Of a stretch of DNA of 64,000 nt, positions 1 to 64,000 are shown piece by piece. The stretch is taken from the NCBI GenBank assembly GCA_012520915.1, contig JAAYNJ010000017.1, positions 1 through 64,000 of the forward strand, read 5' to 3'. The DNA comes from Oscillospiraceae bacterium. GTDB taxonomy: Bacteria > Bacillota > Clostridia > Oscillospirales > Ruminococcaceae. The first letter of the stretch is position 1; each line of letters opens with the position of its first letter. The position numbers were made by a program, and so were the translations under genes. Below the pieces are notes generated by a model. It was not told the origin of the DNA, searched no databases, and saw nothing but the letters and a program-made list of their open reading frames with translations.

Positions 1-179
1 CTCAGACGGTTACACCGATGTTTTCAGGTATATTTATTGATCTTTTCGGTTATAAAACATTATTCCCCTACGGCAGCATATTTGTATTGCTTTCGTTGGG
101 AACTATGATGATGGTAAAGCACGGCGACAGCAAACCGATAAGAAAATCCGCTTTGGAGTCATATGAAGACTTGGATTAA
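1..179 (+). CDS. MFS transporter, C-terminal fragment (5' truncated by window edge)
   Basis: An open frame enters from the left edge and stops at TAA 177-179, giving about 58 residues. The visible part has a motif resembling the end of major facilitator proteins (SGIFIDLFGYKTLFPYG), one last hydrophobic helix and a short charged cytoplasmic tail (KHGDSKPIRKSALESYEDLD). In MFS proteins this is the region around helices 11-12. The substrate cannot be told from this fragment. A strong intrinsic terminator follows 20 bases after the stop, so it ends its transcription unit. The family call is an inference from a short tail. Confidence 0.6.
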   Translation, partial: QTVTPMFSGIFIDLFGYKTLFPYGSIFVLLSLGTMMMVKHGDSKPIRKSALESYEDLD

Positions 180-197
180 TTAGAAACAAGCGTGTGA

Positions 198-235
198 AAG
201 ACGGCTGACGGGCAACTGCCCGTCAGCCGTCTTTT
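198..235 (+). terminator. Rho-independent terminator after the MFS gene
   Basis: A long perfect GC-rich hairpin (arms 198-213 and 218-233, loop AACT) is followed by a T run. It closes the rightward transcript. The leftward cimA gene ends at 328, so the hairpin may also serve that side. Confidence 0.85.
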
Positions 236-327
236 GAATTTTACACAATAGAGTTTTATATATTCCGGTTAAAAATCAAATATAAACTTGTTAAACCGCA
301 TCTTAAACGAACTCTTTAAAATCCATA

Positions 328-1896
328 TCATAATTTTTCCTTGTAAAGTTTGTATTCAAGGGAATCCACAAGAGCAATAAAACTCGCTTCAATTATATCC
401 GTAGATACGCCTACGGTAGCCCAACTGCTGTTTTTGTCGGTGCTTTCTATGAGCACCCGCACTCGGGATTCGGTCGTCTGATCGGTTTCGAGTACCCGCA
501 CTTTATAGTCGATTAACTGGACATCCGAAAGCTGAGGATAAAACACGCTGAGCGCTTTTCTAAGTGCGAGGTCCAATGCGTTTACAGGTCCGTTTCCGGG
601 GGATGCGGTTGTTTCAGCATTGCCGTCCACCATAATCTTCACCATTGCAATTGAATTTTGCTCTCCCTCAGGTGCAGGGTTTTCACTTGTCGCTTTGTAC
701 ATATTCAACTCAAAATGAGGCTTGAATTTTCCGGTTATCTTTTTTACAAGCAGTTCAAAACTTGCTTCCGCTGCCTCAAATTGATAACCTTCATATTCCA
801 GCTCCTTTAACGTATCAAGAATAATCTTAGTTTCCGGGCTGTCTTTTGTGAGCTCAGGCTCAAATTTTCTGATTTTCAGCAGAACGGCTTTTCTACCGGA
901 TACTTCTGAAAGCAGAAATCTTCTACTGTTCCCAACCAGGGAAGGATCAATGTGCTCAAAAGATTTGGAAAGCTTATCAACACCGTCAATATGCATTCCA
1001 CCTTTGTGAGCAAATGCACTTTCTCCAACATAAGGCTTATTTGAAGGCACTGAAAGATTTGAGATTTCTGATATTCTTATCACCGTTTCCGACAATTTTT
1101 CCAATCCGTTTTCAACACAAAGATATTCGTCTTTAATCTGAAGATTAGGAATAATAACGGAAAGATCCGCATTGCCGCAACGTTCGCCGATTCCGGCAAA
1201 GGTACCCTGAACATGGCATGCCCCCGCCTTAACTGCAATTAATGAATTGGCAACAGCACAACCGGTATCGTTATGGCAGTGTATGCCTATACGCATACCG
1301 GGGAAATAATCACATACGGTCTTTACTGCGCGATAAACCTGTGTTGGCAGCACGCCGCCGTTGGTGTCGCATAATACAAGAACATCAGCCCCCCCGGATT
1401 CGGCAGCCCTGAGAACCTCTATGGCATATTCCGGATTGTCCTTATAACCGTCAAAGAAATGCTCCGCATCAAATATGACTTCTTTTCCTTTATCTTTAAA
1501 AAAACGTACGGTTTCTTCTACGCAATCCAAGTTTTCTTTCAGAGTGGTTCTTAGGATTTCGCTCACATGCAAATCCCAGGCCTTTCCGAATATTGCAACC
1601 GAAGGGGTGTTTGCTTCTAGAAGTGAAATGACATTCTCATCCGTTTCTACCGCAACACCCTTTCTTTTTGTGCTGCCGAAAGCGACAAGGGTGGCGTTTT
1701 TAAGAGATTTAGAGTCTATTGATTTGAAAAATTCCATATCTTTTGGGTTGGAACCCGGATTACCGCCTTCAATATATCTTATTCCGAACTCATCAAGCGT
1801 CCTTGCGATAGAAAGCTTGTCGGATACGGAAAATGAAATCCCTTCGGTCTGAGCACCGTCGCGGAGTGTGGTGTCGAATATTTCGAGAGTCTTCAT
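328..1896 (-). CDS. cimA: (R)-citramalate synthase, CimA/LeuA family
   Basis: 522 residues. The N-terminal TIM barrel carries the HMGL-like signature FDTTLRDGAQTEG (about residues 7-19), and the downstream GIHCHNDTGCAVAN supplies the HxH metal ligands. GGNPGSNPKD near residue 44 is characteristic of the CimA-type subgroup rather than 2-isopropylmalate synthase. The last 130 residues form a LeuA-type allosteric domain. The enzyme condenses pyruvate with acetyl-CoA to citramalate, the threonine-independent entry to isoleucine synthesis. Start ATG 1896 follows GGAAAGGGAAGAG. No leuCD or ilv genes lie nearby, so it acts with enzymes encoded elsewhere. Isoleucine is a recurring theme, because an Ile-type T-box occurs at 52139-52388. 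Confidence 0.88.
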   Translation of the reverse strand: MKTLEIFDTTLRDGAQTEGISFSVSDKLSIARTLDEFGIRYIEGGNPGSNPKDMEFFKSIDSKSLKNATLVAFGSTKRKGVAVETDENVISLLEANTPSVAIFGKAWDLHVSEILRTTLKENLDCVEETVRFFKDKGKEVIFDAEHFFDGYKDNPEYAIEVLRAAESGGADVLVLCDTNGGVLPTQVYRAVKTVCDYFPGMRIGIHCHNDTGCAVANSLIAVKAGACHVQGTFAGIGERCGNADLSVIIPNLQIKDEYLCVENGLEKLSETVIRISEISNLSVPSNKPYVGESAFAHKGGMHIDGVDKLSKSFEHIDPSLVGNSRRFLLSEVSGRKAVLLKIRKFEPELTKDSPETKIILDTLKELEYEGYQFEAAEASFELLVKKITGKFKPHFELNMYKATSENPAPEGEQNSIAMVKIMVDGNAETTASPGNGPVNALDLALRKALSVFYPQLSDVQLIDYKVRVLETDQTTESRVRVLIESTDKNSSWATVGVSTDIIEASFIALVDSLEYKLYKEKL

Positions 1897-1991
1897 TGCA
1901 ACTCTTCCCTTTCCAAAACTATATTTATTCCATTCATGTTATTTGAGATATACATTTGTGATATTTAGTGAGAATATTTCTGCTTTACAAA

Positions 1992-2020
1992 TAAAAATCC
2001 CTCAGGTTTCACTTAGGGGA
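1992..2020 (-). terminator. Probable terminator of the aminosugar operon
   Basis: On the minus strand an imperfect hairpin (TCCCCTA...TGAGGGA) is followed by TTTTTATTT. It lies between the last gene of the leftward operon (2128) and cimA (1896). One mismatch in the stem lowers confidence. Confidence 0.5.
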
Positions 2021-2127
2021 CTTATAAATCGGCGTCTTCAAAATAATCTCAAATTTTGCCCATGTTTTGCGAAACGAAAAATAAAACGACAGATGGTTCA
2101 GCTGATAATGAGCACAAACAAAGTATA

Positions 2128-2472
2128 TCACAGGTAAATTACGATTATTCCGACGAGTATGAGAAAAACCCCGAATATCTTCTTTTTTGAAACGGATTCA
2201 CCGAGAAAAAGATAGCTGAACAACAATACGAATATCTGGCCTAACGACTCAGGTATAGGGGTATAACTGAGCGGTACTTTACGAAGACCAATGAAAGATA
2301 AAACCATAGATGCCGCAATCAAAATATAGGCTGAGATAACTTTTAAGTTTAAAAAGGCTGCAATTGAACTTTTGTGTTTTTCTATAGCGGAACGTTTGAG
2401 AAGAGTTTGGGCAAATGAAGCGATAAATACTCCTGCGATAATTATAAGAAGATTTGCAGTCAAATCATTCAT
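2128..2472 (-). CDS. small EamA/SMR-type membrane protein, ArnF-like flippase subunit
   Basis: 114 residues with four predicted transmembrane helices, the size and shape of half an EamA transporter or an SMR protein. The C-terminal part (VPLSYTPIPESLGQIFVLLF, then FLGESVSKKKIFGVFLILVG) matches the helix 3-4 pattern of ArnE/ArnF proteins, where Glu follows a Gly before the last helix. It overlaps the preceding, similar small membrane gene by 8 bases, so the two are translationally coupled. In E. coli ArnE and ArnF form a heterodimer that flips undecaprenyl-phosphate-aminoarabinose. The glycosyltransferase neighbour makes the same role likely here. A generic small-molecule SMR exporter is the alternative. 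Confidence 0.7.
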   Translation of the reverse strand: MNDLTANLLIIIAGVFIASFAQTLLKRSAIEKHKSSIAAFLNLKVISAYILIAASMVLSFIGLRKVPLSYTPIPESLGQIFVLLFSYLFLGESVSKKKIFGVFLILVGIIVIYL

Positions 2473-2839
2473 CCGAAGTCACCACCAAAATCGCACCGGC
2501 GAGTATTATTGCGGCGCCGATGACGAGGCTTATTGAAACCCTCTCCTTGAAAACGACTATGCCGAAAACCACTCCCCATACAATAGAAAGGGAACGGTTC
2601 GCATATGCGGTTGACAGCGGAAGCTTTTTAAGCGAAAACTGCCAGATAACAGCATAGAGCATCATAACCGTCAGCGAAGAACCCGCCATAAGAAAAAAAC
2701 CGAAAGAAAAAATTTCAGCTTTTCCGGCGAGTTTTAAAAAAACTGCCGATGCGGAATAAAAGATGATTCCGAGATGCAGGATTAAAAGAGTAAAGAGGTA
2801 ATTTCTATCTTTTATTTTTTTCTTGTCAATAATAACCAT
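2465..2839 (-). CDS. small EamA/SMR-type membrane protein, ArnE-like flippase subunit
   Basis: 124 residues, four predicted helices. The segment LSTAYANRSLSIVWGVVFGI resembles the ArnE helix-3 pattern, followed by VFKERVSISLVIGAAIILAG. The chosen start is ATG 2839, because further upstream the frame lies inside the glycosyltransferase gene and reads as non-hydrophobic sequence. It begins 26 bases after the glycosyltransferase stop and overlaps the next gene by 8 bases. Probably the second half of a heterodimeric lipid-linked sugar flippase (inference from pairing and context). Confidence 0.7.
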   Translation of the reverse strand: MVIIDKKKIKDRNYLFTLLILHLGIIFYSASAVFLKLAGKAEIFSFGFFLMAGSSLTVMMLYAVIWQFSLKKLPLSTAYANRSLSIVWGVVFGIVVFKERVSISLVIGAAIILAGAILVVTSDE

Positions 2840-2865
2840 GGCTTCATCCGGTTTTTTAGACTGTA

Positions 2866-3801
2866 CTAATTTTCTTCTGCATTCAACTGCCGACGTACGA
2901 CATATTGTGGAAGGGAACTGACCGTCATGTAGGTTCTGCCTATATATTCTCCGAGAAGACCGAGCATTACCATTATCATGCCGCCCAAAAACAAAATTAC
3001 GGCCATAATGGATGTAAAACCGAGCATCACATCGGGGTTTACAATCTTTCTGACGATGAGGATTAAACCGTAAATAAAACCGGTTAGTGCAATTATGATA
3101 CCGAAAGATGCAGTAATCCTTATCGGCTTTATCGTGAAGTTTGTAAAACTCGACATCCACATTGAGAAAAGCTTTCTGATAGTGTAGTTGCTTCTCCCGG
3201 AAATCCGCTCATTGTGGATGGAAATGTCCACGTTTACAACCTTTATTGTAACTTCCGAAAGAAACCCGCCTCTTGAAACAAAGGGGCTTTTATACTTTTT
3301 CAGCTGATCAACGGAAAATCTCGACAAAGCAAAATAACTGCTCAGGCTTATTCCTTTGGGTTTTGTCCCATTGAATTCGGAAATTGCACCGTGGAGCCTG
3401 CTCATCAGTTTTTTTATTATACCGTGATTTTTGTGCTTGAACTTTCCATAGACGATATCATTTCCTTCAAGCACCGCATCGACGAGCTTATATATCTCTT
3501 CGGCGGGATGCTGACCGTCATCATCCATGAAGACGCAGACATCGCCCTTGACATAGTGGAGAGCTGCGAGTGTTGCGGTTTCCTGACCGAAGTTTTTTGA
3601 AAGATCGATGCCGGTAATTTTTTTATCTTCCTCGCATAACTGTTCTATACATTCAAAAGTTCCGTCTTCCGAACCGTCGTTGACCAGGACAAACTGATAA
3701 TCAACGTCGTTTCGCTTTTTTATCTCTTCACGCACACGGCTGACAACATTCCTTATTGTTTTACCGGATTTGTAACAGGGTATTGCTACAGTAACTACCA
3801 A
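2866..3801 (-). CDS. polyprenyl-phosphate glycosyltransferase, GT2 family, ArnC/GtrB-like
   Basis: 311 residues. The GT-A domain starts VVTVAIPCYKSG, with LVNDGSEDGT (nucleotide site), SKNFGQETATLAAL and the metal-binding MDDDGQHP near residue 95. Two transmembrane helices (about 228-250 and 262-286) follow, then the family-typical MLGLLGEYIGRTY. This architecture is that of ArnC, GtrB and dolichyl-phosphate-mannose synthases, which transfer a sugar from a nucleotide donor to undecaprenyl phosphate on the inner leaflet. Start is TTG 3801 with GATAGGAGAG upstream. The next two genes encode small ArnE/F-like proteins, so the lipid-linked sugar is probably flipped outward. The donor is inferred to be an aminosugar because a WecE-like gene heads the operon. 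Confidence 0.88.
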   Translation of the reverse strand: MVVTVAIPCYKSGKTIRNVVSRVREEIKKRNDVDYQFVLVNDGSEDGTFECIEQLCEEDKKITGIDLSKNFGQETATLAALHYVKGDVCVFMDDDGQHPAEEIYKLVDAVLEGNDIVYGKFKHKNHGIIKKLMSRLHGAISEFNGTKPKGISLSSYFALSRFSVDQLKKYKSPFVSRGGFLSEVTIKVVNVDISIHNERISGRSNYTIRKLFSMWMSSFTNFTIKPIRITASFGIIIALTGFIYGLILIVRKIVNPDVMLGFTSIMAVILFLGGMIMVMLGLLGEYIGRTYMTVSSLPQYVVRRQLNAEEN

Positions 3802-3819
3802 AATACTCTCCTATCTGAA

Positions 3820-4482
3820 CTATCCGCCTATTCTAATCCCTTTGTATAGATTTTCCGTAAATTCTTTAGGAAACCCCGCTTTCTTCATATTGAAGTCGGT
3901 CTTGTCGATGTCATACTCCACACGCAATATTTCAATATTGCCCGACTTGTCCAAAACGGCGAAAGAAGCTCTCGGGTCATGGTCCCTCGGCTGACCTACC
4001 GACCCGGGATTTGCGTGGGTTTTATCTCCTTTTTTAAATATAAAAGGTATGTGTGTATGTGCGGTAAAGAAGAACTTCTGAGGTATCTCTAACGGAAAAG
4101 AATAATCATAAACATATTCGTCGAGATAATCGTTCATACCGCCGTGAACAGCAAAAAAGACTGTATTTGAAATAGATGTAGCCGAGCTTTTCAACCAACT
4201 GAAGTTTTCAGGTGTTATTATCTTTCTCTGATATGAAATTGCAAAATCCACTTTTGATGATCTGCCGCTGCCGACGTTGTTTATGAGATAGTGGTCGTGA
4301 TTTCCCAATATGTTTGAAATCCCTCTATCCGCAAGCATGCGTATACATTCATTTATCATACTGTAGTATCCTGCAACATCCCCGAGGGAATAAACAGTCT
4401 CTATCCCCATTTGGTCGATTTTGCCAAGCACCGATTCGAGAGCGGGCAGATTTCCGTGAATGTCGGATATTATAGCTGTCAA
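3820..4482 (-). CDS. calcineurin-like metallophosphoesterase
   Basis: 220 residues with the full metallophosphatase motif set: SDIHGN near the N-terminus, SLGDVAGY, LGNHDHY, VHGG and TAHTHIPF. This is the compact YfcE/MJ0936-like phosphodiesterase class without extra domains. The ATG overlaps the ATP-grasp stop by 4 bases, so the two proteins are co-translated. Its job in a sugar-modification operon is unclear. It could hydrolyse a nucleotide or polyprenyl-phosphate intermediate, or remove a regulatory nucleotide. No signal peptide is visible, so it is cytoplasmic. Confidence 0.85.
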   Translation of the reverse strand: MTAIISDIHGNLPALESVLGKIDQMGIETVYSLGDVAGYYSMINECIRMLADRGISNILGNHDHYLINNVGSGRSSKVDFAISYQRKIITPENFSWLKSSATSISNTVFFAVHGGMNDYLDEYVYDYSFPLEIPQKFFFTAHTHIPFIFKKGDKTHANPGSVGQPRDHDPRASFAVLDKSGNIEILRVEYDIDKTDFNMKKAGFPKEFTENLYKGIRIGG

Positions 4483-5450
4483 CTGTGAATCACCAAGTCC
4501 TTTATATATCTTGTCGCAGTGCCTTTTGAAATTATTGACGGCGCGGGACGCTCATTCATTATGTAGCGACTTATGCACATATCCGGCTCGTTATAACCGA
4601 ACTTTGCCCTTATTGAAACCGCGGATGAGATTCTCGGGTTGACTTCAAGTAGGAATACTCTGCTGTCTTCCTTTCTGAACTGGTAGTTTGTAGGCCCTTC
4701 GGGCTTTAAAAGCTCGGTAATCCTCTTTGTTGCGACCTCCAGGGATTCGTCAAAAACAACAGTCGCCTTTGATGTCGCGCCTTCCTGACTCAGTTTTCTT
4801 CTGAGATATATTGAATTAATAAAGCTTCCGTCGCCCTGCCCGAATACACTGACGGTGTACTCGTCTTCAATATCTCCCACTATCTTTTGAGCCATAAATT
4901 CATCGCCCATCTTCTGACCGAAAAAATTGAAATCTTTTTCGGAATTGATGGTTATAATCCCTTTTGACGCCCGACCTCGCCGGGGTTTTAAGAGAAAGGT
5001 GTCGCCCAAAGATTTTCTGCAGTGGGAATAATCAAAATTCGTTGACGAATCTATTACATATTCGTCCAATCCGTTTTCTAAAAGCAGCAACCCCGTCTCC
5101 CATTTATCTTCACAGAGTTCGATAAGAGATTTTTTGTTTATGACCATCTTTCGAACGGATTCTCCAAGGGATTCCCGCACTCCGGAAATTTTTGAAATCT
5201 CCTGTTCGATGCCGAACAGAACCAGGTCGATTTCCAAATCATCAATAAGTTTAACCAAAAATTCGGGATAGTTGTCATCAGCCGCCGGTATTGAAGTAAC
5301 AAATTCGTCGCAAAAAAATTGTCCCACCGCATCAGAAAAAATATCGGTGCCTATAATATAGGGATCATATTGACCTAAACGGAGACAATCGACAATTCCG
5401 TACCCGACTATTGCACCGACAGCAGTTACAAGTATTCTGTGTTTTTTCAT
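4479..5450 (-). CDS. ATP-grasp ligase, carbamoyl-phosphate-synthase-like
   Basis: 323 residues. The N-terminal pre-ATP-grasp Rossmann region begins ILVTAVGAIVGYGIVDCLR. The ATP-grasp fold follows, with LLKPRRGRASKG (nucleotide lysine region, about 150-162) and VFLLEVNPRIS near residue 265, whose Glu and Asn are the usual Mg ligands. Such enzymes activate a carboxylate as acyl-phosphate and join it to an amine, thiol or similar. Between a 4-aminosugar transaminase and a polyprenyl glycosyltransferase, the simplest inference is N-acylation of the aminosugar, possibly with an amino acid. Relatives occur in surface-polysaccharide clusters but I cannot name a characterised orthologue. Its 3' end overlaps the phosphoesterase start by 4 bases. 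Confidence 0.75.
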   Translation of the reverse strand: MKKHRILVTAVGAIVGYGIVDCLRLGQYDPYIIGTDIFSDAVGQFFCDEFVTSIPAADDNYPEFLVKLIDDLEIDLVLFGIEQEISKISGVRESLGESVRKMVINKKSLIELCEDKWETGLLLLENGLDEYVIDSSTNFDYSHCRKSLGDTFLLKPRRGRASKGIITINSEKDFNFFGQKMGDEFMAQKIVGDIEDEYTVSVFGQGDGSFINSIYLRRKLSQEGATSKATVVFDESLEVATKRITELLKPEGPTNYQFRKEDSRVFLLEVNPRISSAVSIRAKFGYNEPDMCISRYIMNERPAPSIISKGTATRYIKDLVIHS

Positions 5451-5469
5451 ACAGTGACTCCAAACTTAA

Positions 5470-7167
5470 TTACACAAGGGGGCTTTGAATATGAACCGGC
5501 ATTTTATAGGCAGGCTCGGGGTGCACTTCAGTATCGGAATCCATAACAACTTCACAGAAGAGGGGCCTGTCATTTAAAAAGAGCTCTTTATGCTCAAGTA
5601 TCTCGCCTGCCGAACGGACGGCTATATAATCAATACCGTATGCCTTAGACAGAACTTTGTAGTCGGGAGAAGAAAAACCCTCAATGGAACCTATATTGTT
5701 ATCAAAAACGATATCCTGATAAGTTCTTATCAGACCCAAAGACGAGTTGTTCATCACAAGCATTTTTATAGGAAGATTCTCGCGCGAAACGGTGTTTAAC
5801 TCCTGAACATTCATTTGAAAACCTCCGTCTCCGCTTACGCAAAGCACCTTTGATCCCTTCTGCGCCACTGCAGAGCCTATTGCGGCCGGGAGAGAAAAGC
5901 CCATGGAGCCGAGTCCGCCGGAATTTAACAAACGCATATTATCTCTGATGCAAACGGATTGCGCCGTCCACATCTGATTTTGGCCGACATCTGCGGTTAT
6001 TACATCATTTCCAGAAAAGAGCATGGAGGTTTCGCGTATAATTTCGTTAGGCAAAGTTTTGTCGTCGGATTTGTCAACGGCGGGATAGATTTCTTTGAGG
6101 TGATTTAACCTCTTTCTCCATTTTTTATGAGCTAAAAATACCCCGTTAGACAACACCGAGAGTGCTTTGATGAAGTTTTCAACACTGCAAAAAAGCGACT
6201 TAACGGGGAACGGGATGTTCTCTATTTCCAGGGGATCGATTTCAACATGAACTATTTTTGCTTTTTTTGCAAATTCATTTGGAAACTCGCCTATCTGCTT
6301 GGGATCGAGCCTAGAACCCAAAACCAGCAACAAATCGCATTCGCTTATGGCAATATTTGCGTACCTGTTCCCGTAAGAGCCAATAAAGCCTGAAAACAGG
6401 GGATTGTCATGCGGAATAATATCCAAACCCTGTAAGGAGGCGACGACGGGAATATCCAGCTGTTTTGCGAGATCCGCGAGAACACCGTTTCTTAAACTCG
6501 CCGCCCCGCCCCCGCAGAGGATTAGCGGGCGTTTTGAGTTCTTAATCATCTTTAAAACTTCGTTTATCGCCGCCATATTTGGGAAAGGAAGCACTTCATT
6601 CCGGTCATCGCTGAAAGTTGAATAAAAACTCCTGCATTTATCGGGGTCTATTTCCGATGAAGCGATGTTGTGGGGAATGTCCAAAAGCACCGGACCCTTC
6701 CTTGAGTCCAAAGCAAGATAAAGAGCTTTTTCAAGGCGAAAACGGATGTCTTCGGGTGATTTAAGCGTCTTAGCGTATTTAGTAAAATGTGATACGGTTT
6801 TTACGATATCGAATTGCTGAAATCCCTGCTGACGCACCCTTTTGTTTTTTATATCAGAATAATTACTTAGCTGTCCGGTGATGAACAGGCAGGGGATTGA
6901 GTCAAACCAGGCGTTTGCTATACCGGAAATGAGGTTTAGTGCACCGGGACCTCCCGATGACACGCATACGGAGGTTTTGCCTTTTATTTGGGCATAAGCA
7001 TTTGCGGCAAACGCGGCTCCCTGTTCATGGTGGGTTTGAAGATAGCGGAGTTTGTCGTTTTTTGATATTGAATCTATTATGTGTGTAATATTACTTCCCT
7101 GAAATCCGAATACGGTGTCGATTCCCAGGTTTGATATGGACTGTGAAATATAGTCCGATACTTTCAT
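5470..7167 (-). CDS. thiamine-diphosphate-dependent enzyme, acetolactate-synthase-like, of a polysaccharide cluster
   Basis: 565 residues with the three-domain ThDP fold. The catalytic Glu lies in THHEQGAAFAANAYAQ near residue 46. SSGGPGALNLISGIANAW is in domain 1, ILCGGGA opens domain 2, and the Mg/ThDP motif GDGGFQMN...NN starts near 432. Start ATG 7167 sits 8 bases after GGGGAG and shares its A with the WbqC stop (TGATG). An upstream in-frame TTG at 7182 is not needed. There is no acetolactate synthase small subunit, ilvC or ilvD nearby, so branched-chain amino acid synthesis is unlikely. A precedent is YerE, a ThDP enzyme that adds a two-carbon branch to a keto-deoxysugar. Supplying a 2-keto or 2-hydroxy acid for the ATP-grasp enzyme is another possibility. 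Confidence 0.8.
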   Translation of the reverse strand: MKVSDYISQSISNLGIDTVFGFQGSNITHIIDSISKNDKLRYLQTHHEQGAAFAANAYAQIKGKTSVCVSSGGPGALNLISGIANAWFDSIPCLFITGQLSNYSDIKNKRVRQQGFQQFDIVKTVSHFTKYAKTLKSPEDIRFRLEKALYLALDSRKGPVLLDIPHNIASSEIDPDKCRSFYSTFSDDRNEVLPFPNMAAINEVLKMIKNSKRPLILCGGGAASLRNGVLADLAKQLDIPVVASLQGLDIIPHDNPLFSGFIGSYGNRYANIAISECDLLLVLGSRLDPKQIGEFPNEFAKKAKIVHVEIDPLEIENIPFPVKSLFCSVENFIKALSVLSNGVFLAHKKWRKRLNHLKEIYPAVDKSDDKTLPNEIIRETSMLFSGNDVITADVGQNQMWTAQSVCIRDNMRLLNSGGLGSMGFSLPAAIGSAVAQKGSKVLCVSGDGGFQMNVQELNTVSRENLPIKMLVMNNSSLGLIRTYQDIVFDNNIGSIEGFSSPDYKVLSKAYGIDYIAVRSAGEILEHKELFLNDRPLFCEVVMDSDTEVHPEPAYKMPVHIQSPLV

Positions 7168-7862
7168 CAAACATCTCCCCAAATATAATCGGCGGTTTTG
7201 TCTCCTAGATTGAATAGCATGTCGAGAATGGTCACATAATGGTTAAAGGGTTTGTATAGCTGACTGTAAACCGGATATTCATAGGACATGTATTCGAGTT
7301 TTATGTCTGCGTCGACATACTTTTGTTCGTCGGTGAATGCCCTGGCAGCCGGACCGTTTATAAAATGATTGCAACCGAGTTTTTTGCAGATGCTGATAAC
7401 CTTTTCACCGTCTTTATCCCCCTGACAATTGAGGTCGCTCGATTTATAAAACCCGGTCGATATCCCAAGAATGTTACATATATATTTCGTCATGAATATG
7501 TTCATTTCGGAAAGATTGGTCCAGGTTCTTTCAAGATAAAAATCAAAAAGAAGTTGTTCGTATTTTGATAAAAACGGTGATTTTGCGTATGTTAAACTCA
7601 AGGTTTTATGATGTTTCGCTTGCCAATTTACCGACGTATCGATTTCGGCCTCGCATATTAACTGATTCATTTTCCCTTTGGTCAATACGGGTACCGTCAA
7701 CCAGACATCACCGTTTGAGGTGGGAATTTTATTTCTGCTTCGCCAATCCCTCTTTGTAAACTGAACATCGTCATAAAAAACAAATATGTCGACGCGGTTT
7801 ATCATATCAAAAACGCCCTTCCAGGGGATATAATTCGGCTGAAGCATTGCAACACTTTTCAT
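7167..7862 (-). CDS. WbqC-like family protein
   Basis: 231 residues. The N-terminus SVAMLQPNYIPWKGVFDMI, with FYDDVQFTKRDWRSRNKI following at about residue 31, is typical of the WbqC-like family found in O-antigen and capsule clusters. C-terminal features include FINGPAARAF and a Tyr-rich region near YEYPVYSQLY. The family recurs beside DegT-type aminosugar transaminases, so a role in modifying the amino group or handling an amino-acid substituent is likely, but I know no firm reaction to assign. It overlaps the DegT gene by 4 bases (ATGA) and the ThDP gene by 1 base, so the three are coupled. No signal peptide or membrane segment. Confidence 0.8.
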   Translation of the reverse strand: MKSVAMLQPNYIPWKGVFDMINRVDIFVFYDDVQFTKRDWRSRNKIPTSNGDVWLTVPVLTKGKMNQLICEAEIDTSVNWQAKHHKTLSLTYAKSPFLSKYEQLLFDFYLERTWTNLSEMNIFMTKYICNILGISTGFYKSSDLNCQGDKDGEKVISICKKLGCNHFINGPAARAFTDEQKYVDADIKLEYMSYEYPVYSQLYKPFNHYVTILDMLFNLGDKTADYIWGDV

Positions 7863-8992
7863 TTACTATCACCGAAATATTGATGAACGCTTTCGATTAT
7901 ATATCCGATTTCATCGTCGGTTAAATCAGGAAAAATCGGTAGTCTGAGAAGTCTTGCGGAATACTCTTCGGTCAATGGCAAATCTTCAGATTTATAACCG
8001 TAGCTTTTTCCGTAAGGGGATGAGTGGAGAGGTATGTAGTGGAATACAGCCCCTATGCCTTTTTCTCTAAGATAATTCAGAAGGTCGTTTCTCTCGGTAG
8101 CAGTGTTGAGGAATATATAAAAAATGTGAGCATTGTGTTCGGAATATTCGGGGATATACGGCCGTTTTAAAAGGCCTTTCACTTCTAATTCTCCAAGTCC
8201 GTCAAAGTATTTTTCCCAGATTGAAATTCGCTTGGATTTGATTTCGTCAAATCTTTCAAGTTGCGCGGTGAGCACCGCCATCAGAATATCTGAAGGAAGA
8301 TAGGATGAACCGAAATTCTGCCAAGTGTATTTATCAATCTCCCCTCTGTAAAAACTGCTTCTGTCGGTTCCTTTTTCCCTTATAATTTCTGCGCTCTTCA
8401 TTTCTTCGTTGCTCTTTATGAAAATTGCTCCGCCTTCGCCGCAGGTATAATTTTTTGTTTCATGGAATGAAAAACAGGCATAATCACTGTCAAACCCTGC
8501 AGGTCTTCCTTTATATTTACTGCCGAGCGATTGGGCTGAGTCGAGAACTACTTTAAGATTATATCGTTCGGCAATATAATTTACGGAATCAATATCGCAA
8601 CAGACACCGGCATAGTCTATCGGACATATTGCTTTGGTTTTCTCGGTTATAAGCTCCTCTATCCTGTTTGTATCGATATTCATGGTTCGGGGATCTATCT
8701 CGCAGAATACAGGCTTTGCACCTCTGAGGATGAAGGCGTTGGCGGTTGATGAAAAGGTAAAAGAAGGGATAATGACCTCATCCTCCGGTTCAAGTCCGCA
8801 CAACAAAGCGGCAAGCTCCAAGGCATGAGTACAGGAAGAAACCATAAGTACATTCGACATTCCGGTCTTATCGAAAAAAAGACGAGTTGCGGTTTCGGTA
8901 AAGGGTCCGTCACCGCATATCCTGCCTGTTACGGCTTTTTTGGCATAGTTCAACTCAAGTTCGGTAATTGAAGGTTTACAAAAAGGAATCAT
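7859..8992 (-). CDS. wecE: dTDP-4-amino-4,6-dideoxygalactose transaminase, WecE/RffA-like
   Basis: 377 residues, a full-length DegT/DnrJ/EryC1/StrS aminotransferase. Most of the chain can be matched to remembered E. coli WecE: MIPFCKP at the N-terminus, SFTFSSTANAFILRGAKPVF, the PLP-lysine segment FSFHETKNYTCGEGGA near residue 181, EIIREKGTDRS, YTWQNFGSSYLPSD and FHYIPLHSSPYG. WecE converts dTDP-4-keto-6-deoxyglucose to dTDP-Fuc4N with PLP and glutamate. This is the first gene of the operon, with a consensus promoter at 9036-9064. The dTDP-glucose synthesis and dehydratase genes are absent here and must be elsewhere. Exact sugar specificity is inferred from family resemblance. Confidence 0.85.
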   Translation of the reverse strand: MIPFCKPSITELELNYAKKAVTGRICGDGPFTETATRLFFDKTGMSNVLMVSSCTHALELAALLCGLEPEDEVIIPSFTFSSTANAFILRGAKPVFCEIDPRTMNIDTNRIEELITEKTKAICPIDYAGVCCDIDSVNYIAERYNLKVVLDSAQSLGSKYKGRPAGFDSDYACFSFHETKNYTCGEGGAIFIKSNEEMKSAEIIREKGTDRSSFYRGEIDKYTWQNFGSSYLPSDILMAVLTAQLERFDEIKSKRISIWEKYFDGLGELEVKGLLKRPYIPEYSEHNAHIFYIFLNTATERNDLLNYLREKGIGAVFHYIPLHSSPYGKSYGYKSEDLPLTEEYSARLLRLPIFPDLTDDEIGYIIESVHQYFGDSK

Positions 8993-9035
8993 TTAAGCAC
9001 CAAAACCTCAGGAGAAATTAATATATTCACGAATA

Positions 9036-9064
9036 ATTATATAATAAGGTAAATGTTATGGCAA
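9036..9064 (-). promoter_or_regulatory. sigma-A type promoter of the aminosugar operon
   Basis: On the minus strand TTGCCA (9064-9059) and TATAAT (9041-9036) are separated by exactly 17 bases. The start would lie near 9029, about 37 bases before the wecE-like ATG. It stands back to back with the rightward promoter at 9104-9132. Confidence 0.75.
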
Positions 9065-9103
9065 TAAACTATACGTCGCCGGAAATTGTGCAAATCGGAT
9101 TTA

Positions 9104-9132
9104 TTTACAGCCAAATGTGACTTTGATATACT
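9104..9132 (+). promoter_or_regulatory. sigma-A type promoter of the large membrane protein gene
   Basis: TTTACA (9104-9109) and TATACT (9127-9132) are separated by 17 bases. The TTG start at 9162 follows GAGGTG at 9151. The interval 9065-9103 between the divergent promoters could host a shared operator, but no clear palindrome is seen. Confidence 0.72.
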
Positions 9133-9161
9133 GAAGTCATATTTTTAAAAGAGGTGTAAGT

Positions 9162-11150
9162 TTGAAAATCAAAGCGGAAAATTACAGGAATAGTATTGCG
9201 GTTTCTCTTGCCGTATCGGTTGTTACATTGGTTCTTGTACTGATATTTGCCACCCCTCGTGTTTTAAACAACGATGACTTTATAATACATGGAATCACCT
9301 CGGGAGCATACGGAATGCCGTCGGCGGTTACGGTTCACACCAACGTAATATTGGCGTATCTGTTGACCATAATGCAGAGTGCCGTACCGGCGATGAACTG
9401 GTTTTCGGCAGTTGAAATCCTGATTTTATTTTTTGCGTTTTTTTTATTTTCGTTGCTTATATTTGACAAAAGCCGGAGTTTTAGTGGTTTTTTGTCTGTT
9501 TTAATTCTTCAGCTCTCGCTTGCACCTCATTTTTATATCGAACTGCACAACTCTAAACTCCTGCCGCTTGTATCCTTTTGTTCGTTGTTGTCGATATTCC
9601 ATTTCAGTTGCATGAAGAAGCGGATGCCGGTTGTTGTAGGAATAACCGTTGCGGTTCTGTCTTCATTCATCAGGTTATACGCCTTTTTGATCGGGGCGGC
9701 TATTGCGGCAGCGGTAATTTTACCGCACCTCATCCGCGACGGAAAAACCAATGATGGATTTTCCGTAACGGAAATCTTTAAAGTGAAAAAAGTTCCGGTT
9801 CTCATACTCTCTTTTACTGCGGTTGCCGTGTTTGCCCTATCATTCGTTGACAGTTTTGTGATAAGGAGAATGGAGGGTGCAACGGAATATCGGGAATACA
9901 ATACGGCAAGAGGAATTGTTTCGGATTTTTCGCTGCCCGACTACTATGAAAATATTGAAAAGTTTAATGATATTGGGATTTCTGCAAACGATTATGCTTT
10001 GTTGGAGGAATGGAACTTTGCGGATTTGAAGAAATTCGATAAAAACACGCTTTATGCGGTTTCCGATATCCGCGAAAATCGCAGTTTGGCAGAGGCATTT
10101 GGTGATGTAAAAAAAGAAATTCTCAGAGAGGTATTGTTGCCGTTTTACCAAATTACCCTGCTTTTTTCTCTGCTTGGAATTGTTTTTTCGGATAAAAAAG
10201 AGAGAATATCGGCGGTAATCGCCCCGATCATGTATATTCTCGCAATACTGTCTATGAGTCTTATCGGCAGGGTGACCCACTGGCTGATGTCCGGTGTTGC
10301 CGGATGCGTATTTGCCTGTTCGATTTATGTTCTGGCAGGAGAGAAGGAAGAAAGAATTAAAAATACTGCCCTAAAAGTTTTCCTGACGGCTTTAGTTTTG
10401 GCGGTGTCGCTATATATGAATTTTGCATCCTTAAATGTCAACAGAGACGAATTCAATACCCGTGCGGCAGATATATATACGATGCTGGGGGAGAGGAGTG
10501 ATGAGCTGTATCTCATGGATCACGCCACTCAGCCTGCAGTCGAAATACACAGGATATATCCCGCACTTAAACCCCTCCCCTTCGGTATTTACGGCAACTG
10601 CTATGCTTTGGGCGGATGGGATACCATGTCGCCGGCAAAAAACAGTATTTTAAGAAGATACGGGGTCGAATCTTCGTATGATATGCTGTTTAAAAACGAA
10701 AATGTATTTCTTTGCGATACTAAAAAGTATGGGGAAAAACTGATTTTCATCAGAGAAAACTACAGCGAAAATGTCAATATGTCCCTCTATGATGTAGTCG
10801 GAGGTTTTTATATTTTTGCGTTCTCGGATATAATTTATCCGATAGGTAAGGAAACAGGCTACGAAGTAGTTGAAGCGGTGTTGGAACCCGATCAGATTAT
10901 ACCCGATCTTGTTTATGTCGGGATTTCGATGGCTGGCGACAACGATGCAATCAAATCGGTTTACATAAAAATAACTGCTTCCGGAAAGGAAAGATACTAT
11001 AGAGCAAGACTGATTAAAACCGACAACGGTTTTGCTGCGGTGATGTCGATGCCGAATGAAGAAAATCTTTTTTATGCAGATGCAACTGCAGAAGTTATAA
11101 TCAACACATCCGATGGGTACAAGACGATAGCACAGACTGATTTTAAATAA
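9162..11150 (+). CDS. polytopic membrane protein, probable GT-C type glycosyltransferase
   Basis: 662 residues with about ten hydrophobic helices in the first 430 and a soluble C-terminal domain of roughly 230 residues. Just after the first helix is LNNDDFIIHGITSGAYG (about 33-50). Adjacent acidic residues at this position are the usual catalytic or metal-binding feature of GT-C enzymes, which use polyprenyl-phosphate sugars on the outer face. It has the general look of large unnamed membrane proteins in Gram-positive surface-glycan clusters, but I do not recognise a named family. Start TTG 9162 has a GAGGTG site. Divergence from the ArnC/ArnE/ArnF-like genes suggests it is the final transferase of that pathway (inference). 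The C-terminal domain could bind the acceptor glycan or protein. Confidence 0.6.
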   Translation: MKIKAENYRNSIAVSLAVSVVTLVLVLIFATPRVLNNDDFIIHGITSGAYGMPSAVTVHTNVILAYLLTIMQSAVPAMNWFSAVEILILFFAFFLFSLLIFDKSRSFSGFLSVLILQLSLAPHFYIELHNSKLLPLVSFCSLLSIFHFSCMKKRMPVVVGITVAVLSSFIRLYAFLIGAAIAAAVILPHLIRDGKTNDGFSVTEIFKVKKVPVLILSFTAVAVFALSFVDSFVIRRMEGATEYREYNTARGIVSDFSLPDYYENIEKFNDIGISANDYALLEEWNFADLKKFDKNTLYAVSDIRENRSLAEAFGDVKKEILREVLLPFYQITLLFSLLGIVFSDKKERISAVIAPIMYILAILSMSLIGRVTHWLMSGVAGCVFACSIYVLAGEKEERIKNTALKVFLTALVLAVSLYMNFASLNVNRDEFNTRAADIYTMLGERSDELYLMDHATQPAVEIHRIYPALKPLPFGIYGNCYALGGWDTMSPAKNSILRRYGVESSYDMLFKNENVFLCDTKKYGEKLIFIRENYSENVNMSLYDVVGGFYIFAFSDIIYPIGKETGYEVVEAVLEPDQIIPDLVYVGISMAGDNDAIKSVYIKITASGKERYYRARLIKTDNGFAAVMSMPNEENLFYADATAEVIINTSDGYKTIAQTDFK

Positions 11151-11177
11151 AACGAAGTTATTGATTGGGAGATTGAA

Positions 11178-12302
11178 ATGAAATACAGAAAATTCGGAAA
11201 TACGGGATTTGACGTTTCGGCATTGGGTTTCGGAAGTATGAGAATGCCGCTTGTGGAGGGGGCAAAAGATGATTCCGAGGTAGATGTCGACCTGGCGATT
11301 GAAATGATAAGAACGGGTATTGACGGAGGAATCAACTATGTTGACTCTGCATGGGCATATCATGGAGGAGAAAGTGAAATCATAGTGGGTTCGGCACTCA
11401 AAGGGGGCTATCGCGAAAAGGTGAAGCTGGCGACAAAATCTCCCTTGTGGTTGATTGAGAAGGAAGATGATTTTGACAGAATCCTCGATAAACAACTTGA
11501 TAAACTGAAAACCGATTATGTGGATATGTATCTTCTTCATGCAGTAGACAACGACAGATTCAAAAATATAATATTGCGTTTGGATTTGCTGACTAAAATG
11601 GAAGAAGCGAAAGCGGACGGACGTATACGCCATATCGGATTTTCTTTCCATGACGGCTACGACGTGTTCCGAAATATAATAGATACATATGACGGTTTCG
11701 AGTTTTGCCAGATTCAGATGAATTACATAAATGTGGAACATCAAGCGACACTTAAAGGCCTTAAATATGCCGCTGAAAAAGGTTTGGCTGTTGTGATAAT
11801 GGAGCCGATTCTCGGAGGTAAGCTTGCGAATTTGCCTGATAGCATGTCTGCAAAACTGCCTGAGGGTAAAAATGCCGTAGAAGCTGCTCTCGATTTCCTT
11901 TGGGATATGCCCGAGGTCAGTGTCGTTTTAAGCGGAATGAGCACATTAGATCATGTAAAAGAAAATCTCAAATATGCTTCAAACTCGGAAGTCGGAAAAC
12001 TTACAGAAAAAGATTTTAAAGCTTATTCGCTTATCAGAGAGGAGTATAATTCGCTGACACTCATACCCTGCACCGCCTGTGAATACTGCATGCCTTGTCC
12101 GGTTGGGATAGAAATACCGAGAATGATGGAAGCGTATAACAGTTCTATTATCAAGGGATATGGGGTGGCGGTCAGCGCATATGAAAAACTTGTTGTCGGT
12201 GCGGACAAATGCATAGCTTGCAGACAGTGCGAAAAAGTCTGCCCTCAAGGAATAGTCGTGAGCGAATGGATGAAGAAAATAGCATCAAAATTATCCTCCT
12301 GA
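11178..12302 (+). CDS. aldo/keto reductase with C-terminal 4Fe-4S ferredoxin domain
   Basis: 374 residues. The AKR barrel begins MKYRKFGNTGFDVSALGFGSM, with the catalytic Asp and Tyr in NYVDSAWAYHGG, Lys in ATKSPL and His in LLHAV. The last 90 residues hold two cysteine clusters (CTACEYCMPCP and CIACRQCEKVCP), enough for iron-sulfur binding. This is the common clostridial 'aldo/keto reductase / 4Fe-4S protein' type, whose substrate is generally unknown. It starts 27 bases after the membrane-protein gene with GGGAGATTGAA upstream, so it is probably in the same transcript, which ends at the terminator at 12353-12382. Whether it takes part in aminosugar chemistry is not shown. Confidence 0.85.
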   Translation: MKYRKFGNTGFDVSALGFGSMRMPLVEGAKDDSEVDVDLAIEMIRTGIDGGINYVDSAWAYHGGESEIIVGSALKGGYREKVKLATKSPLWLIEKEDDFDRILDKQLDKLKTDYVDMYLLHAVDNDRFKNIILRLDLLTKMEEAKADGRIRHIGFSFHDGYDVFRNIIDTYDGFEFCQIQMNYINVEHQATLKGLKYAAEKGLAVVIMEPILGGKLANLPDSMSAKLPEGKNAVEAALDFLWDMPEVSVVLSGMSTLDHVKENLKYASNSEVGKLTEKDFKAYSLIREEYNSLTLIPCTACEYCMPCPVGIEIPRMMEAYNSSIIKGYGVAVSAYEKLVVGADKCIACRQCEKVCPQGIVVSEWMKKIASKLSS

Positions 12303-12352
12303 ATAAAATTGCGGTATTATCTTAAAGCCTGCGGAAATAATTTTGCGAATAA

Positions 12353-12382
12353 AAAACAGCAGACAAAACAGTCTGCTGTTTT
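12353..12382. terminator. bidirectional terminator between AKR gene and malQ
   Basis: Perfect hairpin AAAACAGCAGAC / GTCTGCTGTTTT with a six-base loop. A-rich and T-rich flanks on both sides serve the convergent genes. Confidence 0.8.
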
Positions 12383-12402
12383 GTTATACGGGTTTTAATT
12401 AA

Positions 12403-13902
12403 TCAGTCATCGGATGAATCGTTTGAAAAGTCAGGTGTTCTTCCATAAAGCGTGGTCAAATCCGCAATTTTTTCAGCCAGCGAATCGGAAAGCTGCCCTG
12501 AGGCTACTCTATACTGCCAGTTTCCCGAGGGAGTTCCCGGAGTATTCATGCGGTATTTTCCGGAAAGACCCAGATAGTCCTGAATCGGTGCGATGAAAAT
12601 TCTGCAAACCGAAGACATTCCGTATCTAATAACCCGAAAAACCTTGTCTCTGCAATCTTCAAAATCAAAGTATTCCCCGGCTTTTTCAACCGAATCGGTG
12701 TCGCTTTTTAACCAGGATGCCAATGTGTCGTTGTCATGGGTTCCGGTATAAAGAACGGAATTTATTTCGTGGTTGTGCGGCAGGTAGGGTGAATCGGGAT
12801 GATCAAAAGCGAATTGAAGAACCCTCATTCCGGGCAAACAGGTTTCTTTAATAAAATCAAGAACGCTGTCGTCAAGATCGCCGAGATCTTCCGCGATAAT
12901 CTGCAGATTAGGAAAGTTCTCTTTCATAAGATTTATAAATTGCATGCCCGGACCGATTTCCCAGTTGCCGTTTTTTGCAGTTTCCTCTCCGTATGGAACG
13001 CTGAAATAGGTGTGCAACGCTCTGAAATGGTCGATTCTCAAAGCGTCCAGCATTCGGCTCATATGTTCAATTCTCATTCTCCACCAGTAGTAGTTGTCCT
13101 GTTTTTGAAAATCCCAATTGTAGAGAGGATTGCCCCAAAGCTGCCCTGTTTCGGAAAAATAATCGGGTGGAACTCCGGCGACGACAGTGGGCTTAAACTC
13201 ATGATTCAAACGGAAGTTTTGCGGCATTGCCCATACGTCGGCAGAGTCGGGAGATGCATAGATCGGAGTATCGCCGAAAATCTTTATACCGTTATCATTT
13301 GCGTACTTTTTAAGTGCGCGGAACTGTGTGTAAAAAAGAAACTGGATATATCTGTAGAAATTGATCGTTTCTTCTAAAAGTATGCCCAAAGAATGCATAT
13401 AATCGGATTGGCGAGCCCTTATGCCTATAGGCCATTCCTGTACGGGTGCATAATTGTAGTGCTCTTTCAAAGCAAAATAAAAGGCATAGTCGTGCACCCA
13501 AAACACGTTCTGTTCTAAAAAAATCCTGTAATCCTCGTTGTTCGGATCAAAGCCCCTTTTATAAGCTTTTTTCAAGAGGGGAATGCGCGTGTTGAAAAGA
13601 TGTCCGTAATCCACAAACTCCTCTTTGTTATCCCTGTGAGACATGACCTCATCTTTGGTTAGAAGATTGTCCTCAACCAGCAAGTCGAGGTCGATAAAAT
13701 ACGGATTACCGGCAAATACGCTGAAAGTTTGGTAGGGTGAGTCCCCGTAGCCGGTATGACCGAAAGGCAGTAGCTGCCAGTAAGACTGCTTTGCTTTTTT
13801 AAGAAAATCTACAAAGTTGTATGCTTCTTTTCCCAGACTCCCGATATGATACCTTGACGGCAGTGATGATATGTGGAGCAAAATTCCGCTTTCCCTTTTC
13901 AC
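12403..13902 (-). CDS. malQ: 4-alpha-glucanotransferase (amylomaltase, GH77)
   Basis: 499 residues, normal length for a bacterial amylomaltase. Visible GH77 motifs are ALRIDHFRAL (nucleophile Asp), AEDLGDLDDSV (acid/base Glu) and YTGTHDNDT (transition-state Asp). The N-terminus GILLHISSLPSRYHIGSLG is typical. The enzyme transfers alpha-1,4-glucan segments between maltodextrins in glycogen or starch metabolism in the cytoplasm. Start is GTG 13902 after AGGGGG. The gene stands alone: the neighbouring P-type ATPase ends at 13965 and no glg or mal genes are near. Confidence 0.95.
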   Translation of the reverse strand: MKRESGILLHISSLPSRYHIGSLGKEAYNFVDFLKKAKQSYWQLLPFGHTGYGDSPYQTFSVFAGNPYFIDLDLLVEDNLLTKDEVMSHRDNKEEFVDYGHLFNTRIPLLKKAYKRGFDPNNEDYRIFLEQNVFWVHDYAFYFALKEHYNYAPVQEWPIGIRARQSDYMHSLGILLEETINFYRYIQFLFYTQFRALKKYANDNGIKIFGDTPIYASPDSADVWAMPQNFRLNHEFKPTVVAGVPPDYFSETGQLWGNPLYNWDFQKQDNYYWWRMRIEHMSRMLDALRIDHFRALHTYFSVPYGEETAKNGNWEIGPGMQFINLMKENFPNLQIIAEDLGDLDDSVLDFIKETCLPGMRVLQFAFDHPDSPYLPHNHEINSVLYTGTHDNDTLASWLKSDTDSVEKAGEYFDFEDCRDKVFRVIRYGMSSVCRIFIAPIQDYLGLSGKYRMNTPGTPSGNWQYRVASGQLSDSLAEKIADLTTLYGRTPDFSNDSSDD

Positions 13903-13964
13903 AAAATCCCCCTATGGTTTTTTACTAAATTTCCAATGAAGTATACCACAAATCGGCATAGATA

Positions 13965-15968
13965 TTAACCATTTTTGAGAACGGGCGCTTTCATGGCTCT
14001 CAACGCATTTACTACCGACATCATCATAACTCCTACATCTGCGACAAGTGCCAGCCATAGAGGAATGAAAATAAAAAATCCGAAAAACATTATTGCAAGT
14101 TTTGTGGTAAGAGCCAACACTAAATTTTGCCGCACAATACTCATCGTGCGCTTGGATATGCCAATTGCGGTGAGAAGACTGTCGTTGCGGTTGGAAATAA
14201 GCACCACATCCGAAGACTCCACTGCGGCATCATTTCCCGGAGCTCCCATTGATATACCGACATCCGATGCCGTGATTACCGGAGCATCATTTACTCCGTC
14301 CCCGACGAATGCGACTTTATGACCTCTTTCAATTAATTTTTCGACCACGCTGAGTTTTTGGTGCGGGAGAAGGGAATGAAGATAATGATCAATCTTCAGC
14401 GTTGAAGATTTTTCCTTTGCCGATATTTCAGAATCTCCCGTCAACATCATGATTGAGTAACCGCTGTTTTTAAGAGTTTCTATGGTGGCTTTCGACTCGG
14501 GCCTGAGGGAATCGCCGATTGTTAAATATCCGAGATATTCTTTGTCTTTGGAGACATAAACGGTGCTTCCGGAATAGTTTGCTGCAGAATCCGGTACTTT
14601 TACTCCTTCGGCTTCGAAAAATCCCTTTTTGCCTACAATTATTTCGCTTTCCATGTAACGGGCGATAATGCCGTTACCCGCTTGTTCCGACGCGGAGGCG
14701 CAATCGGGAACTTCTATGCCTTTTTCCGCAACATAGCGGATAATGGACTTTGCAATCGGATGGTTGGAATTTTTTTCCGCAATTGCTGCAAAACTGAGAA
14801 GAGAATTACTGTCAATTCCCGTATTCGGCACTATATCGAGAACTTCGAAATTGCCCTTTGTCAGAGTACCGGTTTTATCAAAAACTATATAATCAACCGC
14901 TGCAAGATTTTCAAGACTATCGGCACCTTTGACGAGAATACCCTTTTTAGATGATGCTCCGATACCTGAAAAAAATGTAAGAGGAAGGGATATGACCAGC
15001 GAACAGGGACAGGAAATAATAAGAAACACCAGGCTCAGATGAACCCAATCGGGGTAGGAGTAGTTACCGGTGAATACTCCTATTAAGGTAGGAACAACCG
15101 CGGCGACGACGATTGCGAGCATAACGACGATGGGCGTGTATATCTTTGCAAATCTCGAAACATATCTCTCTCTTCTTGATTTTCTAATCGCCGCTTTTTT
15201 TGCATATTCAATTATTTTTGAAGCGGTGGAACCGGAATAGTCTTCCGAAACCTGAATGACTGCTGCGGTGTTGCCGTTTATTCCTCCGGACAGAAGTTTA
15301 TCTCCGACTGTAAAATCTACGGGCAAACTTTCTCCGGTCAGCATTTTGTTGTCAACCGTTCCATTTCCCTCGATGACAATACCGTCAAAGGGGATTCTTT
15401 CATGCGGTCTTACAAATACCCTTTCCCCCACTGAAACCTCGGATGCATTGACAGTTATAATCCCGCCGTCAACTATGAGATGAGCCGTGTCGGGCTGAAG
15501 ATCCAGTAAGCGCGATATACTTCGGTTGCTCTTTGAAACGGCATAGGTTTCAAGCAGCTGTCCTATTCCGAAAAGAATCATTACCGCAGATCCCTCCGCC
15601 CATTCTCCCAATGCGAATGCTCCAAGAGAGGCTATGGTCATCAGGGTGGTTTCATCGATTAGCACCCCTTTAATTATGCTTTTTAATGCTCCAACAAGAT
15701 AACCGAAACCGGAGGTGAGATAGGATAATATAAACAAACCGACCGATATGACGGGGTTATTATTTTTCAATAATATGGCGAACGTAAAAAACAAAATGGA
15801 ACCGAAAATATAAAATATTCGCCTGCCGAAACTTTCCTTGCCGCCGTCAATCTTACAGGCGTCGGAGCCGCAAGTACAGCTGTGCTGAACCCCCAAATTA
15901 TCGGAATGACCGTCGGGAATGTTGCTTAGTCCGCTTATTCTTGTTTTATTGATATTGTTTTTTGTCAT
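13965..15968 (-). CDS. heavy-metal P1B-type ATPase, Zn/Cd/Pb exporter type
   Basis: 667 residues. A short Cys-rich N-terminus (CTCGSDAC near 32-39) replaces the usual HMA ferredoxin-fold domain. Motifs in order are MLTGES (about 210), SCPCSLVISLP (about 325, the ion-binding CPC), DKTGTLTKG (about 366), SNHPIA, LTGDSE and VGDGVNDAP (about 580). The last helix holds Asp in LALVADVGVMMMS. CPC followed by SLVIS, together with that late Asp, fits the P1B-2 (ZntA/CadA) group rather than Cu(I) pumps. It exports metal across the membrane with ATP hydrolysis. It starts 14 bases after the CsoR-family regulator stop and is clearly co-transcribed with it. Confidence 0.9.
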   Translation of the reverse strand: MTKNNINKTRISGLSNIPDGHSDNLGVQHSCTCGSDACKIDGGKESFGRRIFYIFGSILFFTFAILLKNNNPVISVGLFILSYLTSGFGYLVGALKSIIKGVLIDETTLMTIASLGAFALGEWAEGSAVMILFGIGQLLETYAVSKSNRSISRLLDLQPDTAHLIVDGGIITVNASEVSVGERVFVRPHERIPFDGIVIEGNGTVDNKMLTGESLPVDFTVGDKLLSGGINGNTAAVIQVSEDYSGSTASKIIEYAKKAAIRKSRRERYVSRFAKIYTPIVVMLAIVVAAVVPTLIGVFTGNYSYPDWVHLSLVFLIISCPCSLVISLPLTFFSGIGASSKKGILVKGADSLENLAAVDYIVFDKTGTLTKGNFEVLDIVPNTGIDSNSLLSFAAIAEKNSNHPIAKSIIRYVAEKGIEVPDCASASEQAGNGIIARYMESEIIVGKKGFFEAEGVKVPDSAANYSGSTVYVSKDKEYLGYLTIGDSLRPESKATIETLKNSGYSIMMLTGDSEISAKEKSSTLKIDHYLHSLLPHQKLSVVEKLIERGHKVAFVGDGVNDAPVITASDVGISMGAPGNDAAVESSDVVLISNRNDSLLTAIGISKRTMSIVRQNLVLALTTKLAIMFFGFFIFIPLWLALVADVGVMMMSVVNALRAMKAPVLKNG

Positions 15969-15982
15969 ATGGGAAAATACCT

Positions 15983-16267
15983 CTACTTAAGCTTGCCAAA
16001 ACTTTCAACGGCCCTTTTTAAATCTTCAACAACATGCGCGTTGTCTTTAGTGTCCTTTATTTCATTTACACAGTGTTCTATATGGCTATAGAGTATTTCG
16101 CGCGCGGTTCCGGTAATAGCGGCGTTGACAGCGGAGAGTTGAGTAATAATTTCATCACACCTGCGACCCTCGACCAACATCGACGAAACGCCTCTAATCT
16201 GCCCTTCTATTCTTTTAAGACGATTTATTATTCTGCCAACATCCAGATGCGTGTCTTTTTCAACCAT
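15983..16267 (-). CDS. CsoR/DUF156-family metal-sensing repressor
   Basis: 94 residues from ATG 16267, which follows AAGGGAGTGCAATA. An in-frame start at 16288 lacks a comparable site. The chain is the all-helical CsoR fold (RLKRIEGQIRGVSSML). Cys37, His62 and Cys66 reproduce the C-H-C ligand set and spacing of Cu(I)-sensing CsoR (Cys36/His61/Cys65 in the mycobacterial protein). The repressor should bind the partial palindrome over its own promoter and leave when metal binds. The linked ATPase looks like a Zn/Cd type, which disagrees with a Cu(I) sensor; see findings. Confidence 0.88.
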   Translation of the reverse strand: MVEKDTHLDVGRIINRLKRIEGQIRGVSSMLVEGRRCDEIITQLSAVNAAITGTAREILYSHIEHCVNEIKDTKDNAHVVEDLKRAVESFGKLK

Positions 16268-16294
16268 TATTGCACTCCCTTGAAACAATAATAC

Positions 16295-16342
16295 TATATA
16301 CCCCTATAGAGTATATTTTATCCGGTAAATTAACTATGTCAA
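16295..16342 (-). promoter_or_regulatory. promoter and probable CsoR operator of the metal-efflux operon
   Basis: Minus-strand TTGACA (16342-16337) and TAAAAT (16320-16315) have a 16-base spacer. Directly downstream, covering the start point, is the imperfect palindrome TATATACCCCTATAGAGTA (from 16295). C-run/G-run half sites with AT flanks are typical of CsoR-family operators. Binding there would block transcription of the regulator and the ATPase. Confidence 0.65.
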
Positions 16343-16360
16343 GTAAATATATCTTTACCT

Positions 16361-16389
16361 TTTCCATGGCAATAATTGTATGATATAAT
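16361..16389 (+). promoter_or_regulatory. extended -10 promoter upstream of the small membrane protein gene
   Basis: TTTCCA (16361-16366) and TATAAT (16384-16389) are separated by 17 bases, and the -10 box is preceded by TGA (extended -10). It reads away from the CsoR promoter. Confidence 0.6.
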
Positions 16390-16430
16390 CGATATGAAAT
16401 TTAATGTATTGAAGAGGGTAGCGGTGAGCA

Positions 16431-16700
16431 ATGTCAAGCTATGAACAGGTAAACAGCGGACATTTAAACGATGTAATCTACGGTGTGGATGATGAAGCCA
16501 AAACTCCTTTTTCGCACCTTAAGGGTTATGAATTTAAAGTTTTCCGAAGAGGGGAAAAGTCAAAATATGTTCTTTCGATATTGTCTGTGCTTTTTTTGAC
16601 GTTTTTATCAACAGTCTTTGCTTCCGTATTGTGCCTTGCAAATATGGGTATAATATCGAAACTTAAGGAAATATTTGATTATTTCGGAATTGTTTTTTAG
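16431..16700 (+). CDS. small single-pass membrane protein, unknown function
   Basis: 89 residues: a polar N-terminal half (about 45 residues, several acidic) and one hydrophobic helix (about 46-70, YVLSILSVLFLTFLSTVF), then a short tail. I do not recognise a family. It precedes the pseudo-ABC gene by 87 bases and an interrupted hairpin lies between them, so co-transcription is possible with partial termination. An overlapping GTG (16424) is in another frame and is not used. Confidence 0.6.
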   Translation: MSSYEQVNSGHLNDVIYGVDDEAKTPFSHLKGYEFKVFRRGEKSKYVLSILSVLFLTFLSTVFASVLCLANMGIISKLKEIFDYFGIVF

Positions 16701-16707
16701 GTAGAAT

Positions 16708-16756
16708 AAAACAAGAGGTTAATCAACTTTTTGATGTGACTGCCCCTTGTTTGTTT
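16708..16756 (+). terminator. possible intergenic terminator/attenuator hairpin
   Basis: AAACAAGAGG (16708-16717) can pair with CCCCTTGTTT (16743-16752), enclosing a second small stem (ATCAA/TTGAT), followed by TGTTTTCTT. It could reduce read-through from the small membrane gene into the pseudo-ABC gene. Confidence 0.45.
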
Positions 16757-16787
16757 TCTTCAAGCTAAAGTAATCTTGGGGTGAAAA

Positions 16788-18776
16788 ATGGATTTTAAGG
16801 ATTTGGAAGAAATCAGGTCATTCGTCACCGAACTGGAACTCGAAATCAAGCAGCTTAAGGAATCGGTTGGCAAACCAAAGGACCATATAATAGACGATCG
16901 GGATTTTAAAACTTCGGATACACTTTTTGCCGAACCGGTTTTAGATGAAATTTCCGAAGATGAGAATGTGAGTTTCGCAGGAGACGAAAGTCTTTTTGAT
17001 TTTAAATCTTTCACCGCCCCTTTTGAGGATTCGAAAGGATATTTGAGGGATCTTTCCGGGTTTCCGACGGAACGGCATAGTGATACTTTAAAAGCTGATG
17101 ATAGGGAGTTATTGCCTAAAGAGAAAACTGAAAGCGGAAGCGATGAATTATTCGATTTCAGTTATAAAGATGAAAACTTGAAGATAAGTTCAAAGGATTA
17201 TGTGGATTCTCTTGAACTTACCTTCACTCCTCCAAAGGATTTTGAGTTTACAGCCGACCTTTCGGTGCCCGAACCGCATTTTTTACCGGAAAATGAAGAT
17301 AAGCCGTTTGAAGATGATATGGATAAACTCTTTTACGGATATAAATCCGCAAAGGAAAATGAAGTTTATGATGAATCTGCGGCTATAGAAGGAACAATAG
17401 ATTTAGGCGGGGATAGTGTTCTAAATGAGGAGATTGATATTGTTTCGGAAAGCGAAGATTTCGTTGTCGAGGAAGCCGTTCCCGAAAAAAGCGAAAAGCC
17501 GCTGTCGGAGATTGATGAAATAGTCCGGATTCTTGAAGATTTATCCCCTTCAGAAAAATTCAGCAGACGAACGGAAAGCTTTGACGACGGATTTTTTGTC
17601 GAGACTGAACAAACTGAAACAGACATGCCGAAGACCGATGCCGAAACGGAAAAAGTAGAACCTGATGATATCTTGGAGGCTGAAGCGGATGAAATTCCCG
17701 CCACCTTGGAACAGACGGTTGCCGTGCCGCCGTTTCAGCAGCCGGCTGTTGATGATGTCTCGATAGATGTGCTGGAAAGAAAACTCAATATTGGTGTGAT
17801 TATCGGGGAATTAAGACCGCGTTACAGCGAGCTTAATCTGTCAGTAACAGGTAATGACCCGATTATTAGATTTAAAAAGGTGACGACAAAGTATCGTGTG
17901 GAAAATGAATCGGGTGACAACGAACTTCTTTTTGAGGGTTTGTCACTGAATGTCAAAAAGAACAGCATTACGGCAATAATTTCGGATGAGCCTATACGTT
18001 CAAGAATCTTTTTAGCTTCCGTTAAGGACAGAGCATGTCTTAAGAGCGGAGAGGTGGTTTTTTTCGGCGATAAGAAGGGTACCGACATTGTTTATTTTGA
18101 CTCTGACAATGTTTTGATACCCGATTTATCCGTACTGCATTTCCTAATGCTGTGTTTGGATGGTTCAAAAGAAAAAGCTTCCGTGAAGAGTGAGAAGCTT
18201 ACCGAGCTGTTGGGGAAATTGGGATTATCGGATATTTCCCATACCGAGATAATAAATCTGACGAAATTTCAAAAAACCATGGTTCTCCTAATTTCCGCAT
18301 CGATTATCAACTTAGTAAGGGGAATTGTTGTAAACAGTTTATTTGAGGAACTTAATATATCCGAAAAGAAAACATTTTATGAAGTTTTCTCTTTGCTTCG
18401 TGAAAACGGAAAGAGTGTGCTCATACCTTCAACGGGAAGGGATGAGGTGTTGAATGTTGCGAACAGAGTCGCCGTTTTGGAAGCCGATAAAATCGCATTT
18501 GAAGGTACAATACTCGAATTTATGAATTCGAATTGTCCCAGCAGGTTTGTAATAAAAAATTCCGATGAGAATTTATTTAATACTATCACCGAATCTTTTA
18601 AAGAAATTGACATAGAAAAGACTGAAACCGGACTTAAGATTTTATATTTCGGAGATGAAACCGGTCTGTCGAATCTTCTCATGTTAATATTGGAGAACGG
18701 GATTGACCACACAGAGATAATTACAACCAGACGCACCTTTAGCGATATAAGCTTGAAAGGCGGTGAAAGGCTGTGA
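16788..18776 (+). CDS. ABC-ATPase-like protein with degenerate catalytic motifs and a long acidic N-terminus
   Basis: 662 residues. Residues 1-330 are strongly acidic and low in complexity, with recurring ESLFDFKSF, DELFDFSYK and DKLFYGYKS motifs. From about 355 the chain follows an ABC nucleotide-binding domain: RFKKVTTKYRVEN, FEGLSLNVKKNSITAI, NVLIPDLSVLHFL (Q-loop/helical region) and NRVAVLEADKIAFEGT. The Walker A position reads ISDEPIRSRI with no GKS/T, the signature reads NLTKFQKT, and Walker B ends NSLFEELN with no DE pair. It therefore should not hydrolyse ATP. RBS is GGGGTGAAAA. It overlaps the following membrane gene (GTGA), so the two products probably form a complex. No named family recognised. 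Confidence 0.75.
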   Translation: MDFKDLEEIRSFVTELELEIKQLKESVGKPKDHIIDDRDFKTSDTLFAEPVLDEISEDENVSFAGDESLFDFKSFTAPFEDSKGYLRDLSGFPTERHSDTLKADDRELLPKEKTESGSDELFDFSYKDENLKISSKDYVDSLELTFTPPKDFEFTADLSVPEPHFLPENEDKPFEDDMDKLFYGYKSAKENEVYDESAAIEGTIDLGGDSVLNEEIDIVSESEDFVVEEAVPEKSEKPLSEIDEIVRILEDLSPSEKFSRRTESFDDGFFVETEQTETDMPKTDAETEKVEPDDILEAEADEIPATLEQTVAVPPFQQPAVDDVSIDVLERKLNIGVIIGELRPRYSELNLSVTGNDPIIRFKKVTTKYRVENESGDNELLFEGLSLNVKKNSITAIISDEPIRSRIFLASVKDRACLKSGEVVFFGDKKGTDIVYFDSDNVLIPDLSVLHFLMLCLDGSKEKASVKSEKLTELLGKLGLSDISHTEIINLTKFQKTMVLLISASIINLVRGIVVNSLFEELNISEKKTFYEVFSLLRENGKSVLIPSTGRDEVLNVANRVAVLEADKIAFEGTILEFMNSNCPSRFVIKNSDENLFNTITESFKEIDIEKTETGLKILYFGDETGLSNLLMLILENGIDHTEIITTRRTFSDISLKGGERL

Positions 18777-19570
18777 ATTACAAAAAAGGAGTAAGACGAA
18801 CCACGGCATCGCTTCAAAAAAAGTACGGCCGATTCAGGCTTCCCGGAATTTTGATTTCCTCAACGATTTCCGTTTCCTTAACAATAGCTTTAAGACAGGT
18901 TGCTATCATGTTGCTGGACAGCGGAAATAAATTTATCGCGCTTCCGGAGCTGAGTTATTCGCTGCTGGGTTTATGCCTGTTGTTTTCTGTGGCGAATTCT
19001 TTTGTATTATTCGTATGGTTTTTTGTGAAATCAAATTTTATTTCTTTTTATGAAGTTAATTCAAATTGGTGGACACTTGCAAAGTCGTATGGTATTCATG
19101 TATCAAAACTGATAAACGCGAAACTGTTCTCTTCCATCTTTTCAATTATCTTTCAAACTGTTTTAGGTTTCGCCCTCACTGTATATGCAGGTTATCTTTT
19201 TGGTTTCAGGATGACTCTTAATTATCTGCTTGTCGTTTTCTTTATCAGTATTGCTGACGGGATACTGATTTTTGCCGTTACGACGACACTGTCATCGTTT
19301 TCATCGGGGAAGAATATCGCAAGGTTCTTTTTGACGCTCGTGTTTTTAGGGTTTCATTTTGCGAACTATATTATCGGCATATATGACTACGTACTTGTAG
19401 GCGGTGTTGAATCTCTGGAAAAAATAAAGCGGCTCTTTCAATTGCCTTTGCCGATGTATCCGATTTGTTCCGCCGGTTTGTTTTTCTTCTTATATATAAT
19501 TATCTTGATAAGTATTGCCGTCAGGACAAACAGATTCAGGATAAACACTTCCGAAATAGAGGAAAGATGA
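18773..19570 (+). CDS. multi-pass membrane protein, partner of the degenerate ABC protein
   Basis: 265 residues with about six hydrophobic helices and a basic N-terminal 25 residues (GVRRTTASLQKKYGRFRL). This resembles the size and topology of ABC-2-type permeases, but no family motif is recognised. Start GTG 18773 overlaps the upstream stop TGA. Tight coupling to the ABC-like gene suggests a transporter-like or membrane-scaffold complex. The transcript ends at the hairpin at 19590-19619. Confidence 0.65.
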   Translation: MNYKKGVRRTTASLQKKYGRFRLPGILISSTISVSLTIALRQVAIMLLDSGNKFIALPELSYSLLGLCLLFSVANSFVLFVWFFVKSNFISFYEVNSNWWTLAKSYGIHVSKLINAKLFSSIFSIIFQTVLGFALTVYAGYLFGFRMTLNYLLVVFFISIADGILIFAVTTTLSSFSSGKNIARFFLTLVFLGFHFANYIIGIYDYVLVGGVESLEKIKRLFQLPLPMYPICSAGLFFFLYIIILISIAVRTNRFRINTSEIEER

Positions 19571-19589
19571 GAGATAGTTTTAACCATAT

Positions 19590-19619
19590 AAAAAAGAGGG
19601 CAATCGAGCCCTCTTTTTT
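19590..19619. terminator. bidirectional terminator between convergent genes
   Basis: Perfect hairpin: AAAAAAGAGGGC paired with GCCCTCTTTTTT around the loop AATCGA. It ends the rightward pseudo-ABC operon and the leftward PH-like gene. Confidence 0.85.
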
Positions 19620-19638
19620 TATTAACATAATCCGAATG

Positions 19639-20253
19639 TCAAATGTCGTATATGCTTTGTTCTTCCATACCATCCGCTTCTGGAAGGTTTGCCAAAGCTT
19701 CTTTTTGCGCTTTTTCGAAAATCGAAAACACCTCGTTGGGGTTTTCGATATCAAAAAATGCAGGCATCACCCTCGAGTTGCCGGATCGGTAGCTTTCAAG
19801 TCCGCTGTTCATCCCGGTGTAGTAGCTTTTAGGCATTTTCCCGAATACTATTGTACCGCTTCCGTCATTAAATAATGTAAGTTGGGGTTCTTTGACATCC
19901 GTCAAGGGAATCTGCGAGACGAAGTTTTTATTGCTGTCTCTTTTCTCTATTATCCAAAGCACTCTACGGTCTGTTATTGCGTAGAAACTTTTTTTCTTTC
20001 TGTAATTCTTCATGATAATTCTTCCGAAGGAATAGTATATGAAGCATAGTATGACCAATACTTTCATGGCTATATCCTGAAGCGGATCGATTACAGGCAG
20101 GGTCAGCATTAAGACCGATGCCGCCAACCAAAGGACAAACATGGGTATGCGCCTTAAATCAAATTTTCTGAATGCACCTTTCAACAAAGGTTTTCCGCTC
20201 CATAAAATATTTTCTCCGTCATAAATTGCGTTTTTAATAGCATTGTATTCCAT
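19639..20253 (-). CDS. bacterial PH-domain-like membrane protein
   Basis: 204 residues from ATG 20253 (GAGG nine bases upstream; an in-frame TTG at 20268 lacks a site). The N-terminus YDGENILWSGKPLLKGAF is the usual opening of bPH/YdbS-like (DUF304-type) proteins. Two helices (about 37-80) follow, then a beta-rich region (YAITDRRVLWIIEKRD, IPLTDVKEPQLTLF) resembling a PH fold. Function is unknown; such proteins sit at the inner face of the membrane. It starts 11 bases after the dacF stop and is the last gene of that leftward run. Confidence 0.65.
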   Translation of the reverse strand: MEYNAIKNAIYDGENILWSGKPLLKGAFRKFDLRRIPMFVLWLAASVLMLTLPVIDPLQDIAMKVLVILCFIYYSFGRIIMKNYRKKKSFYAITDRRVLWIIEKRDSNKNFVSQIPLTDVKEPQLTLFNDGSGTIVFGKMPKSYYTGMNSGLESYRSGNSRVMPAFFDIENPNEVFSIFEKAQKEALANLPEADGMEEQSIYDI

Positions 20254-20264
20254 CGCAAGAATCC

Positions 20265-21578
20265 TCAACTTCTTTTTTTATTCTTTTTTATTGTCAAAAC
20301 GATATACAGAACATACAGAACAATCAACAGAAGAACAGCGATATAGATTATTACTGCAGGCCGGGAGGTGAATACATCGGTCATTTTGCTCATTACCATT
20401 GAAAACCAACTGTACTCTATTTCTTCTCGGGAAATCAAATCGACTTCACCGATTAAAATGTCATCCGCATATACTTTCGCGCTTCCTATAACCTGGGAAT
20501 TGTGAACGGGAGCTTCGATATTTTCCGGTAAATCCAACTCATAATAAACCTCCGGAAGCTCATCCTTCGAATTGTTTAACAGAGCATAGAGATCACCGTA
20601 CGGATATAGTACCAGAGCATCTCTCTTTTTGGAATATTTTACCGGAACTTCCGTTATCGGTGTGTCATAGTTAATAATATTTTCGAGATGTGTGTTGGAA
20701 AAAACCCAATCATAAATAAGTCTTGTTTCATTAAAGGCGGAGTTGGAAGCATCCCAAAAACCGCTGGTGGGTTCTAACGGGGCACCCATTAATACCAACA
20801 GATATGTCATATTGTTTTTTTCAGCAATAGTTACAAGACACCTTCCCGACTGGTTGAGCGTTCCGGTTTTAACACCTTTTACATAGGGGGTATAGTATTT
20901 GCTGTACGGATCCTGGAGAAGAATTGTCGTTGCGAGTATCTTTTCACCGTTTTTATTTGTTTCCCTCAAAGTGTACCTGGCTTTTTCGGATATCTCCAAA
21001 AAATTATCTACGCCCAGAGCCCATTTGGTAATTTTTGCCATGTCGGATGCAGTGGTGTAATGGTCTTCGCCAAAAAGTCCGTGAGGATTTGAAAAATGCG
21101 TCTGCTTGCAGCCCAGCTCCTTCGCCTTGCTGTTCATCGCACTGATGAATTCTTCTCTGCCGAAGAAATCCGCAACGGTAGATGCCGCCTCATTTGCCGA
21201 TTGCAGCATCATACAGTGGACGAGCTCCGTAATCGAGAGTTCTTCACCCCTTGAAAGTCCTGCAGTTGAGATGTTCATGCCGACAAATTCGTCCCATATA
21301 TCAAAAGGCACGGTAGCAATCGTGCTCTCCGGACTTTCACACATCTCGAGTGCCAGTGCGGAAGTCATAATCTTTGTGGTCGAAGCCGGATAGACCTTTT
21401 CATCGGCATTCTTTTCGAAAACCACCCTTCCCGTATCGAGATTTTCCAGATACACGGCGTTTGAAACAATAGCAAAATCATTCGGCATAACGATATCGCT
21501 TGCCGAAGAGAATACATTGAACGGCACTGATAAGACGACCAGTATTGAAATGAGAATGATGCTAAAAAATCTTTTCAT
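20265..21578 (-). CDS. dacF: D-alanyl-D-alanine carboxypeptidase (PBP5/DacF type)
   Basis: 437 residues from ATG 21578; an in-frame TTG at 21605 would only lengthen the signal peptide. The N-terminal hydrophobic segment (FFSIILISILVVLSVPF) is a signal peptide. The serine penicillin-binding motifs are STTK (acyl-serine), SANEAAS and VKTGTLN, as in S11 peptidases. The C-terminal region is a PBP5-type beta domain, ending in one transmembrane helix and a KKNKKR tail. It trims the terminal D-Ala from peptidoglycan stem peptides outside the membrane. DacF-type enzymes in Bacillus act in sporulation, but no sporulation control is seen here. Confidence 0.9.
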   Translation of the reverse strand: MKRFFSIILISILVVLSVPFNVFSSASDIVMPNDFAIVSNAVYLENLDTGRVVFEKNADEKVYPASTTKIMTSALALEMCESPESTIATVPFDIWDEFVGMNISTAGLSRGEELSITELVHCMMLQSANEAASTVADFFGREEFISAMNSKAKELGCKQTHFSNPHGLFGEDHYTTASDMAKITKWALGVDNFLEISEKARYTLRETNKNGEKILATTILLQDPYSKYYTPYVKGVKTGTLNQSGRCLVTIAEKNNMTYLLVLMGAPLEPTSGFWDASNSAFNETRLIYDWVFSNTHLENIINYDTPITEVPVKYSKKRDALVLYPYGDLYALLNNSKDELPEVYYELDLPENIEAPVHNSQVIGSAKVYADDILIGEVDLISREEIEYSWFSMVMSKMTDVFTSRPAVIIYIAVLLLIVLYVLYIVLTIKKNKKRS

Positions 21579-21639
21579 TTTTCCAAAACACCGAAACAGT
21601 CGCAATCTTTGTTTGAGATTTACGGACAGGACCGAATTT

Positions 21640-23682
21640 TCAGTTAAGCCCGCCTCCGCGGAGAGAAATAAACCTAAAGACCTGAGATTTGAGTTGGGAA
21701 ATGCCTTTTAGTTCGGGATTGCTTTTCAATATTTGTTCCGCGGTTTCCCTCGCCCCGTAAATGATATTTTCATCTGAAAAAAGATCCTCGATATCAACTT
21801 CCGGAAGACCGTGCTGTCTGCTCCCGAAAAGGTCGCCCGGACCTCGGTTCAGTAAATCGAATTTGGCAATTTCGAAACCGTCGTTTGTTTGAGTAAGCAT
21901 TTTTAACCGTTTTCTTGCTGAACCCTTTGCCGAAGAAACGAGGATACAGTGGCTTTCAACATCGCCGCGTCCCACTCTTCCCCTGAGCTGATGCAGAGTG
22001 GAAAGACCGAAATATTCCGAATTTTCTATTATGATAACGGTTGCTTCCGGAACATCAAGTCCCACTTCAATAACAGTTGTGGATATAAGCACCGAAATTT
22101 TTCCGGTTGAAAAATCCTGCATGACCTTTTCTTTTTCGGAAGATTTCAACTTTCCGTGAATGAGACCTAAAGACAGGCTTTTTAGTTCTTTCCCGGACAA
22201 ATCTTCAACATATTTTACAGCCGATTCCACATCACTTTGAGCTTCGCTCTCTTCGACGAGAGGACATACGATGTATGTTCTGTTTCCTTTTGCTGAATTT
22301 TTGACTACAAAATTCAGATATCTGCTTCGATATCTTTTGTCAACGAGATATGTCTTTACCGGTTTTCTGCCCGGAGGCATTTCGTCCAATACGGAGATAT
22401 CCAAATCGCCGTATACTAAAAGAGAAAGGGTTCTGGGAATCGGGGTAGCGGACATGGAGAGAAAATGGGGATTATCTCCTTTGGCATAAAGCCGGTTTCT
22501 TTGCTCAACCCCGAATCGGTGCTGTTCGTCAACCGTAACAAAACCCAGACGATTAAATTCAACTGTTTCTCCAATTAGGGCGTGTGTTCCTACAACAAGG
22601 TCGATTTCATTATTTTTCAGTCCCTTCAACACAAGCTGTCTGTTTTTACCCGTAATCGATGAAGTCAGCAGAGCCGTTCTGACACCCAACGGATCAAGAA
22701 GTGATTTGAAAGTCTTAAAGTGTTGATTCGCAAGCACTTCGGTCGGTGCCATAACTGCGGATTGAAATCCCGATTTGCAGGCTATCCATACTCCTGCAGC
22801 GGAAACGACGGTTTTACCGCTCCCTACATCGCCCTGCAACAGCCTGTTCATCGACTCGTTTTTTGATATATCGGTTTTTATTTCTTCTATACAACGAAGC
22901 TGTGCTTTTGTGAGGGAAAAGGGCAGGGAAGATATAAATTCCTCTATTTTGCCCGATTTCATCATTGAGGCGGTTTTGGCTTTCTTTTTTTTACCCTGAA
23001 GGATTAATGCGAGTTGAAGTGCGAGCAGCTCCTCGAAGATAAGGCGCTTTTTTGCCCTTGCCACGTCTTCCTGACTTTTAGGCATATGTATTCCGAAATA
23101 CGCATCCGTTAGAGGCACTAAATCGTACTTTATCCGGATGTTTTCGGGAATCGTTTCCTCGACAGACGATTTGTTATCCGTAAGATATCCTGAAATTATC
23201 TTCGAAATCACCTTTGAAGATAATCCCGCAGTTGAAGGATACTTGGGTATCAGGCTGTCCGCTTTATCTTTGTCATAGACAACGGGATTTGTAAGCTCGA
23301 AGGATAGAAATGTTCGGCGCGGTTTGCCGTAGAAAATGTACTGCTTGCCTATGCGAAGAGAAGCGGGAGTGTATTTGTCGTTAAAATACACTATGTCGAC
23401 AATAGAATCATCCCTGCCGGATGCTTTCAGTTTATAAACCGTTCTCCCGCCGGATATCCTTACAGGAGCATTCTTGCTTATTACTTCTAAAAGCAACGCC
23501 GCATTTTCGCCTTCCGCACATTGTGAAGGTGTTTCCAGTCTTTTTAGAGAAATATAACTTCTCGGATACAGACGCAAAAGGGAGTCGATTGAATCGACGG
23601 AGAGCTTTGAAAAGAGTTTCAATCTCCGTTCACCGACACCCTTGACAAATTGCAAGTCATTTTTTTTTGCTGATGGAGTCAT
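21640..23682 (-). CDS. recG: ATP-dependent DNA helicase RecG
   Basis: 680 residues, full length. The N-terminal wedge/OB domain spans about 1-230 (FVKGVGERRLKLFSKL; KQYIFYGKP). The helicase core has LLQGDVGSGKTVVSA (Walker A), TVDEQHRFGVEQR (DEQH box II), SATPIPRT (motif III) and ISTTVIEVGLDVPEA with LRGRVGRGD (motifs V-VI), and ends with the RecG tail GPGDLFGSRQHG. It reverses stalled replication forks and processes Holliday junctions. The gene order Asp23-FakA-RecG matches that of Bacillus and many Clostridia. Confidence 0.97.
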   Translation of the reverse strand: MTPSAKKNDLQFVKGVGERRLKLFSKLSVDSIDSLLRLYPRSYISLKRLETPSQCAEGENAALLLEVISKNAPVRISGGRTVYKLKASGRDDSIVDIVYFNDKYTPASLRIGKQYIFYGKPRRTFLSFELTNPVVYDKDKADSLIPKYPSTAGLSSKVISKIISGYLTDNKSSVEETIPENIRIKYDLVPLTDAYFGIHMPKSQEDVARAKKRLIFEELLALQLALILQGKKKKAKTASMMKSGKIEEFISSLPFSLTKAQLRCIEEIKTDISKNESMNRLLQGDVGSGKTVVSAAGVWIACKSGFQSAVMAPTEVLANQHFKTFKSLLDPLGVRTALLTSSITGKNRQLVLKGLKNNEIDLVVGTHALIGETVEFNRLGFVTVDEQHRFGVEQRNRLYAKGDNPHFLSMSATPIPRTLSLLVYGDLDISVLDEMPPGRKPVKTYLVDKRYRSRYLNFVVKNSAKGNRTYIVCPLVEESEAQSDVESAVKYVEDLSGKELKSLSLGLIHGKLKSSEKEKVMQDFSTGKISVLISTTVIEVGLDVPEATVIIIENSEYFGLSTLHQLRGRVGRGDVESHCILVSSAKGSARKRLKMLTQTNDGFEIAKFDLLNRGPGDLFGSRQHGLPEVDIEDLFSDENIIYGARETAEQILKSNPELKGISQLKSQVFRFISLRGGGLN

Positions 23683-23725
23683 CTGAGTTACAAACCTATC
23701 TCTTGAGAGTTAACACAAAACCGCG

Positions 23726-25402
23726 TTATTCGGCGGAAATATAGTAGTAATAGATAGGTTGATTACCTGAAACGAGAGAAATCTCAATATTTTTACCTAA
23801 TCTGCCTTCCAAAGATTCGAGTACGCTGTTGGCCTTCTCCTCTGAAACATCGGCGCCGTAGATGACTGTGACAAAATTCGTGTCTCTGCTACAGAGCCTT
23901 CTTGCCAGCTTTATTGCCGCTTTTTCGGGATCCGTGTCGGTAAATGAGAGTTTTCCGTCTTCAAGTGCGAGTATTTCTCCTTCACGTATGTTTCGCCCGT
24001 CAAAGTCGGAGTCTCTGGCGGCATAGGTAACCGAACCCGATTTTACAGACTTTATTGCTTCTTTCATTATTATTCTGTTATTGTCGACGTCAAGCTCGGG
24101 ATTGAAAACAAGCATCGCGGATATACCTTCGGGAATGGACCTTGTAGGAATCACGACAACATTTCTGTCGGCAAGTTTCGAAGCCTGCTCTGCGGAGAGA
24201 ATGATATTTTTATTGTTTGCAAGGACAAAAACATTTTTTGCATCTATTGACTGAGCAGCGGAGAGTATTTCGTCCGTTGACGGATTCATGCTTTGGCCGC
24301 CTTCAACGGTTCTCGATACCCCGAGTTCGGAAAAGAGATTTGAAAGACCCGAACCGGCACTTACTGCAACAAAACCGTACTCCTCGGCATTTTCCGACAC
24401 CGGAACATATTCAAAGACCTCCGGTATCTTATCGAACTCAATTGAATGCTCTTCGCCTTTTGATGCTTGAAGCCTCATATACTGTTCAAGCATGTTCTCG
24501 ATTTTGATTTGGCTCAGATATCCGTGCTTGAGCGCTTTTCCGAGTGCTATATCGGGTGTTTCGGTGTGAACATGGCATTTTATCAATTCGCTGTCGTCAA
24601 CTACAACAATGCTGTCGCCGATTTCTTCGAGATCTTTTCTCAGCTTGTTTGGGTCAGCAGCTATGCCTTTTTCTTTGATGACCAAAAATTCCGTGCAATA
24701 GGAATTCGTGAGTCCTTCGGCTATTCCATCCGTAAAAACACCCCTTGCCGCTTCGGTTTTTGCACCGTTTTCGGCAAGTTCAACTATCCTGCCTTTTTTA
24801 AACACTTCCTGCATTCCTTGAAAAATTATCAGTAACCCCATCCCGCCCGAGTCGACAACACCGGCTTTTTTTAATACCGGCAACATCTCGGGGGTTCTTT
24901 CAAGGGTATCCTCTGCGACTTCCAGGATATAATCGAATATTTCAACGGGATCGCTTATCTCGTCCAGTTTACCGGCCGCTTTTTCAGCAGAAATTCTTGC
25001 AACGGTAAGTATCGTGCCTTCAGTCGGCTTCATCACGGCCTTGTATGCGGCTTCTACACCGTATTTTAGGGAATTTACGATATTTGAGGCGTCGGCATTC
25101 TTTTTGCCCTGCATTTCTTTGGAAAATCCCCTGAATATCAGGGATAAAATTACGCCCGAATTGCCTCTTGCGCCTCTAAGCAATGCCGATGACACTACCG
25201 TCGCGACTTTTTCAACTGTGACATTATCGGGAAGATTGGTAAGCTCCGTAACGGCATATCCCATAGTCATGGACATATTTGTTCCGGTATCTCCGTCGGG
25301 TACGGGAAAAACGTTCAACTCATCGACCGCTGCCGAATGGTTTTTAATATTGTTAGCACCAGATATGATGCTGTCTCTCAACGTTGCTCCGGTTATTATC
25401 AA
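23726..25402 (-). CDS. fakA: fatty acid kinase catalytic subunit, FakA/YloV (DAK2 domain)
   Basis: 558 residues. The N-terminal DAK2 kinase domain holds NVFPVPDGDTGTNMSMTM (metal/ATP-binding aspartates) and LLRGARGNSGVILSLIFRG. A middle region and a C-terminal DegV-like/EDD-type domain follow. FakA phosphorylates fatty acids presented by a FakB protein, feeding exogenous fatty acids to PlsX/PlsY. No fakB gene is in the window. Start is TTG 25402 with GGAGG six bases upstream. It follows the Asp23 gene by 50 bases. Confidence 0.92.
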   Translation of the reverse strand: MIITGATLRDSIISGANNIKNHSAAVDELNVFPVPDGDTGTNMSMTMGYAVTELTNLPDNVTVEKVATVVSSALLRGARGNSGVILSLIFRGFSKEMQGKKNADASNIVNSLKYGVEAAYKAVMKPTEGTILTVARISAEKAAGKLDEISDPVEIFDYILEVAEDTLERTPEMLPVLKKAGVVDSGGMGLLIIFQGMQEVFKKGRIVELAENGAKTEAARGVFTDGIAEGLTNSYCTEFLVIKEKGIAADPNKLRKDLEEIGDSIVVVDDSELIKCHVHTETPDIALGKALKHGYLSQIKIENMLEQYMRLQASKGEEHSIEFDKIPEVFEYVPVSENAEEYGFVAVSAGSGLSNLFSELGVSRTVEGGQSMNPSTDEILSAAQSIDAKNVFVLANNKNIILSAEQASKLADRNVVVIPTRSIPEGISAMLVFNPELDVDNNRIIMKEAIKSVKSGSVTYAARDSDFDGRNIREGEILALEDGKLSFTDTDPEKAAIKLARRLCSRDTNFVTVIYGADVSEEKANSVLESLEGRLGKNIEISLVSGNQPIYYYYISAE

Positions 25403-25452
25403 AAGAAACCTCCAAAATGTAAAACAGAGTGTTGTATAGAGAACAGAATAGA

Positions 25453-25815
25453 TTATTGATCCGTGCCGGATACCATCTCATCGACATAAACATTTATTGC
25501 TTTGACTCTGAGAGCTGTTGACTGTTCCACTGTGTATTTGACCTTTTCGGAAATACTCTTGACTATGGCCGAAATATTGACCCCGTATACAACTTTTATG
25601 TGAATATCGATTATAAGTTCTTTTCCTTTTTCGGTTACCTTAACACCTTTGTTGGGCAGATCCTTTTTTAATATTTTTGACCAGAAGCCTTCTATCGGCG
25701 TACGTGAGGACATACCTTTAACGCCATAACTTTCAGCAGTAATATTGCCAACGAGATTTGAAAAGTATTCGTTTGTCAATATAACTGAACCCAGCGGTGT
25801 CTTAATACTAATCAT
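25453..25815 (-). CDS. Asp23/Gls24 family protein (YloU)
   Basis: 120 residues with the Asp23 fold pattern: GSVILTNEYFSNLVGNITAESYGVKGM at the start and IDIHIKVVYGVNISAIVKSI in the middle. Family members are abundant cytoplasmic or membrane-anchored envelope-stress proteins with no known enzymatic activity. It sits first in the run Asp23, FakA, RecG. The start ATG 25815 follows GGAAAGGAATTCAA. A promoter with an adjacent perfect palindrome lies upstream (25889-25937). Confidence 0.9.
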   Translation of the reverse strand: MISIKTPLGSVILTNEYFSNLVGNITAESYGVKGMSSRTPIEGFWSKILKKDLPNKGVKVTEKGKELIIDIHIKVVYGVNISAIVKSISEKVKYTVEQSTALRVKAINVYVDEMVSGTDQ

Positions 25816-25888
25816 TTGAATTCCTTTCCGAAATTTTATATTACAGAAAACCTTAGAATATGCGAAGGATAAATTCGGTTCGGTAAAA

Positions 25889-25937
25889 CCGTAAATTACG
25901 GCAAAAACATATTAACTGTTATACCGTCAAATGTCAA
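25889..25937 (-). promoter_or_regulatory. promoter with adjacent palindrome upstream of the Asp23-FakA-RecG genes
   Basis: Minus-strand TTGACA (25937-25932) and TAATAT (25914-25909) are separated by 17 bases. The perfect 6+1+6 palindrome CCGTAAATTACGG (25889-25901) falls about where transcription starts, a position suited to a repressor. No known regulator motif is recognised. Confidence 0.5.
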
Positions 25938-25974
25938 TTTATTACCTAACCAAAAGACACGATTATAACCTTAA

Positions 25975-26748
25975 TCAGACAACTCTAATTCGTTCAATAT
26001 TTATTGCGGATTTGCTATGCCTGTCGATTTCAACAACAGCTCCCGTTAAGGCTGACGGGCCGTCTTCAACAAAAAATCTGATAGGGATGCCGTACCGCTG
26101 CTTTTTCGCTGCGAGTTCGGCATTTACTCCGATTACGGAATCGATAGGACCGGTCATTCCGATATCGGTTATGAAAGCTGTTCCGAGAGGCAGTATTCTT
26201 TCGTCGGCGGTTAAAACATGTGTATGAGTCCCGAATACAAATGAGAGTTTCCCGTCATAGTGTTTTGCATAAGCTATTTTTTCCGCTGTCGATTCCGCAT
26301 GAAGATCGACAATTATCGGAATGTCGGGATATTTTGACAAAACAGAATCTGTATACTCATAGATGTTTGAACTCCATGTACCCATAAGATGCATGCCGAG
26401 AAGGTTTAATACCAAAACCCGCATACCTGCAAGGTCTATAAAGTCGTATCCTCTGCCGGGTATGCCTTTTGCGAGGTTTGCAGGTCTTAACAGACAGCTT
26501 GTCTCATCAAATATTTTTTCATATCCGGAAGAGTCAAAGGCATGGTTTCCGGTCGTTATGATGTCGGCGCCTGCCGAAAAAACCTTGGATATCGATGCCG
26601 AAGTAACACCTCTGCCGGAAGGAGCGCTGTTCTCGGCGTTGACTATAGTCATGTCAGCGCCGTAGAACTTCTTCACAGAGGGAAGCTTGTCCATTAAAAA
26701 ATTGACACCGTTATCTCCGACGATATCTCCTATAGCAAGAACGACCAT
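25975..26748 (-). CDS. ymdB: YmdB family metallophosphoesterase
   Basis: 257 residues with the TIGR00282-type motifs: GDIVGDNG, VNAENSAPSGRGVT, TTGNHAFD, VDLHAESTAEK and FGTHTHVLTAD. Together these give the di-iron/di-metal ligand set. B. subtilis YmdB is a 2',3'-cyclic nucleotide phosphodiesterase needed for biofilm switching and physically linked to RNase Y. Here it lies directly downstream of rny, with a terminator hairpin between them. The start ATG 26748 follows AGGAG. Confidence 0.92.
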   Translation of the reverse strand: MVVLAIGDIVGDNGVNFLMDKLPSVKKFYGADMTIVNAENSAPSGRGVTSASISKVFSAGADIITTGNHAFDSSGYEKIFDETSCLLRPANLAKGIPGRGYDFIDLAGMRVLVLNLLGMHLMGTWSSNIYEYTDSVLSKYPDIPIIVDLHAESTAEKIAYAKHYDGKLSFVFGTHTHVLTADERILPLGTAFITDIGMTGPIDSVIGVNAELAAKKQRYGIPIRFFVEDGPSALTGAVVEIDRHSKSAINIERIRVV

Positions 26749-26768
26749 AAAACTCCTAAATGCAATAA

Positions 26769-26795
26769 AACTCAGGGGTGTTTAACCCCTGAGTT
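26769..26795 (-). terminator. terminator after rny
   Basis: Perfect hairpin AACTCAGGGGT/ACCCCTGAGTT with TTTTATT following on the minus strand, between rny and ymdB. Expression of ymdB then needs read-through or its own start. Confidence 0.75.
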
Positions 26796-26799
26796 GTTC

Positions 26800-28356
26800 T
26801 TATTTCGCGTATTCGACGGCACGGCTTTCGCGCACGACATTTACTTTGATTTGGCCGGGATAATTGAGTTCGCTTTCGATTCTGTTGACGATATCTCTGG
26901 CAACGATCACCAGCTGATCATCGTCTACCGCTTCGGGTTTTACAAGTATTCTTATTTCCCTTCCGGCCTGCACGGCGAATGAGTGGTCGACACCTTCAAA
27001 GCTGTTTGCTATCTCTTCGAGCTTTTCGAGCCTCTTAATGTAATTCTCAAGGTTTTCGCTTCTTGCACCCGGTCTTGCGGCGGATATGGCATCTGCCGCC
27101 ATGACGATGTATGCGAGAGGTGTTTTTGCTTCGATGTCGCCGTGATGTGCACCTATTGCATGAATTATCTCTTCGCTCTCCTTGTAGCGTTTGGCAACTT
27201 CCACCCCGATTTCAACATGTGAACCTTCAATTTCATGGTCAAGCGATTTCCCGATATCGTGAAGAAGCCCCGCACGTCTGGCCTTTGTCGCATCCAGACC
27301 GAGTTCCGAGGCGATAATGCCTGACAAAACCGAAACTTCATAGGAGTGGTTTAAGACGTTTTGACCGTAGCTTGTCCGGTAATACAATCTGCCAAGCAGT
27401 TTTATAAGTTCCGGGTGTATTCCGTGAAGACCGGCCTCGAGGACAACCCTCTCACCCTCTTTCCTGATTACCTGATCGACTTCACGACGGCACTTTTCAA
27501 CCGTTTCCTCTATTCTTGCGGGGTGTATTCTGCCGTCCGCAATAAGTTTTTCAATAGTTCTTCTGGCGATTTCACGCCTCACCGGATCGAAACACGAAAC
27601 CGTTATTGCTTCCGGCGTGTCGTCTATGATGAGATCGACACCGGTAACGGTTTCAATAGCTCTGATATTTCTTCCTTCCCTGCCGATAATCCTCCCTTTC
27701 ATCTCGTCGTTGGGAAGAGCAACGACGGATACCGTCGTTTCGGAGGAATGATCGGCGGCGGTTCTGGCTATTGCAACGGAAAGTATCTCCCGTGCAATAT
27801 TCTCGGATTCATCGGAAAGTTGCTGTTCGTAGGACTTGATTCTCAAGGCCTTCTCGTGTGTCAACTCACCGTCAAGCTTTTCAAGCAGCATGTCCTTTGC
27901 CTGAGATTCGGTAAGACCTGAAATCCTTTCCAGTTCTTCCGACTGAGATTTCTTTATTTCCTCGATTTCGTTGATTTTGTCGTCCAGATTTTTCCTTCTG
28001 TCCATGAGACTCTGGTTGTCTCTTTCGTACTGAACGACCTTCTTTTCGTAAGATTCTTCTTTTTGAGTCAAACGCCTTTCCTGGCGTGTTATTTCATTCC
28101 TGCGATCTCTAAGTTCTTTTTCGGATTCGTTTCTGATTTTAAAAATTTCATCTTTAGCTTCTATTACGATTTCTTTTCTCTTCTGTTCCGCTGTCCTGAT
28201 TGCGTCGTTGATTATCCTTTTTGACTCGTCCTCTGCAGACCCTATTCTCGCTTCAGCCACCCTTTTCCTGTAAGCCATTCCCAAAAAGAAACTGACTGCT
28301 CCGGATACGGCTATGGTGACAACAAAGAGAAAAATCGGCATAAATTTCTCAAACAT
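26800..28356 (-). CDS. rny: ribonuclease Y
   Basis: 518 residues, standard length. One N-terminal transmembrane helix (about 5-27) is followed by a long charged coiled coil (about 35-190). A KH domain ([17 protein letters not shown]) and an HD domain ([14 protein letters not shown], with further His in LNHSYEVS and [10 protein letters not shown]) complete the protein. RNase Y is the membrane-anchored endonuclease that starts mRNA decay in Firmicutes. Start ATG 28356 follows TTTTAGGAG. A terminator hairpin precedes the gene at 28401-28424, suggesting attenuation or a separate short upstream RNA. Confidence 0.96.
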
Positions 28357-28400
28357 TGTTACTCCTAAAATAAATTAAATTTTGAATTGAGTGCGAAAAA

Positions 28401-28424
28401 ACCGGCACCTTAACGGGTGCCGGT
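28401..28424 (-). terminator. terminator hairpin just upstream of rny
   Basis: Minus-strand ACCGGCACC/GGTGCCGGT hairpin followed by TTTTTTCG, 45 bases before the rny start. It either ends a short upstream RNA or acts as an attenuator for rny. Confidence 0.75.
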
Positions 28425-28712
28425 CACAATTTTCTAAAGAAAAGGACATACAACATTTCTTATAGTGTACTGGTCTTCAAACTATATAAAACTTGTAAAA
28501 TCCGGCTAAATCCGGAAACCGGACCGGAATAATTCTTTAAAAAATCAGAAATAAAAGACAATCTATTTTGACAATACCGCAATGTATATAAAAATTAAAA
28601 ATAAAAGATTGTTTTTCATTAAACACCCAATAATTATCTTAAAATATTCTATAATGAAGCATGGTTGTTGTCAAGTAAATCCACTGTTCAACCAGCGGAA
28701 AACTATTTAATA
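28425..28712. other. AT-rich intergenic region upstream of rny
   Basis: About 290 bases without a convincing gene. On the minus strand there is an 18-codon frame starting near 28622 with a weak ribosome site, and a GC-rich stem (TCCGG...CCGGA) around 28501-28531. The region may carry a leader or small RNA that ends at the 28401-28424 hairpin. Nothing else is recognised. Confidence 0.35.
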
Positions 28713-28742
28713 TTGACATTTTTACAGGTGTTGTGTTATAAA
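28713..28742 (+). promoter_or_regulatory. promoter of the thrS T-box transcript
   Basis: TTGACA (28713-28718) and TATAAA (28737-28742) are separated by 18 bases. The T-box leader begins within about 30 bases downstream. Confidence 0.7.
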
Positions 28743-28764
28743 TCTTAGGTAATACATTACTGAA

Positions 28765-28980
28765 AATCTAAGAGGGTAGAAGCTTTTCTCAAAGATTTTG
28801 ACAGAGAGTGTCTGAAGGTGGGAATGATACAAATCGGGGAATAAGCTACCGCTATCCGAGAGCGCGGAAGCGACGTTCGCGGCGCGTTATTGCCGTCAAA
28901 GAGTGGTCCGTGTCGGACAATTCGGGTGGAACCGTGGGGTAATTCCTCATCCCGGCCAAACTGCCGGGATGAGTTTTTTG
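28765..28980 (+). promoter_or_regulatory. T-box riboswitch, threonine type, for thrS
   Basis: The T-box sequence GGGTGGAACCGTGG lies at 28924-28937. An intrinsic terminator follows (arms 28946-28956 and 28963-28973, then six T). The Stem I hallmark AGAGAG precedes a GTGTC/GATAC stem with a GGTG loop. A candidate specifier is ACC (28848-28850), a Thr codon, seven bases before GAG. Uncharged tRNA-Thr would stabilise the antiterminator and allow thrS expression. Confidence 0.9.
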
Positions 28981-28997
28981 TTTTAAGGGGGAAACAG

Positions 28998-30902
28998 ATG
29001 CAAAAAATAAAACTCGATTTAAGAGGAGACATCAGAGAATACAACATAGGTGTGACGGGAGCGGAGGTCGCCGGCGATATAAGCCCGGGCCTGCTCAGAG
29101 CGGCATGTGCCGTCAGGCTTGAAAAGGAGAACAAAGATCTCCGTGATCCGATAACGAGTGACGGAAAACTCGAGATATTGACATTTGATGACGACTTCGG
29201 CAAGCATGCCTATTGGCATTCTTCCTCTCACCTGTTAGCGCATGCGCTCACCCGGCTTTATCCGGGAATACAGCTTGCAATAGGTCCTTCGATTGATGCG
29301 GGCTTCTACTATGATGTGGATTCGGAGCATACCTTTACTCCCGATGATTTTGATCTTATAGAAAAAGAAATGAAAAAAATCGTCAAGGAGAATATCGATA
29401 TCGAAAGATTTTCTTTGGATAGAAAACAGGCTGAAGAGTTGATGTCCGATCAAACATACAAGCTGGAGCTCATAAGAGACCTGCCGGAGGGAGAAAAAAT
29501 AAGTTTTTACAAGCAGGGAGACTTTACGGATCTCTGTGCAGGCCCGCACCTTATGAAAACCGGAGAGATAAAATCTTTTAAGCTGACAAGCGTTACGGGA
29601 GCCTATTGGAGAGGTAACAGCGAAAACAAAATGTTGCAGAGAATTTACGGAATAAGCTTTCCGAAAGCTTCTTTGCTGAATGAGCATCTCGAGATGATCG
29701 AAGAGGCCAAGCGTCGTGACCACAGAGTACTCGGCAGAGAGCTCGGACTCTTTGAGTTGTTTGAAGAGGGACCCGGATTCCCCGTATTCCTGCCCAACGG
29801 GATGATTTTAAGAAATAATCTCATCGACATGTGGAGAATCGAACATGAAAAGGCGGGATACAAAGAAATAAGCACCCCGACTATTCTCAATCGCAGTCTG
29901 TGGGAGACCTCGGGCCATTGGGATCATTACCGAAGCAATATGTATACGACCGTTATCGATGAGGAAGACTATGCTATTAAACCTATGAATTGTCCGGGGG
30001 CGCTTTTGGTATACAATAAAACGATGACGAGTTACAGAGACCTGCCGAAAAGGATATGCGAGCTCGGACTCGTCCACCGCCACGAACTGTCGGGAGCGCT
30101 TCACGGTCTGATGAGGGTGAGGGCGTTTACACAGGACGATGCTCATATATTTATGACCGAAGATCAGATAGAGGACGAGATATTTAATGTTATCGGCCTG
30201 GTTGACAGAATCTACGGTTATTTCGGATTGGAATACGACCTCGAATTGTCGACCAGACCTGAAAATTTCCTCGGAGAAATAGAACAGTGGAATATGGCGG
30301 AGGCCGCTTTGGAAAATGCACTGAAAAAGAGCGGTAAAAAATACAGAATCAATGAAGGCGACGGGGCGTTCTACGGTCCCAAAATAGACTTTCATATCCG
30401 GGACAGTCTGGGCAGGAGCTGGCAATGTGCGACTATTCAGCTGGACTACCAGCTTCCGGAGAGGTTTGAAACCGAATATATAGGTCCGGACGGAGAAAGA
30501 CATCGCCCCATTATGATTCACAGGGTTATATTGGGAGCCATCGAACGGTTTATTGCAATACTCATAGAACACTTCGCAGGGGCTTTCCCGGTGTGGATTT
30601 CCCCGGTTCAGGCGGTTGTCATCCCGATTTCAGAAAAGCATAGAGAATATGCCGCCGAGGTTGAAAAGGAATTGGTAAAAAACGGGGTAAGGGCGGAATG
30701 CGATTTCAGAGATGAAAAGATGGGATATAAAATCAGGCAGGCCCAGTTACAAAAGGTGCCTTATATGTTGATTGTCGGACAGAAGGAAATGGAAGACGGG
30801 ACAATCTCACTGAGATCGAGAAAAGAAGGGGACCTTGGCGCGGAAAAACTCGACGTGTTTATTGAGAATCTAAAGAGAGAAATAAAAAATAAAGAATTTT
30901 AG
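28998..30902 (+). CDS. thrS: threonyl-tRNA synthetase
   Basis: 634 residues from ATG 28998 (site AAGGGGG). The frame is open further upstream only because it runs through the T-box leader. Domains are a short TGS-like N-terminus (about 1-60), the editing/SAD domain with HSSSHLLAHAL and CAGPHLM zinc-site residues, the class II core with motif 2 (FTQDDAHIF) and motif 3 (HRVILGAIERF), and an anticodon-binding domain (about 535-634). It charges tRNA-Thr. Expression is governed by the upstream T-box and ends at the terminator at 30909. Confidence 0.97.
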   Translation: MQKIKLDLRGDIREYNIGVTGAEVAGDISPGLLRAACAVRLEKENKDLRDPITSDGKLEILTFDDDFGKHAYWHSSSHLLAHALTRLYPGIQLAIGPSIDAGFYYDVDSEHTFTPDDFDLIEKEMKKIVKENIDIERFSLDRKQAEELMSDQTYKLELIRDLPEGEKISFYKQGDFTDLCAGPHLMKTGEIKSFKLTSVTGAYWRGNSENKMLQRIYGISFPKASLLNEHLEMIEEAKRRDHRVLGRELGLFELFEEGPGFPVFLPNGMILRNNLIDMWRIEHEKAGYKEISTPTILNRSLWETSGHWDHYRSNMYTTVIDEEDYAIKPMNCPGALLVYNKTMTSYRDLPKRICELGLVHRHELSGALHGLMRVRAFTQDDAHIFMTEDQIEDEIFNVIGLVDRIYGYFGLEYDLELSTRPENFLGEIEQWNMAEAALENALKKSGKKYRINEGDGAFYGPKIDFHIRDSLGRSWQCATIQLDYQLPERFETEYIGPDGERHRPIMIHRVILGAIERFIAILIEHFAGAFPVWISPVQAVVIPISEKHREYAAEVEKELVKNGVRAECDFRDEKMGYKIRQAQLQKVPYMLIVGQKEMEDGTISLRSRKEGDLGAEKLDVFIENLKREIKNKEF

Positions 30903-30908
30903 ACAAAA

Positions 30909-30934
30909 GGGGCGGTATCTACCGCCCCTTTTTT
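30909..30934 (+). terminator. terminator after thrS
   Basis: GGGGCGGT/ACCGCCCC hairpin with loop ATCT and six T. The leftward metA gene ends 16 bases further on and may use the same hairpin. Confidence 0.88.
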
Positions 30935-30949
30935 GCTTTTTATATGTCG

Positions 30950-31873
30950 TTATAAATGTTTTATCCTTGAAATGTCGTAAGGCGTCTCCTGATAGACGAA
31001 GTAATTGAGCCAGTTTGTATAGAGTATGTTGGCGTGCGACCTCCAGGTTACCGCCGGCATTTTTTCGGGATTGTCATCCGGATAGTAATTTTTAGGAATT
31101 TCGATTTTCAATCCGAGATTGAGGTCTCTTTTATACTCGGTATCAAGAGTGAGTGCGTCATATTCGCTGTGCCCTGTGGAAAACACGCTTCGGGAATCTT
31201 TGCTTGCGGCAAGATAAAATCCCGCCTCATCGGATACCGAGAGAATATCGAGTTCGGGTACAGCCGAGACGCTTTCCAACGTAACCGTTGTATGCCTGCT
31301 GTGAGGAGCGTAAAAAATATCATCAAATCCTCTCATCAGTTTGTTGAAGGGGTCCAAAACCTTGTGAGGAAAAACCCCGAACAACTTCTTCTTTAACGGG
31401 ACTTTCTTCACTCCGTAATAATGGTAGAGTGCCGCCTGCGCTCCCCAACATATAAAGAAGGTGGAATAGACATTTTCCTTTGCCCAGTCCATAATTTCCA
31501 CGAGTTCCTTCCAATAGATTACATCCTCAAACTCGAGGTGTTCAATAGGCGCCCCCGTTACTACCAGACCGTCAAACTGCCTATGCTTCAATTCGTCAAA
31601 AGTCTTGTAGAAAGCGTCAAGGTACTCTTTTTCCACGTTCCTCGGACTGTAGCTTGCCGTAGTTATCAATGTCATATTGACCTGCAGGGGAGAGTTCCCG
31701 AGTAACCTCATGAGTTGGGTTTCAGTCGCCTTTTTTGTAGGCATGAGATTTAAGAGCGCAATGTCAAGAGGCCTTATATCTTGAGTTTCGGCCCTGTTTT
31801 GATCCATAACGAAGATGTTCTCTTTTGCGAGAATATCGTAGGCGGGGAGTCCGGAAGGTATTTTTACCGGCAT
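30950..31873 (-). CDS. metA: homoserine O-acyltransferase of the MetA fold, predicted acetyl-CoA specific
   Basis: 307 residues from ATG 31873, seven bases after GGAGG; the longer frame to 31891 is not needed. The N-terminus [29 protein letters not shown], the nucleophile Cys in [11 protein letters not shown], and the later GHSEYD His and Glu identify the MetA family. In [12 protein letters not shown], the residue after Ile aligns with position 111, where Glu marks acetyl-CoA use and Gly marks succinyl-CoA use. This Glu, and the O-acetylhomoserine sulfhydrylase next door, point to O-acetylhomoserine as product. It is the last gene of the methionine operon. Confidence 0.9.
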
Positions 31874-31916
31874 ATGTCCTCCAAAATTCAATAATATTAT
31901 TCAGAAACGCAATATA

Positions 31917-33209
31917 TCACAGCTTTTGTGAAATGTCCAAAGAACGTTCTATATCGGCTATAATATCTTCCGCATTTTCCAATCCTACGGAAAAACGCAC
32001 CAATCCCGGGTCGATTCCGGCAGTAATCATATCCTCTTCTGAAAGCTGGGAATGTGTGGTTGATGCCGGATGTAAAACTATCGATCTCGAATCGGCCACA
32101 TTTACAACAAGGGATGCCAGTTCGAGAGAATTTATAAATGAACAGGCAGATTTATAACCGCCTTTAATACCGAAAGAGAGAACGCCGCCGGCTCCGCCGT
32201 TAAGGTACTTTTTACCGCGTTCATAAAATGCATCACCTTTTAAACCGGGATATTTTACCCATGAAATCGCCTCATGCGAATTCAGGTATTCCGCAAGTTT
32301 TAAAGCGCTTGAAGAGTGCCTTTCCATCCTGAGTCCGAGCGTCTCTATTCCGAGAAGCAGTAAAAATGAGTTGAAGGGGGAAAGACAGGAACCGGTGTCC
32401 CGAAGAATTGCCGCTCTCAGCTTTGTCGTATACCCCATTTGCCCCAAATCGGCATAGACGATTCCGTGATAGCTGTCGTCCGGTGTGTTCATCTCCTCAA
32501 ATCTCGGATTTCCTTTAAAGTCAAAGGTGCCGAGATCGGTAACCGAGCCTCCCATGCTGTTTCCGTGACCGCCCATGTACTTGGTCAAAGAATGAACGAC
32601 GATATCTATGCCGTGTTCCTTTGCGTTAAACAAATAGGGGGTGGTAAAAGTATTGTCGAGAATAACCGGCAGTCCATGCTTATGGGCTATGGAGGTTATT
32701 GCGGAAAAATCAGGAATATTGAGTGTGGGGTTTCCTAATGATTCGATGTAGATGCATCGGGTCTTTTCATTTATGGCTTCTTCAATCTCGGAAAAATTTT
32801 CCTGATCCACCGGAACAACCTTTATGCCGTAACGCTTTTGGAATCTTTGGAAGAAAAGAGTATGTGTTCCGCCGTAAAGAGTATTTGAAGATATTATTTC
32901 GCTTCCCGATTCGGCTATGTTCTGTACTGCCGCCATAACAGCCGCCATTCCCGATGAAAAGCAAACAGTGCCCGCTCCCGATTCCAGAGCGGTAATTCTG
33001 TTTTCGAGGACTTCGGTTGTGGGGTTTCCCAGTCGCGTATATATGTAGCCGGGTTTTTCCAACATCATTTCTGCCGCCACATCGTCGGTCGACTCATATC
33101 GGTATGCGGTAGTTTGATAAATCGGCACGGCATATGAACCGGTTTTTTTATCAGGAACAAAACCCGCGTGCAGTGCTTTAGTGTCAAATCCGTATTCATT
33201 TTGATTCAT
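31917..33209 (-). CDS. metY: O-acetylhomoserine sulfhydrylase
   Basis: 430 residues, the length typical of MetY rather than the shorter MetB/MetC. PLP-enzyme features are YTRLGNPTTEVLE, SSGMAAV, YIESLGNPTLNIPD, and the PLP-lysine in HSLTKYMGGHGNSMGG. The enzyme joins sulfide to O-acetylhomoserine, giving homocysteine directly. It lies between metH and metA in the same orientation with short gaps (28 and 43 bases). Start ATG 33209 follows GGGGGTTATCA. Confidence 0.93.
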   Translation of the reverse strand: MNQNEYGFDTKALHAGFVPDKKTGSYAVPIYQTTAYRYESTDDVAAEMMLEKPGYIYTRLGNPTTEVLENRITALESGAGTVCFSSGMAAVMAAVQNIAESGSEIISSNTLYGGTHTLFFQRFQKRYGIKVVPVDQENFSEIEEAINEKTRCIYIESLGNPTLNIPDFSAITSIAHKHGLPVILDNTFTTPYLFNAKEHGIDIVVHSLTKYMGGHGNSMGGSVTDLGTFDFKGNPRFEEMNTPDDSYHGIVYADLGQMGYTTKLRAAILRDTGSCLSPFNSFLLLLGIETLGLRMERHSSSALKLAEYLNSHEAISWVKYPGLKGDAFYERGKKYLNGGAGGVLSFGIKGGYKSACSFINSLELASLVVNVADSRSIVLHPASTTHSQLSEEDMITAGIDPGLVRFSVGLENAEDIIADIERSLDISQKL

Positions 33210-33237
33210 TGATAACCCCCAAGAACATTAATTGATT

Positions 33238-35628
33238 TTAACCGTATATCTCCATGGCATACCTTACCGACGCCATGGCATCGCGTGCATACATATCGGC
33301 TCCGATTTTCTTTGCAATTTCTTTTGTCAAAACAGCGCCTCCAACCATAACTTTACATTCAGGCAGCCGGCTTTTTATCAATCTGACGGTTTTTTCCATA
33401 TTGGGAACCGTTGTGGTCATAAGCGCGGACAGTCCAACAAGCTTTGTGCTTTCCTTAAGAGTCGACTCAAGCACCACCTCTGCCGGAACATCCTTTCCCA
33501 AATCCACGACGTCAAACATGTAGTTTTCGAGCATTGATTTTACAATATTCTTTCCGATATCGTGGATATCTCCTTCCACCGTGGCCACAACAACCCTGCC
33601 TCTTGTCTTTCCTTGTTGTTTGGAAAATGATTTCTTGATTATTTCAAATGAGGCTTTTACCGCTTCCGCACTCATTAACAGCTGAGGAAGATAGACCTTC
33701 CCGAGCTCAAAGCCGATGCCCACTTCGTCGAGCGCGGGTATGAGGTGGTTATCGACTATCGACATAGGCTCATTATCTGTTAAGAGTTCTTTTGTGATTT
33801 TGGCGGATTTTTCTGCCATTCCGGAGATTACAGCTTTTTTTAATGTCAGAGACTCATCGGATTTTTCGGTTTTTACGGCTTCCTTCGGCTCATCTGCAAG
33901 TGCGGAAATATAGTCTGAAAATCCTTCATCATTTCCGCAGAGAGCATTTGACGAATGCAGACTGCCCATGACGAGTTTGGAGAGAGGATTTAAAATCACC
34001 GCATCCAGCCCCGCCGAGATTGCCATGCTGAGAAAGGAGGCGTTCAGCATTTCGCGCGACGGCAGACCGAAGGAGATGTTGGAAATGCCGAGAACCGTCT
34101 TCGCCTTCAAATTTTCTTTTATCAGCTTTATTGCTTTCAGCGTTACTTCGGCACTTTTGCTGTCCGAACTGACGGCGAGCGTCAGAGGATCGAAAATAAT
34201 GTTATTTTTCTTTATCTCGTACTTTTCCGCAGTATTTATAATTTTCTTTGCAATTTCAAATCTTTCTTCCGCTGTTTCGGGTATTCCCCTTTCGTCAAGC
34301 GTCAGAGCGACAACTACGCCCCCGTACTTTTTCAGGAGAGGGAAGACGGCCTCCATACTCTCTTTTTTTCCGTTTACCGAATTGACCAGAGGCTTGCCGT
34401 TATAGTATCTCATTGCAACCGCCATTGCATCGGTATTGGAGGTGTCTATTTGAATCGGAACATCGGCGGCGGAAGATATTTTGTTGACCATTAAGGTGAG
34501 CATGCCGACCTCGTCAATTCCCAGTACGCCGACATTTACGTCAAGAATCTCGGCTCCGGCATCTATCTGATCCTGAGCTTCTTTTATCGCATAATCAAAG
34601 TCCTCATCCATGATGGCGCGTTTCAATCTCGGCTTGCCCGTGGGATTTATTCTTTCGCCTATTGCAAGCGTCCGGTCTTTCAAATAGACGGCGTGGCTGT
34701 AATTTGACACGGCAGTGAATTCCTTTTCGACGATTTCAGGGAATTCCCTGTCATAAAATCTTTCGGTAACCGTCTTTATATGAAGCGGTGTGGAACCGCA
34801 ACACCCGCCGACTATATGAACACCGATATCCAAAAATGAACCCATAAGGTCGGAAAATTTTTCGGGTGAAATATATTCATCCCCGGGTTTGCCGAACATA
34901 TCGGGAAGCCCCGCATTCGGTTGGACTATTATCGGAAGAGATGAAATCCGTTTTATTCTATCGACATGAGCTGCCAACTCATAGGGATCTTCCCCGCAGT
35001 TAATTCCGAGTGCTAAAACCCCCATTCCCTCAAGAAGCGCCACGACGGAATCGATGTTTCCGCCCGTGAGCAGCCTGCCGGAAGCGTCAACGGTAAAGGT
35101 GGAGAAAACAGGCAACGAACAACCTTCCTTTACGCCCAAAACGGCGGCTTTGAGTTCGTAACTGTCGTTCATGGTTTCAATAAGGATAACATCCGCTCCG
35201 AGTTCCTCTCCCTTTTTCGCGAGATGCGAATATATTTCAGCTGCATCATCAAATTTTAAATCGCCAAAAGGATAAAGCAACTTTCCGGTAGGCCCCAGAT
35301 CGAGAACTTTAATTATCGTTCTGTCGGGGTTTTCCGCAAGTATTGCTTCTTTCATGCATCCCATGGAGGCTTCAACAACTTTTATTGCCTCCTGAATACC
35401 GTACTTTATGGCAATGGGAGCGACACCGAATGTGTTGGAAGTCAGAAAATCACAACCGGAGTTTATGTACGCTCTGTGGGTATCCGTCACCGCTTCGGGA
35501 TTATGTATACTGAAGAAATCGGGGAAATCACCTACTTTGAGTCCCTTTTTCTGCATTTCGGTTCCCATTGCACCATCAAAAAACAATGGCCGTTTTGAAT
35601 TTTTAAGCAGATTTGAAATATTGAGCAT
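33238..35628 (-). CDS. metH: cobalamin-dependent methionine synthase without reactivation domain
   Basis: 796 residues, against about 1200 for E. coli MetH. Modules are an N-terminal homocysteine methyltransferase barrel (FFDGAMGTEMQKKG; zinc cysteines in NCGE and GGCCGSTP), a methyl-folate (pterin) barrel (INPTGKPRLKRA onward), a cap, and a B12 domain with EGDIHDIGKNIV, whose His is the cobalt ligand. The reactivation domain is missing from this chain and is encoded by the adjacent upstream gene. Start ATG 35628 overlaps that gene's stop (TAATG). It methylates homocysteine with 5-methyl-THF. Confidence 0.95.
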   Translation of the reverse strand: MLNISNLLKNSKRPLFFDGAMGTEMQKKGLKVGDFPDFFSIHNPEAVTDTHRAYINSGCDFLTSNTFGVAPIAIKYGIQEAIKVVEASMGCMKEAILAENPDRTIIKVLDLGPTGKLLYPFGDLKFDDAAEIYSHLAKKGEELGADVILIETMNDSYELKAAVLGVKEGCSLPVFSTFTVDASGRLLTGGNIDSVVALLEGMGVLALGINCGEDPYELAAHVDRIKRISSLPIIVQPNAGLPDMFGKPGDEYISPEKFSDLMGSFLDIGVHIVGGCCGSTPLHIKTVTERFYDREFPEIVEKEFTAVSNYSHAVYLKDRTLAIGERINPTGKPRLKRAIMDEDFDYAIKEAQDQIDAGAEILDVNVGVLGIDEVGMLTLMVNKISSAADVPIQIDTSNTDAMAVAMRYYNGKPLVNSVNGKKESMEAVFPLLKKYGGVVVALTLDERGIPETAEERFEIAKKIINTAEKYEIKKNNIIFDPLTLAVSSDSKSAEVTLKAIKLIKENLKAKTVLGISNISFGLPSREMLNASFLSMAISAGLDAVILNPLSKLVMGSLHSSNALCGNDEGFSDYISALADEPKEAVKTEKSDESLTLKKAVISGMAEKSAKITKELLTDNEPMSIVDNHLIPALDEVGIGFELGKVYLPQLLMSAEAVKASFEIIKKSFSKQQGKTRGRVVVATVEGDIHDIGKNIVKSMLENYMFDVVDLGKDVPAEVVLESTLKESTKLVGLSALMTTTVPNMEKTVRLIKSRLPECKVMVGGAVLTKEIAKKIGADMYARDAMASVRYAMEIYG

Positions 35629-36263
35629 TATGCCCCGCCTTTCAATCTATATGGACATTCCGTCATACTGCAGCCCGCACACTTTTTTCCGGTCTCGGCG
35701 CATTGCCCTCCCAAGCCGGAAAATGAAGTTATGGATTTAGACGGAATCAAAATATGATAATCGGTCGAGTATAAACCGATTCTCTTTTTTGCATCGAGAA
35801 TATTAATTATTTCATCCTGGTACTCGAGCGACAAATCGCCGTAACCGGGTGAAAATCTCGTCGTTTTATTTTTTTGACCCGTAATATCATCTATTGCTTT
35901 GTCCGACAGCTTTTCCAAAAGAACGGTTGCAGAAGCCTGGAGCACTACCGCTTTTGCCATCGAAACATGCGAGCTCTTGGAAATCAGACGGTCAACTTCC
36001 AGACCGAGAGTTGCGGCGTATAACATTACGGATTCACTCAAGTTGAGGTGATTTGAAAGATCTTTACTGTAAAATCTGCTTTCACCTAATAAAATACCCC
36101 CCTCGATTGCGGTGAGGGGAAATACTTTTTCAACATGCCGAAATCGGGAAGTCTCATTTACATCCTGCCAGCATTCCCTTATCAGACTGTCCGTTTTATC
36201 TTCCACCGTATTTGAACGGTAGCCTATCATCCTTTTTATTTCCTGATAATCAACCGAATCCAA
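35628..36263 (-). CDS. stand-alone methionine synthase reactivation-domain protein
   Basis: 211 residues from TTG 36263, which has GAGG six bases upstream and begins directly after the metF stop; a TTG at 36275 is possible but has no site. RFSPGYGDLSLEYQ matches the SAM-binding RxxxGYG-type segment of the MetH activation domain. The C-terminus is rich in cysteine (CAETGKKCAGCSMTECPYR), which the classical domain lacks and which might bind metal or a cluster. It should reductively methylate inactive cob(II)alamin on MetH using SAM. Sandwiched between metF and metH and coupled to both. Confidence 0.85.
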   Translation of the reverse strand: MDSVDYQEIKRMIGYRSNTVEDKTDSLIRECWQDVNETSRFRHVEKVFPLTAIEGGILLGESRFYSKDLSNHLNLSESVMLYAATLGLEVDRLISKSSHVSMAKAVVLQASATVLLEKLSDKAIDDITGQKNKTTRFSPGYGDLSLEYQDEIINILDAKKRIGLYSTDYHILIPSKSITSFSGLGGQCAETGKKCAGCSMTECPYRLKGGA

Positions 36264-36264
36264 A

Positions 36265-37131
36265 TTATACCTCAATGATGTACGAAAGATTATTCAAAAT
36301 GCCCTCGGCAATATCGGGTTTATTCATCGTATATATGTGGACGCCGTTTACCCCGTTTGCGATGAGGTCGATAATCTGCTCCGTGGCATAAGCCACTCCG
36401 GCCTGTTCCATCGCGTTTCGGTCATGACCGAATTTGTCAACGATATTTTTAAACCTCGGAGGGAGCGACGCGCCGCTCAACTCCAAAATCCTCTTAATCT
36501 GTTTTCCGTTTGTAACCGGCATTATCCCCGCAAGAACGGGTATGGTTATGCCTGCTTCACGGATTTTGTACAGAAACTTGTATAAAACGGAGTTGTCAAA
36601 AAACATCTGCGTAGTCAAAAAAGAACAACCTGCATCGACTTTCTTTTTAAGATTTTCGATATCCTCGTCCAGGTTCGCACTTTCAATATGACCTTCGGCA
36701 TAACACGCGCCTCCGACACAAAAACCGCCGAAATCCAATATCTCTTCCACGAGATCGCTCGCAAATCTGAATTTTGCATCTTCGGGAATCGGTATACCGT
36801 CCTTAAGATCTCCTCTCAGTGCAAGTATATTTTTAACGCCGATTTTTTTCTGTTGGGTGAGTTCCGATATTATCATCTCCTCGTTTACCCCGACGCATGT
36901 GAGATGAACAAGCGGAACGGCTCCTTCTTTGATGATGTAATCGGCCATCTCCAAAGTGTTTTTGTTATTGCTTCCCCCGGCTCCGTATGTGACGCTAATA
37001 AAATCAGGTTTTAAAGCCACCGATTTTGAGATGACTTCATAGGACTTTTCCAGGGTATCTCCCTTTTTCGGCGGAAACAGTTCAAGCGACACGGTAGGTC
37101 TTTTTTTAGACAAAAGATCTTTTATATACAT
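36265..37131 (-). CDS. metF: 5,10-methylenetetrahydrofolate reductase
   Basis: 288 residues from ATG 37131, after AAAAGGGG. The TIM barrel has SLELFPPK (catalytic Glu), VTYGAGGSN, HLTCVG, LALRGD, and FLTTQMFFDNSVLYKF. The product 5-methyl-THF feeds MetH. This is the first gene of the methionine operon, with a promoter at 37166-37194. No SAM riboswitch or S-box-like hairpins can be seen in the 170-base leader region. Confidence 0.93.
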   Translation of the reverse strand: MYIKDLLSKKRPTVSLELFPPKKGDTLEKSYEVISKSVALKPDFISVTYGAGGSNNKNTLEMADYIIKEGAVPLVHLTCVGVNEEMIISELTQQKKIGVKNILALRGDLKDGIPIPEDAKFRFASDLVEEILDFGGFCVGGACYAEGHIESANLDEDIENLKKKVDAGCSFLTTQMFFDNSVLYKFLYKIREAGITIPVLAGIMPVTNGKQIKRILELSGASLPPRFKNIVDKFGHDRNAMEQAGVAYATEQIIDLIANGVNGVHIYTMNKPDIAEGILNNLSYIIEV

Positions 37132-37165
37132 AACATGACCCCTTTTAAAAAACCGATTAAAGATA

Positions 37166-37194
37166 ATAATACAATTATTTCTCATTCAGTTCAA
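37166..37194 (-). promoter_or_regulatory. promoter of the methionine operon
   Basis: Minus-strand TTGAAC (37194-37189) and TATTAT (37171-37166) are separated by 17 bases, about 30 bases ahead of the metF start. Confidence 0.6.
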
Positions 37195-37222
37195 TAAAAT
37201 AGATTAGGGCAAAATAACAAAC

Positions 37223-37243
37223 AGAACGGTTTGACGCCGTTCT
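37223..37243 (-). terminator. probable terminator after the cotH gene
   Basis: Minus-strand hairpin AGAACGG/CCGTTCT with a seven-base loop, followed by GTTTGTTATTTT. It separates the cotH cluster from the methionine operon. Confidence 0.6.
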
Positions 37244-37302
37244 ATTTGGTTTTAAGCTGTATATTTGCGGATGATGCGGGAATTCTAAATACCGTCGATG
37301 AG

Positions 37303-38733
37303 TTATTCCATGTCGGGGTACAATAATTTCAGATTTCTCATATCTTCAAAGTCTCCAAGGTCGTTGATGGATATATGAGAAGCATCGATATAATTTTCTC
37401 TGCTGTATCCGGGCTGTGAAAAATGGGAGGGGATATCACCTCTCAGTTGTCCGGAAACGCTCTTTGCCCTCAAAAGACAGAATTCCTGAAATGTATCCAC
37501 TGCCAGCAGAAAATCTTCGTGGCTACAGAATTTTGTCTTATCCTTCATAACATAGGGAGAAATCATCTTTGCGGTTTTAGCGGTTTCTTTAACGAAGCAA
37601 CCCGAATCGAAAAAATTTGAAATAAAGTCTTCGTAAATATTATGGTACTTTTCTTTATAGGCGGGGTTTGCCATGACGTTGGAAAACATAGGCCTTTTGT
37701 CCAGCACATCCCCGAGGGCGGGACTGTCTATGGGAAGATTTACAAAGAGTGTCGGGTCGTTTACGGGATCAGTCATACCCAGGGCATAGGTTCCGTAAGC
37801 GAGATTGTAATCCCATGGAATCATCGTCAACATACCGTCTTTTTCGTAGAGAAAATAGTTATGGCCTGTTTGTCCCAAGTAGCTGTCGAAGTTTGCCACA
37901 AAACTCTGCACCGTAAAATATCGAAGCAGGTTGTCCATATCGATTATTTTTTCAAGATCTTCGCCGACGGATAAAATTTCAAGCGACTTTATAAGACGTC
38001 TTTTATCTTCATCGCTTGGCTTAAACCTCGCTTTTCTGAAGATGTTGTCGTAATTTGCAAAGTCATCTCCGGTATAAATCAGGGCTACATCGGTATTTTC
38101 GTCCTTAAGACGCCTGTAGTCGGGTTTATATAATTGGCCGTAATCAATTCCGAAGTTTCTCTTTGCAAAAGCGTTTTCAACCTCTTCAATTGCAACATAA
38201 AGCCCCCAATCCTCACCGTTTACGGTTATGAAGACATAGCTGCAGAGAGAGGAGGGAACCTCGAGGTGAGCCATCATTTTATAGGTCATGTATTCCTTGA
38301 GAAAGCTGTTGTCCTGAAAGGAACTGTTCAGGGATACCTTGTCCAATCCGTGATATGTCAGGTTTTTATCGAAATGGTCGAACTCGATTTTAAATCCGAA
38401 ACGCTTTGAACCGTATTTTTGTATTTGAGCCAGGGAATTGTTGCCCTTAACCCTAAGCCCGACATTCTGAAAGACCTCGTTGTCGATTGTAACGTCGACA
38501 CACACATACTCCTTGTCTTTTGCGTTTTTAAGCAGCGATTCCCAAACTTCTTTATCAATTTGTATATCCAACTCATGAACAATCCCGTCATTGAAAAGTC
38601 TGTTGGCGTAGGGAGGATTTGATGTCGACTTTTTTAAACCGAAGGATTCTCCGTTGATAAAAGCAAAAACAATGAATACGGATATAAAGACTATTGAGAT
38701 TATGATTTTGTCTATGTGTTTTGAATTGAGCAT
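37303..38733 (-). CDS. CotH-family protein kinase-like protein, membrane anchored
   Basis: 476 residues. One N-terminal helix (about 9-27) anchors or exports the protein. CotH-family features are RLFNDGIVHELDIQI, GLRVKGNNSL, KRFGFKIEFDHF, YVFITVNGEDWGLYVAIEEVE and the metal-site motif TMIPWDYNLAYGT. B. subtilis CotH is an atypical kinase that phosphorylates spore-coat proteins, but homologues occur in non-sporulating contexts too. Here it ends an operon with DUF4956 and VTC-domain genes, a combination seen repeatedly in bacteria. The substrate is unknown. The export helix suggests that it acts at the cell surface. Confidence 0.85.
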   Translation of the reverse strand: MLNSKHIDKIIISIVFISVFIVFAFINGESFGLKKSTSNPPYANRLFNDGIVHELDIQIDKEVWESLLKNAKDKEYVCVDVTIDNEVFQNVGLRVKGNNSLAQIQKYGSKRFGFKIEFDHFDKNLTYHGLDKVSLNSSFQDNSFLKEYMTYKMMAHLEVPSSLCSYVFITVNGEDWGLYVAIEEVENAFAKRNFGIDYGQLYKPDYRRLKDENTDVALIYTGDDFANYDNIFRKARFKPSDEDKRRLIKSLEILSVGEDLEKIIDMDNLLRYFTVQSFVANFDSYLGQTGHNYFLYEKDGMLTMIPWDYNLAYGTYALGMTDPVNDPTLFVNLPIDSPALGDVLDKRPMFSNVMANPAYKEKYHNIYEDFISNFFDSGCFVKETAKTAKMISPYVMKDKTKFCSHEDFLLAVDTFQEFCLLRAKSVSGQLRGDIPSHFSQPGYSRENYIDASHISINDLGDFEDMRNLKLLYPDME

Positions 38734-38742
38734 GAACAGTAC

Positions 38743-39414
38743 CTAACTCAGGTAATCTCCGTTATAACTGACAAGCACGGCGTGATTTACCCCTTCGATA
38801 TCGAACAATCGGTTTACAAATGAAGACTCTCCGTTTTTTAGACGCACTTCATAATTGAATTCCGCCATATCCCGGCTGACGGTTTTGCTTTTGAGTACGG
38901 ATTTGCTGACATTATTGTCAATAAATTTTTTCAATTCTTCTTCTGCAGAACTGTTACTGCAACGAACCACAAGGATATAAGAGGTATCGCTGAAATTGCG
39001 GCTGCTGAATATGAGAATAATGATACCGATAAACAGACTCCCGAAAAATGCAAGAGGGATCAGACCTGCCGCCGTGACAATACCCACTGAAATGCTCCAA
39101 AAGAGAAAGGCTATATCGGTCGGTTCTTTTATCGCAGCCCTGAATCTTACAATCGACAGAGCGCCCACCATTCCGAGCGACAGCACAATGTTGCTTGTCA
39201 CCGCGAGTATTACCAGAGATGTTATCATTGCAAGGGCGATAAGAGATATGCCGAAACCGGAAGAATACATAACTCCCTTATAGGTCTTTTTATAGACAAA
39301 TAGTATGAAAAGACCGAGCACGAATGACAGAAACAGGGCCAACAACATATCTATAGGATATATGCCGCCCACCTTTTCCAAAAAGCTTGATTTAAAAATG
39401 TCGTTGAATGTCAT
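38743..39414 (-). CDS. DUF4956 membrane protein
   Basis: 223 residues. Four predicted helices lie within the first 140, including LSLGMVGALSIVRFRAAIKEP, which is characteristic of DUF4956. A soluble alpha/beta C-terminal domain of about 80 residues follows. Function is unknown. It is commonly encoded next to VTC-domain polyphosphate-polymerase-like proteins, as here. RBS is ACAGGGGGGAG. Confidence 0.85.
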   Translation of the reverse strand: MTFNDIFKSSFLEKVGGIYPIDMLLALFLSFVLGLFILFVYKKTYKGVMYSSGFGISLIALAMITSLVILAVTSNIVLSLGMVGALSIVRFRAAIKEPTDIAFLFWSISVGIVTAAGLIPLAFFGSLFIGIIILIFSSRNFSDTSYILVVRCSNSSAEEELKKFIDNNVSKSVLKSKTVSRDMAEFNYEVRLKNGESSFVNRLFDIEGVNHAVLVSYNGDYLS

Positions 39415-39434
39415 AACTCCCCCCTGTAGTTTAA

Positions 39435-40106
39435 TTAATCGTATCTTCTCGATAAAGCATATTTTGAATAGGCGCCCCTCCGCCTCGAATCGAGCCCGAC
39501 TGCAAGACGTACGATATCGGGAATAAACTCATCGTACTTGACCTCCAAAACGGCATAACTTGAGTTGTCAGATTTTACCAGCGGGATATCGAAATTCAAA
39601 AATTCGGTATTTCCAAAAGCGGTTCTGATATCGCTGTCAAGTGTTATCCTGACGTTTCCCGGCACAAATGTATATGCTTCCCGTCTGTAGTCGACGATAG
39701 TCGAAGGCTTCAATTGGTGCAGTATGATTTTTGAATAAAACTCACCGATAAGATGGTTGTTTGAAACCGCCATCCATTCTACATCGCCATACAATATCTT
39801 TTCCACCTGATTAGCGGTAATCGCGGCGGTCTCCTTTCTTCCGAGTCCCGCAATCTTGACCTTTTTTTCCAACTTAATAAAGGATGGGTCATAGTTGTAC
39901 AATCTGATTCGAAATTTTTCACGACGGCTCACGCCGTCCAACTTTTCTCTAAGAGCTTTATCGTAGATGTTGTCAAAATAGATACTGCGCACACGGTAAT
40001 AACCGTATGCGCCGGAGTTGGCATCAAGGGGAAACAAATTGTCGAGCCTGTTTTTCAGGATATGGTAATCAAAACGGTTTATTTCAAATTTATCCTCGTG
40101 GCGCAT
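39435..40106 (-). CDS. VTC-domain (polyphosphate-polymerase-like) protein
   Basis: 223 residues. The VTC tunnel fold is recognised from YYRVRSIYFDNIYDKALREK, EKFRIRLYNYD, KLEKKVKIAG, IVDYRREAYTF with ITLDSDIRT, and AVLEVKYDEFIPDIV. The basic and acidic residues in these strands correspond to those lining the phosphate tunnel of yeast Vtc4. A role in polyphosphate or related anionic polymer synthesis at the membrane is likely together with the DUF4956 protein. No SPX or membrane domain is attached. RBS is AAAGGGGAGAG. Confidence 0.85.
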   Translation of the reverse strand: MRHEDKFEINRFDYHILKNRLDNLFPLDANSGAYGYYRVRSIYFDNIYDKALREKLDGVSRREKFRIRLYNYDPSFIKLEKKVKIAGLGRKETAAITANQVEKILYGDVEWMAVSNNHLIGEFYSKIILHQLKPSTIVDYRREAYTFVPGNVRITLDSDIRTAFGNTEFLNFDIPLVKSDNSSYAVLEVKYDEFIPDIVRLAVGLDSRRRGAYSKYALSRRYD

Positions 40107-40138
40107 TTGCTCTCCCCTTTAAATTGTCATCGGGTTTA

Positions 40139-40311
40139 TTAGTCGTCGTAGTCGGAGTTCCCGTCATCATAATCGGAATTGCCGTCGTCATAGTCGGTAT
40201 CCATTATATCAAGTTTGTCGTTGTAATTGCTGAAACCGTCTTAGTTTTAATCATAGATGCTATCCGAATCAAACTGGCTTTAAAATGCCTTTACATCGGA
40301 ACCTAAATGAG
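40139..40311 (-). pseudogene. decayed acidic repeat tail, probable remnant of the upstream gene's 3' end
   Basis: Minus-strand frame ending at TAA 40141-40139 encodes a short acidic repeat, DYDDGNSDYDDGNSDYDD. Further upstream in the same frame are FSNYNDKLDIMD and SQFDSDSIYD, interrupted by in-frame stops. The frame differs from that of the RsgI-like gene, which stops at 40312. Asp/Asn/Tyr tails of this type are common on small secreted Gram-positive proteins. The segment looks like such a tail cut off by a frameshift and stops. Confidence 0.45.
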
Positions 40312-40737
40312 CTACCTGATTTTTGACTTTACTCCTTCCGATATCTCATTAGAAAAAGTCATATTCGGTATTTTGGATCCTTCTTCAAACTCGAGAACGA
40401 CTTCTCTGACATTTACAGCCTCTGACTCCGCAAAATAACCTGCTTCATTGATTTTGCCGACAAGCTCTATTATAGCGGTTTTTGTGTCCTTCCCGACATA
40501 GTCGCCGTAATTGTCAAGTATGACTTTGCCATCGCTGTTTTTTGCCTTTATTTCGGTGACCATGCCATCGCCGTCGTATCTGATAGAGAGTTCCGGGTTT
40601 ACTTTTAATAGAATCGCTCCGTCGCTTTTTACAGTTGAAGAAGGATTTAAGTTCATGCAGCATGCGGTAAATATCGCCGACACCACCAATATTATAAGCA
40701 GAATGGGTATATTTGAAAGTTCTTTTGCTTTTCTCAT
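40312..40737 (-). CDS. small membrane-anchored protein with RsgI-like middle domain
   Basis: 141 residues. An N-terminal helix (about 9-27) runs into CC, which could be a lipid anchor, though the lipobox is imperfect. Then comes a domain with ILLKVNPELSIRYDGDGMVTEIKAKN and TAIIELVGKINEAGYF, resembling the middle domain of anti-sigma-I factors (RsgI family), where xINPSVSI-type strands and a helix recur. It lacks the cytoplasmic anti-sigma segment, so it is probably not itself an anti-sigma factor. First gene of the VTC/DUF4956/CotH run. Possibly truncated at its C-terminus; see 40139-40311. Confidence 0.6.
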   Translation of the reverse strand: MRKAKELSNIPILLIILVVSAIFTACCMNLNPSSTVKSDGAILLKVNPELSIRYDGDGMVTEIKAKNSDGKVILDNYGDYVGKDTKTAIIELVGKINEAGYFAESEAVNVREVVLEFEEGSKIPNMTFSNEISEGVKSKIR

Positions 40738-41011
40738 TTTGATTTTCCCTTAGCTCTTTTTTATAACCGTTTTTTATTGTTTACACTCAGAGATTACGCA
40801 ACGGGAGCTTTTTTTTCGGGGTAGGAGGAAAAACAAGAAGAGCTGTCGAAAGTTCAGTGTGCTTAAAAACAAATATATAGTGTTGCCTTCAATATAATAC
40901 AAGTTTTGGAGTAATAGTTTAAAATGAGTAAAATGAGCAAGATTATAACCGAATGGAGATGACGTATTAACGGTTATATTTTTAAACCCTTGGGGGCTAA
41001 GATGGATAATA
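40738..41011. other. intergenic region with small possible ORF
   Basis: A plus-strand TATAAT occurs at 40893. It is followed by GGAG and a 12-codon frame (ATG 40924 to TGA 40962) that could be a leader peptide. Promoter elements for the leftward RsgI-like gene are weak (TATAAA near 40760). Nothing else recognised. Confidence 0.3.
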
Positions 41012-41188
41012 TTGAGTTCGTTGATTCCCTTTGCCTTTACCGCTTTTTACCCGGCAAGTTATTTTTTAGGTAAAAACAACCTTTTAAATACGGTCATTGT
41101 AGGAGTTTTGATTGCGATTTTAATGACTTTGACGGCATATCTGTTTTTTGTTTTCGGTTGCAGGAGGTACCAGAGCAACGGGAACTGA
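41012..41188 (+). CDS. small membrane protein, 58 residues, unknown
   Basis: TTG 41012 to TGA 41188. The translation has two hydrophobic stretches: LIPFAFTAFYPASYFLG, then TVIVGVLIAILMTLTAYLFF. A short tail CRRYQSNGN follows. No family recognised. The start is uncertain because the ribosome site is weak (GGAT). It converges on the tRNA-Lys terminator. The amphipathic composition and uninterrupted hydrophobic helices support a real gene only moderately. Confidence 0.4.
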   Translation: MSSLIPFAFTAFYPASYFLGKNNLLNTVIVGVLIAILMTLTAYLFFVFGCRRYQSNGN

Positions 41189-41199
41189 AATAAAAAAAC

Positions 41200-41238
41200 A
41201 AACCCGCAATTTTTCCCGGTTGAGATTATTGCGGGTTT
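41200..41238 (-). terminator. terminator of the tRNA-Lys gene
   Basis: AAACCCGCAAT/ATTGCGGGTTT hairpin, followed on the minus strand by GTTTTTTTATTT. Confidence 0.88.
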
Positions 41239-41244
41239 GTTTGC

Positions 41245-41320
41245 TGGTGAGCCATCCGCGACTCGAACGCGGGACCCTCTGCTTAAAAGGCAGATGCTCT
41301 GCCGACTGAGCTAATGGCTC
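41245..41320 (-). tRNA. tRNA-Lys (anticodon TTT)
   Basis: 76 bases including an encoded CCA. Acceptor GAGCCAT pairs with ATGGCTC. The D arm contains TAGCTCAGTCGGCAGAGC, the anticodon loop is CTTTTAA with anticodon TTT, and the T arm holds GTTCGAGTC. A monocistronic gene with its own promoter (41332-41360) and terminator. Confidence 0.95.
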
Positions 41321-41331
41321 ACAGCCACAAT

Positions 41332-41360
41332 ATGATAGCAAAGGTAAGAATTCTTGTCAA
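41332..41360 (-). promoter_or_regulatory. promoter of tRNA-Lys
   Basis: Minus-strand TTGACA (41360-41355) and TATCAT (41337-41332) have a 17-base spacer. The start would be a few bases before the tRNA 5' end. Confidence 0.78.
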
Positions 41361-41385
41361 TAAACGACGGGGATTTTTAATTTTA

Positions 41386-42399
41386 TCATCTATAGCCGTT
41401 CGGATTGTTTTTTATCCACCTCCAGCTGTCGTCACACATATCCTTAAGGTTTCTCTTCGCCGTCCATCCCAACAAATCTTTTGCAAGTGTCGGGTCGGCG
41501 TAGCATTCCGCTATATCCCCGGGACGCCTCGGGGTAATCACATAGGGGATTTCAAAACCGCAAGCTTCGGAAAAAGCGGAAATAATATCAAATACCGAAT
41601 ACCCTATACCTGTCCCCAGATTGACGGTTATAAGCCCGGGGTTGTTGTCGAGTTTGTCCAAAGCCAGGAGATGCCCTATCGCGAGATCGGTAACATGGAG
41701 ATAGTCTCTGACGCCCGTTCCGTCTTTCGTGGGATAGTCGTTTCCAAAGACGGTTATATGGCTTTCCTCTCCGACAGCAACTTTGGCGATTCTCGGAAGC
41801 AGGTTGTTGGGAATCCCGAGAGGGTCTTCCCCTATTCTGCCGGAAATATCGGCGCCGATGGGGTTAAAATAGCGAAGCAACGCGATGTTATAACTGTTGT
41901 CGGAATTATAGAAGTCTCTCAAAATGTCTTCGATGATGAGCTTTGTCCTGCCGTAGGGATTTGTTACCCTGAGTGGAAAATCTTCCTTAATCGGGACACT
42001 GTCGGGGTCTCCGTAAACCGTTGCGCTTGAGCTGAAAACAAAGTTCTTTACCTCGTATTTCTCCATTGCCGACAAAAGGTTTAGAGTGGAGAGTATGTTA
42101 TTCTTATAATATTTTAACGGCAACATGACCGACTCTCCGACGGCTTTGAGACCGGCAAAATGCACGATTGCCGTGAGCTCCGGATTTTCTTCAAACAGTT
42201 TAAAGGTGTCGGCTTCATTGCATAAATCTATTTCGTATAAAACCACGCGCTTGCCCGTCAATTCTTCAACTCTTTTTATCGATTCCTCGGAGGAATTAAC
42301 AAAATTGTCTGCAACGATGACTTCTTTATCGGACTTGAGCAGCTCGAGCAGCGTATGGGAACCGATATAACCCGCGCCGCCGGTAAGTAAAATCGACAT
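41386..42399 (-). CDS. galE: UDP-glucose 4-epimerase
   Basis: 337 residues, the usual GalE size. It shows the Rossmann motif LLTGGAGYIGSHT, SSATVYGDP, the catalytic YGRTK pair, LRYFNPIGAD, VRDYLHVTDLA and ITVNLGTGIGYS. It interconverts UDP-glucose and UDP-galactose with bound NAD. It stands alone between tRNA-Lys and the purine genes, so it probably supplies precursors for surface polymers or galactose use. Start ATG 42399 follows AGAGAGGTGTCATA. Confidence 0.94.
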   Translation of the reverse strand: MSILLTGGAGYIGSHTLLELLKSDKEVIVADNFVNSSEESIKRVEELTGKRVVLYEIDLCNEADTFKLFEENPELTAIVHFAGLKAVGESVMLPLKYYKNNILSTLNLLSAMEKYEVKNFVFSSSATVYGDPDSVPIKEDFPLRVTNPYGRTKLIIEDILRDFYNSDNSYNIALLRYFNPIGADISGRIGEDPLGIPNNLLPRIAKVAVGEESHITVFGNDYPTKDGTGVRDYLHVTDLAIGHLLALDKLDNNPGLITVNLGTGIGYSVFDIISAFSEACGFEIPYVITPRRPGDIAECYADPTLAKDLLGWTAKRNLKDMCDDSWRWIKNNPNGYR

Positions 42400-42590
42400 T
42401 ATGACACCTCTCTCTCTATATATATATTTTACAAAATCATGATATCAAATATACCCGTCATAAACAATTAAAAGGTCAATACTTATATATATATGAATGT
42501 GTGATTAAGTTATGATAATTGTGTCGGCAATGTGGTAGAATACTATATGTTGATTTTTTAGCAGATTATTTGAAGAATACAGAGGTATAT

Positions 42591-43298
42591 ATGGATAAAA
42601 TGTCCGATGTGGAGTACATCATAGGAACAAACAGCTATCCCGGCAGGGGAATAGCTCTCGGATTGACGCCCGGCGGCAGCATCGCGATTGCCTATTTTAT
42701 TACCGGAAGAAGTGAAAACAGCAAAAACAGGGTGTTTGAGTATGAAGAGGATATCCTCAAAGCCGTTCCGATAGATTTTGAAAAAATAACCGACGCTTCC
42801 CTGATTCTTTATAATGCGCTCAAAACCGCCGGAAACAGGATCATTGTCACAAACGGAGACCATACCGACACGATATATGAGTATCTTGTAAAAGGCGGAC
42901 GATTTGAAGAGGCGTTGAGAACCAGAGAATACGAACCGGATTTCCCTTCCCTCACGCCGAGAATCGCCGGAATTATCGATGCGGAAAATGCGGAATACAA
43001 GCTTGCAATATTAAAGGCCGGAACCGGCAAACAACCGGTTTGTGACAGGTTCTTTTTTGAATATACCGCGGTAGCCGGTTCGGGACATTATATCTGCACA
43101 TACAGCGGTGACGGCAATCCCATTCCTTCTTTTGCCGGGGAACCTCTGAAAATAAACATACCGGACGATATAAAAGAATTTTCAGACAGGATATGGGACA
43201 GCCTGCCACACAAGAAAAGAGTATGTCTTTTTGTGAAATACATTGATTTTAAAACCGGCAGGAAGGAACATGTTCTTACAAACGAAAGGAATGAATGA
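42591..43298 (+). CDS. purO: IMP cyclohydrolase, PurO-like
   Basis: 235 residues from ATG 42591 (GAGG site); the longer frame to 42519 has no site. SYPGRGIALGLTPGG near the N-terminus, SENSKNRVFEYEEDIL, VTNGDHTDTIYEYL and FPSLTPRIAGII are features of the IMP_cyclohyd (PurO) family first known from archaea. It would close the ring of FAICAR to IMP, the last step of purine synthesis. It overlaps the AICAR formyltransferase gene by 4 bases (ATGA), which fits consecutive steps. Confidence 0.85.
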   Translation: MDKMSDVEYIIGTNSYPGRGIALGLTPGGSIAIAYFITGRSENSKNRVFEYEEDILKAVPIDFEKITDASLILYNALKTAGNRIIVTNGDHTDTIYEYLVKGGRFEEALRTREYEPDFPSLTPRIAGIIDAENAEYKLAILKAGTGKQPVCDRFFFEYTAVAGSGHYICTYSGDGNPIPSFAGEPLKINIPDDIKEFSDRIWDSLPHKKRVCLFVKYIDFKTGRKEHVLTNERNE

Positions 43299-44473
43299 TG
43301 AAGGAACGGATACTGAAATACGGTCTTAACCCCAATCAGATTCCTGCAAGGCTGTATATGGAGGATAAAAGCGAACTGCCGTTTAAAGTGCTTTCCGGAA
43401 ATCCCGGTTATATAAACTTTCTCGATGCGGTAAACGGATGGCAACTTGTAAGAGAGCTCAGAAGGTTAACGGGACTGCCGTCTGCCGCATCCTTTAAACA
43501 TGTCAGTCCTTCGGGGGTCGCTGTTTCCGTACCGCTAAACGACACGGAAAAGAAGGTGTTTTCAGTCGATAATAACGAACTGTCTCCGATAGCCGTTTCA
43601 TATGTCAGGGCGAGAGGAACGGACAGGATGTCCTCCTTCGGAGACTTTATTTCATTGTCTGACATATGTGATGAAAGCGCCGCTCTTGTAATTAAAAGAG
43701 AAGTTTCCGACGGCATTGTTGCACCGGGATATACCGAAAAGGCGCTGGAAATTCTTAAGGGGAAAAAGAAAGGCAATTATCCCGTTATTGAAATGGACCC
43801 CGATTACGAGCCTGGCAGGACGGAAACGCGAAGAGTTTTCGGAATTACTTTTGAGCAGAGAATCAACGACATAGCAGTCGATGAGAAGATGATTGACAGA
43901 ATCGTCACCGAAAACAAAGTAATTGATGACGGGGCAAAGACGGACCTTTTGATCTCTCTTGTTACTCTCAAATACACTCAATCAAACTCGGTTTGTTATG
44001 TCAGGAACGGGCAGACCGTATCGGTGGGGGCGGGTCAGCAGTCCAGAATCCACTGTACCCGGCTGGCGGGGGATAAGGCCGACATATTCCATCTGAAAAG
44101 TCATCCTATGACATTGAACCTGCCGTTTTTAAACGGAATAAGAAGAACCGAAAAAGACAATCTGACGGATTTATTTGTATCGGGGAATTTTTCGGATGTT
44201 CTTAAAGACGGGGTTTGGGAGAGATACTTTGAATACAAACCCGACCCTCTGACCGAAGATATAAGGAAGGAATTTCTTTCGGGGATAAGAGGAGTTTCTT
44301 TGGGAAGTGACGGTTTTTTCCCTTTCAGAGACAATATAGACAGGGCATATAGGAGTGGAGTGGATTATATTGTGCAGCCGGGAGGTTCCGTAAGAGATAT
44401 GGAAGTTATAGAGGCGTGCAATGAATACAGTATGGTAATGGCGTTTGCAGGAACACGTTTTTTCCATCACTGA
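43295..44473 (+). CDS. purH: stand-alone AICAR formyltransferase (PurH C-terminal part only)
   Basis: 392 residues from ATG 43295; ATG 43298, seven bases after AAAGGA, is equally possible. It starts with YGLNPNQIPARLY and contains the formyltransferase motif SFKHVSPSGVAV with its Lys-His pair, then YTQSNSVCYVRNGQ, GAGQQSRIHCTRLA, LGSDGFFPFRDNIDRA and GVDYIVQPGGSVRD. The MGS-fold IMP cyclohydrolase domain that precedes these in bifunctional PurH is absent and its job is done by the preceding PurO-like gene. It transfers a formyl group from 10-formyl-THF to AICAR. Confidence 0.92.
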   Translation: MMKERILKYGLNPNQIPARLYMEDKSELPFKVLSGNPGYINFLDAVNGWQLVRELRRLTGLPSAASFKHVSPSGVAVSVPLNDTEKKVFSVDNNELSPIAVSYVRARGTDRMSSFGDFISLSDICDESAALVIKREVSDGIVAPGYTEKALEILKGKKKGNYPVIEMDPDYEPGRTETRRVFGITFEQRINDIAVDEKMIDRIVTENKVIDDGAKTDLLISLVTLKYTQSNSVCYVRNGQTVSVGAGQQSRIHCTRLAGDKADIFHLKSHPMTLNLPFLNGIRRTEKDNLTDLFVSGNFSDVLKDGVWERYFEYKPDPLTEDIRKEFLSGIRGVSLGSDGFFPFRDNIDRAYRSGVDYIVQPGGSVRDMEVIEACNEYSMVMAFAGTRFFHH

Positions 44474-44497
44474 ACAGCAAACAATTGAGCGATAGAA

Positions 44498-44525
44498 AAC
44501 CCCCGGGAAGAGTGCCGGGGGTTCT
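44498..44525 (+). terminator. terminator after the purine genes
   Basis: AACCCCCGG/CCGGGGGTT hairpin followed by a T-containing tract (CTGTTATTAT). Confidence 0.75.
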
Positions 44526-44557
44526 GTTATTATCAGTTAGCTTGGACGGACAATTTT

Positions 44558-45274
44558 TCAGTAAACAAGTTCTCCTTTAAATGATGATATTCCGCCGGCA
44601 TTGAAGACCAGCTTATATCCTGAATTGTAGAGTATGTCGGCAGCCTGTCCGGAACGGTTTCCGCTCCTGCAGTAGAGGATTATAACATCATATATGTTGC
44701 TTGTAAGTCCGCTGACACCTTCTTCCACACCGTCCAGAGGAATATTCAGTGCGCCGTCTATATGACCCGAATCAAACTCTTCCGGGGTTCTGACATCTAT
44801 GAGATAGGCAGATTCGGCGAGTTCATCCAGGATGGAAAATGCGGTATCAAAACCGATATTTAATGCTCCGGCGTCCTCCTTTTTAATCTCCGCATCGGAA
44901 TAGCCGAAAGATACTTCATTTTCGCTTTCGTGAGTGATTTCTCCGGACACCTCCAAGGTTACAAGACTGCCGGGAGAAAGCAAAGCATCGTCAACTGTGT
45001 TTACGGTTGCAAGCACACCGGACGGTATGTCGGACGAAGCGGAAGCTATGACGACGGCCAGGTTATACCTGATTACGACAACGTTTACGCTCCCAAAAGA
45101 GTCGGCGGAGTTTCCCCGGAAACTGTCGCTTTCGTTGACAGTCGCGGAATTTGCCGTGTTTTCCTTGGCGGGGAAGAGCCTCCCGCTTTTATAACCGCAA
45201 GACGACAAAAGCAGGAGAACCGATAAAAGCGTAGCTGCAAGTCCAATCGCCTTTTTATTTCGAAAATATTTCAT
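44558..45274 (-). CDS. rhodanese-domain lipoprotein
   Basis: 238 residues. The signal peptide ends in a lipobox LLLLSSCG (Cys about 26). A variable beta-rich segment (50-130) is followed by a C-terminal rhodanese domain (about 145-238): YLIDVRTPEEFDSGHIDGALNIP and the active-site loop LYCRSGNRSGQAA, whose Cys would carry a persulfide. Located outside the membrane, so it may act in sulfur transfer or redox chemistry at the surface. It lies downstream of the HtrA-type protease gene in the same orientation with a 34-base gap. Confidence 0.88.
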   Translation of the reverse strand: MKYFRNKKAIGLAATLLSVLLLLSSCGYKSGRLFPAKENTANSATVNESDSFRGNSADSFGSVNVVVIRYNLAVVIASASSDIPSGVLATVNTVDDALLSPGSLVTLEVSGEITHESENEVSFGYSDAEIKKEDAGALNIGFDTAFSILDELAESAYLIDVRTPEEFDSGHIDGALNIPLDGVEEGVSGLTSNIYDVIILYCRSGNRSGQAADILYNSGYKLVFNAGGISSFKGELVY

Positions 45275-45308
45275 GCAAATCGCTCTGTTTCGTAAAATTT
45301 TCTTTAAA

Positions 45309-46655
45309 CTACCTTAGCTCCGTCAGTTCCAATTCGTAATTATATGTCGTACCCTCGCGTATGACCTGTATGGTTACAATGTCGCCGATTTTGTAATCCT
45401 GAAGTATGTTGGAGATGTCGTTCAAGGTAAATACCGCCTTGTCGTTTATGCTCACGATATAGTCGCCTACTTCAAGACCTGCTTTTTCCGCGCCCCTGCC
45501 GGGAGTAATTTCATGCACATAGACTCCGAATCTCTCGACACCGAGTTCGGCGGCGGATTCATATGAATTTACTTCAATAGCCATAATGCCGAGCGCGGGC
45601 CTTCCGGTCACATAGCCGCTTGTCATCAATTCATCGACGATAATCTTCATATCGTTGCTCGGAATTGCAAACCCCAGACCTTCAATGCTCTCCCCATAGG
45701 ATTTCGCGTTTATAATGCCTATCAGCTCGCCGTCGGAATTGAACATCCCGCCTCCGGAATTTCCGGGGTTTACGGCAGCGTTTGTTTGAATCAATGTCAT
45801 AGTCTGATTTTCAACCTGCACTTCTCTCTGAAGCGCGCTGACAATACCGGTAGTTACCGTGCCTCCCAGCTCTCCGAGGGGATTTCCGATTACTATTGCA
45901 TCCTCACCTACGACAAGTTTGTCGGAGTCTCCGATAACGGCGGGGGTAAGCCCGTTCTTTTCTATTTTCAGCACTGCAATGTCGCTTCTGGAATCGGAGC
46001 CTATAACTTCCGCACTGTGTTTAGTTCCGTCACTCAACACGATGTTGACATTTGTTGCACCCGCTACGACATGGGTGCATGTTACGATATAGCCGTCTTC
46101 GCTTAAAATTACACCGCTGCCTGCTCCGGTTGTGACATACTGATTGAGAAAAATTCCCGTAGCCATCTCTTCCGTAGTGACTTCCACGACGCTGTTCTTA
46201 ATCGACGCTATCGTTGCAACAGTGGAGTTTTTACTCGGAATGTCTGTATTCTCCGGTTTTTCTGCAGGTTGGTAAAAAACTGTCGGCGGTTTGGTTTCGG
46301 AAGTTTTTGCGGGGGCGAGGAGTGATCCGAGGTAGCCCCCGGCCACCGAAACAACGAAACAGAGGAGAATAATCAACGCGGATACTCTCCGACCGGTATT
46401 CCTGTTTTTCTTTGCCGGCATGCCGGCAGTCGAAGAATAGGGACTGTAATATGTCTGGCGGGGATCCGGCGGTGTGATTTTGGAAGATGCGAGATAGGGA
46501 TTGTGAGGGGCGTGGTTTCTTTGTGAGGTAGTGTTCATGTTATAGTTAAGCTGATGCCCCGAAAAACTGTATTCTCCGTCAATATTTGAACCGGTTTGAG
46601 CATTTTCAGAATCAAAACGGTTATTTTCAGAGTTTTGATTATTGAAATTATCCAA
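45309..46655 (-). CDS. HtrA/DegP-like membrane-anchored serine protease with PDZ domain
   Basis: 448 residues. A disordered polar N-terminal region (about 1-85) precedes one transmembrane helix (about 90-110). The trypsin-like domain has the catalytic triad in TCTHVVAGA (His), RSDIAVLKI (Asp) and NPGNSGGGMF (Ser), and one PDZ domain spans about 345-440 (AEKAGLEVGDYIVSINDKAV). It degrades or refolds misfolded exported proteins. Start is TTG 46655 with AGGAGG seven bases upstream. Divergent from the parvulin gene at 46935. Confidence 0.93.
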   Translation of the reverse strand: MDNFNNQNSENNRFDSENAQTGSNIDGEYSFSGHQLNYNMNTTSQRNHAPHNPYLASSKITPPDPRQTYYSPYSSTAGMPAKKNRNTGRRVSALIILLCFVVSVAGGYLGSLLAPAKTSETKPPTVFYQPAEKPENTDIPSKNSTVATIASIKNSVVEVTTEEMATGIFLNQYVTTGAGSGVILSEDGYIVTCTHVVAGATNVNIVLSDGTKHSAEVIGSDSRSDIAVLKIEKNGLTPAVIGDSDKLVVGEDAIVIGNPLGELGGTVTTGIVSALQREVQVENQTMTLIQTNAAVNPGNSGGGMFNSDGELIGIINAKSYGESIEGLGFAIPSNDMKIIVDELMTSGYVTGRPALGIMAIEVNSYESAAELGVERFGVYVHEITPGRGAEKAGLEVGDYIVSINDKAVFTLNDISNILQDYKIGDIVTIQVIREGTTYNYELELTELR

Positions 46656-46686
46656 AAGAAAGGCCTCCTAATATTTTAATCTGATT

Positions 46687-46785
46687 ATTATACATCGAAA
46701 AAGTGAATAATATGTAGAATAAATTGAAAAATTATTTAAAATACCCGTCGGAAAAGTAAAGACGACACGGCAAATGTGATATAAT
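46687..46785. promoter_or_regulatory. divergent promoters between htrA-like and parvulin genes
   Basis: Rightward: extended -10 TGATATAAT (46777-46785). Leftward: minus-strand TATAAT (46692-46687) with no good -35 box. The remaining 46786-46934 is an untranslated leader without a recognisable riboswitch. Confidence 0.5.
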
Positions 46786-46934
46786 CTACAAGTAAAAATT
46801 AATCAGCGTATTAAAATATTTTATCAAAGCGGCAGGTTTGTGTAAATAGGACAGGTATTTGTTCTGCAATTGACAGAAACCCGGGGGAAGAAATAGAAAT
46901 AATTATTTTTAAATAAACGATATTTGGAGTGGTA

Positions 46935-47972
46935 ATGAAGAAGAAAACGACTAGAATCATCGCTATAACTCTCTGTATAGTTATAGTTATGGGACTCGGT
47001 GTGGCGCTTATCGTGCCGAAAAAAGGCGAGAAAGCAAAATCTGAAGAGCTGCCGGTTATTCCGGAGGGAAACCCCCCGATGATTGAACTTGAAGGCGATA
47101 CGATAAATTATGACGAATATTACTTCAATGCGCTCGGCTTTAAAAGCGGGTATGTATCGACCTATGGTCCGGAAGTATTTAATACGTATCCCGATTTGTC
47201 CGAAAAAGTTCTTCTTGAAATTGACGAAATGCTCATACAAAACAAAGCAATTGCAAAGTGGGCGAAGGAAGTCGGCTATGATTTGGACGGTATGAGCCTT
47301 AGCGAGCTCGAGGTGTCATTTGAAGCGGTAAAGTCCCAGTTTGAAAGCGACGAAGCTTTTTATGACTATCTGTCGAGGAACGGAGTGGATGAAGATAAGT
47401 ATAAAAGCATCATGCGGGAAAATATGCTGGTAAACAGATTTATAGAATATATCTCCGTGAGCGGAAATGTTGAAGCGACGACGGTAACGGAAGAGGAGAT
47501 AGATAAAAAAATTGTCGATGACGATCTGTTGTCGGCAAAACACATACTTATATCGAGGGAAACCGGAAGCGAAGATGATAGAGCAATAGCCGAGGAGATA
47601 CTCGAAAAAATCAAAGCGGGCGAAGATTTTGATGAGCTCATGTACGAAAATACCGATGATCCCGGAATTGAAAGATTTCCCAACGGATATGTGTTTGCTC
47701 CCGGGGAGTTCGTTTCCGAATTTGAAGAGGCAACCCGTTCGCTTGAAGTAGGCGAAGTCAGCGATATCATCGAGAGCGACTACGGTTTCTTTATAATAAA
47801 GCGCATAGAAATGGATAGAAATCAGGTAAGAGACCGCATAATAATGAATAAGTTAATTTCGGAGATATCTTCAAGGGTTGATAAACTCAATGCAAACCTC
47901 ACACAAATCCGATTGGAATTTGATATGGATTCGGTAATCTTGGATATTTCGGATGAGAAGGTGATTGTATGA
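46935..47972 (+). CDS. membrane-anchored peptidyl-prolyl isomerase (parvulin/PrsA-SurA type)
   Basis: 345 residues from ATG 46935 (GGAG five bases upstream; GTG 46929 is less likely). An N-terminal helix (about 7-30) is followed by a SurA-like helical region (LEIDEMLIQNKAIAKWAKEV; MRENMLVNRFIEYI). The parvulin domain (about 198-295) has SAKHILISRE, IKAGEDFDELMYENTDD, and VGEVSDIIESDYGFFIIKRI. It helps fold exported proteins. It overlaps the adenosine deaminase gene by 4 bases, an unusual partner. Confidence 0.85.
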   Translation: MKKKTTRIIAITLCIVIVMGLGVALIVPKKGEKAKSEELPVIPEGNPPMIELEGDTINYDEYYFNALGFKSGYVSTYGPEVFNTYPDLSEKVLLEIDEMLIQNKAIAKWAKEVGYDLDGMSLSELEVSFEAVKSQFESDEAFYDYLSRNGVDEDKYKSIMRENMLVNRFIEYISVSGNVEATTVTEEEIDKKIVDDDLLSAKHILISRETGSEDDRAIAEEILEKIKAGEDFDELMYENTDDPGIERFPNGYVFAPGEFVSEFEEATRSLEVGEVSDIIESDYGFFIIKRIEMDRNQVRDRIIMNKLISEISSRVDKLNANLTQIRLEFDMDSVILDISDEKVIV

Positions 47973-48991
47973 AAAGATATGATTTCCCTAAACTCGATCT
48001 GCATCTGCACCTTGACGGGGCGATATCCGTCAATACCATATTTGAACTTGCCAAAGAGAGGGGAATAAAACTGCCCTCCAACAACCCGGAGGGGTTGGTG
48101 CCTTATGTTACGGCTGATGCGGATATAAGCGATGTAAACGAGTATCTGAAAAAGTTTGAAATTCCGACAGCGGTTTTACAGGACAAACCCGCTTTGAGAA
48201 GGGCTGCAAGGGAAGCGGTGATAAACCTCGGCGAGCAGGGTGTCAGATATGCCGAAATAAGATTCGCTCCTCAACTCCATACAAAGAAGTTTCTGAAGCA
48301 ACCCGATGCGATTGACGCGGTTTTGGAAGGTATTTCCGAAGGAAAGATGGAGTCGGATAATGTCGATATCGGACTAATATTATGTGCCATGTCATTTGGA
48401 GATGCGTCTTTGAATAAGAAAGAAAATCTCGAAACCGTCAGACTGGCATCGGAATTAAAAGGGAAAGGAATAGACGGGATAGACCTCGCCGGTGCGGAGT
48501 GTCTGTGCCCGCTGAGCGATTTTTCATATATCTTTGAGGAGGCAAAGGATTTGAATCTGTCCTACACCTGCCACGCTGGAGACAGCGACGGTCCGGAGTC
48601 GGTGAGAACAGCTATTTTGGATTTCGGGGCGAGACGTATAGGACACGGACACAGGATAATCGAAGATACCGAATTGTGCAGATTGGCAGCAGGCCTCGGG
48701 GTAACGCTGGAAATATGTTTGACAAGCAATATTCAGTGCAAGACTCAAGCGAGTTATGAAACGCATCCCGCAAAGAGGCTGATGGATATGGGTATTAAAG
48801 TTACCTTGAATACAGACAACCCCGTTATTGCGGGCGTTACGCTTGACAGCGAGTACGACTTTGCTGTTTTACAGGGAGGATTTTCAATGAATGATCTGAT
48901 AAGGGCAAATATCAATTCAGTTGAAGCATCCTTCATGCCCCCCAATCTGAAAAATAAATTACTCGAAGAACTTTCGGGAAAAATTAAATAA
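47969..48991 (+). CDS. add: adenosine deaminase
   Basis: 340 residues. The metal-dependent amidohydrolase motifs are LDLHLHLDGAISV (HxH), YTCHAGDSDGPESV (His, with catalytic Glu nearby), RRIGHGHRI and TLNTDNPVIAGVTL (Asp ligands). It deaminates adenosine (or deoxyadenosine) to inosine in the cytoplasm. Start ATG 47969 overlaps the parvulin stop. A terminator follows. Confidence 0.92.
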   Translation: MKRYDFPKLDLHLHLDGAISVNTIFELAKERGIKLPSNNPEGLVPYVTADADISDVNEYLKKFEIPTAVLQDKPALRRAAREAVINLGEQGVRYAEIRFAPQLHTKKFLKQPDAIDAVLEGISEGKMESDNVDIGLILCAMSFGDASLNKKENLETVRLASELKGKGIDGIDLAGAECLCPLSDFSYIFEEAKDLNLSYTCHAGDSDGPESVRTAILDFGARRIGHGHRIIEDTELCRLAAGLGVTLEICLTSNIQCKTQASYETHPAKRLMDMGIKVTLNTDNPVIAGVTLDSEYDFAVLQGGFSMNDLIRANINSVEASFMPPNLKNKLLEELSGKIK

Positions 48992-49019
48992 ACCCGGCCT
49001 TATAAGACCGGGTCTTTTT
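48992..49019 (+). terminator. terminator after the adenosine deaminase gene
   Basis: ACCCGG/CCGGGT with an inner CTTA/TAAG stem, then CTTTTTT. The convergent zinc-ribbon gene ends at 49030. Confidence 0.8.
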
Positions 49020-49029
49020 TATGAGAAAA

Positions 49030-49893
49030 TTACTCCTTCGGGATATTTATTCTGTAAAGGGTAACATCGTAGTAACTGTCTTTTTCGTCGGTATAGTATT
49101 CCCTCAATGAAATCTTATCTTCCTCTTTGAGAATGAAGTGGCGGTCGAAAAAGAAATTTTCGCCGTCTTTTTCGAACAAAAGCAGAAGGCGGTTGGTGTC
49201 CTCGGTATCGATTTCAATATCTCCCTCAATCTCCGAATCGATTTTCCATTTTCCATCCATCCACCCTGTCGGATAGGTTTTATCCGGCACGGCATAGAGC
49301 ATCTTAAAACTGCCGTCTTCATTAACCGTCAGAACTTCCACAAAATTGAGACTGGTGCTGTCGTAGAAGGCGAACTCGTCGCTTATCCAGGATCCGGCCA
49401 AAAACTCGTTCATTTCCTCAAGCTTCCTGCTGTGATTTATTCTCGGAGAGATGACAAAATACAATATGGCGCTGAAAAGCAGGACGGTCAATAAAACCGC
49501 AACGGCAGTAGCCCAGGCATAGCCCCTTTTTCGTACGTATCGTTTCTGCCCCCGGCTTATTGAGTTTTCAACAGCCCCTCTTTGCCTTGGCAGGGGGGAA
49601 GATTTCTTAACAAAATCGGGAGATGTTTCCTGTTTTTCAATATCGTCGGTTTTAAAACCGGGTTCGGTTCTGAAATCTTCAACTTCGCTGATTACATCGG
49701 ATGACGGTGTATCAAAGGCAGGTTTTAAAGGTTCGGATACTGGCGCTGTATTTTTTTTCGTATCGATATTATCGGCTTTTTTCTCAGCGGCTGCGAGAAT
49801 CTGCCTGTAGTCATCCAGAAGCGAACCGCATGAGAGGCAAACTATATCTTTTTCACCGACCGGTGAATTACATTTATCACAAAATCTTGACAT
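49030..49893 (-). CDS. zinc-ribbon membrane protein, unknown function
   Basis: 287 residues. The N-terminal zinc ribbon is CDKCNSPVGEKDIVCLSCG. An acidic linker (about 30-110) and a basic stretch (RGQKRYVRKRGYAWA) precede one helix (about 131-153). The extracellular C-terminal domain (about 160-287) is rich in beta strands and contains GSWISDEFAFYDSTSLNFVE and MDGKWKIDSEIEGDIEIDT, a lipocalin-like or DUF-type 'new residue per strand' pattern. Function is unknown. Start ATG 49893 follows GAGGAGTAAAT. Confidence 0.65.
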   Translation of the reverse strand: MSRFCDKCNSPVGEKDIVCLSCGSLLDDYRQILAAAEKKADNIDTKKNTAPVSEPLKPAFDTPSSDVISEVEDFRTEPGFKTDDIEKQETSPDFVKKSSPLPRQRGAVENSISRGQKRYVRKRGYAWATAVAVLLTVLLFSAILYFVISPRINHSRKLEEMNEFLAGSWISDEFAFYDSTSLNFVEVLTVNEDGSFKMLYAVPDKTYPTGWMDGKWKIDSEIEGDIEIDTEDTNRLLLLFEKDGENFFFDRHFILKEEDKISLREYYTDEKDSYYDVTLYRINIPKE

Positions 49894-49927
49894 ATTTACT
49901 CCTCGGGCAGAATTAATTATAGAAAAG

Positions 49928-49956
49928 TCCCCCCCTATAATAAATTAAGGGAGGGA
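49928..49956 (-). terminator. probable terminator after the acyl-CoA ligase gene
   Basis: Minus-strand TCCCTCCC paired with GGGGGGGA (one G-T pair) and followed by CTTTTCT, in the 118-base gap after the ligase stop. Confidence 0.55.
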
Positions 49957-50011
49957 AGTTGTAAAGTTATATAGCTGTATTTGATATTTAATAGTGTGCC
50001 GTGTCGTCTTT

Positions 50012-52126
50012 TCAGCTGTCCCAGACCAGCAGTCCTCGCATGTTTTTGTTAAAGCCGAGACCGCGGTACATTTCACGGTGCTTCTCGCTGCTGACCCAAA
50101 GGGATTTAATGCCCTTTTCTCTTGCTACTGAAAATACATGGTTAACGAGGCTTCGGGCAATACCCTTTCCGCGTCGGTCTTCAAGTATAAAGAAATCGTC
50201 AAAAACTCCGACCTTGTCCGAAGTGTATGTGGTAAAGAGATATGAAACCGAACATATCCCGACAATCTGTCCGCCTTCCGTTGCGGTAAAGAATTCTATA
50301 TCCCCGTTTACCACTGCATCCTTGATGGCCTTAATATGTTCCTCATCTAATTTCGGCTCGTTGACGGAATCTTTGAAAAGCTGAATCAGCGGGAGTATAA
50401 AACTGAAATTTGCAATATCGAGTTTTTCGAAGAGTGTCTTCTCTTCAGAAACGGGAAGGGAAGCGGGAGTGTCTTTCGCTCTGATTTCAACCCTTCTAAC
50501 CTTTCCGCTTATTGTTTTCGGAAGTTCTTTTACAAATTCGATCACCCTCGGGTATTTATATGGTGCGGTGAGTCTTTTTACGAATGTCTTGAGTTCATCG
50601 GCCAACGCATCGGATGGAGAATATTTCGGAGACAGGACAATGGTTGCTTTGATAATCTGGCCGCGGATTTCATCAGGTATTCCTGTTACCGCACACTCCG
50701 TCACGCTCGGATGTTCCATAAGAACACTTTCTATTTCAAACGGGCTTATGCGGTAGCCGCTGCTTTTAATGAGGTCATCGGCCCTTCCCACAAACCAGAA
50801 GTTGCCGTTTTCATCCCTCCACGCCATATCTCCCGTGCGGTAAAGATCATTGTCCCAAACGCGTTTCGTCAGTTCCTCGTCTCTGTAATAACCTAAAAAC
50901 ATTCCGACCGGAGCGCCCTTAGAGGTATCAATGGCTATTTCTCCGACAATACCGGGATCGACTTCATTGCCGTCGCTATCGACAAGTATCGTGTTATATT
51001 GCGGGCTCGGTTTTCCCATGGAGCCGGTAACGACCGATCTGGAATTTGCGAGATTACATATTGTGAGAGTGGTTTCGGTTTGGCCGAAGCCTTCCATTAT
51101 TTCAATTCCCGTCGCCTCTTTTACCTGTCTGAAAACTTCGGGGTTGAGCGCTTCGCCGGCGGTCGTCAGATAGGTAATTGAAGAGAGGTCATATGATTTC
51201 ATGTCTTCTTTAATCATGAACCTGTACATGGTCGGAGGTGCGCAGAAGGTAGTAATCCGGTACTTCTCCATGACCGAGAGGATATCGTTTGCATCGAATT
51301 TGTCAAAATCATAGGCAAATACACAGCATTCCGCCATCCATTGTCCATATAATTTACCCCAAACCGATTTTCCCCAACCGGTATCGGAGATTGTAAAGTG
51401 AATGCCGTCTCTCTTGACATTGTGCCAATGCACCGCTGTTATGATATGCCCTATGGAATAGGTGTGCGAATGTGCCGCTATCCTCGGATATCCGGTGGTG
51501 CCGGAAGTAAAGTACATTATCGAAATTTCATCGGCACGGGTTGCTGCATCGCCTACAGGCCTTTCAAAGATGTCGCTATGGGCATCAAGTTCCTTATCAA
51601 AATTAATCCAACCGTCTTTATCTTCCGAATTGACGGAAAAAAGCAGTTCCACGCCCTTGCATTTTTCTTTGGCGGATTCAACCGCATTTGAAACTTCACC
51701 GTCGCCGGTACATATAACGGCTTTTGTGCCCGATGTTTCATACCTGTAGATCAAATCTTTCTCGGTAAGCAGGAAAGTTGCAGGCACTACAATTGCGCCG
51801 ATCTTGTGGAGTGCGACAATTATCGGCCAAAACTGATAGTGCCTCTTCACTATGAGCATGACGACATCGCCCTTCTTGATACCCTTCGATACGAAAAGAT
51901 TTGCCGCTTTGTTGCTAAGCCTAGAGATATCCGAAAAGGTAAAAACCTTTTCTTCCTTATCGATTGAAAGCCAAAGCAATGCCCTCTGATCGGGATATCT
52001 CTTTGCAAGTTCATCGACAACATCGAATCCGAAGTTGTAATTTTCGGGATAGTTAAACTCGATTCCCACGAGTTTTCCGTTGGAGTTAAAGGTTTCTTTA
52101 ACAAAATTCTTATAAATCTGATCCAT
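50012..52126 (-). CDS. AMP-forming acyl-CoA ligase (ACSM-like) fused to a C-terminal GNAT acetyltransferase
   Basis: 704 residues. Residues 1-550 are an ANL ligase: MYFTSGTTGYPRIAAHSH (P-loop; Arg replaces the usual Lys), SDTGWGKSVWGKLYGQW, MEGFGQTET, YRTGDMAWRDENGNFWFVGR and the catalytic Lys in TISGKVRR. The DTGWGK segment is typical of medium- and short-chain acyl-CoA synthetases. Residues about 560-704 form a GNAT domain with FILEDRRGKGIARSLVNHV as the acetyl-CoA loop. Upstream is a complete T-box leader with an isoleucine-type specifier. A plausible job is activating 2-methylbutyrate or related branched acids for reductive carboxylation to isoleucine. The GNAT part may self-regulate by lysine acetylation. 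Both are inferences. Confidence 0.85.
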   Translation of the reverse strand: MDQIYKNFVKETFNSNGKLVGIEFNYPENYNFGFDVVDELAKRYPDQRALLWLSIDKEEKVFTFSDISRLSNKAANLFVSKGIKKGDVVMLIVKRHYQFWPIIVALHKIGAIVVPATFLLTEKDLIYRYETSGTKAVICTGDGEVSNAVESAKEKCKGVELLFSVNSEDKDGWINFDKELDAHSDIFERPVGDAATRADEISIMYFTSGTTGYPRIAAHSHTYSIGHIITAVHWHNVKRDGIHFTISDTGWGKSVWGKLYGQWMAECCVFAYDFDKFDANDILSVMEKYRITTFCAPPTMYRFMIKEDMKSYDLSSITYLTTAGEALNPEVFRQVKEATGIEIMEGFGQTETTLTICNLANSRSVVTGSMGKPSPQYNTILVDSDGNEVDPGIVGEIAIDTSKGAPVGMFLGYYRDEELTKRVWDNDLYRTGDMAWRDENGNFWFVGRADDLIKSSGYRISPFEIESVLMEHPSVTECAVTGIPDEIRGQIIKATIVLSPKYSPSDALADELKTFVKRLTAPYKYPRVIEFVKELPKTISGKVRRVEIRAKDTPASLPVSEEKTLFEKLDIANFSFILPLIQLFKDSVNEPKLDEEHIKAIKDAVVNGDIEFFTATEGGQIVGICSVSYLFTTYTSDKVGVFDDFFILEDRRGKGIARSLVNHVFSVAREKGIKSLWVSSEKHREMYRGLGFNKNMRGLLVWDS

Positions 52127-52138
52127 AATTCACCTACA

Positions 52139-52388
52139 TAAAAAAACAAACCCGTCCCGTAAGGGACGAGTAATCTCGCGGTACCACCCAAATTGCTCTT
52201 TAAAAGAGCCTCTCATACACTCTTGAAGTGCTTTTCTATAACGGGAAACCCCGTCCCCGACTACTTGAGAACTTTCGAAGGGGAACTCACAGGTGATCGG
52301 TCTGACGCGCCTTGCCGTCTCACACCAAACGACGACTCTCTGAAATGATTTTGCAGACACTGTCCTGATCTACGTTTTTGAATATTGA
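52139..52388 (-). promoter_or_regulatory. T-box riboswitch, isoleucine-type specifier, for the acyl-CoA ligase gene
   Basis: Minus strand. The T-box sequence GGGTGGTACCGCGAG lies at 52189-52175. The terminator CGTCCC/GGGACG (52151-52170) is followed by TTTGTTTTTTT. Stem I has AGAGAG, a GTCGTC/GACGGC stem and a GGTG loop. The specifier ATC (52297-52295) stands six bases before GAG, the same spacing as the Phe specifier in the pheS T-box of this window. Uncharged tRNA-Ile should turn the gene on. Confidence 0.88.
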
Positions 52389-52394
52389 ATTGAT

Positions 52395-52423
52395 ATGATA
52401 AGACAGATTATTGCTTTTGTCAA
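52395..52423 (-). promoter_or_regulatory. promoter of the acyl-CoA ligase T-box transcript
   Basis: Minus-strand TTGACA (52423-52418) and TATCAT (52400-52395) with a 17-base spacer. It lies just after the DUF2752 stop, so the ligase is a separate transcription unit. Confidence 0.8.
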
Positions 52424-52428
52424 CATTT

Positions 52429-52842
52429 TTAAATAATGGGGAATATGCCGATATTTCTTAAAAGTGCATAAATGGCGGCGATAATGACTATTGCACATAT
52501 CCAGACGGGAAGGTATTTAAACCGCGTAAATGTGTTGCGATACACATCTCTCACCCGATGAATTAAAAGTGTAAAATAAAAAATCAAAATAAGGATTGGC
52601 GAAGGATTCAAGGCCAGGGATTCCGCCAGCCTTAAACTCATAAGACTCTCGATTGACCTTGTCATACCGCAGGAAGGACAGTTAAGCCCGGTAAATCTGT
52701 TAAAGGCACAGTCCCACATCGGGACATGTCCGGCTTTCAAGAGAACCGCAAGAATAAAAAACATTATCCCTGACAGAATAACTCCCAAAAGTGATAAAGC
52801 GGGCAACCTTTTTTTAAATGTCGTTAACAGTTTTCCGCTCAT
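52429..52842 (-). CDS. DUF2752 membrane protein
   Basis: 137 residues. The DUF2752 signature FTGLNCPSCGMTRSIESLM (about 49-67) lies between hydrophobic helices (about 15-37, 80-95, 112-132). The CPxCGMTR loop suggests a metal- or redox-active site, but function is unknown. It begins one base after the zinc-ribbon DUF4190-like gene, so the two are coupled. Confidence 0.85.
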   Translation of the reverse strand: MSGKLLTTFKKRLPALSLLGVILSGIMFFILAVLLKAGHVPMWDCAFNRFTGLNCPSCGMTRSIESLMSLRLAESLALNPSPILILIFYFTLLIHRVRDVYRNTFTRFKYLPVWICAIVIIAAIYALLRNIGIFPII

Positions 52843-52843
52843 C

Positions 52844-53371
52844 TCACGTCAGCTTGAGGTTGTCGTAGGATTCCAGATATTCTTCAAGGAAATCCCTGTA
52901 TTGATCCATACTCGGATCCGAAAAATCGGGATTGCTTAGAGCGGTAAAAAATGCGACTCCCATAATTATGGAAAACACCAAACCGACCGAGCCGGTTGTT
53001 ATTCCGGCTATCGCAAGACCGCGTTGACTGCTCTTCAGGCCTACGATACCGAAAATTATTCCCAAAACCGAGAACAGCAGGCCGAAAAAGAGTGTTATAC
53101 AGCAGATTACGGAAAGAATTCCGAAAATCAGCGACAGGATGGCTGCCCAATTTTTTGAAGGGTCACCTGTAGAACGTCTGACCATAGCGTTCGGAGAACC
53201 GCCGGGATATTCGGGGAAACCTCCGAATTTGCCGTATCCGCCCGGTTGCGAGGTATAGCTCCCGTAAGGTGTGTTATAAACGTCTTCGGTTTTATTAAAT
53301 CTGGCGGCGCAACCTGAACAATACAGTGCATCATCAGGGTTTTGTTTGCCGCAATAATCACAAATCTTCAT
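52844..53371 (-). CDS. zinc-ribbon plus DUF4190-like membrane protein
   Basis: 175 residues. N-terminal zinc ribbon CDYCGKQNPDDALYCSGC, a Gly/Pro/Tyr-rich linker (YNTPYGSYTSQPGGYGKFG), then a DUF4190-type pair of helices (AAILSLIFGILSVICCITLF; GIIFGIVGLKSSQRGLAIAG) and a third helix. Function is unknown. Similar helices occur in the protein at 56334, suggesting paralogy. RBS is TAGGAGAAGGAT. Confidence 0.75.
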   Translation of the reverse strand: MKICDYCGKQNPDDALYCSGCAARFNKTEDVYNTPYGSYTSQPGGYGKFGGFPEYPGGSPNAMVRRSTGDPSKNWAAILSLIFGILSVICCITLFFGLLFSVLGIIFGIVGLKSSQRGLAIAGITTGSVGLVFSIIMGVAFFTALSNPDFSDPSMDQYRDFLEEYLESYDNLKLT

Positions 53372-53404
53372 ATCCTTCTCCTAAAGATATATTGTTGGTA
53401 TTCA

Positions 53405-54586
53405 TTAGCCTCCGAAAGCATCCCTGAGCTTTTTTGAGGCCTTTAACACATCATCCCTGTTCCCGAAGGTTGTCAATCTGCAAAAACCTTCACCGTTTTC
53501 TCCGAAACCGGAACCGGGCGTGCAGACTACTCCGTGAGAGAGAAGAAGATCGAATGTTTCCCAGGAAGAAGCGTTGTCGGGACTGGCAAACCAGATATAT
53601 GGGGAGTTTTTTCCTCCATAAAATTCAATCTGCATATCTTCAAGAGCGGATGACATGATTTCGGCGTTTTTTCTGTAATAGTCAATCGAAATATCAATCT
53701 GCTTTAAGCCCTCTTCGGAATAAACCGCTTCGGCCGCTTTCTGAATAATATATGAAGTTCCGTTATACTTTGAGGCCTGTCGGCGCGCCCACATATCTCT
53801 CAATGAGGAATTGCCGATTTTAAGTTCCCGGGGTATGACGGTGTGGCCCAGCCTGGTTCCGGTGAACCCCGCCGTCTTAGAGAGTGAGCAGAATTCTATT
53901 GCGCATTCTCTTGCGCCCTCAATACAAAATATACTGCGAGGCAGTTTCCTATCGGCTATAAAGCGTTCATAAGCTGCGTCAAAGAGTATTACGGCTTTAT
54001 TGGAGACAGCATAGTCCACCCATCTCTTCAGACCGTCATAGTCATATACCGCTCCCGTGGGGTTGTTCGGAGAACAGATGTAGATGATATCGGACTTGAA
54101 ATCCGGCGGCGTCGGCAAGAAGCCGTTTTCCCTGTTGCCGGAAACATAGGATATCCCGTTTCCCTTTATCACACTTGAATCCACATAGGCCGGGTAAACA
54201 GGGTCGGGGATAAGAGCGACATTGGTTTCCTCGAAGAGATCCAGAATTGCACCGAGGTCGTTTTTAGCTCCGTCACCTACGAAAATCTCGTCAATTTCTA
54301 TATTCGCGCTGTTTGTTGCATAGTAATCTTTGATTTTACTGCGAAGAAATTCATATCCTTCATAAGGTCCGTACCCCTTGAAAGTCTCTTTTTCGCCCAT
54401 TTCATCTGCCGCGTTTTTTATTGCATCGACAACTATGGGTGCAAGCGGCAGAGTCACATCTCCGATGCCGAGACTGATAACCTCCATATCGGGATTCTTT
54501 TCCTTAAACTCGGATACCTTTGAAGCAACCTCCGCGAAGAGATAACTCGGTACGAGATTCTCAAAATTTTTATTAATATTTACCAA
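53405..54586 (-). CDS. dapL: LL-diaminopimelate aminotransferase
   Basis: 393 residues. The N-terminal pattern LVPSYLFAEVASKVSEFKEKNP, ISLGIGDVTLPL and KGYGPYEGYEFLRSKI is typical of DapL. PLP-site features are IYICSPNNPTGAVYDYD and the lysine in EFCSLSKTAGFTGTRLG. It converts tetrahydrodipicolinate directly to LL-diaminopimelate, bypassing DapD/DapC/DapE. Start TTG 54586 follows AAGGAGAACTGC. Directly after dapF, whose product acts next in the pathway. Confidence 0.95.
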   Translation of the reverse strand: MVNINKNFENLVPSYLFAEVASKVSEFKEKNPDMEVISLGIGDVTLPLAPIVVDAIKNAADEMGEKETFKGYGPYEGYEFLRSKIKDYYATNSANIEIDEIFVGDGAKNDLGAILDLFEETNVALIPDPVYPAYVDSSVIKGNGISYVSGNRENGFLPTPPDFKSDIIYICSPNNPTGAVYDYDGLKRWVDYAVSNKAVILFDAAYERFIADRKLPRSIFCIEGARECAIEFCSLSKTAGFTGTRLGHTVIPRELKIGNSSLRDMWARRQASKYNGTSYIIQKAAEAVYSEEGLKQIDISIDYYRKNAEIMSSALEDMQIEFYGGKNSPYIWFASPDNASSWETFDLLLSHGVVCTPGSGFGENGEGFCRLTTFGNRDDVLKASKKLRDAFGG

Positions 54587-54606
54587 AGCAGTTCTCCTTT
54601 TCTAAA

Positions 54607-55452
54607 TTACTTTGCGTAATTAATTGTTCCGCAATAAACATTTGTGGCGGGCCCGCTTAAAAAAACGCTTCCGCCGGATTTCCAGTTTGCAATCAATTTT
54701 CCGCCGTTCATTTCAATTTCTATATCGGTATCTTTGTGGGAAAATCCGTTTGTGATGGCGGCGACGGCGACGGCGCACGCACCGGTTCCGCAAGCCAGAG
54801 TTTCTCCGCTTCCTCTTTCAAAAACACGAACCCTGTATTGCTGCGGGGAAATAAACTTTACGATTTCGACATTTACCCCTTCGGGGAATATCTTACTTTG
54901 AACTATGTGGTTGCTCAGACCGGGGAGATCAATATTCTCCACATCTTCCACAAAAACAACAAAATGCGGATTGCCCATCGACAGAGCCATGCCCGAATAA
55001 TCTAACCCTTCGTAGTTGAATGTGAAGCTGTTGTTTAACATGAGACCGACAGCGGGTATCTCGGCCTGTTTAAATATCGGATTGCCCATATCGACAACCC
55101 CGCCTACCGCTTCATCCGATTCAAAAAGAAGGTCTATTTCTTTTATGCCGGAAGGGGTTTCAACTTTAACCGTCTTTTTATCAGCTATTTTATTGTCATA
55201 GGCAAATTTTGCAACACATCTGACCCCGTTTCCGCACATCATTCCTCTGCTTCCGTCGTTGTTGTACATATCCATATATGTGTCTGCGTTTTCGGAAGGC
55301 CTGACAAATATCACACCGTCACCGCCTATTCCGAAATTCCTGTCGGAAAGGTGGCGAACCATATCGGCGTCAAACGGAATGTCATTTTCGAAACAGTTGA
55401 TGTATATGTAGTCATTTCCCGCTCCGTGCATCTTCGTAAAATCAATCTTCAT
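54607..55452 (-). CDS. dapF: diaminopimelate epimerase
   Basis: 281 residues from ATG 55452, which gives the standard N-terminus MKIDFTKMHGAGNDY; an in-frame TTG at 55473 would add seven residues. The two catalytic cysteines are in MMCGNGVRCVAKF and SGETLACGTGACAV. It makes meso-DAP from LL-DAP for peptidoglycan and lysine synthesis. It lies between lgt and dapL in one orientation, with gaps of about 20 bases. Confidence 0.96.
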   Translation of the reverse strand: MKIDFTKMHGAGNDYIYINCFENDIPFDADMVRHLSDRNFGIGGDGVIFVRPSENADTYMDMYNNDGSRGMMCGNGVRCVAKFAYDNKIADKKTVKVETPSGIKEIDLLFESDEAVGGVVDMGNPIFKQAEIPAVGLMLNNSFTFNYEGLDYSGMALSMGNPHFVVFVEDVENIDLPGLSNHIVQSKIFPEGVNVEIVKFISPQQYRVRVFERGSGETLACGTGACAVAVAAITNGFSHKDTDIEIEMNGGKLIANWKSGGSVFLSGPATNVYCGTINYAK

Positions 55453-55473
55453 TAATAAAAAATCCTCCGACAA

Positions 55474-56265
55474 TTATTTTTCGATACGGTCTTCAACTTT
55501 TGTTTGACTCTTCAGGCTTTTAAAAATCAACGTCAACAGAGACGCGGTAAAGACGAAGATACTTATCCACTGCGAAGTGGAAAGACCGAAAAAGATTCCC
55601 CTGTATTTGTCTCCGCGCCAAAATTCAATTATGAACCGGAATGCAGGATAAAGCAGAAGATAAGAGAAAACCGCCGAACCTTTTTTTGATTTTCTCATCA
55701 AAAAGTATGAAATTGCAGCTATAAGCACCTCTGCAGCGGCTTCATAAAGCGGGACGGGAAGGAGTTTTATTCCGTTTGGAGCAATGGGGGATTCGCTGAA
55801 CGCTATACCGAATCTCTCGCTCTCAACCCCGTAGCAGCACCCGGCGAAAAAACACCCTATTCTGCCGAAGACGTGTCCCAAAGACAGTGACGGGGCTATT
55901 ATATCGGCGCTGTCCGTTTTGTTGATGCGATATTTGGAAGTATAAAAATAAAAACCTGAAAATCCTCCGGCAACACCGCCATAATAAACCAACCCCCCGC
56001 TGAAAACAACGGCCCGGACGAGATCGGTTCTGTTAATCCTGATGCAATTGATTATATCGGGCAACATCAAAACGATGTAGAGCAGATAGGCGCCTATCAG
56101 TGCTCCGATAATGCAAAACAAGGACAGGAGAAAGGCATCCAGCTTAGAAATATTTCTGTGTTTTGCGTTAAACACCATAAACACGACGCCTGCAACAAAC
56201 CCTGTCAGCACCAAAAGACCGTAGGTAGGCAAAGCAAAATTGTTAATATAAATAAAGGGTTTCAT
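55474..56265 (-). CDS. lgt: prolipoprotein diacylglyceryl transferase
   Basis: 263 residues with about seven helices. The Lgt signature appears as HVFGRIGCFFAGCCYG (about 131-146). RFIIEFWRGDKYRG is near the C-terminal end. The GCxxxGCCYG variant is common in Clostridia. It attaches diacylglycerol to lipobox cysteines, such as that of the rhodanese lipoprotein at 44558. The start ATG 56265 follows AAAGATTT, a weak site, and a terminator hairpin precedes it, so its own promoter is not evident. Confidence 0.9.
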   Translation of the reverse strand: MKPFIYINNFALPTYGLLVLTGFVAGVVFMVFNAKHRNISKLDAFLLSLFCIIGALIGAYLLYIVLMLPDIINCIRINRTDLVRAVVFSGGLVYYGGVAGGFSGFYFYTSKYRINKTDSADIIAPSLSLGHVFGRIGCFFAGCCYGVESERFGIAFSESPIAPNGIKLLPVPLYEAAAEVLIAAISYFLMRKSKKGSAVFSYLLLYPAFRFIIEFWRGDKYRGIFFGLSTSQWISIFVFTASLLTLIFKSLKSQTKVEDRIEK

Positions 56266-56272
56266 AAATCTT

Positions 56273-56302
56273 TAAAAAGGCTCGCCTTGCGAGGGCGAGC
56301 CT
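56273..56302 (-). terminator. terminator between the DUF4190-like gene and lgt
   Basis: AGGCTCGCC/GGCGAGCCT hairpin, followed on the minus strand by TTTTTAAAG. Confidence 0.8.
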
Positions 56303-56333
56303 GGATAATCTGCCCGAGTATTTGCAGATGAAA

Positions 56334-57164
56334 TCAGAGGTCGAACAATCCCGAAGCCGAACCTATTGCACTAAAACAAGCGGCACACGCGATTAAGAAG
56401 ATAAGACAGAATACAAGACCTGAAATCCCGAGAATCAGACCGGTAATCGCCATACCGTTTCCGCCCAGGGTTCCCTTCGGAACCTCTTTTATCTTTTTCA
56501 TTGCCATTGCGCCGGTGATTATTGCAGCTATTCCGGCAGCTATTCCGAGAATTCCGAGTACGGGAATGGCGGCAAGGAATATAAATACGACACTGACTAT
56601 TCCGCAAATCAATGAAGTGATGGCTAAGGGTGAATTTGGGGGGCTGGCAGACTGGGCATAGGGCTGCTGGAACTGTTGCTGAGGCGGCATTTGATTATGA
56701 ACCGGCATCGGCGGCTGTTGAAACTGTGGGGGCGCCTGATGAAACTGCTGAGGCGGAGCCGGCTGAAATTGCTGGGGCGGTTGTTGAATCGGAGGAGCCT
56801 GCTGACTCTGAATCGGCTGGCGGGGCTGGGGAGATGGCTGATATTGAGCCTGAGGCTGAGCCGGTTGTTGTACGAACTGGGGTTGAACGGGATATTGCTG
56901 TGCGGGTTGAACAGGCTGCACAGGCTGTACGGGTTGTGTGGGTTGTACAGGCTGTATCGGTTGACCGCTGCCTATCGGTGCGGGAATTGCTTCGGCAACT
57001 TCGGCGGGTTCTTCAGCAATCTGACAAGCGGCGTCGGATGTATCTTCAGCGACCTCCGCTACATATTCCGCGGTGGCTTCGATTGTTTCGGAATTTGTTT
57101 CTTCTTTTTTAAGCAACTCGCCGGTATTCGGGTCATATTTTGGAATGAAATCGTTAGAATTCAT
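56334..57164 (-). CDS. Pro/Gln-rich DUF4190-like membrane protein
   Basis: 276 residues. An acidic N-terminal region (about 1-60) is followed by a low-complexity Pro/Gln stretch (about 65-180, many QPVQP-type repeats). The C-terminal DUF4190-like membrane part (about 182-276) has LAITSLICGIVSVVFIFLAA, GIAAIITGAMAMKKIKEVPKGTLGGNGMAITG and a final helix. Function is unknown. Shared helix pattern with the 52844 protein. The start ATG has a perfect AGGAGG site; its own promoter and terminator make it monocistronic. Confidence 0.75.
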   Translation of the reverse strand: MNSNDFIPKYDPNTGELLKKEETNSETIEATAEYVAEVAEDTSDAACQIAEEPAEVAEAIPAPIGSGQPIQPVQPTQPVQPVQPVQPAQQYPVQPQFVQQPAQPQAQYQPSPQPRQPIQSQQAPPIQQPPQQFQPAPPQQFHQAPPQFQQPPMPVHNQMPPQQQFQQPYAQSASPPNSPLAITSLICGIVSVVFIFLAAIPVLGILGIAAGIAAIITGAMAMKKIKEVPKGTLGGNGMAITGLILGISGLVFCLIFLIACAACFSAIGSASGLFDL

Positions 57165-57196
57165 AACGGCCTCCTTATTACGTTAATTACCTGTAA

Positions 57197-57226
57197 ATCA
57201 TAACACACGTATATTAATTTTAACAA
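57197..57226 (-). promoter_or_regulatory. promoter of the Pro/Gln-rich protein gene
   Basis: Minus-strand TTGTTA (57226-57221) and TATGAT (57202-57197) with an 18-base spacer and an extended -10 TG. Confidence 0.55.
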
Positions 57227-57278
57227 CAGGAAATGTTAATAATCTCATACGATTTGCTGCCCGAAGCGGGTTATGGTG

Positions 57279-57284
57279 TATAAT
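57279..57284 (+). promoter_or_regulatory. -10 box of the hflX promoter
   Basis: TATAAT preceded by TG; the -35 region (TTGCTG) is 19 bases away, so it is weak. The GTG start at 57311 follows AAAGGAG. Confidence 0.45.
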
Positions 57285-57310
57285 ACGTATAGCATAATGC
57301 AAAGGAGAAT

Positions 57311-58510
57311 GTGAAGATAGCGACAGTCAGAGCGGTAGCGGTAGTAGTTGACAGGGGAGATTACAGCATAGAACGTTCGCTTGGCGAACTTAAGGCTTTA
57401 GCCGAAACAACGGAAATCGATATTATTTCCGAGGTTGTTCAGCAGAGGGCATCTGAAAATCCCGCTTCCTATATCGGAACGGGAAAGCTCGAGGAACTCT
57501 GTGTAACCGTATCCGAACTTGATGCGGATCTGGTGTTGGTGGACGATGAAATCTCCGCGGCACAGATGAATAAAATTTCCGAGAGCACGGGGGTTGAGGT
57601 CAAAGACAGAACCGGTTTGATTCTTGAAATTTTTGCCAGACATGCTGACACTTCGGAAGGAAAGCTTCAGGTTGAAATAGCGCAACTCAAGTACAGATTG
57701 ACAAGACTTGCGGGTTCGAGGACAAGTCTTTCCAGACTCGGAGGCGGGATAGGGACAAGAGGCCCCGGCGAGACCAAGTTGGAGACGGACAGGAGAACGA
57801 TTAGGAACAGAATAATCAATCTCGAAAAAAAGCTGAAAAGGGTAAATGACAGAAGGCAGGTCACCTCGAAGAGAAGAAAAAAATCCGGACTGCCCATAAT
57901 TTCCTTTGTCGGTTATACAAATGTCGGAAAGTCCTCACTCATAAATGCGCTTTCGGGAAGTGACCTTGCAGCAAAAAACCTGCTTTTTGTTACACTTGAT
58001 CCGGCGGTGCGCACATTTAAGTTTGAAAATAAAAAAGCGCTTCTCGTTGATACCGTCGGCTTTGTCGAAAGGCTGCCCGTTCACCTGGTCGAAGCATTTA
58101 AATCCACGCTGAGCATAATGAACGAAAGCGATCTGATAATAAAAGTATCGGATGCAACCGATGCTGACTGGAGAAACAGACTGGAGATAACCGATAAACT
58201 GATTGCCGACATGGGCGCAACGGATATTGAACAGATTTCCGTTTTTAACAAATGCGACCTGCTTAATAACGACATCCAGCTTCCCGGAATCAAAGTTTCG
58301 GCGGCGACGGGAGAGGGCCTCGAGAGGCTCTGCAGGGAGATGGCGAAAAGACTTAATGCCGGCAGAGTCAAGATGAAGCTGACGATACCTTTTGAAAAGA
58401 CCGAAGAGTTTCACCGAATGATGTCAAAGGGCGACATCGTAAGTTATGAATATACCGAGGGTGGAATCGAGACGGTCGTTGAAGTTGAGATGAAGAAACA
58501 GAAATATTAA
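57311..58510 (+). CDS. hflX: ribosome-associated GTPase HflX
   Basis: 399 residues from GTG 57311. The N-terminal HflX domain includes YIGTGKLEEL and RTGLILEIFARHADTSEGKLQVE, and the Gly-rich loop is RLGGGIGTRGPGETKLE. The G domain follows with FVGYTNVGKSSLI (G1), DTVGFVERLP (G3), NKCD (G4) and SAATGEGL (G5). HflX splits or rescues stalled 70S ribosomes under stress. Single-gene unit with a convergent terminator. Confidence 0.95.
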   Translation: MKIATVRAVAVVVDRGDYSIERSLGELKALAETTEIDIISEVVQQRASENPASYIGTGKLEELCVTVSELDADLVLVDDEISAAQMNKISESTGVEVKDRTGLILEIFARHADTSEGKLQVEIAQLKYRLTRLAGSRTSLSRLGGGIGTRGPGETKLETDRRTIRNRIINLEKKLKRVNDRRQVTSKRRKKSGLPIISFVGYTNVGKSSLINALSGSDLAAKNLLFVTLDPAVRTFKFENKKALLVDTVGFVERLPVHLVEAFKSTLSIMNESDLIIKVSDATDADWRNRLEITDKLIADMGATDIEQISVFNKCDLLNNDIQLPGIKVSAATGEGLERLCREMAKRLNAGRVKMKLTIPFEKTEEFHRMMSKGDIVSYEYTEGGIETVVEVEMKKQKY

Positions 58511-58527
58511 TAAACCAAAATCATTTA

Positions 58528-58558
58528 AAAAGCACCTCCGATTCCGGAGGTGTTTTTT
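58528..58558. terminator. bidirectional terminator after hflX
   Basis: CACCTCCG/CGGAGGTG hairpin with loop ATTC, flanked by AAAAAG and TTTTTT. Confidence 0.85.
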
Positions 58559-58571
58559 AAATCCTGTTATT

Positions 58572-58877
58572 TTAGGAACCGCTTTCAGCCAACGCTCTGT
58601 CCAGCCAAACGATACCAATGTCAAGCGCTCCCCAAATTCCGACCTTTTCACTCTCCTTTATGGTTCTTGCCTGTAGCGTGAGGTCGGGCGAGTTTGATAA
58701 AAGCCTGACATAAACTCTGTCAACGACCTCATCTTCCCCTTCGCCGGTATAGCTGAGAATTTGAATATAAATCATGTGACTGTCTTCCGGACTGCCGAAG
58801 TATATCTCGTCTCCCGAGCGGACAAGCGGACGACCCTTATAATATAGCGGAATGTCGCTGTTTTTTTTAGAAGGCAT
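58572..58877 (-). CDS. conserved hypothetical protein, 101 residues
   Basis: Begins PSKKNSDIPLYYKGRPLVRSG, then alternates beta-strand-like segments (EIYFGSPEDSHMIYIQILSY; VDRVYVRLLSNSPDL) and ends with a helix (GALDIGIVWLDRAL). No family named. It lies 34 bases downstream of the ireB stop in the same direction, next to phe genes. Small size, a clear ribosome site (AGGAGA) and position in an operon support it as a real gene. Confidence 0.6.
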   Translation of the reverse strand: MPSKKNSDIPLYYKGRPLVRSGDEIYFGSPEDSHMIYIQILSYTGEGEDEVVDRVYVRLLSNSPDLTLQARTIKESEKVGIWGALDIGIVWLDRALAESGS

Positions 58878-58911
58878 ATCTTCTCCTGTTACTTATCATT
58901 GATAGAGTCTC

Positions 58912-59166
58912 TTATTCTGCATCAGAGACGAAAAAATTAACCATGGCCTGGAGGACATCGTCCCTATCAAGCCTGCTCATCAATACTCTTGCATTGTTGT
59001 GAGTGGTGATATAGGTGGGATCTTCCGACAGGATATATCCGACTATCTGGTTTACGGCATTGTAGTTTTTTTCGGAAAGAGACTTATAAACTTCCTTGAC
59101 CGTGTTTCTTATTTCCTCGTCCTTTCTTTTGGCGAGGGAAAAGGTCATGGTCCTGTCCATATTCAC
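58912..59166 (-). CDS. IreB family regulatory phosphoprotein (UPF0297)
   Basis: 84 residues from GTG 59166; ATG 59160 gives 82 and is equally possible given GAGAGG upstream. DRTMTFSLAKRKDEEIRNTV and YNAVNQIVGYILSEDPTYIT match the family. In Enterococcus IreB is phosphorylated on N-terminal threonines by the kinase IreK and controls cephalosporin resistance. In many Firmicutes the family is followed by ruvX and a UPF0473 gene; neither is here. Confidence 0.92.
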   Translation of the reverse strand: MNMDRTMTFSLAKRKDEEIRNTVKEVYKSLSEKNYNAVNQIVGYILSEDPTYITTHNNARVLMSRLDRDDVLQAMVNFFVSDAE

Positions 59167-59242
59167 ACATCCTCTCTCAATTATTATTAAAATAATGATA
59201 CACCATAAACATCACTTCTTCAAGAGAATGCGGTACCCGTGC

Positions 59243-61612
59243 TCATCCCCTGAGCCGAATATTTTCCTTGTTGAGAGCCTGAAGAATTTCGGCTATAACC
59301 CCGTCAACCTCCTTGTCGGTCAGCGTTCTGTCACTCGACCTGAAAATAAGATTATAAGCCATGCTTTTCGTGTCGTCGCCGAGCTCCTTTGACTGATAAA
59401 CATCGAAAAGGGAAATTTTTTCCAAAAGACCACGGCCGTTTTTTTCGATTGTTTTGATTATGTCGGCAGAGGGCACCTCTTTATCGACGACCAATGCGAG
59501 ATCCCTCGTAACCGCCGGGAACCGCGGCAGGGGATCGAATGCGGGATCGGGTCCGCGCAGAGCAAAGAGTTTCTCTACCGATATTTCGGCAACGAAACAT
59601 CTGGATTTAATCTGGAAGTTCCCGGGAACGTCCGGATGCAGTTCGCCGAAAATTCCGAGCACCTCGCCTTTATATACAACTTTTGCCGTCCTTCCGGGAT
59701 GGAAAGTGGGGTTGTCGCTCACCGGAAGATAGTCGACATCATTTATATTCGCATAGTCCATGACCGCTTCGACGATTCCCTTCAACTTAAAGAAATCAAA
59801 ATCCCCGTAGGCTGCCACCGAAAACATTTCGGGTTCATGAGCGAGCGGGTCATTGTCCAATGGCAGATATATCTTGTTGAGCTCAAACAAGGCTACGCTT
59901 TTCTGCCTTGACGCGAAATTCTTTGATAAAGATTCCATGAGCGTTCCGAGCAGTGTCGTTTTCATAAAGGCGGTTTCCTCGCCAAGCGGATTGCTTATTC
60001 TCACTGCATTCCTAAGCTTGCTGTCGGCTGCTGCATTCAGGTTGTCAAGGGTTTGAGTTCCCATGAAAGACATGGTCATAGCCTCGTACAATCCCAAGCC
60101 GGTGGCGAGTTGCTTCAACCCTCTCCTGAAAATATCCAAATCGCCGGTTTTTGCGAGAGCAACTCCCTCCATCAGGCTATACGGTATGTTGTCATACCCG
60201 TAAACCCTTGCAACTTCTTCGGATAGATCTTCAAGAACTTTGACATCCCTCCTGTACGAGGGGGGTGTGACAAACTTATTGTTGTCAACCGAAAAACCGA
60301 GCTTTAAAAGTGTCATTATCATGAATTCTTCCGTCAAAGAAGTGCCGAGTATTTTGTTGATTCTCTTAACGTCAAGTTCAATGGCGGGAGAAGTATAGTC
60401 GTCGGTATTGATGTCGATTATTCCGTCGACCGCTTCGCCTGCGCCCAACATCTCAACCAACTCCATCGCTCGGCAGAGCGCCTCAACGGTAGTTTTGGAG
60501 TCGACGCCCTTTTCGAATCTCATGGAAGAATCGGTTCTCAATCCGAGTTTCTTTGAGGTTACCCTCACGCTTTCAGGCTTAAAGACGGCAGATTCGAAAA
60601 TAACCGTATCCGTGTCGTCATAAACCCCGCTCGTTTCGCCGCCCATTATTCCGGCTACTGCGGAAGGATTTACCATATCCGCAATGACCATATCGGTTTC
60701 GTCCAATATTCTCTCGACCCCGTCGAGAGTTGTGATTTTTTCGCCCTTGACCGCCTGGCGCACAATAATTTTTTGGCCTTCAACGTGTCTTAAATCAAAT
60801 GCGTGCATCGGCTGACCGTATTCGAGCATGACGTAGTTTGTGATGTCAACAATGTTGTTTATCGGCCTGATGCCGCTTCTTCTGAGTCTCGCCCTCATCC
60901 ATTCGGGGGAGGGTTTAATTTTTACGTTTTTTATTGCAGAAGCCGAATAGCGAAGGCAGTTTTCGCTGGGTTTTTCGACGGACAAAATGTCTTTGATATT
61001 TCCCGTTCCTACGGGTGCTTTCGGTTTTTCCTGAACAAAATTACAATTAAATGCGACCGAAGCCTCCCTTGAGAGTCCCAGTATGGAGTTGCAGTCCGGC
61101 CGGTTCGGCGTTATCTCAAATTCGAAAACAGGAACATTTAACTTCAAAAAATCAGCGATATCCGTTCCCGGCACGGCAGTATCGGGCAATATCATTATGC
61201 CGTCTTCCGCCGCGTCCGGATAATCCGATTTGGAAAATCCGAGTTCTTTGGCGGAACATAACATACATTCGCTCGCAACCCCGCGCAGCTCGCCGCTTTT
61301 TATTTTTATTCCTCCATGAAGCAAAGCTCCGTCAACCGCTACGGGTACGAGATCTCCCACGGCGGTATTTTTCGCTCCGGTCACAAACTGCAATTCTTTG
61401 TTTCCGACGTCAACCTTGCCGTAAAGCAACCGGTCTGCATTAGGATGGTTGTCGAGGTTTAAAATTTTTCCTACGAAAACATTGATGATTTCATCGGATT
61501 CCCTGCGGTAACCTTCCACCTTTTGCCCAATCATGGTCATCCTGTGTGAAAAGTCGTCGATGTCGGGTTTAAATTCAATATATTCTTCAATCCAATCCAA
61601 TGGAGCTAACAT
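59243..61612 (-). CDS. pheT: phenylalanyl-tRNA synthetase beta subunit
   Basis: 789 residues from ATG 61612, which has GGAGG at the right distance; the TTG 61624 extension is discarded. Domains are a tRNA-binding OB fold (about 40-150, VFVGKILNLDNHPNADRL), B3/B4 editing (about 200-385), B5 (about 400-470), a catalytic-like core and a C-terminal FDX-ACB domain (about 695-789, RFPAVTRDLALVVDKEV). With PheS it forms the alpha2beta2 enzyme. Separated from pheS by 33 bases. Confidence 0.96.
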   Translation of the reverse strand: MLAPLDWIEEYIEFKPDIDDFSHRMTMIGQKVEGYRRESDEIINVFVGKILNLDNHPNADRLLYGKVDVGNKELQFVTGAKNTAVGDLVPVAVDGALLHGGIKIKSGELRGVASECMLCSAKELGFSKSDYPDAAEDGIMILPDTAVPGTDIADFLKLNVPVFEFEITPNRPDCNSILGLSREASVAFNCNFVQEKPKAPVGTGNIKDILSVEKPSENCLRYSASAIKNVKIKPSPEWMRARLRRSGIRPINNIVDITNYVMLEYGQPMHAFDLRHVEGQKIIVRQAVKGEKITTLDGVERILDETDMVIADMVNPSAVAGIMGGETSGVYDDTDTVIFESAVFKPESVRVTSKKLGLRTDSSMRFEKGVDSKTTVEALCRAMELVEMLGAGEAVDGIIDINTDDYTSPAIELDVKRINKILGTSLTEEFMIMTLLKLGFSVDNNKFVTPPSYRRDVKVLEDLSEEVARVYGYDNIPYSLMEGVALAKTGDLDIFRRGLKQLATGLGLYEAMTMSFMGTQTLDNLNAAADSKLRNAVRISNPLGEETAFMKTTLLGTLMESLSKNFASRQKSVALFELNKIYLPLDNDPLAHEPEMFSVAAYGDFDFFKLKGIVEAVMDYANINDVDYLPVSDNPTFHPGRTAKVVYKGEVLGIFGELHPDVPGNFQIKSRCFVAEISVEKLFALRGPDPAFDPLPRFPAVTRDLALVVDKEVPSADIIKTIEKNGRGLLEKISLFDVYQSKELGDDTKSMAYNLIFRSSDRTLTDKEVDGVIAEILQALNKENIRLRG

Positions 61613-61645
61613 AGACACCTCCAAAAAGTGATGATAATTTGATAA

Positions 61646-62665
61646 TTAGAACTGGGATAAAAAGCGCATATCGTTGTCGAATAGAAGACGTATGTCGTTT
61701 ATCCCGTATTTGAGCATGGTGAGTCTGTCGAGTCCGACGCCGAATGCGTAACCGGTAAATTCGTCGGGATCTATGCCGCAGCCGGAAAGCACCTTGGGGT
61801 GAACCATGCCGCAACCGAGCAGTTCGATATATCCCTCGCCTTTGCAGAAGGAACAGCCCTTCATCCTGCACATAAAGCAGCCTGCATCCATCTCGGCGGA
61901 TGGTTCCGTATATGGGAAGTGATGGGGTCTGAACCTCGTCTGAATATCGTCTCCGTAAAGGCGCTTTGCGAGCTGGTCCAAAGTGCCTTTAAGGTCGGAC
62001 ATGGTGATGTTTCGATCTATAACCAGACCCTCGATTTGATGAAAGGTCGGGGTATGGGTCGCATCCGGGGTGTCCACTCTGTAGCATCTGCCGGGAGAAA
62101 TTATTCTGAAAGGAGGTTTCCTGCTGAGCATTGTGCGAACCTGGACAGAGGAGGTCTGTGTTCTGAGAAGGACTTTGTCGTTAATATAAAAAGTGTCCTG
62201 GATATCTCTTGCGGGGTGCCCTTTCGGCATGTTAAGCATTCCGAAACAGTAATCGTCGAACTCTATATCGGGTCCTTCGGTTACCTCAAAACCCATTCCG
62301 AGAAAAATCTCGACCACTTCATTTAAAACTTTCGTGCTCGGATGAAGCTTTCCCACTTTTTGAGCGGTTCCGGGCAGAGTCACATCCAGCTTTTCCGACA
62401 TTAACTTTGCCTTAAGCTGAATATCCGACAACTCCCTTTTTCTTCTTGAAATTGAACCCTCAATTTCCGATCGGACATCGTTTGCCAGCTTGCCTATAAC
62501 ACGGCGCTCGTCCTCGGCGATAGATCCCATGCTTTTGAGTACGGCGGTAAGCTCTCCTTTTTTTCCGAGATAGCGAACTCTTGCCGCCTCAAGTGTTTCA
62601 ATATCGGCGGATTTTGCGATTTCGGCTGTCGCATTTCGGATTATCTCGTTTAATCTGTTTTTCAT
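61646..62665 (-). CDS. pheS: phenylalanyl-tRNA synthetase alpha subunit
   Basis: 339 residues from ATG 62665, five bases after GGAGG; the longer frame reads into the T-box leader. An N-terminal coiled coil (about 1-85) is followed by a class II core with HPARDIQDTFYI, LLRTQTSSVQVRTM (motif 2 region), PDATHTPTFHQIEGL and GVGLDRLTMLKYGI (motif 3). Controlled by the upstream Phe T-box. Operon pheS-pheT. Confidence 0.97.
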   Translation of the reverse strand: MKNRLNEIIRNATAEIAKSADIETLEAARVRYLGKKGELTAVLKSMGSIAEDERRVIGKLANDVRSEIEGSISRRKRELSDIQLKAKLMSEKLDVTLPGTAQKVGKLHPSTKVLNEVVEIFLGMGFEVTEGPDIEFDDYCFGMLNMPKGHPARDIQDTFYINDKVLLRTQTSSVQVRTMLSRKPPFRIISPGRCYRVDTPDATHTPTFHQIEGLVIDRNITMSDLKGTLDQLAKRLYGDDIQTRFRPHHFPYTEPSAEMDAGCFMCRMKGCSFCKGEGYIELLGCGMVHPKVLSGCGIDPDEFTGYAFGVGLDRLTMLKYGINDIRLLFDNDMRFLSQF

Positions 62666-62740
62666 TTTTCCTCCGGACAAGATTAAAATTAAATAATTAA
62701 CATCAAATGGCTGCAAGGTGCGAAACAAAGTATGTTTAAA

Positions 62741-62990
62741 ATAAAAAACTCCATCCCTTAAACGGGACGAAGCTAAAATCACAAACTCCGCGGTACCACC
62801 CGAGTTTTTGTCTTTGACAAACTCTCAATTCACCTTTAACGAAGGTTAACCGTCCGGCTCTACTGATAAAAAACTTTCAAGCCGGCCGCTCGCGGGCGAA
62901 CTCCTCTATCCATACCTATGCCGCTTTCAGCCGGAGACGGCAATCTCTGAAAGGCTTTTGCGGACGGGATCTTCCGGTCACAGCGTTCTC
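62741..62990 (-). promoter_or_regulatory. T-box riboswitch, phenylalanine type, for pheST
   Basis: Minus strand. The T-box CGGGTGGTACCGCGGAG lies at 62802-62786. The terminator (CGTCCC/GGGATG around 62752-62769) is followed by AGTTTTTTA. The specifier TTC (62900-62898, a Phe codon) stands six bases before GAG, and Stem I contains AGAGA. Uncharged tRNA-Phe relieves termination. Confidence 0.92.
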
Positions 62991-62997
62991 AACGGGA

Positions 62998-63026
62998 ATT
63001 CTAACACCTTTTTGTCTTGTTCGCAA
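62998..63026 (-). promoter_or_regulatory. promoter of the pheST T-box transcript
   Basis: Minus-strand TTGCGA (63026-63021) and TAGAAT (63003-62998) with a 17-base spacer and an extended -10 (TGT). Confidence 0.75.
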
Positions 63027-63224
63027 GTGCGGGAAATTATGAGAATGTCGAAGATTTAAAACTTTTATGTAACAATCCGTTGCCGTTCGTGTATAAATTA
63101 GATAATATTATATTTATTGGATATAAATGTGAATTTTTGTTTTGGATAGTATATAATCTCAAGTCGGGAAGTTTCCACGGATAATTTTCCGCTTTCACAA
63201 TTTATTGAATAACGGAGATGTAAA
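63027..63224. other. intergenic region upstream of the Rrf2-type gene
   Basis: A rightward TATAAT lies at 63152-63157 without a good -35. Close to the start of transcription is the near-palindrome CGGATAATTTTCCG (63178-63191), a possible operator for the regulator itself. Nothing else seen. Confidence 0.4.
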
Positions 63225-63635
63225 ATGTTGCTGCGAAAAGAACACGATTATGCGATAAGAATTATCAGAGTGCTGTACCATCATGAAAAAGCGTCGCTGG
63301 ATTTGATTTCAAAAACGGAAAACATCAGCAGATCTTTTGTGGGAAAAGTGGCGTCGAAGCTCAGAAAAGCAGGACTTATCGTATCAAAAAAGGGACCTTC
63401 GACAGGAGGATATTTCCTGAATGTCCCCGCGGATGAAATATCGCTCTATGATATTGTCTGTGCGGTGGACGGGGACCTTTATATCTCCGAATGCCTGGAA
63501 ACGGGTGAGATATGCGAGCGCGCCGACAGTGACGGAAGGTGCAGTGTGAACGAAAGATTATGGGATTTGCAGAATGCCATTATTAATATAGTGAAAGAAA
63601 ACAAACTCGGTGAGATTTTTCGGGCTTCAAAGTAA
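63225..63635 (+). CDS. Rrf2-family transcriptional regulator
   Basis: 136 residues. The N-terminal winged helix (MLLRKEHDYAIRIIRVLYHH; ISRSFVGKVASKLRKAGLIVSKKGPSTGGY) is the Rrf2/IscR fold. Three cysteines (CLETGEIC and DGRC, about residues 85-101) sit where IscR binds a [2Fe-2S] cluster, so iron-sulfur or redox sensing is possible. The target is unknown. A ZIP transporter gene follows convergently, so no operon partner is seen. Confidence 0.88.
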   Translation: MLLRKEHDYAIRIIRVLYHHEKASLDLISKTENISRSFVGKVASKLRKAGLIVSKKGPSTGGYFLNVPADEISLYDIVCAVDGDLYISECLETGEICERADSDGRCSVNERLWDLQNAIINIVKENKLGEIFRASK

Positions 63636-63650
63636 AAGCAATAATTTTAA

Positions 63651-63690
63651 AAGCCGCGGAACCGGTTCGGCTCTGCGGCTTTTTTGTTTT
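63651..63690. terminator. terminator after the Rrf2-type gene
   Basis: AAGCCGC (63651-63657) pairs with GCGGCTT (63675-63681), enclosing a second small stem, followed by TTTTTGTTTT. It also faces the convergent ZIP gene. Confidence 0.75.
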
Positions 63691-63716
63691 ATAAACTTAC
63701 TAATTAAATACAAATT

Positions 63717-64000
63717 TTAAAAAATCATGATATTTACCGCCATCATAATCATCCCCGCGATGACACCGTATATGGGCAGATGACCGTCGCCGTACTCTTT
63801 TGCTGCCGGCAACAGTTCGTCAAGCGAGATGTATACCATTATTCCGGCAACGCCGGCGAAGAGAAGTCCGAGAAGCGTGTCCCCGAGAAAAGGCGCTAAA
63901 ATAAGGTAGCCGATGACGCCGCCTAAAGGTTCGGCAAAACCCGAAGCGAGAGATAAAAAGAAGGCTTTTTTTCTGCTTCCGGTGGCGCAATAAAAAGGAA
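63717..64000 (-). CDS. ZIP-family metal transporter, C-terminal fragment (truncated by window edge)
   Basis: About 94 residues to the stop TAA 63719-63717; the 5' part lies beyond the window. FFLSLASGFAEPLGGVIGYL and AGIMVYISLDELLPAAKEYG carry the His/Glu-type metal-site pattern of ZupT-like ZIP proteins (the usual first His-Glu motif is outside the window). The final helix is GVIAGMIMMAVNIMIF. It would import Zn or other divalent metals. Confidence 0.88.
   Translation of the reverse strand, partial: PFYCATGSRKKAFFLSLASGFAEPLGGVIGYLILAPFLGDTLLGLLFAGVAGIMVYISLDELLPAAKEYGDGHLPIYGVIAGMIMMAVNIMIF

Follow-up and report, generated by a model that had tools for sequence, protein, structure and literature searches.

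The 64,000-nucleotide stretch analysed here (the window), from an Oscillospiraceae gut bacterium, contains a set of nine genes, eight of them running leftward from 8992 to 2128 and one divergent. On the minus strand, the successive genes encode a DegT aminotransferase of the WecE type (7859-8992), a WbqC-family protein (7167-7862), a ThDP enzyme (5470-7167), a PRK12767-type ATP-grasp ligase (4479-5450), a calcineurin-like phosphoesterase (3820-4482), an ArnC/PgfS-like GT2 (2866-3801) and two EamA/SMR half-transporters, the putative half-flippases SMR1 (2465-2839; family scan run on 2465-2845) and SMR2 (2128-2472). The divergent gene (9162-11150, plus strand) encodes a GT-C-like membrane protein of 662 aa. 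According to coordinates and sequence, the operon genes are separated by overlaps of 4, 1, 4 and 8 nt and gaps of 19, 18 and 26 nt, and the ThDP gene probably starts at the ATG at 7167 and not at the TTG at 7182. A consensus scan found promoter-like sites 5' of the operon (TTGCCA-17-TATAAT, 9036-9064, minus strand, 11/12 positions) and 5' of the GT-C gene (TTTACA-17-TATACT with a TG, 9104-9132, plus strand, 10/12), the region containing three such sites in all, compared with an average of 1.4 (sd 1.1) after shuffling. A terminator was looked for, and not found, between the operon and its downstream neighbor CimA, a citramalate synthase. Open reading frames, families and tight spacing thus bear out the leftward eight-gene operon and divergent GT-C gene described in the initial annotation.

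The nine genes, with order and orientation kept, are also present in contig 9 of the one other genome of the genus that was examined (G017; WRIP01000009.1, read as L014 and L048), with 36-70% identity, and the arrangement is therefore not due to chance; in this sister contig, CimA does not adjoin the operon. None of the loci read outside this genus has the complete set of nine, while sub-modules recur elsewhere. The GT-C gene is divergent from DegT in L014 and also in L049 and L050, the nearest relatives outside the genus, and four of the nine stretches around GT-C relatives contain neither WecE nor GT2. A stretch of contig 14 (L218) held no relevant genes.

DegT passes the cut-offs of both WecE models (510.5 bits versus 375 for PRK11706; 464.3 versus 434.85 for TIGR02379), consistent with a dTDP-4-amino-4,6-dideoxygalactose transaminase, and its closest solved structures, 4piw and 6blg, are transaminases of this type. 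The enzyme is thus expected, by family, to convert dTDP-4-keto-6-deoxyglucose into a dTDP-4-amino-4,6-dideoxyhexose, dTDP-Fuc4N. Supply of the keto sugar is encoded in the genome, where RmlB scores 478.2 bits (cut-off 365.1) and has rml neighbors as judged by eye; the sister genome, which is 75% complete, gave no RmlB over cut-off. A Fuc4N-containing capsule has been predicted in a clostridium, and, going by that report, a Fuc4N sugar in a Gram-positive bacterium is not in itself new (PMC12342839).

The functional order of the operon, i.e. transaminase, undecaprenyl-phosphate transferase, SMR-pair flippase and GT-C, is that of the Arn pathway. In Gram-negative bacteria, ArnB, ArnC, ArnEF and ArnT make, load, flip and transfer aminoarabinose to lipid A. 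Where Arn has ArnB, however, the operon has a WecE-type dTDP hexose transaminase, and DegT does not reach the ArnB cut-off (229.8 bits versus 631), passing the WecE models instead. The GT2 matches PF00535 (91.9 bits) and lies under the cut-offs of both PgfS (165.9 versus 500) and ArnC (142.8 versus 529). Hydropathy indicates four helices in each SMR protein; SMR1 is under the EamA cut-off of 28.2 (26.1 bits) and SMR2 over it (38.5 bits), and the pair, conserved as paralogues in the four genomes aligned, scores 27.9 (SMR2) and 30.5 bits against ArnE (cut-off 92) and 26.3 and 30.9 (SMR1) bits against ArnF (cut-off 99). Neither an ArnD deformylase nor ArnA was detected among the ten proteins scanned at the operon. 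Since ArnB, ArnC, ArnE and ArnF are under cut-off and the operon has no ArnD-like gene, the system, judged by its families, parallels Arn in function while being distinct from it.

These scores and the missing deformylase also bear on whether the system is Arn in its effect, a free-amine, cationic 4-amino sugar altering surface charge and leading to antimicrobial-peptide resistance. This would fit the shared series of transaminase, GT2, SMR pair and GT-C, but we consider it very unlikely, as homologous clusters hold candidate amine-acylating genes (GNAT, formyltransferase, WbqC). Because of these genes, the amine is probably blocked by acylation, except in the case that the group added by WbqC is an amino acid without a cap, and the added positive charge initially proposed is not supported.

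Neither Pfam nor NCBIfam matched the GT-C protein at E 0.001, and its class is thus assigned by fold only. Ten hydropathy peaks were counted, and an AF2 model of mediocre quality, built from four sequences (pLDDT 68.7), contains a C-terminal beta-sandwich (residues 566-662). With this model, rows 1 to 32 of the VIA-align search were all GT-C enzymes or GT-C-holding complexes, with Z scores of 9.9-14.3, to be read knowing that a common arrangement in helical models can yield Z up to about 13 with this aligner. ArnT (5ezm, Z 13.0) was tied with other GT-C families, and Foldseek matches were weak (best 3waj, E 0.0033; ArnT, E 0.017). Based on the model, the protein is proposed to be an outer-face transferase.

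Multi-component transmembrane glycosylation systems have been described in Gram-positive bacteria, such as GtlA-GtcA-GtlB and CsbB-GtcA-YfhO (PMC8035078). As in these systems, in which a membrane-anchored GT-A loads undecaprenyl phosphate and is followed by a small flippase and an outside GT-C (PMC8035078), the GT2 has two C-terminal transmembrane helices by hydropathy (232-250 and 265-283), as found in GT-A enzymes with C-terminal membrane helices, and the model (pLDDT 68.7) has a GT-C fold. The operon fits this class. While the systems covered by that source usually rely on a GtrA or Wzx flippase and add Gal, Glc or GlcNAc, the operon has an EamA/SMR pair, a predicted 4-amino-dideoxysugar and, in addition, its own sugar-synthesis and decoration module (PMC8035078). 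GtrA does take the flippase slot in relatives: three simpler clusters (L151, L230 and L231) consist of a WecE-like DegT, GNAT, GT2, GtrA and GT-C, GNAT replacing WbqC/ATP-grasp and GtrA the SMR pair. PgfS, the named family that the GT2 matches with the highest score, belongs to the Streptococcus mutans Pgf operon (PgfS-PgfM1-PgfE-PgfM2), which modifies surface proteins and whose four named genes, as given in that source, include no WecE, WbqC, ThDP or ATP-grasp gene (PMC5856776). The operon thereby brings an Arn-like flippase made of an SMR pair, together with a predicted 4-amino-dideoxysugar bearing decorations, into the Gram-positive glycosylation class.

The search for GT2 relatives covered 186 genomes of the class. 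A WecE-like gene lies alongside the GT2 or its relatives in five of eight places, window included, and is absent from the stretch read at the other three (L229, L154 and L232). Clusters that combine the SMR pair and a WecE-like gene were seen in three lineages, namely this genus (window and G017), G459 (whose DegT gene is cut by the contig end) and G667/G596, with direct adjacency in G459, G667 and G596; at L033 and L147 the two are side by side. Homologues of the GT2 and flippases are thus not consistently separated from sugar genes, yet the three GT2 places without a WecE-like gene limit this association. Together with the GT-C fold and RmlB, these neighborhoods support the Arn-like route of making, loading, flipping and transferring a sugar that had been put forward from the window.

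The operon could nevertheless combine two independent units, the sugar genes feeding a polysaccharide while the GT2, the SMR pair and the GT-C serve a different sugar, as most of the named WbqC loci have WecE-WbqC without a close GT2 (at least 150 bits in 11 of 80, these being the best 80 among the matches listed). Conservation as a single operon in two species, the WecE-like genes at five of eight GT2 places and the adjacency of SMR pair and WecE-like gene in L033 and L147 make such a split unlikely, and we favor one pathway, in which the sugar made by the operon is the one that is flipped.

Within such a pathway, the middle genes (WbqC, ATP-grasp, phosphoesterase and ThDP) look like a decoration module. 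The WbqC protein, in which Q8, P13, W14, K15 and G16 are invariant, scores 251.6 bits against PF08889, a family that 15 of the 398 genomes in the phylum sample encode, while the WbqC loci of the named scan are spread over many phyla (among the matches listed). In 64 of the 80 named loci (the best 80 among the matches listed), a DegT of at least 250 bits to that of the window is present, 46 of them within 2.5 kb. In a phylum sample not chosen for likeness to the window's WbqC, with some short contigs, 10 of 15 other WbqC stretches have any DegT match and only L039 one of at least 250 bits. The tight WecE-WbqC link is hence a property of near relatives. In Escherichia coli O121 and Shigella dysenteriae type 7, wbqC is associated with N-acetylglycyl-Qui4N. 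None of the papers listed for WbqC was marked as a functional study, and nothing relevant was returned on O-antigen gene clusters with Qui4N and glycine.

The AF2 model of WbqC (pLDDT 95) aligned with BshC (4wbd) over 219 of 231 residues (VIA-align, Z 14.3, rmsd 3.2; next Z 8.1), a match that emerged from a second look at the Foldseek candidates. Foldseek itself gave nothing at E 0.001, its top rows being metal-binding proteins with TM about 0.2, and a PDB sequence search returned a single chance-level match (E 0.24). Sequence homology between the two proteins found no support in hhalign (probability 0.2%, 50 WbqC versus 15 BshC rows, the latter more than twice as long), with no detectable profile similarity, so that the likeness is at the fold level only. 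BshC is the cysteine-adding enzyme of bacillithiol synthesis and forms an amide on an amino sugar. The common fold suggests that WbqC would likewise form an amide at the sugar amine, and we propose, on this model, that it is an amide-bond-forming ligase acting on the 4-amine. The operon thereby gives PF08889 a testable function.

The ATP-grasp protein scores 227.8 bits against NF009402 (cut-off 218), with K155, K163, E269, N271 and R273 invariant in seven rows, and is proposed from its sequence to be an acyl/amide ligase. In the phosphoesterase (66.8 bits against PF12850), D7, H9, D35, N61-H62-D63, H142 and H144 are invariant in eight rows. Both genes occur in the identical 8 of the 80 WbqC loci (the best 80 among the matches listed). 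No literature was found combining at least three of ATP-grasp, metallophosphoesterase, WecE and glycosyltransferase. The combination of ThDP and ATP-grasp enzymes, initially noted as unrecognised, is explained in part: the ATP-grasp and phosphoesterase pair accompanies WbqC elsewhere, and the ThDP enzyme groups with ThDP genes of sugar clusters.

The ThDP enzyme has TPP_enzyme N, M and C domains, and its best NCBIfam and PDB matches, TIGR00118 (AHAS large subunit, 427.2 bits) and AHAS 5ahk, would together with the downstream CimA be compatible with the cell's acetolactate synthase, lying by chance near citramalate synthase in an otherwise ordinary glycosylation system. The score is, however, below the TIGR00118 cut-off of 538.35, and in a phylogenetic tree the protein falls outside a 24-row AHAS-type group, 22 of whose members have branched-chain amino acid genes alongside (judged by eye; L205 and L216 were not judgeable). 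In addition, IlvC has no match in the genome, which is 96% complete, and CimA is not beside the operon in the sister. Cut-off, tree, context and IlvC absence rule out acetolactate synthase as an assignment for this protein, and the corresponding reading of the locus is extremely improbable. A branched-chain amino acid annotation should accordingly be avoided for AHAS-like genes at such loci.

Instead, the ThDP enzyme belongs to a six-row clade (support 100/100) including three rows with RfbF, RfbG and RfbH at the locus, clusters of the yersiniose type, one of which is in the window's own genome. The tree covers 25 of 27 AHAS-ranked loci (L194 and L209 did not pass the filter, and L233 and L234 have no ThDP row in it); the fork by which the window's enzyme connects to L219/L220 is weakly supported (82/49), L015 sits on a long branch, and letter make-up is deviant in the rows of the window and the sister. 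By its sequence, the enzyme can be assigned as a carboligase of the sugar-cluster (YerE-like) clade, identified by its RfbF/G/H-locus rows in a tree without a characterised YerE. YerE-like enzymes have been reported as sugar ring branchers and split transketolases proposed as such, including 13 putative ketone-branching ones from Streptomycetes, and kibdelomycin combines C3 branching with a transaminated branch (PMC12247030). Unlike the YerE-type clusters described there, the operon has no CDP-sugar genes and adds WecE and N-acylating genes (PMC12247030).

Collectively, these data make it probable that the nine genes encode a system of transmembrane glycosylation whose sugar is a decorated 4-amino-4,6-dideoxyhexose. 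From the families, the conserved operon, the GT-C and BshC-like folds, the ThDP clade and the module pairing, all obtained by computation, we infer the reactions, their order, the final sugar and its acceptor. RmlA/RmlB, encoded elsewhere in the genome, would supply dTDP-4-keto-6-deoxyglucose, which the WecE-type enzyme would aminate at C4. WbqC, with its BshC-like fold, would then make an amide at this amine, its partner probably being an amino acid or some other carboxylic acid, the ATP-grasp enzyme and its phosphoesterase partner would add or activate a second acyl group, and the ThDP carboligase would form a C–C bond. Once finished, the sugar would be shifted by the GT2 from its dTDP carrier to undecaprenyl phosphate and flipped in this lipid-linked form by the SMR pair, after which the GT-C would transfer it, at the outer face, to a surface polymer or protein. 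On teichoic acid, initially suggested as an acceptor, a weak PF04464 match at C16:13396 in the window's genome (36.2 bits, cut-off 22.1), which adjoins the other sugar cluster and not the nine-gene operon, is not decisive.

Regarding the C–C bond, the carboligase could branch the sugar ring, transferring the acyl unit of a 2-oxo acid onto a keto group of the nucleotide sugar to give a C-branched 4-amino sugar by chemistry like that of yersiniose joined to amination, a variant which leaves the core of the pathway unchanged. The strongly supported RfbF/G/H clade and the precedents cited above give this variant some weight, and we regard it as possible although less than probable: an enzyme branching the ring at C4 would be in competition with WecE for one C4 ketone, and the operon proteins scanned include no CDP-4-keto-3,6-dideoxysugar genes, 3-dehydratase or sugar oxidoreductase. 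Building of the acyl side chain is somewhat more likely, because the WecE/GT2/SMR clusters of G667 and G596 join an AHAS-like ThDP enzyme and a split transketolase with LuxE, LuxC and other acyl-activating genes (ACP and AMP-ligase genes, by eye).

More tentatively, WbqC could be an aminoacyl ligase with the fold of BshC that acts on 4-amino sugars and that, together with the ATP-grasp enzyme and the ThDP carboligase, serves to load undecaprenyl phosphate with a sugar whose side chain, acyl or aminoacyl, has been built up, for SMR flipping in a Gram-positive bacterium. If so, the decoration modules, i.e. formyltransferase, ATP-grasp and phosphoesterase, split transketolase with LuxE/LuxC, or GNAT, would be swappable, and the operon would be one instance of a modular surface-sugar code. 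A split transketolase occupies the ThDP slot in L049 and L050, and such enzymes thus occur in amino-sugar loci beyond Streptomycetes.

The eight-gene leftward operon (8992 to 2128) and the divergent gene of a 662-aa membrane protein (GT-C; start at 9162) proposed in the initial annotation were confirmed, with adjacent operon genes overlapping by 1–8 nt or lying no more than 26 nt apart. The genome (1.9 Mb, 96% complete) has the window at the start of its contig 10. The operon encodes a WecE-type DegT aminotransferase, a WbqC protein, a ThDP enzyme, an ATP-grasp protein, a calcineurin-like phosphoesterase, a GT2 glycosyltransferase and two SMR/EamA proteins, and promoter-like sites in both directions are found in the gap separating it from the GT-C gene (scan: 3 found vs. 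1.4 expected). The same nine genes occur in the same order in the sister genome (G017, locus L014), the only other genome compared from the genus, whose contig also appears, as Oscillospiraceae MAG locus L048, among the named WbqC loci. The operon is real and conserved, and WbqC is rare, being present in 2/148 family genomes and 15/398 phylum genomes (both counts including this genome). In both genus members, an aldo/keto reductase gene lies 3' of the GT-C gene (window 11178-12302; L014:14335-15447; 50% identical).

Of the new leads, the BshC-like fold of WbqC, with the interchangeable partners of this protein, is the most useful. The AlphaFold2 model (pLDDT 95, from 50 sequences) had no Foldseek match at E 0.001, and a second-look aligner placed BshC (4wbd) at the top (Z 14.3, 219/231 residues, rmsd 3.2), followed by rows at Z 8.1 and under, mostly tRNA synthetases and phosphopantetheine adenylyltransferases. 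BshC joins cysteine to an amino sugar. Since comparison of the WbqC and BshC profiles (50 vs. 15 rows) found no similarity, the relationship holds at the fold level only. Based on this model, WbqC is likely a nucleotide-using ligase whose reaction would be amide formation at the sugar 4-amine.

Among 80 named WbqC loci, which are the best 80 among the matches listed and hence selected for likeness, a DegT gene of at least 250 bits occurs in 64, within 2.5 kb of WbqC in 46 of them. Of the 15 other WbqC stretches in the phylum sample, 10 include a DegT match of any strength, a single one of them at 250 bits or more; WbqC is therefore tied to DegT aminotransferases generally and, among close relatives, to those of the WecE type. 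Eight of these best 80 loci contain the ATP-grasp gene (150 bits), and the identical eight contain the phosphoesterase: L048, L049, L050, L064 (Planctomycetaceae), L067 (Paenibacillus), L087, L089 and L108 (Pseudomonas). Formyltransferase matches occur in seven of the 80 and in none of these eight. At 1e-40, the ATP-grasp profile matched 6/398 phylum genomes, this one included; of the five others, three have it adjoining WbqC and DegT (G231, G375, G298), in G344 it adjoins a phosphoesterase and a NeuB-like ORF, and in G149 neither pair of neighbors was found in a 4 kb view. Because of this pairing in WbqC loci and phylum neighborhoods, the ATP-grasp protein and phosphoesterase look like a movable amino-sugar decoration unit. 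In L183, they adjoin NeuB-like and SDR ORFs (by eye), with no WbqC in the 4 kb view. In L034, L035 and L037, from other phylum genomes, ATP-grasp, WbqC and DegT genes are adjacent, and inspection by eye suggests LpxC-like and CgeB-like ORFs there as well.

Regarding sugar supply, the DegT protein scores above curated WecE cut-offs, and the genome encodes RmlB (478.2 bits; cut-off 365.1) next to ORFs assigned by eye to RmlC, RmlA and RmlD. The GT2 enzyme has two C-terminal membrane helices and scores best, under cut-off, with PgfS and ArnC. The SMR proteins are two conserved paralogue types (alignment of the window, G017, G459 and G667); the pair shares an operon with WecE in the window and G017, and is the immediate neighbor of a WecE-like gene in G596, G667 and G459, in the last of which the contig end truncates that gene. 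Homologs of the GT2 do not consistently occur without sugar genes: at E 1e-80, relatives lie at eight places in 7/186 class genomes, five with a WecE-like DegT within the stretch (window, G289, G710, G667 and, partial at the edge, G596). At the remaining three places, contig 216 of G633 has a GNAT-like ORF and a GT-C, contig 85 of the same genome shows no sugar gene within 9 kb, and G688 has a split transketolase, LuxE and LuxC. The GT2–WecE link is thus not universal.

The GT-C protein matches no sequence family. Its model, built from four sequences (pLDDT 68.7), gave nothing in Foldseek at E 0.001 (best, 3waj at 0.0033), and rows 1–32 of the second-look aligner were all GT-C enzymes or complexes holding one (Z 9.9–14.3). 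Relatives occur in 13/391 class genomes. In nine stretches examined, drawn from seven of these genomes, a WecE-like DegT is present in three (L147, L151, L155) and a GT2 match in four (L151, L152, L154, L155), the GT2 of the L147 cluster falling just beyond it, inside L233. As L148, L149, L150 and L153 have neither, a GT-C relative alone does not imply the pathway. Residues 566-662 (window 10857-11147) are modeled as a C-terminal beta-sandwich resembling Ig-like and CBM56 folds (Z 7–8.6), possibly involved in acceptor binding.

The operon had been likened to the Gram-negative Arn aminoarabinose route. The logic is indeed similar, but the membership is not: operon proteins score under the ArnB, ArnC, ArnE and ArnF cut-offs, and neither ArnA nor ArnD was found in the operon. 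It fits the class of multi-component transmembrane glycosylation systems, for which PMC8035078 describes Gal, Glc and GlcNAc as sugars and GtrA or Wzx as flippases, whereas the window has an SMR pair. Sets of WecE-like DegT, GtrA, GT2 and GT-C in G289, G710, G911 and G752 (GtrA by eye in the last), with GNAT seen in all except G752, would represent a simple form in which GNAT acylates and GtrA flips. As relatives thus hold genes that would acylate the sugar amine, the added positive charge suggested earlier is unsupported. As regards a teichoic acid acceptor, PF04464 has one weak match in this genome, near another sugar cluster.

Against the AHAS model, the ThDP enzyme reaches 427.2 bits, short of the 538.35 cut-off. 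A two-row profile searched in 398 phylum genomes gave 1187 bits for this genome, 561 for G298 and 533 for G426, then, after a gap, 404; the G298 and G426 genes lie with RfbF, RfbG and RfbH over cut-off. In a 30-row, midpoint-rooted tree, the window, sister, L015 (contig 16 of this genome), G298, G426 and G206 genes fall into one clade (support 100/100) that excludes the remaining 24 rows, 22 of which adjoin branched-chain amino acid genes (by eye). The L015 branch is long, window and sister deviate in letter make-up, the inner fork joining G298/G426 is weak (82/49), and G206 has no RfbF/G/H context in its short view. With no IlvC match in this genome, the cut-off, clade and gene neighbors rule out a housekeeping AHAS. 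Only two ThDP genes of the superfamily occur in this genome, both outside the AHAS group. The second is part of a CDP-yersiniose-like set (L015:44-10008) that includes genes of its own for loading and flipping: its neighbors are RfbF, RfbG and RfbH, all over cut-off, a GT2, by eye a GtrA-like gene, and a large membrane ORF upstream. Downstream of the operon, a citramalate synthase is encoded at window 328-1896 (707.8 bits against a cut-off of 450), despite the missing IlvC match.

A split transketolase occupies the slot after WbqC in L049 and L050, where WbqC shares 63% identity with that of the window. According to PMC12247030, YerE-like enzymes branch sugars and split transketolases are proposed to do so, making it possible, if somewhat doubtful, that the ThDP enzyme branches the sugar ring; this would, however, require a ketone distinct from the C4 ketone used by WecE, and no operon gene evidently makes one. 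Moreover, the ThDP and transketolase genes of G667 and G596 lie among LuxE and LuxC, with ACP and AMP-ligase by eye, a company pointing toward side-chain chemistry, the role we tentatively favor at slightly under an even chance. Another role altogether is unlikely. The G667 and G596 clusters (L233, L234), a still more elaborate relative, combine a WecE-like gene, SMR pair and GT2 with two LuxE/LuxC sets, an AHAS-like ThDP gene, a split transketolase and what looks by eye like a DRE-TIM aldolase. Elsewhere in the window, three neighboring ORFs (37303-40106) are CotH-like, DUF4956-like and VTC-like by eye.
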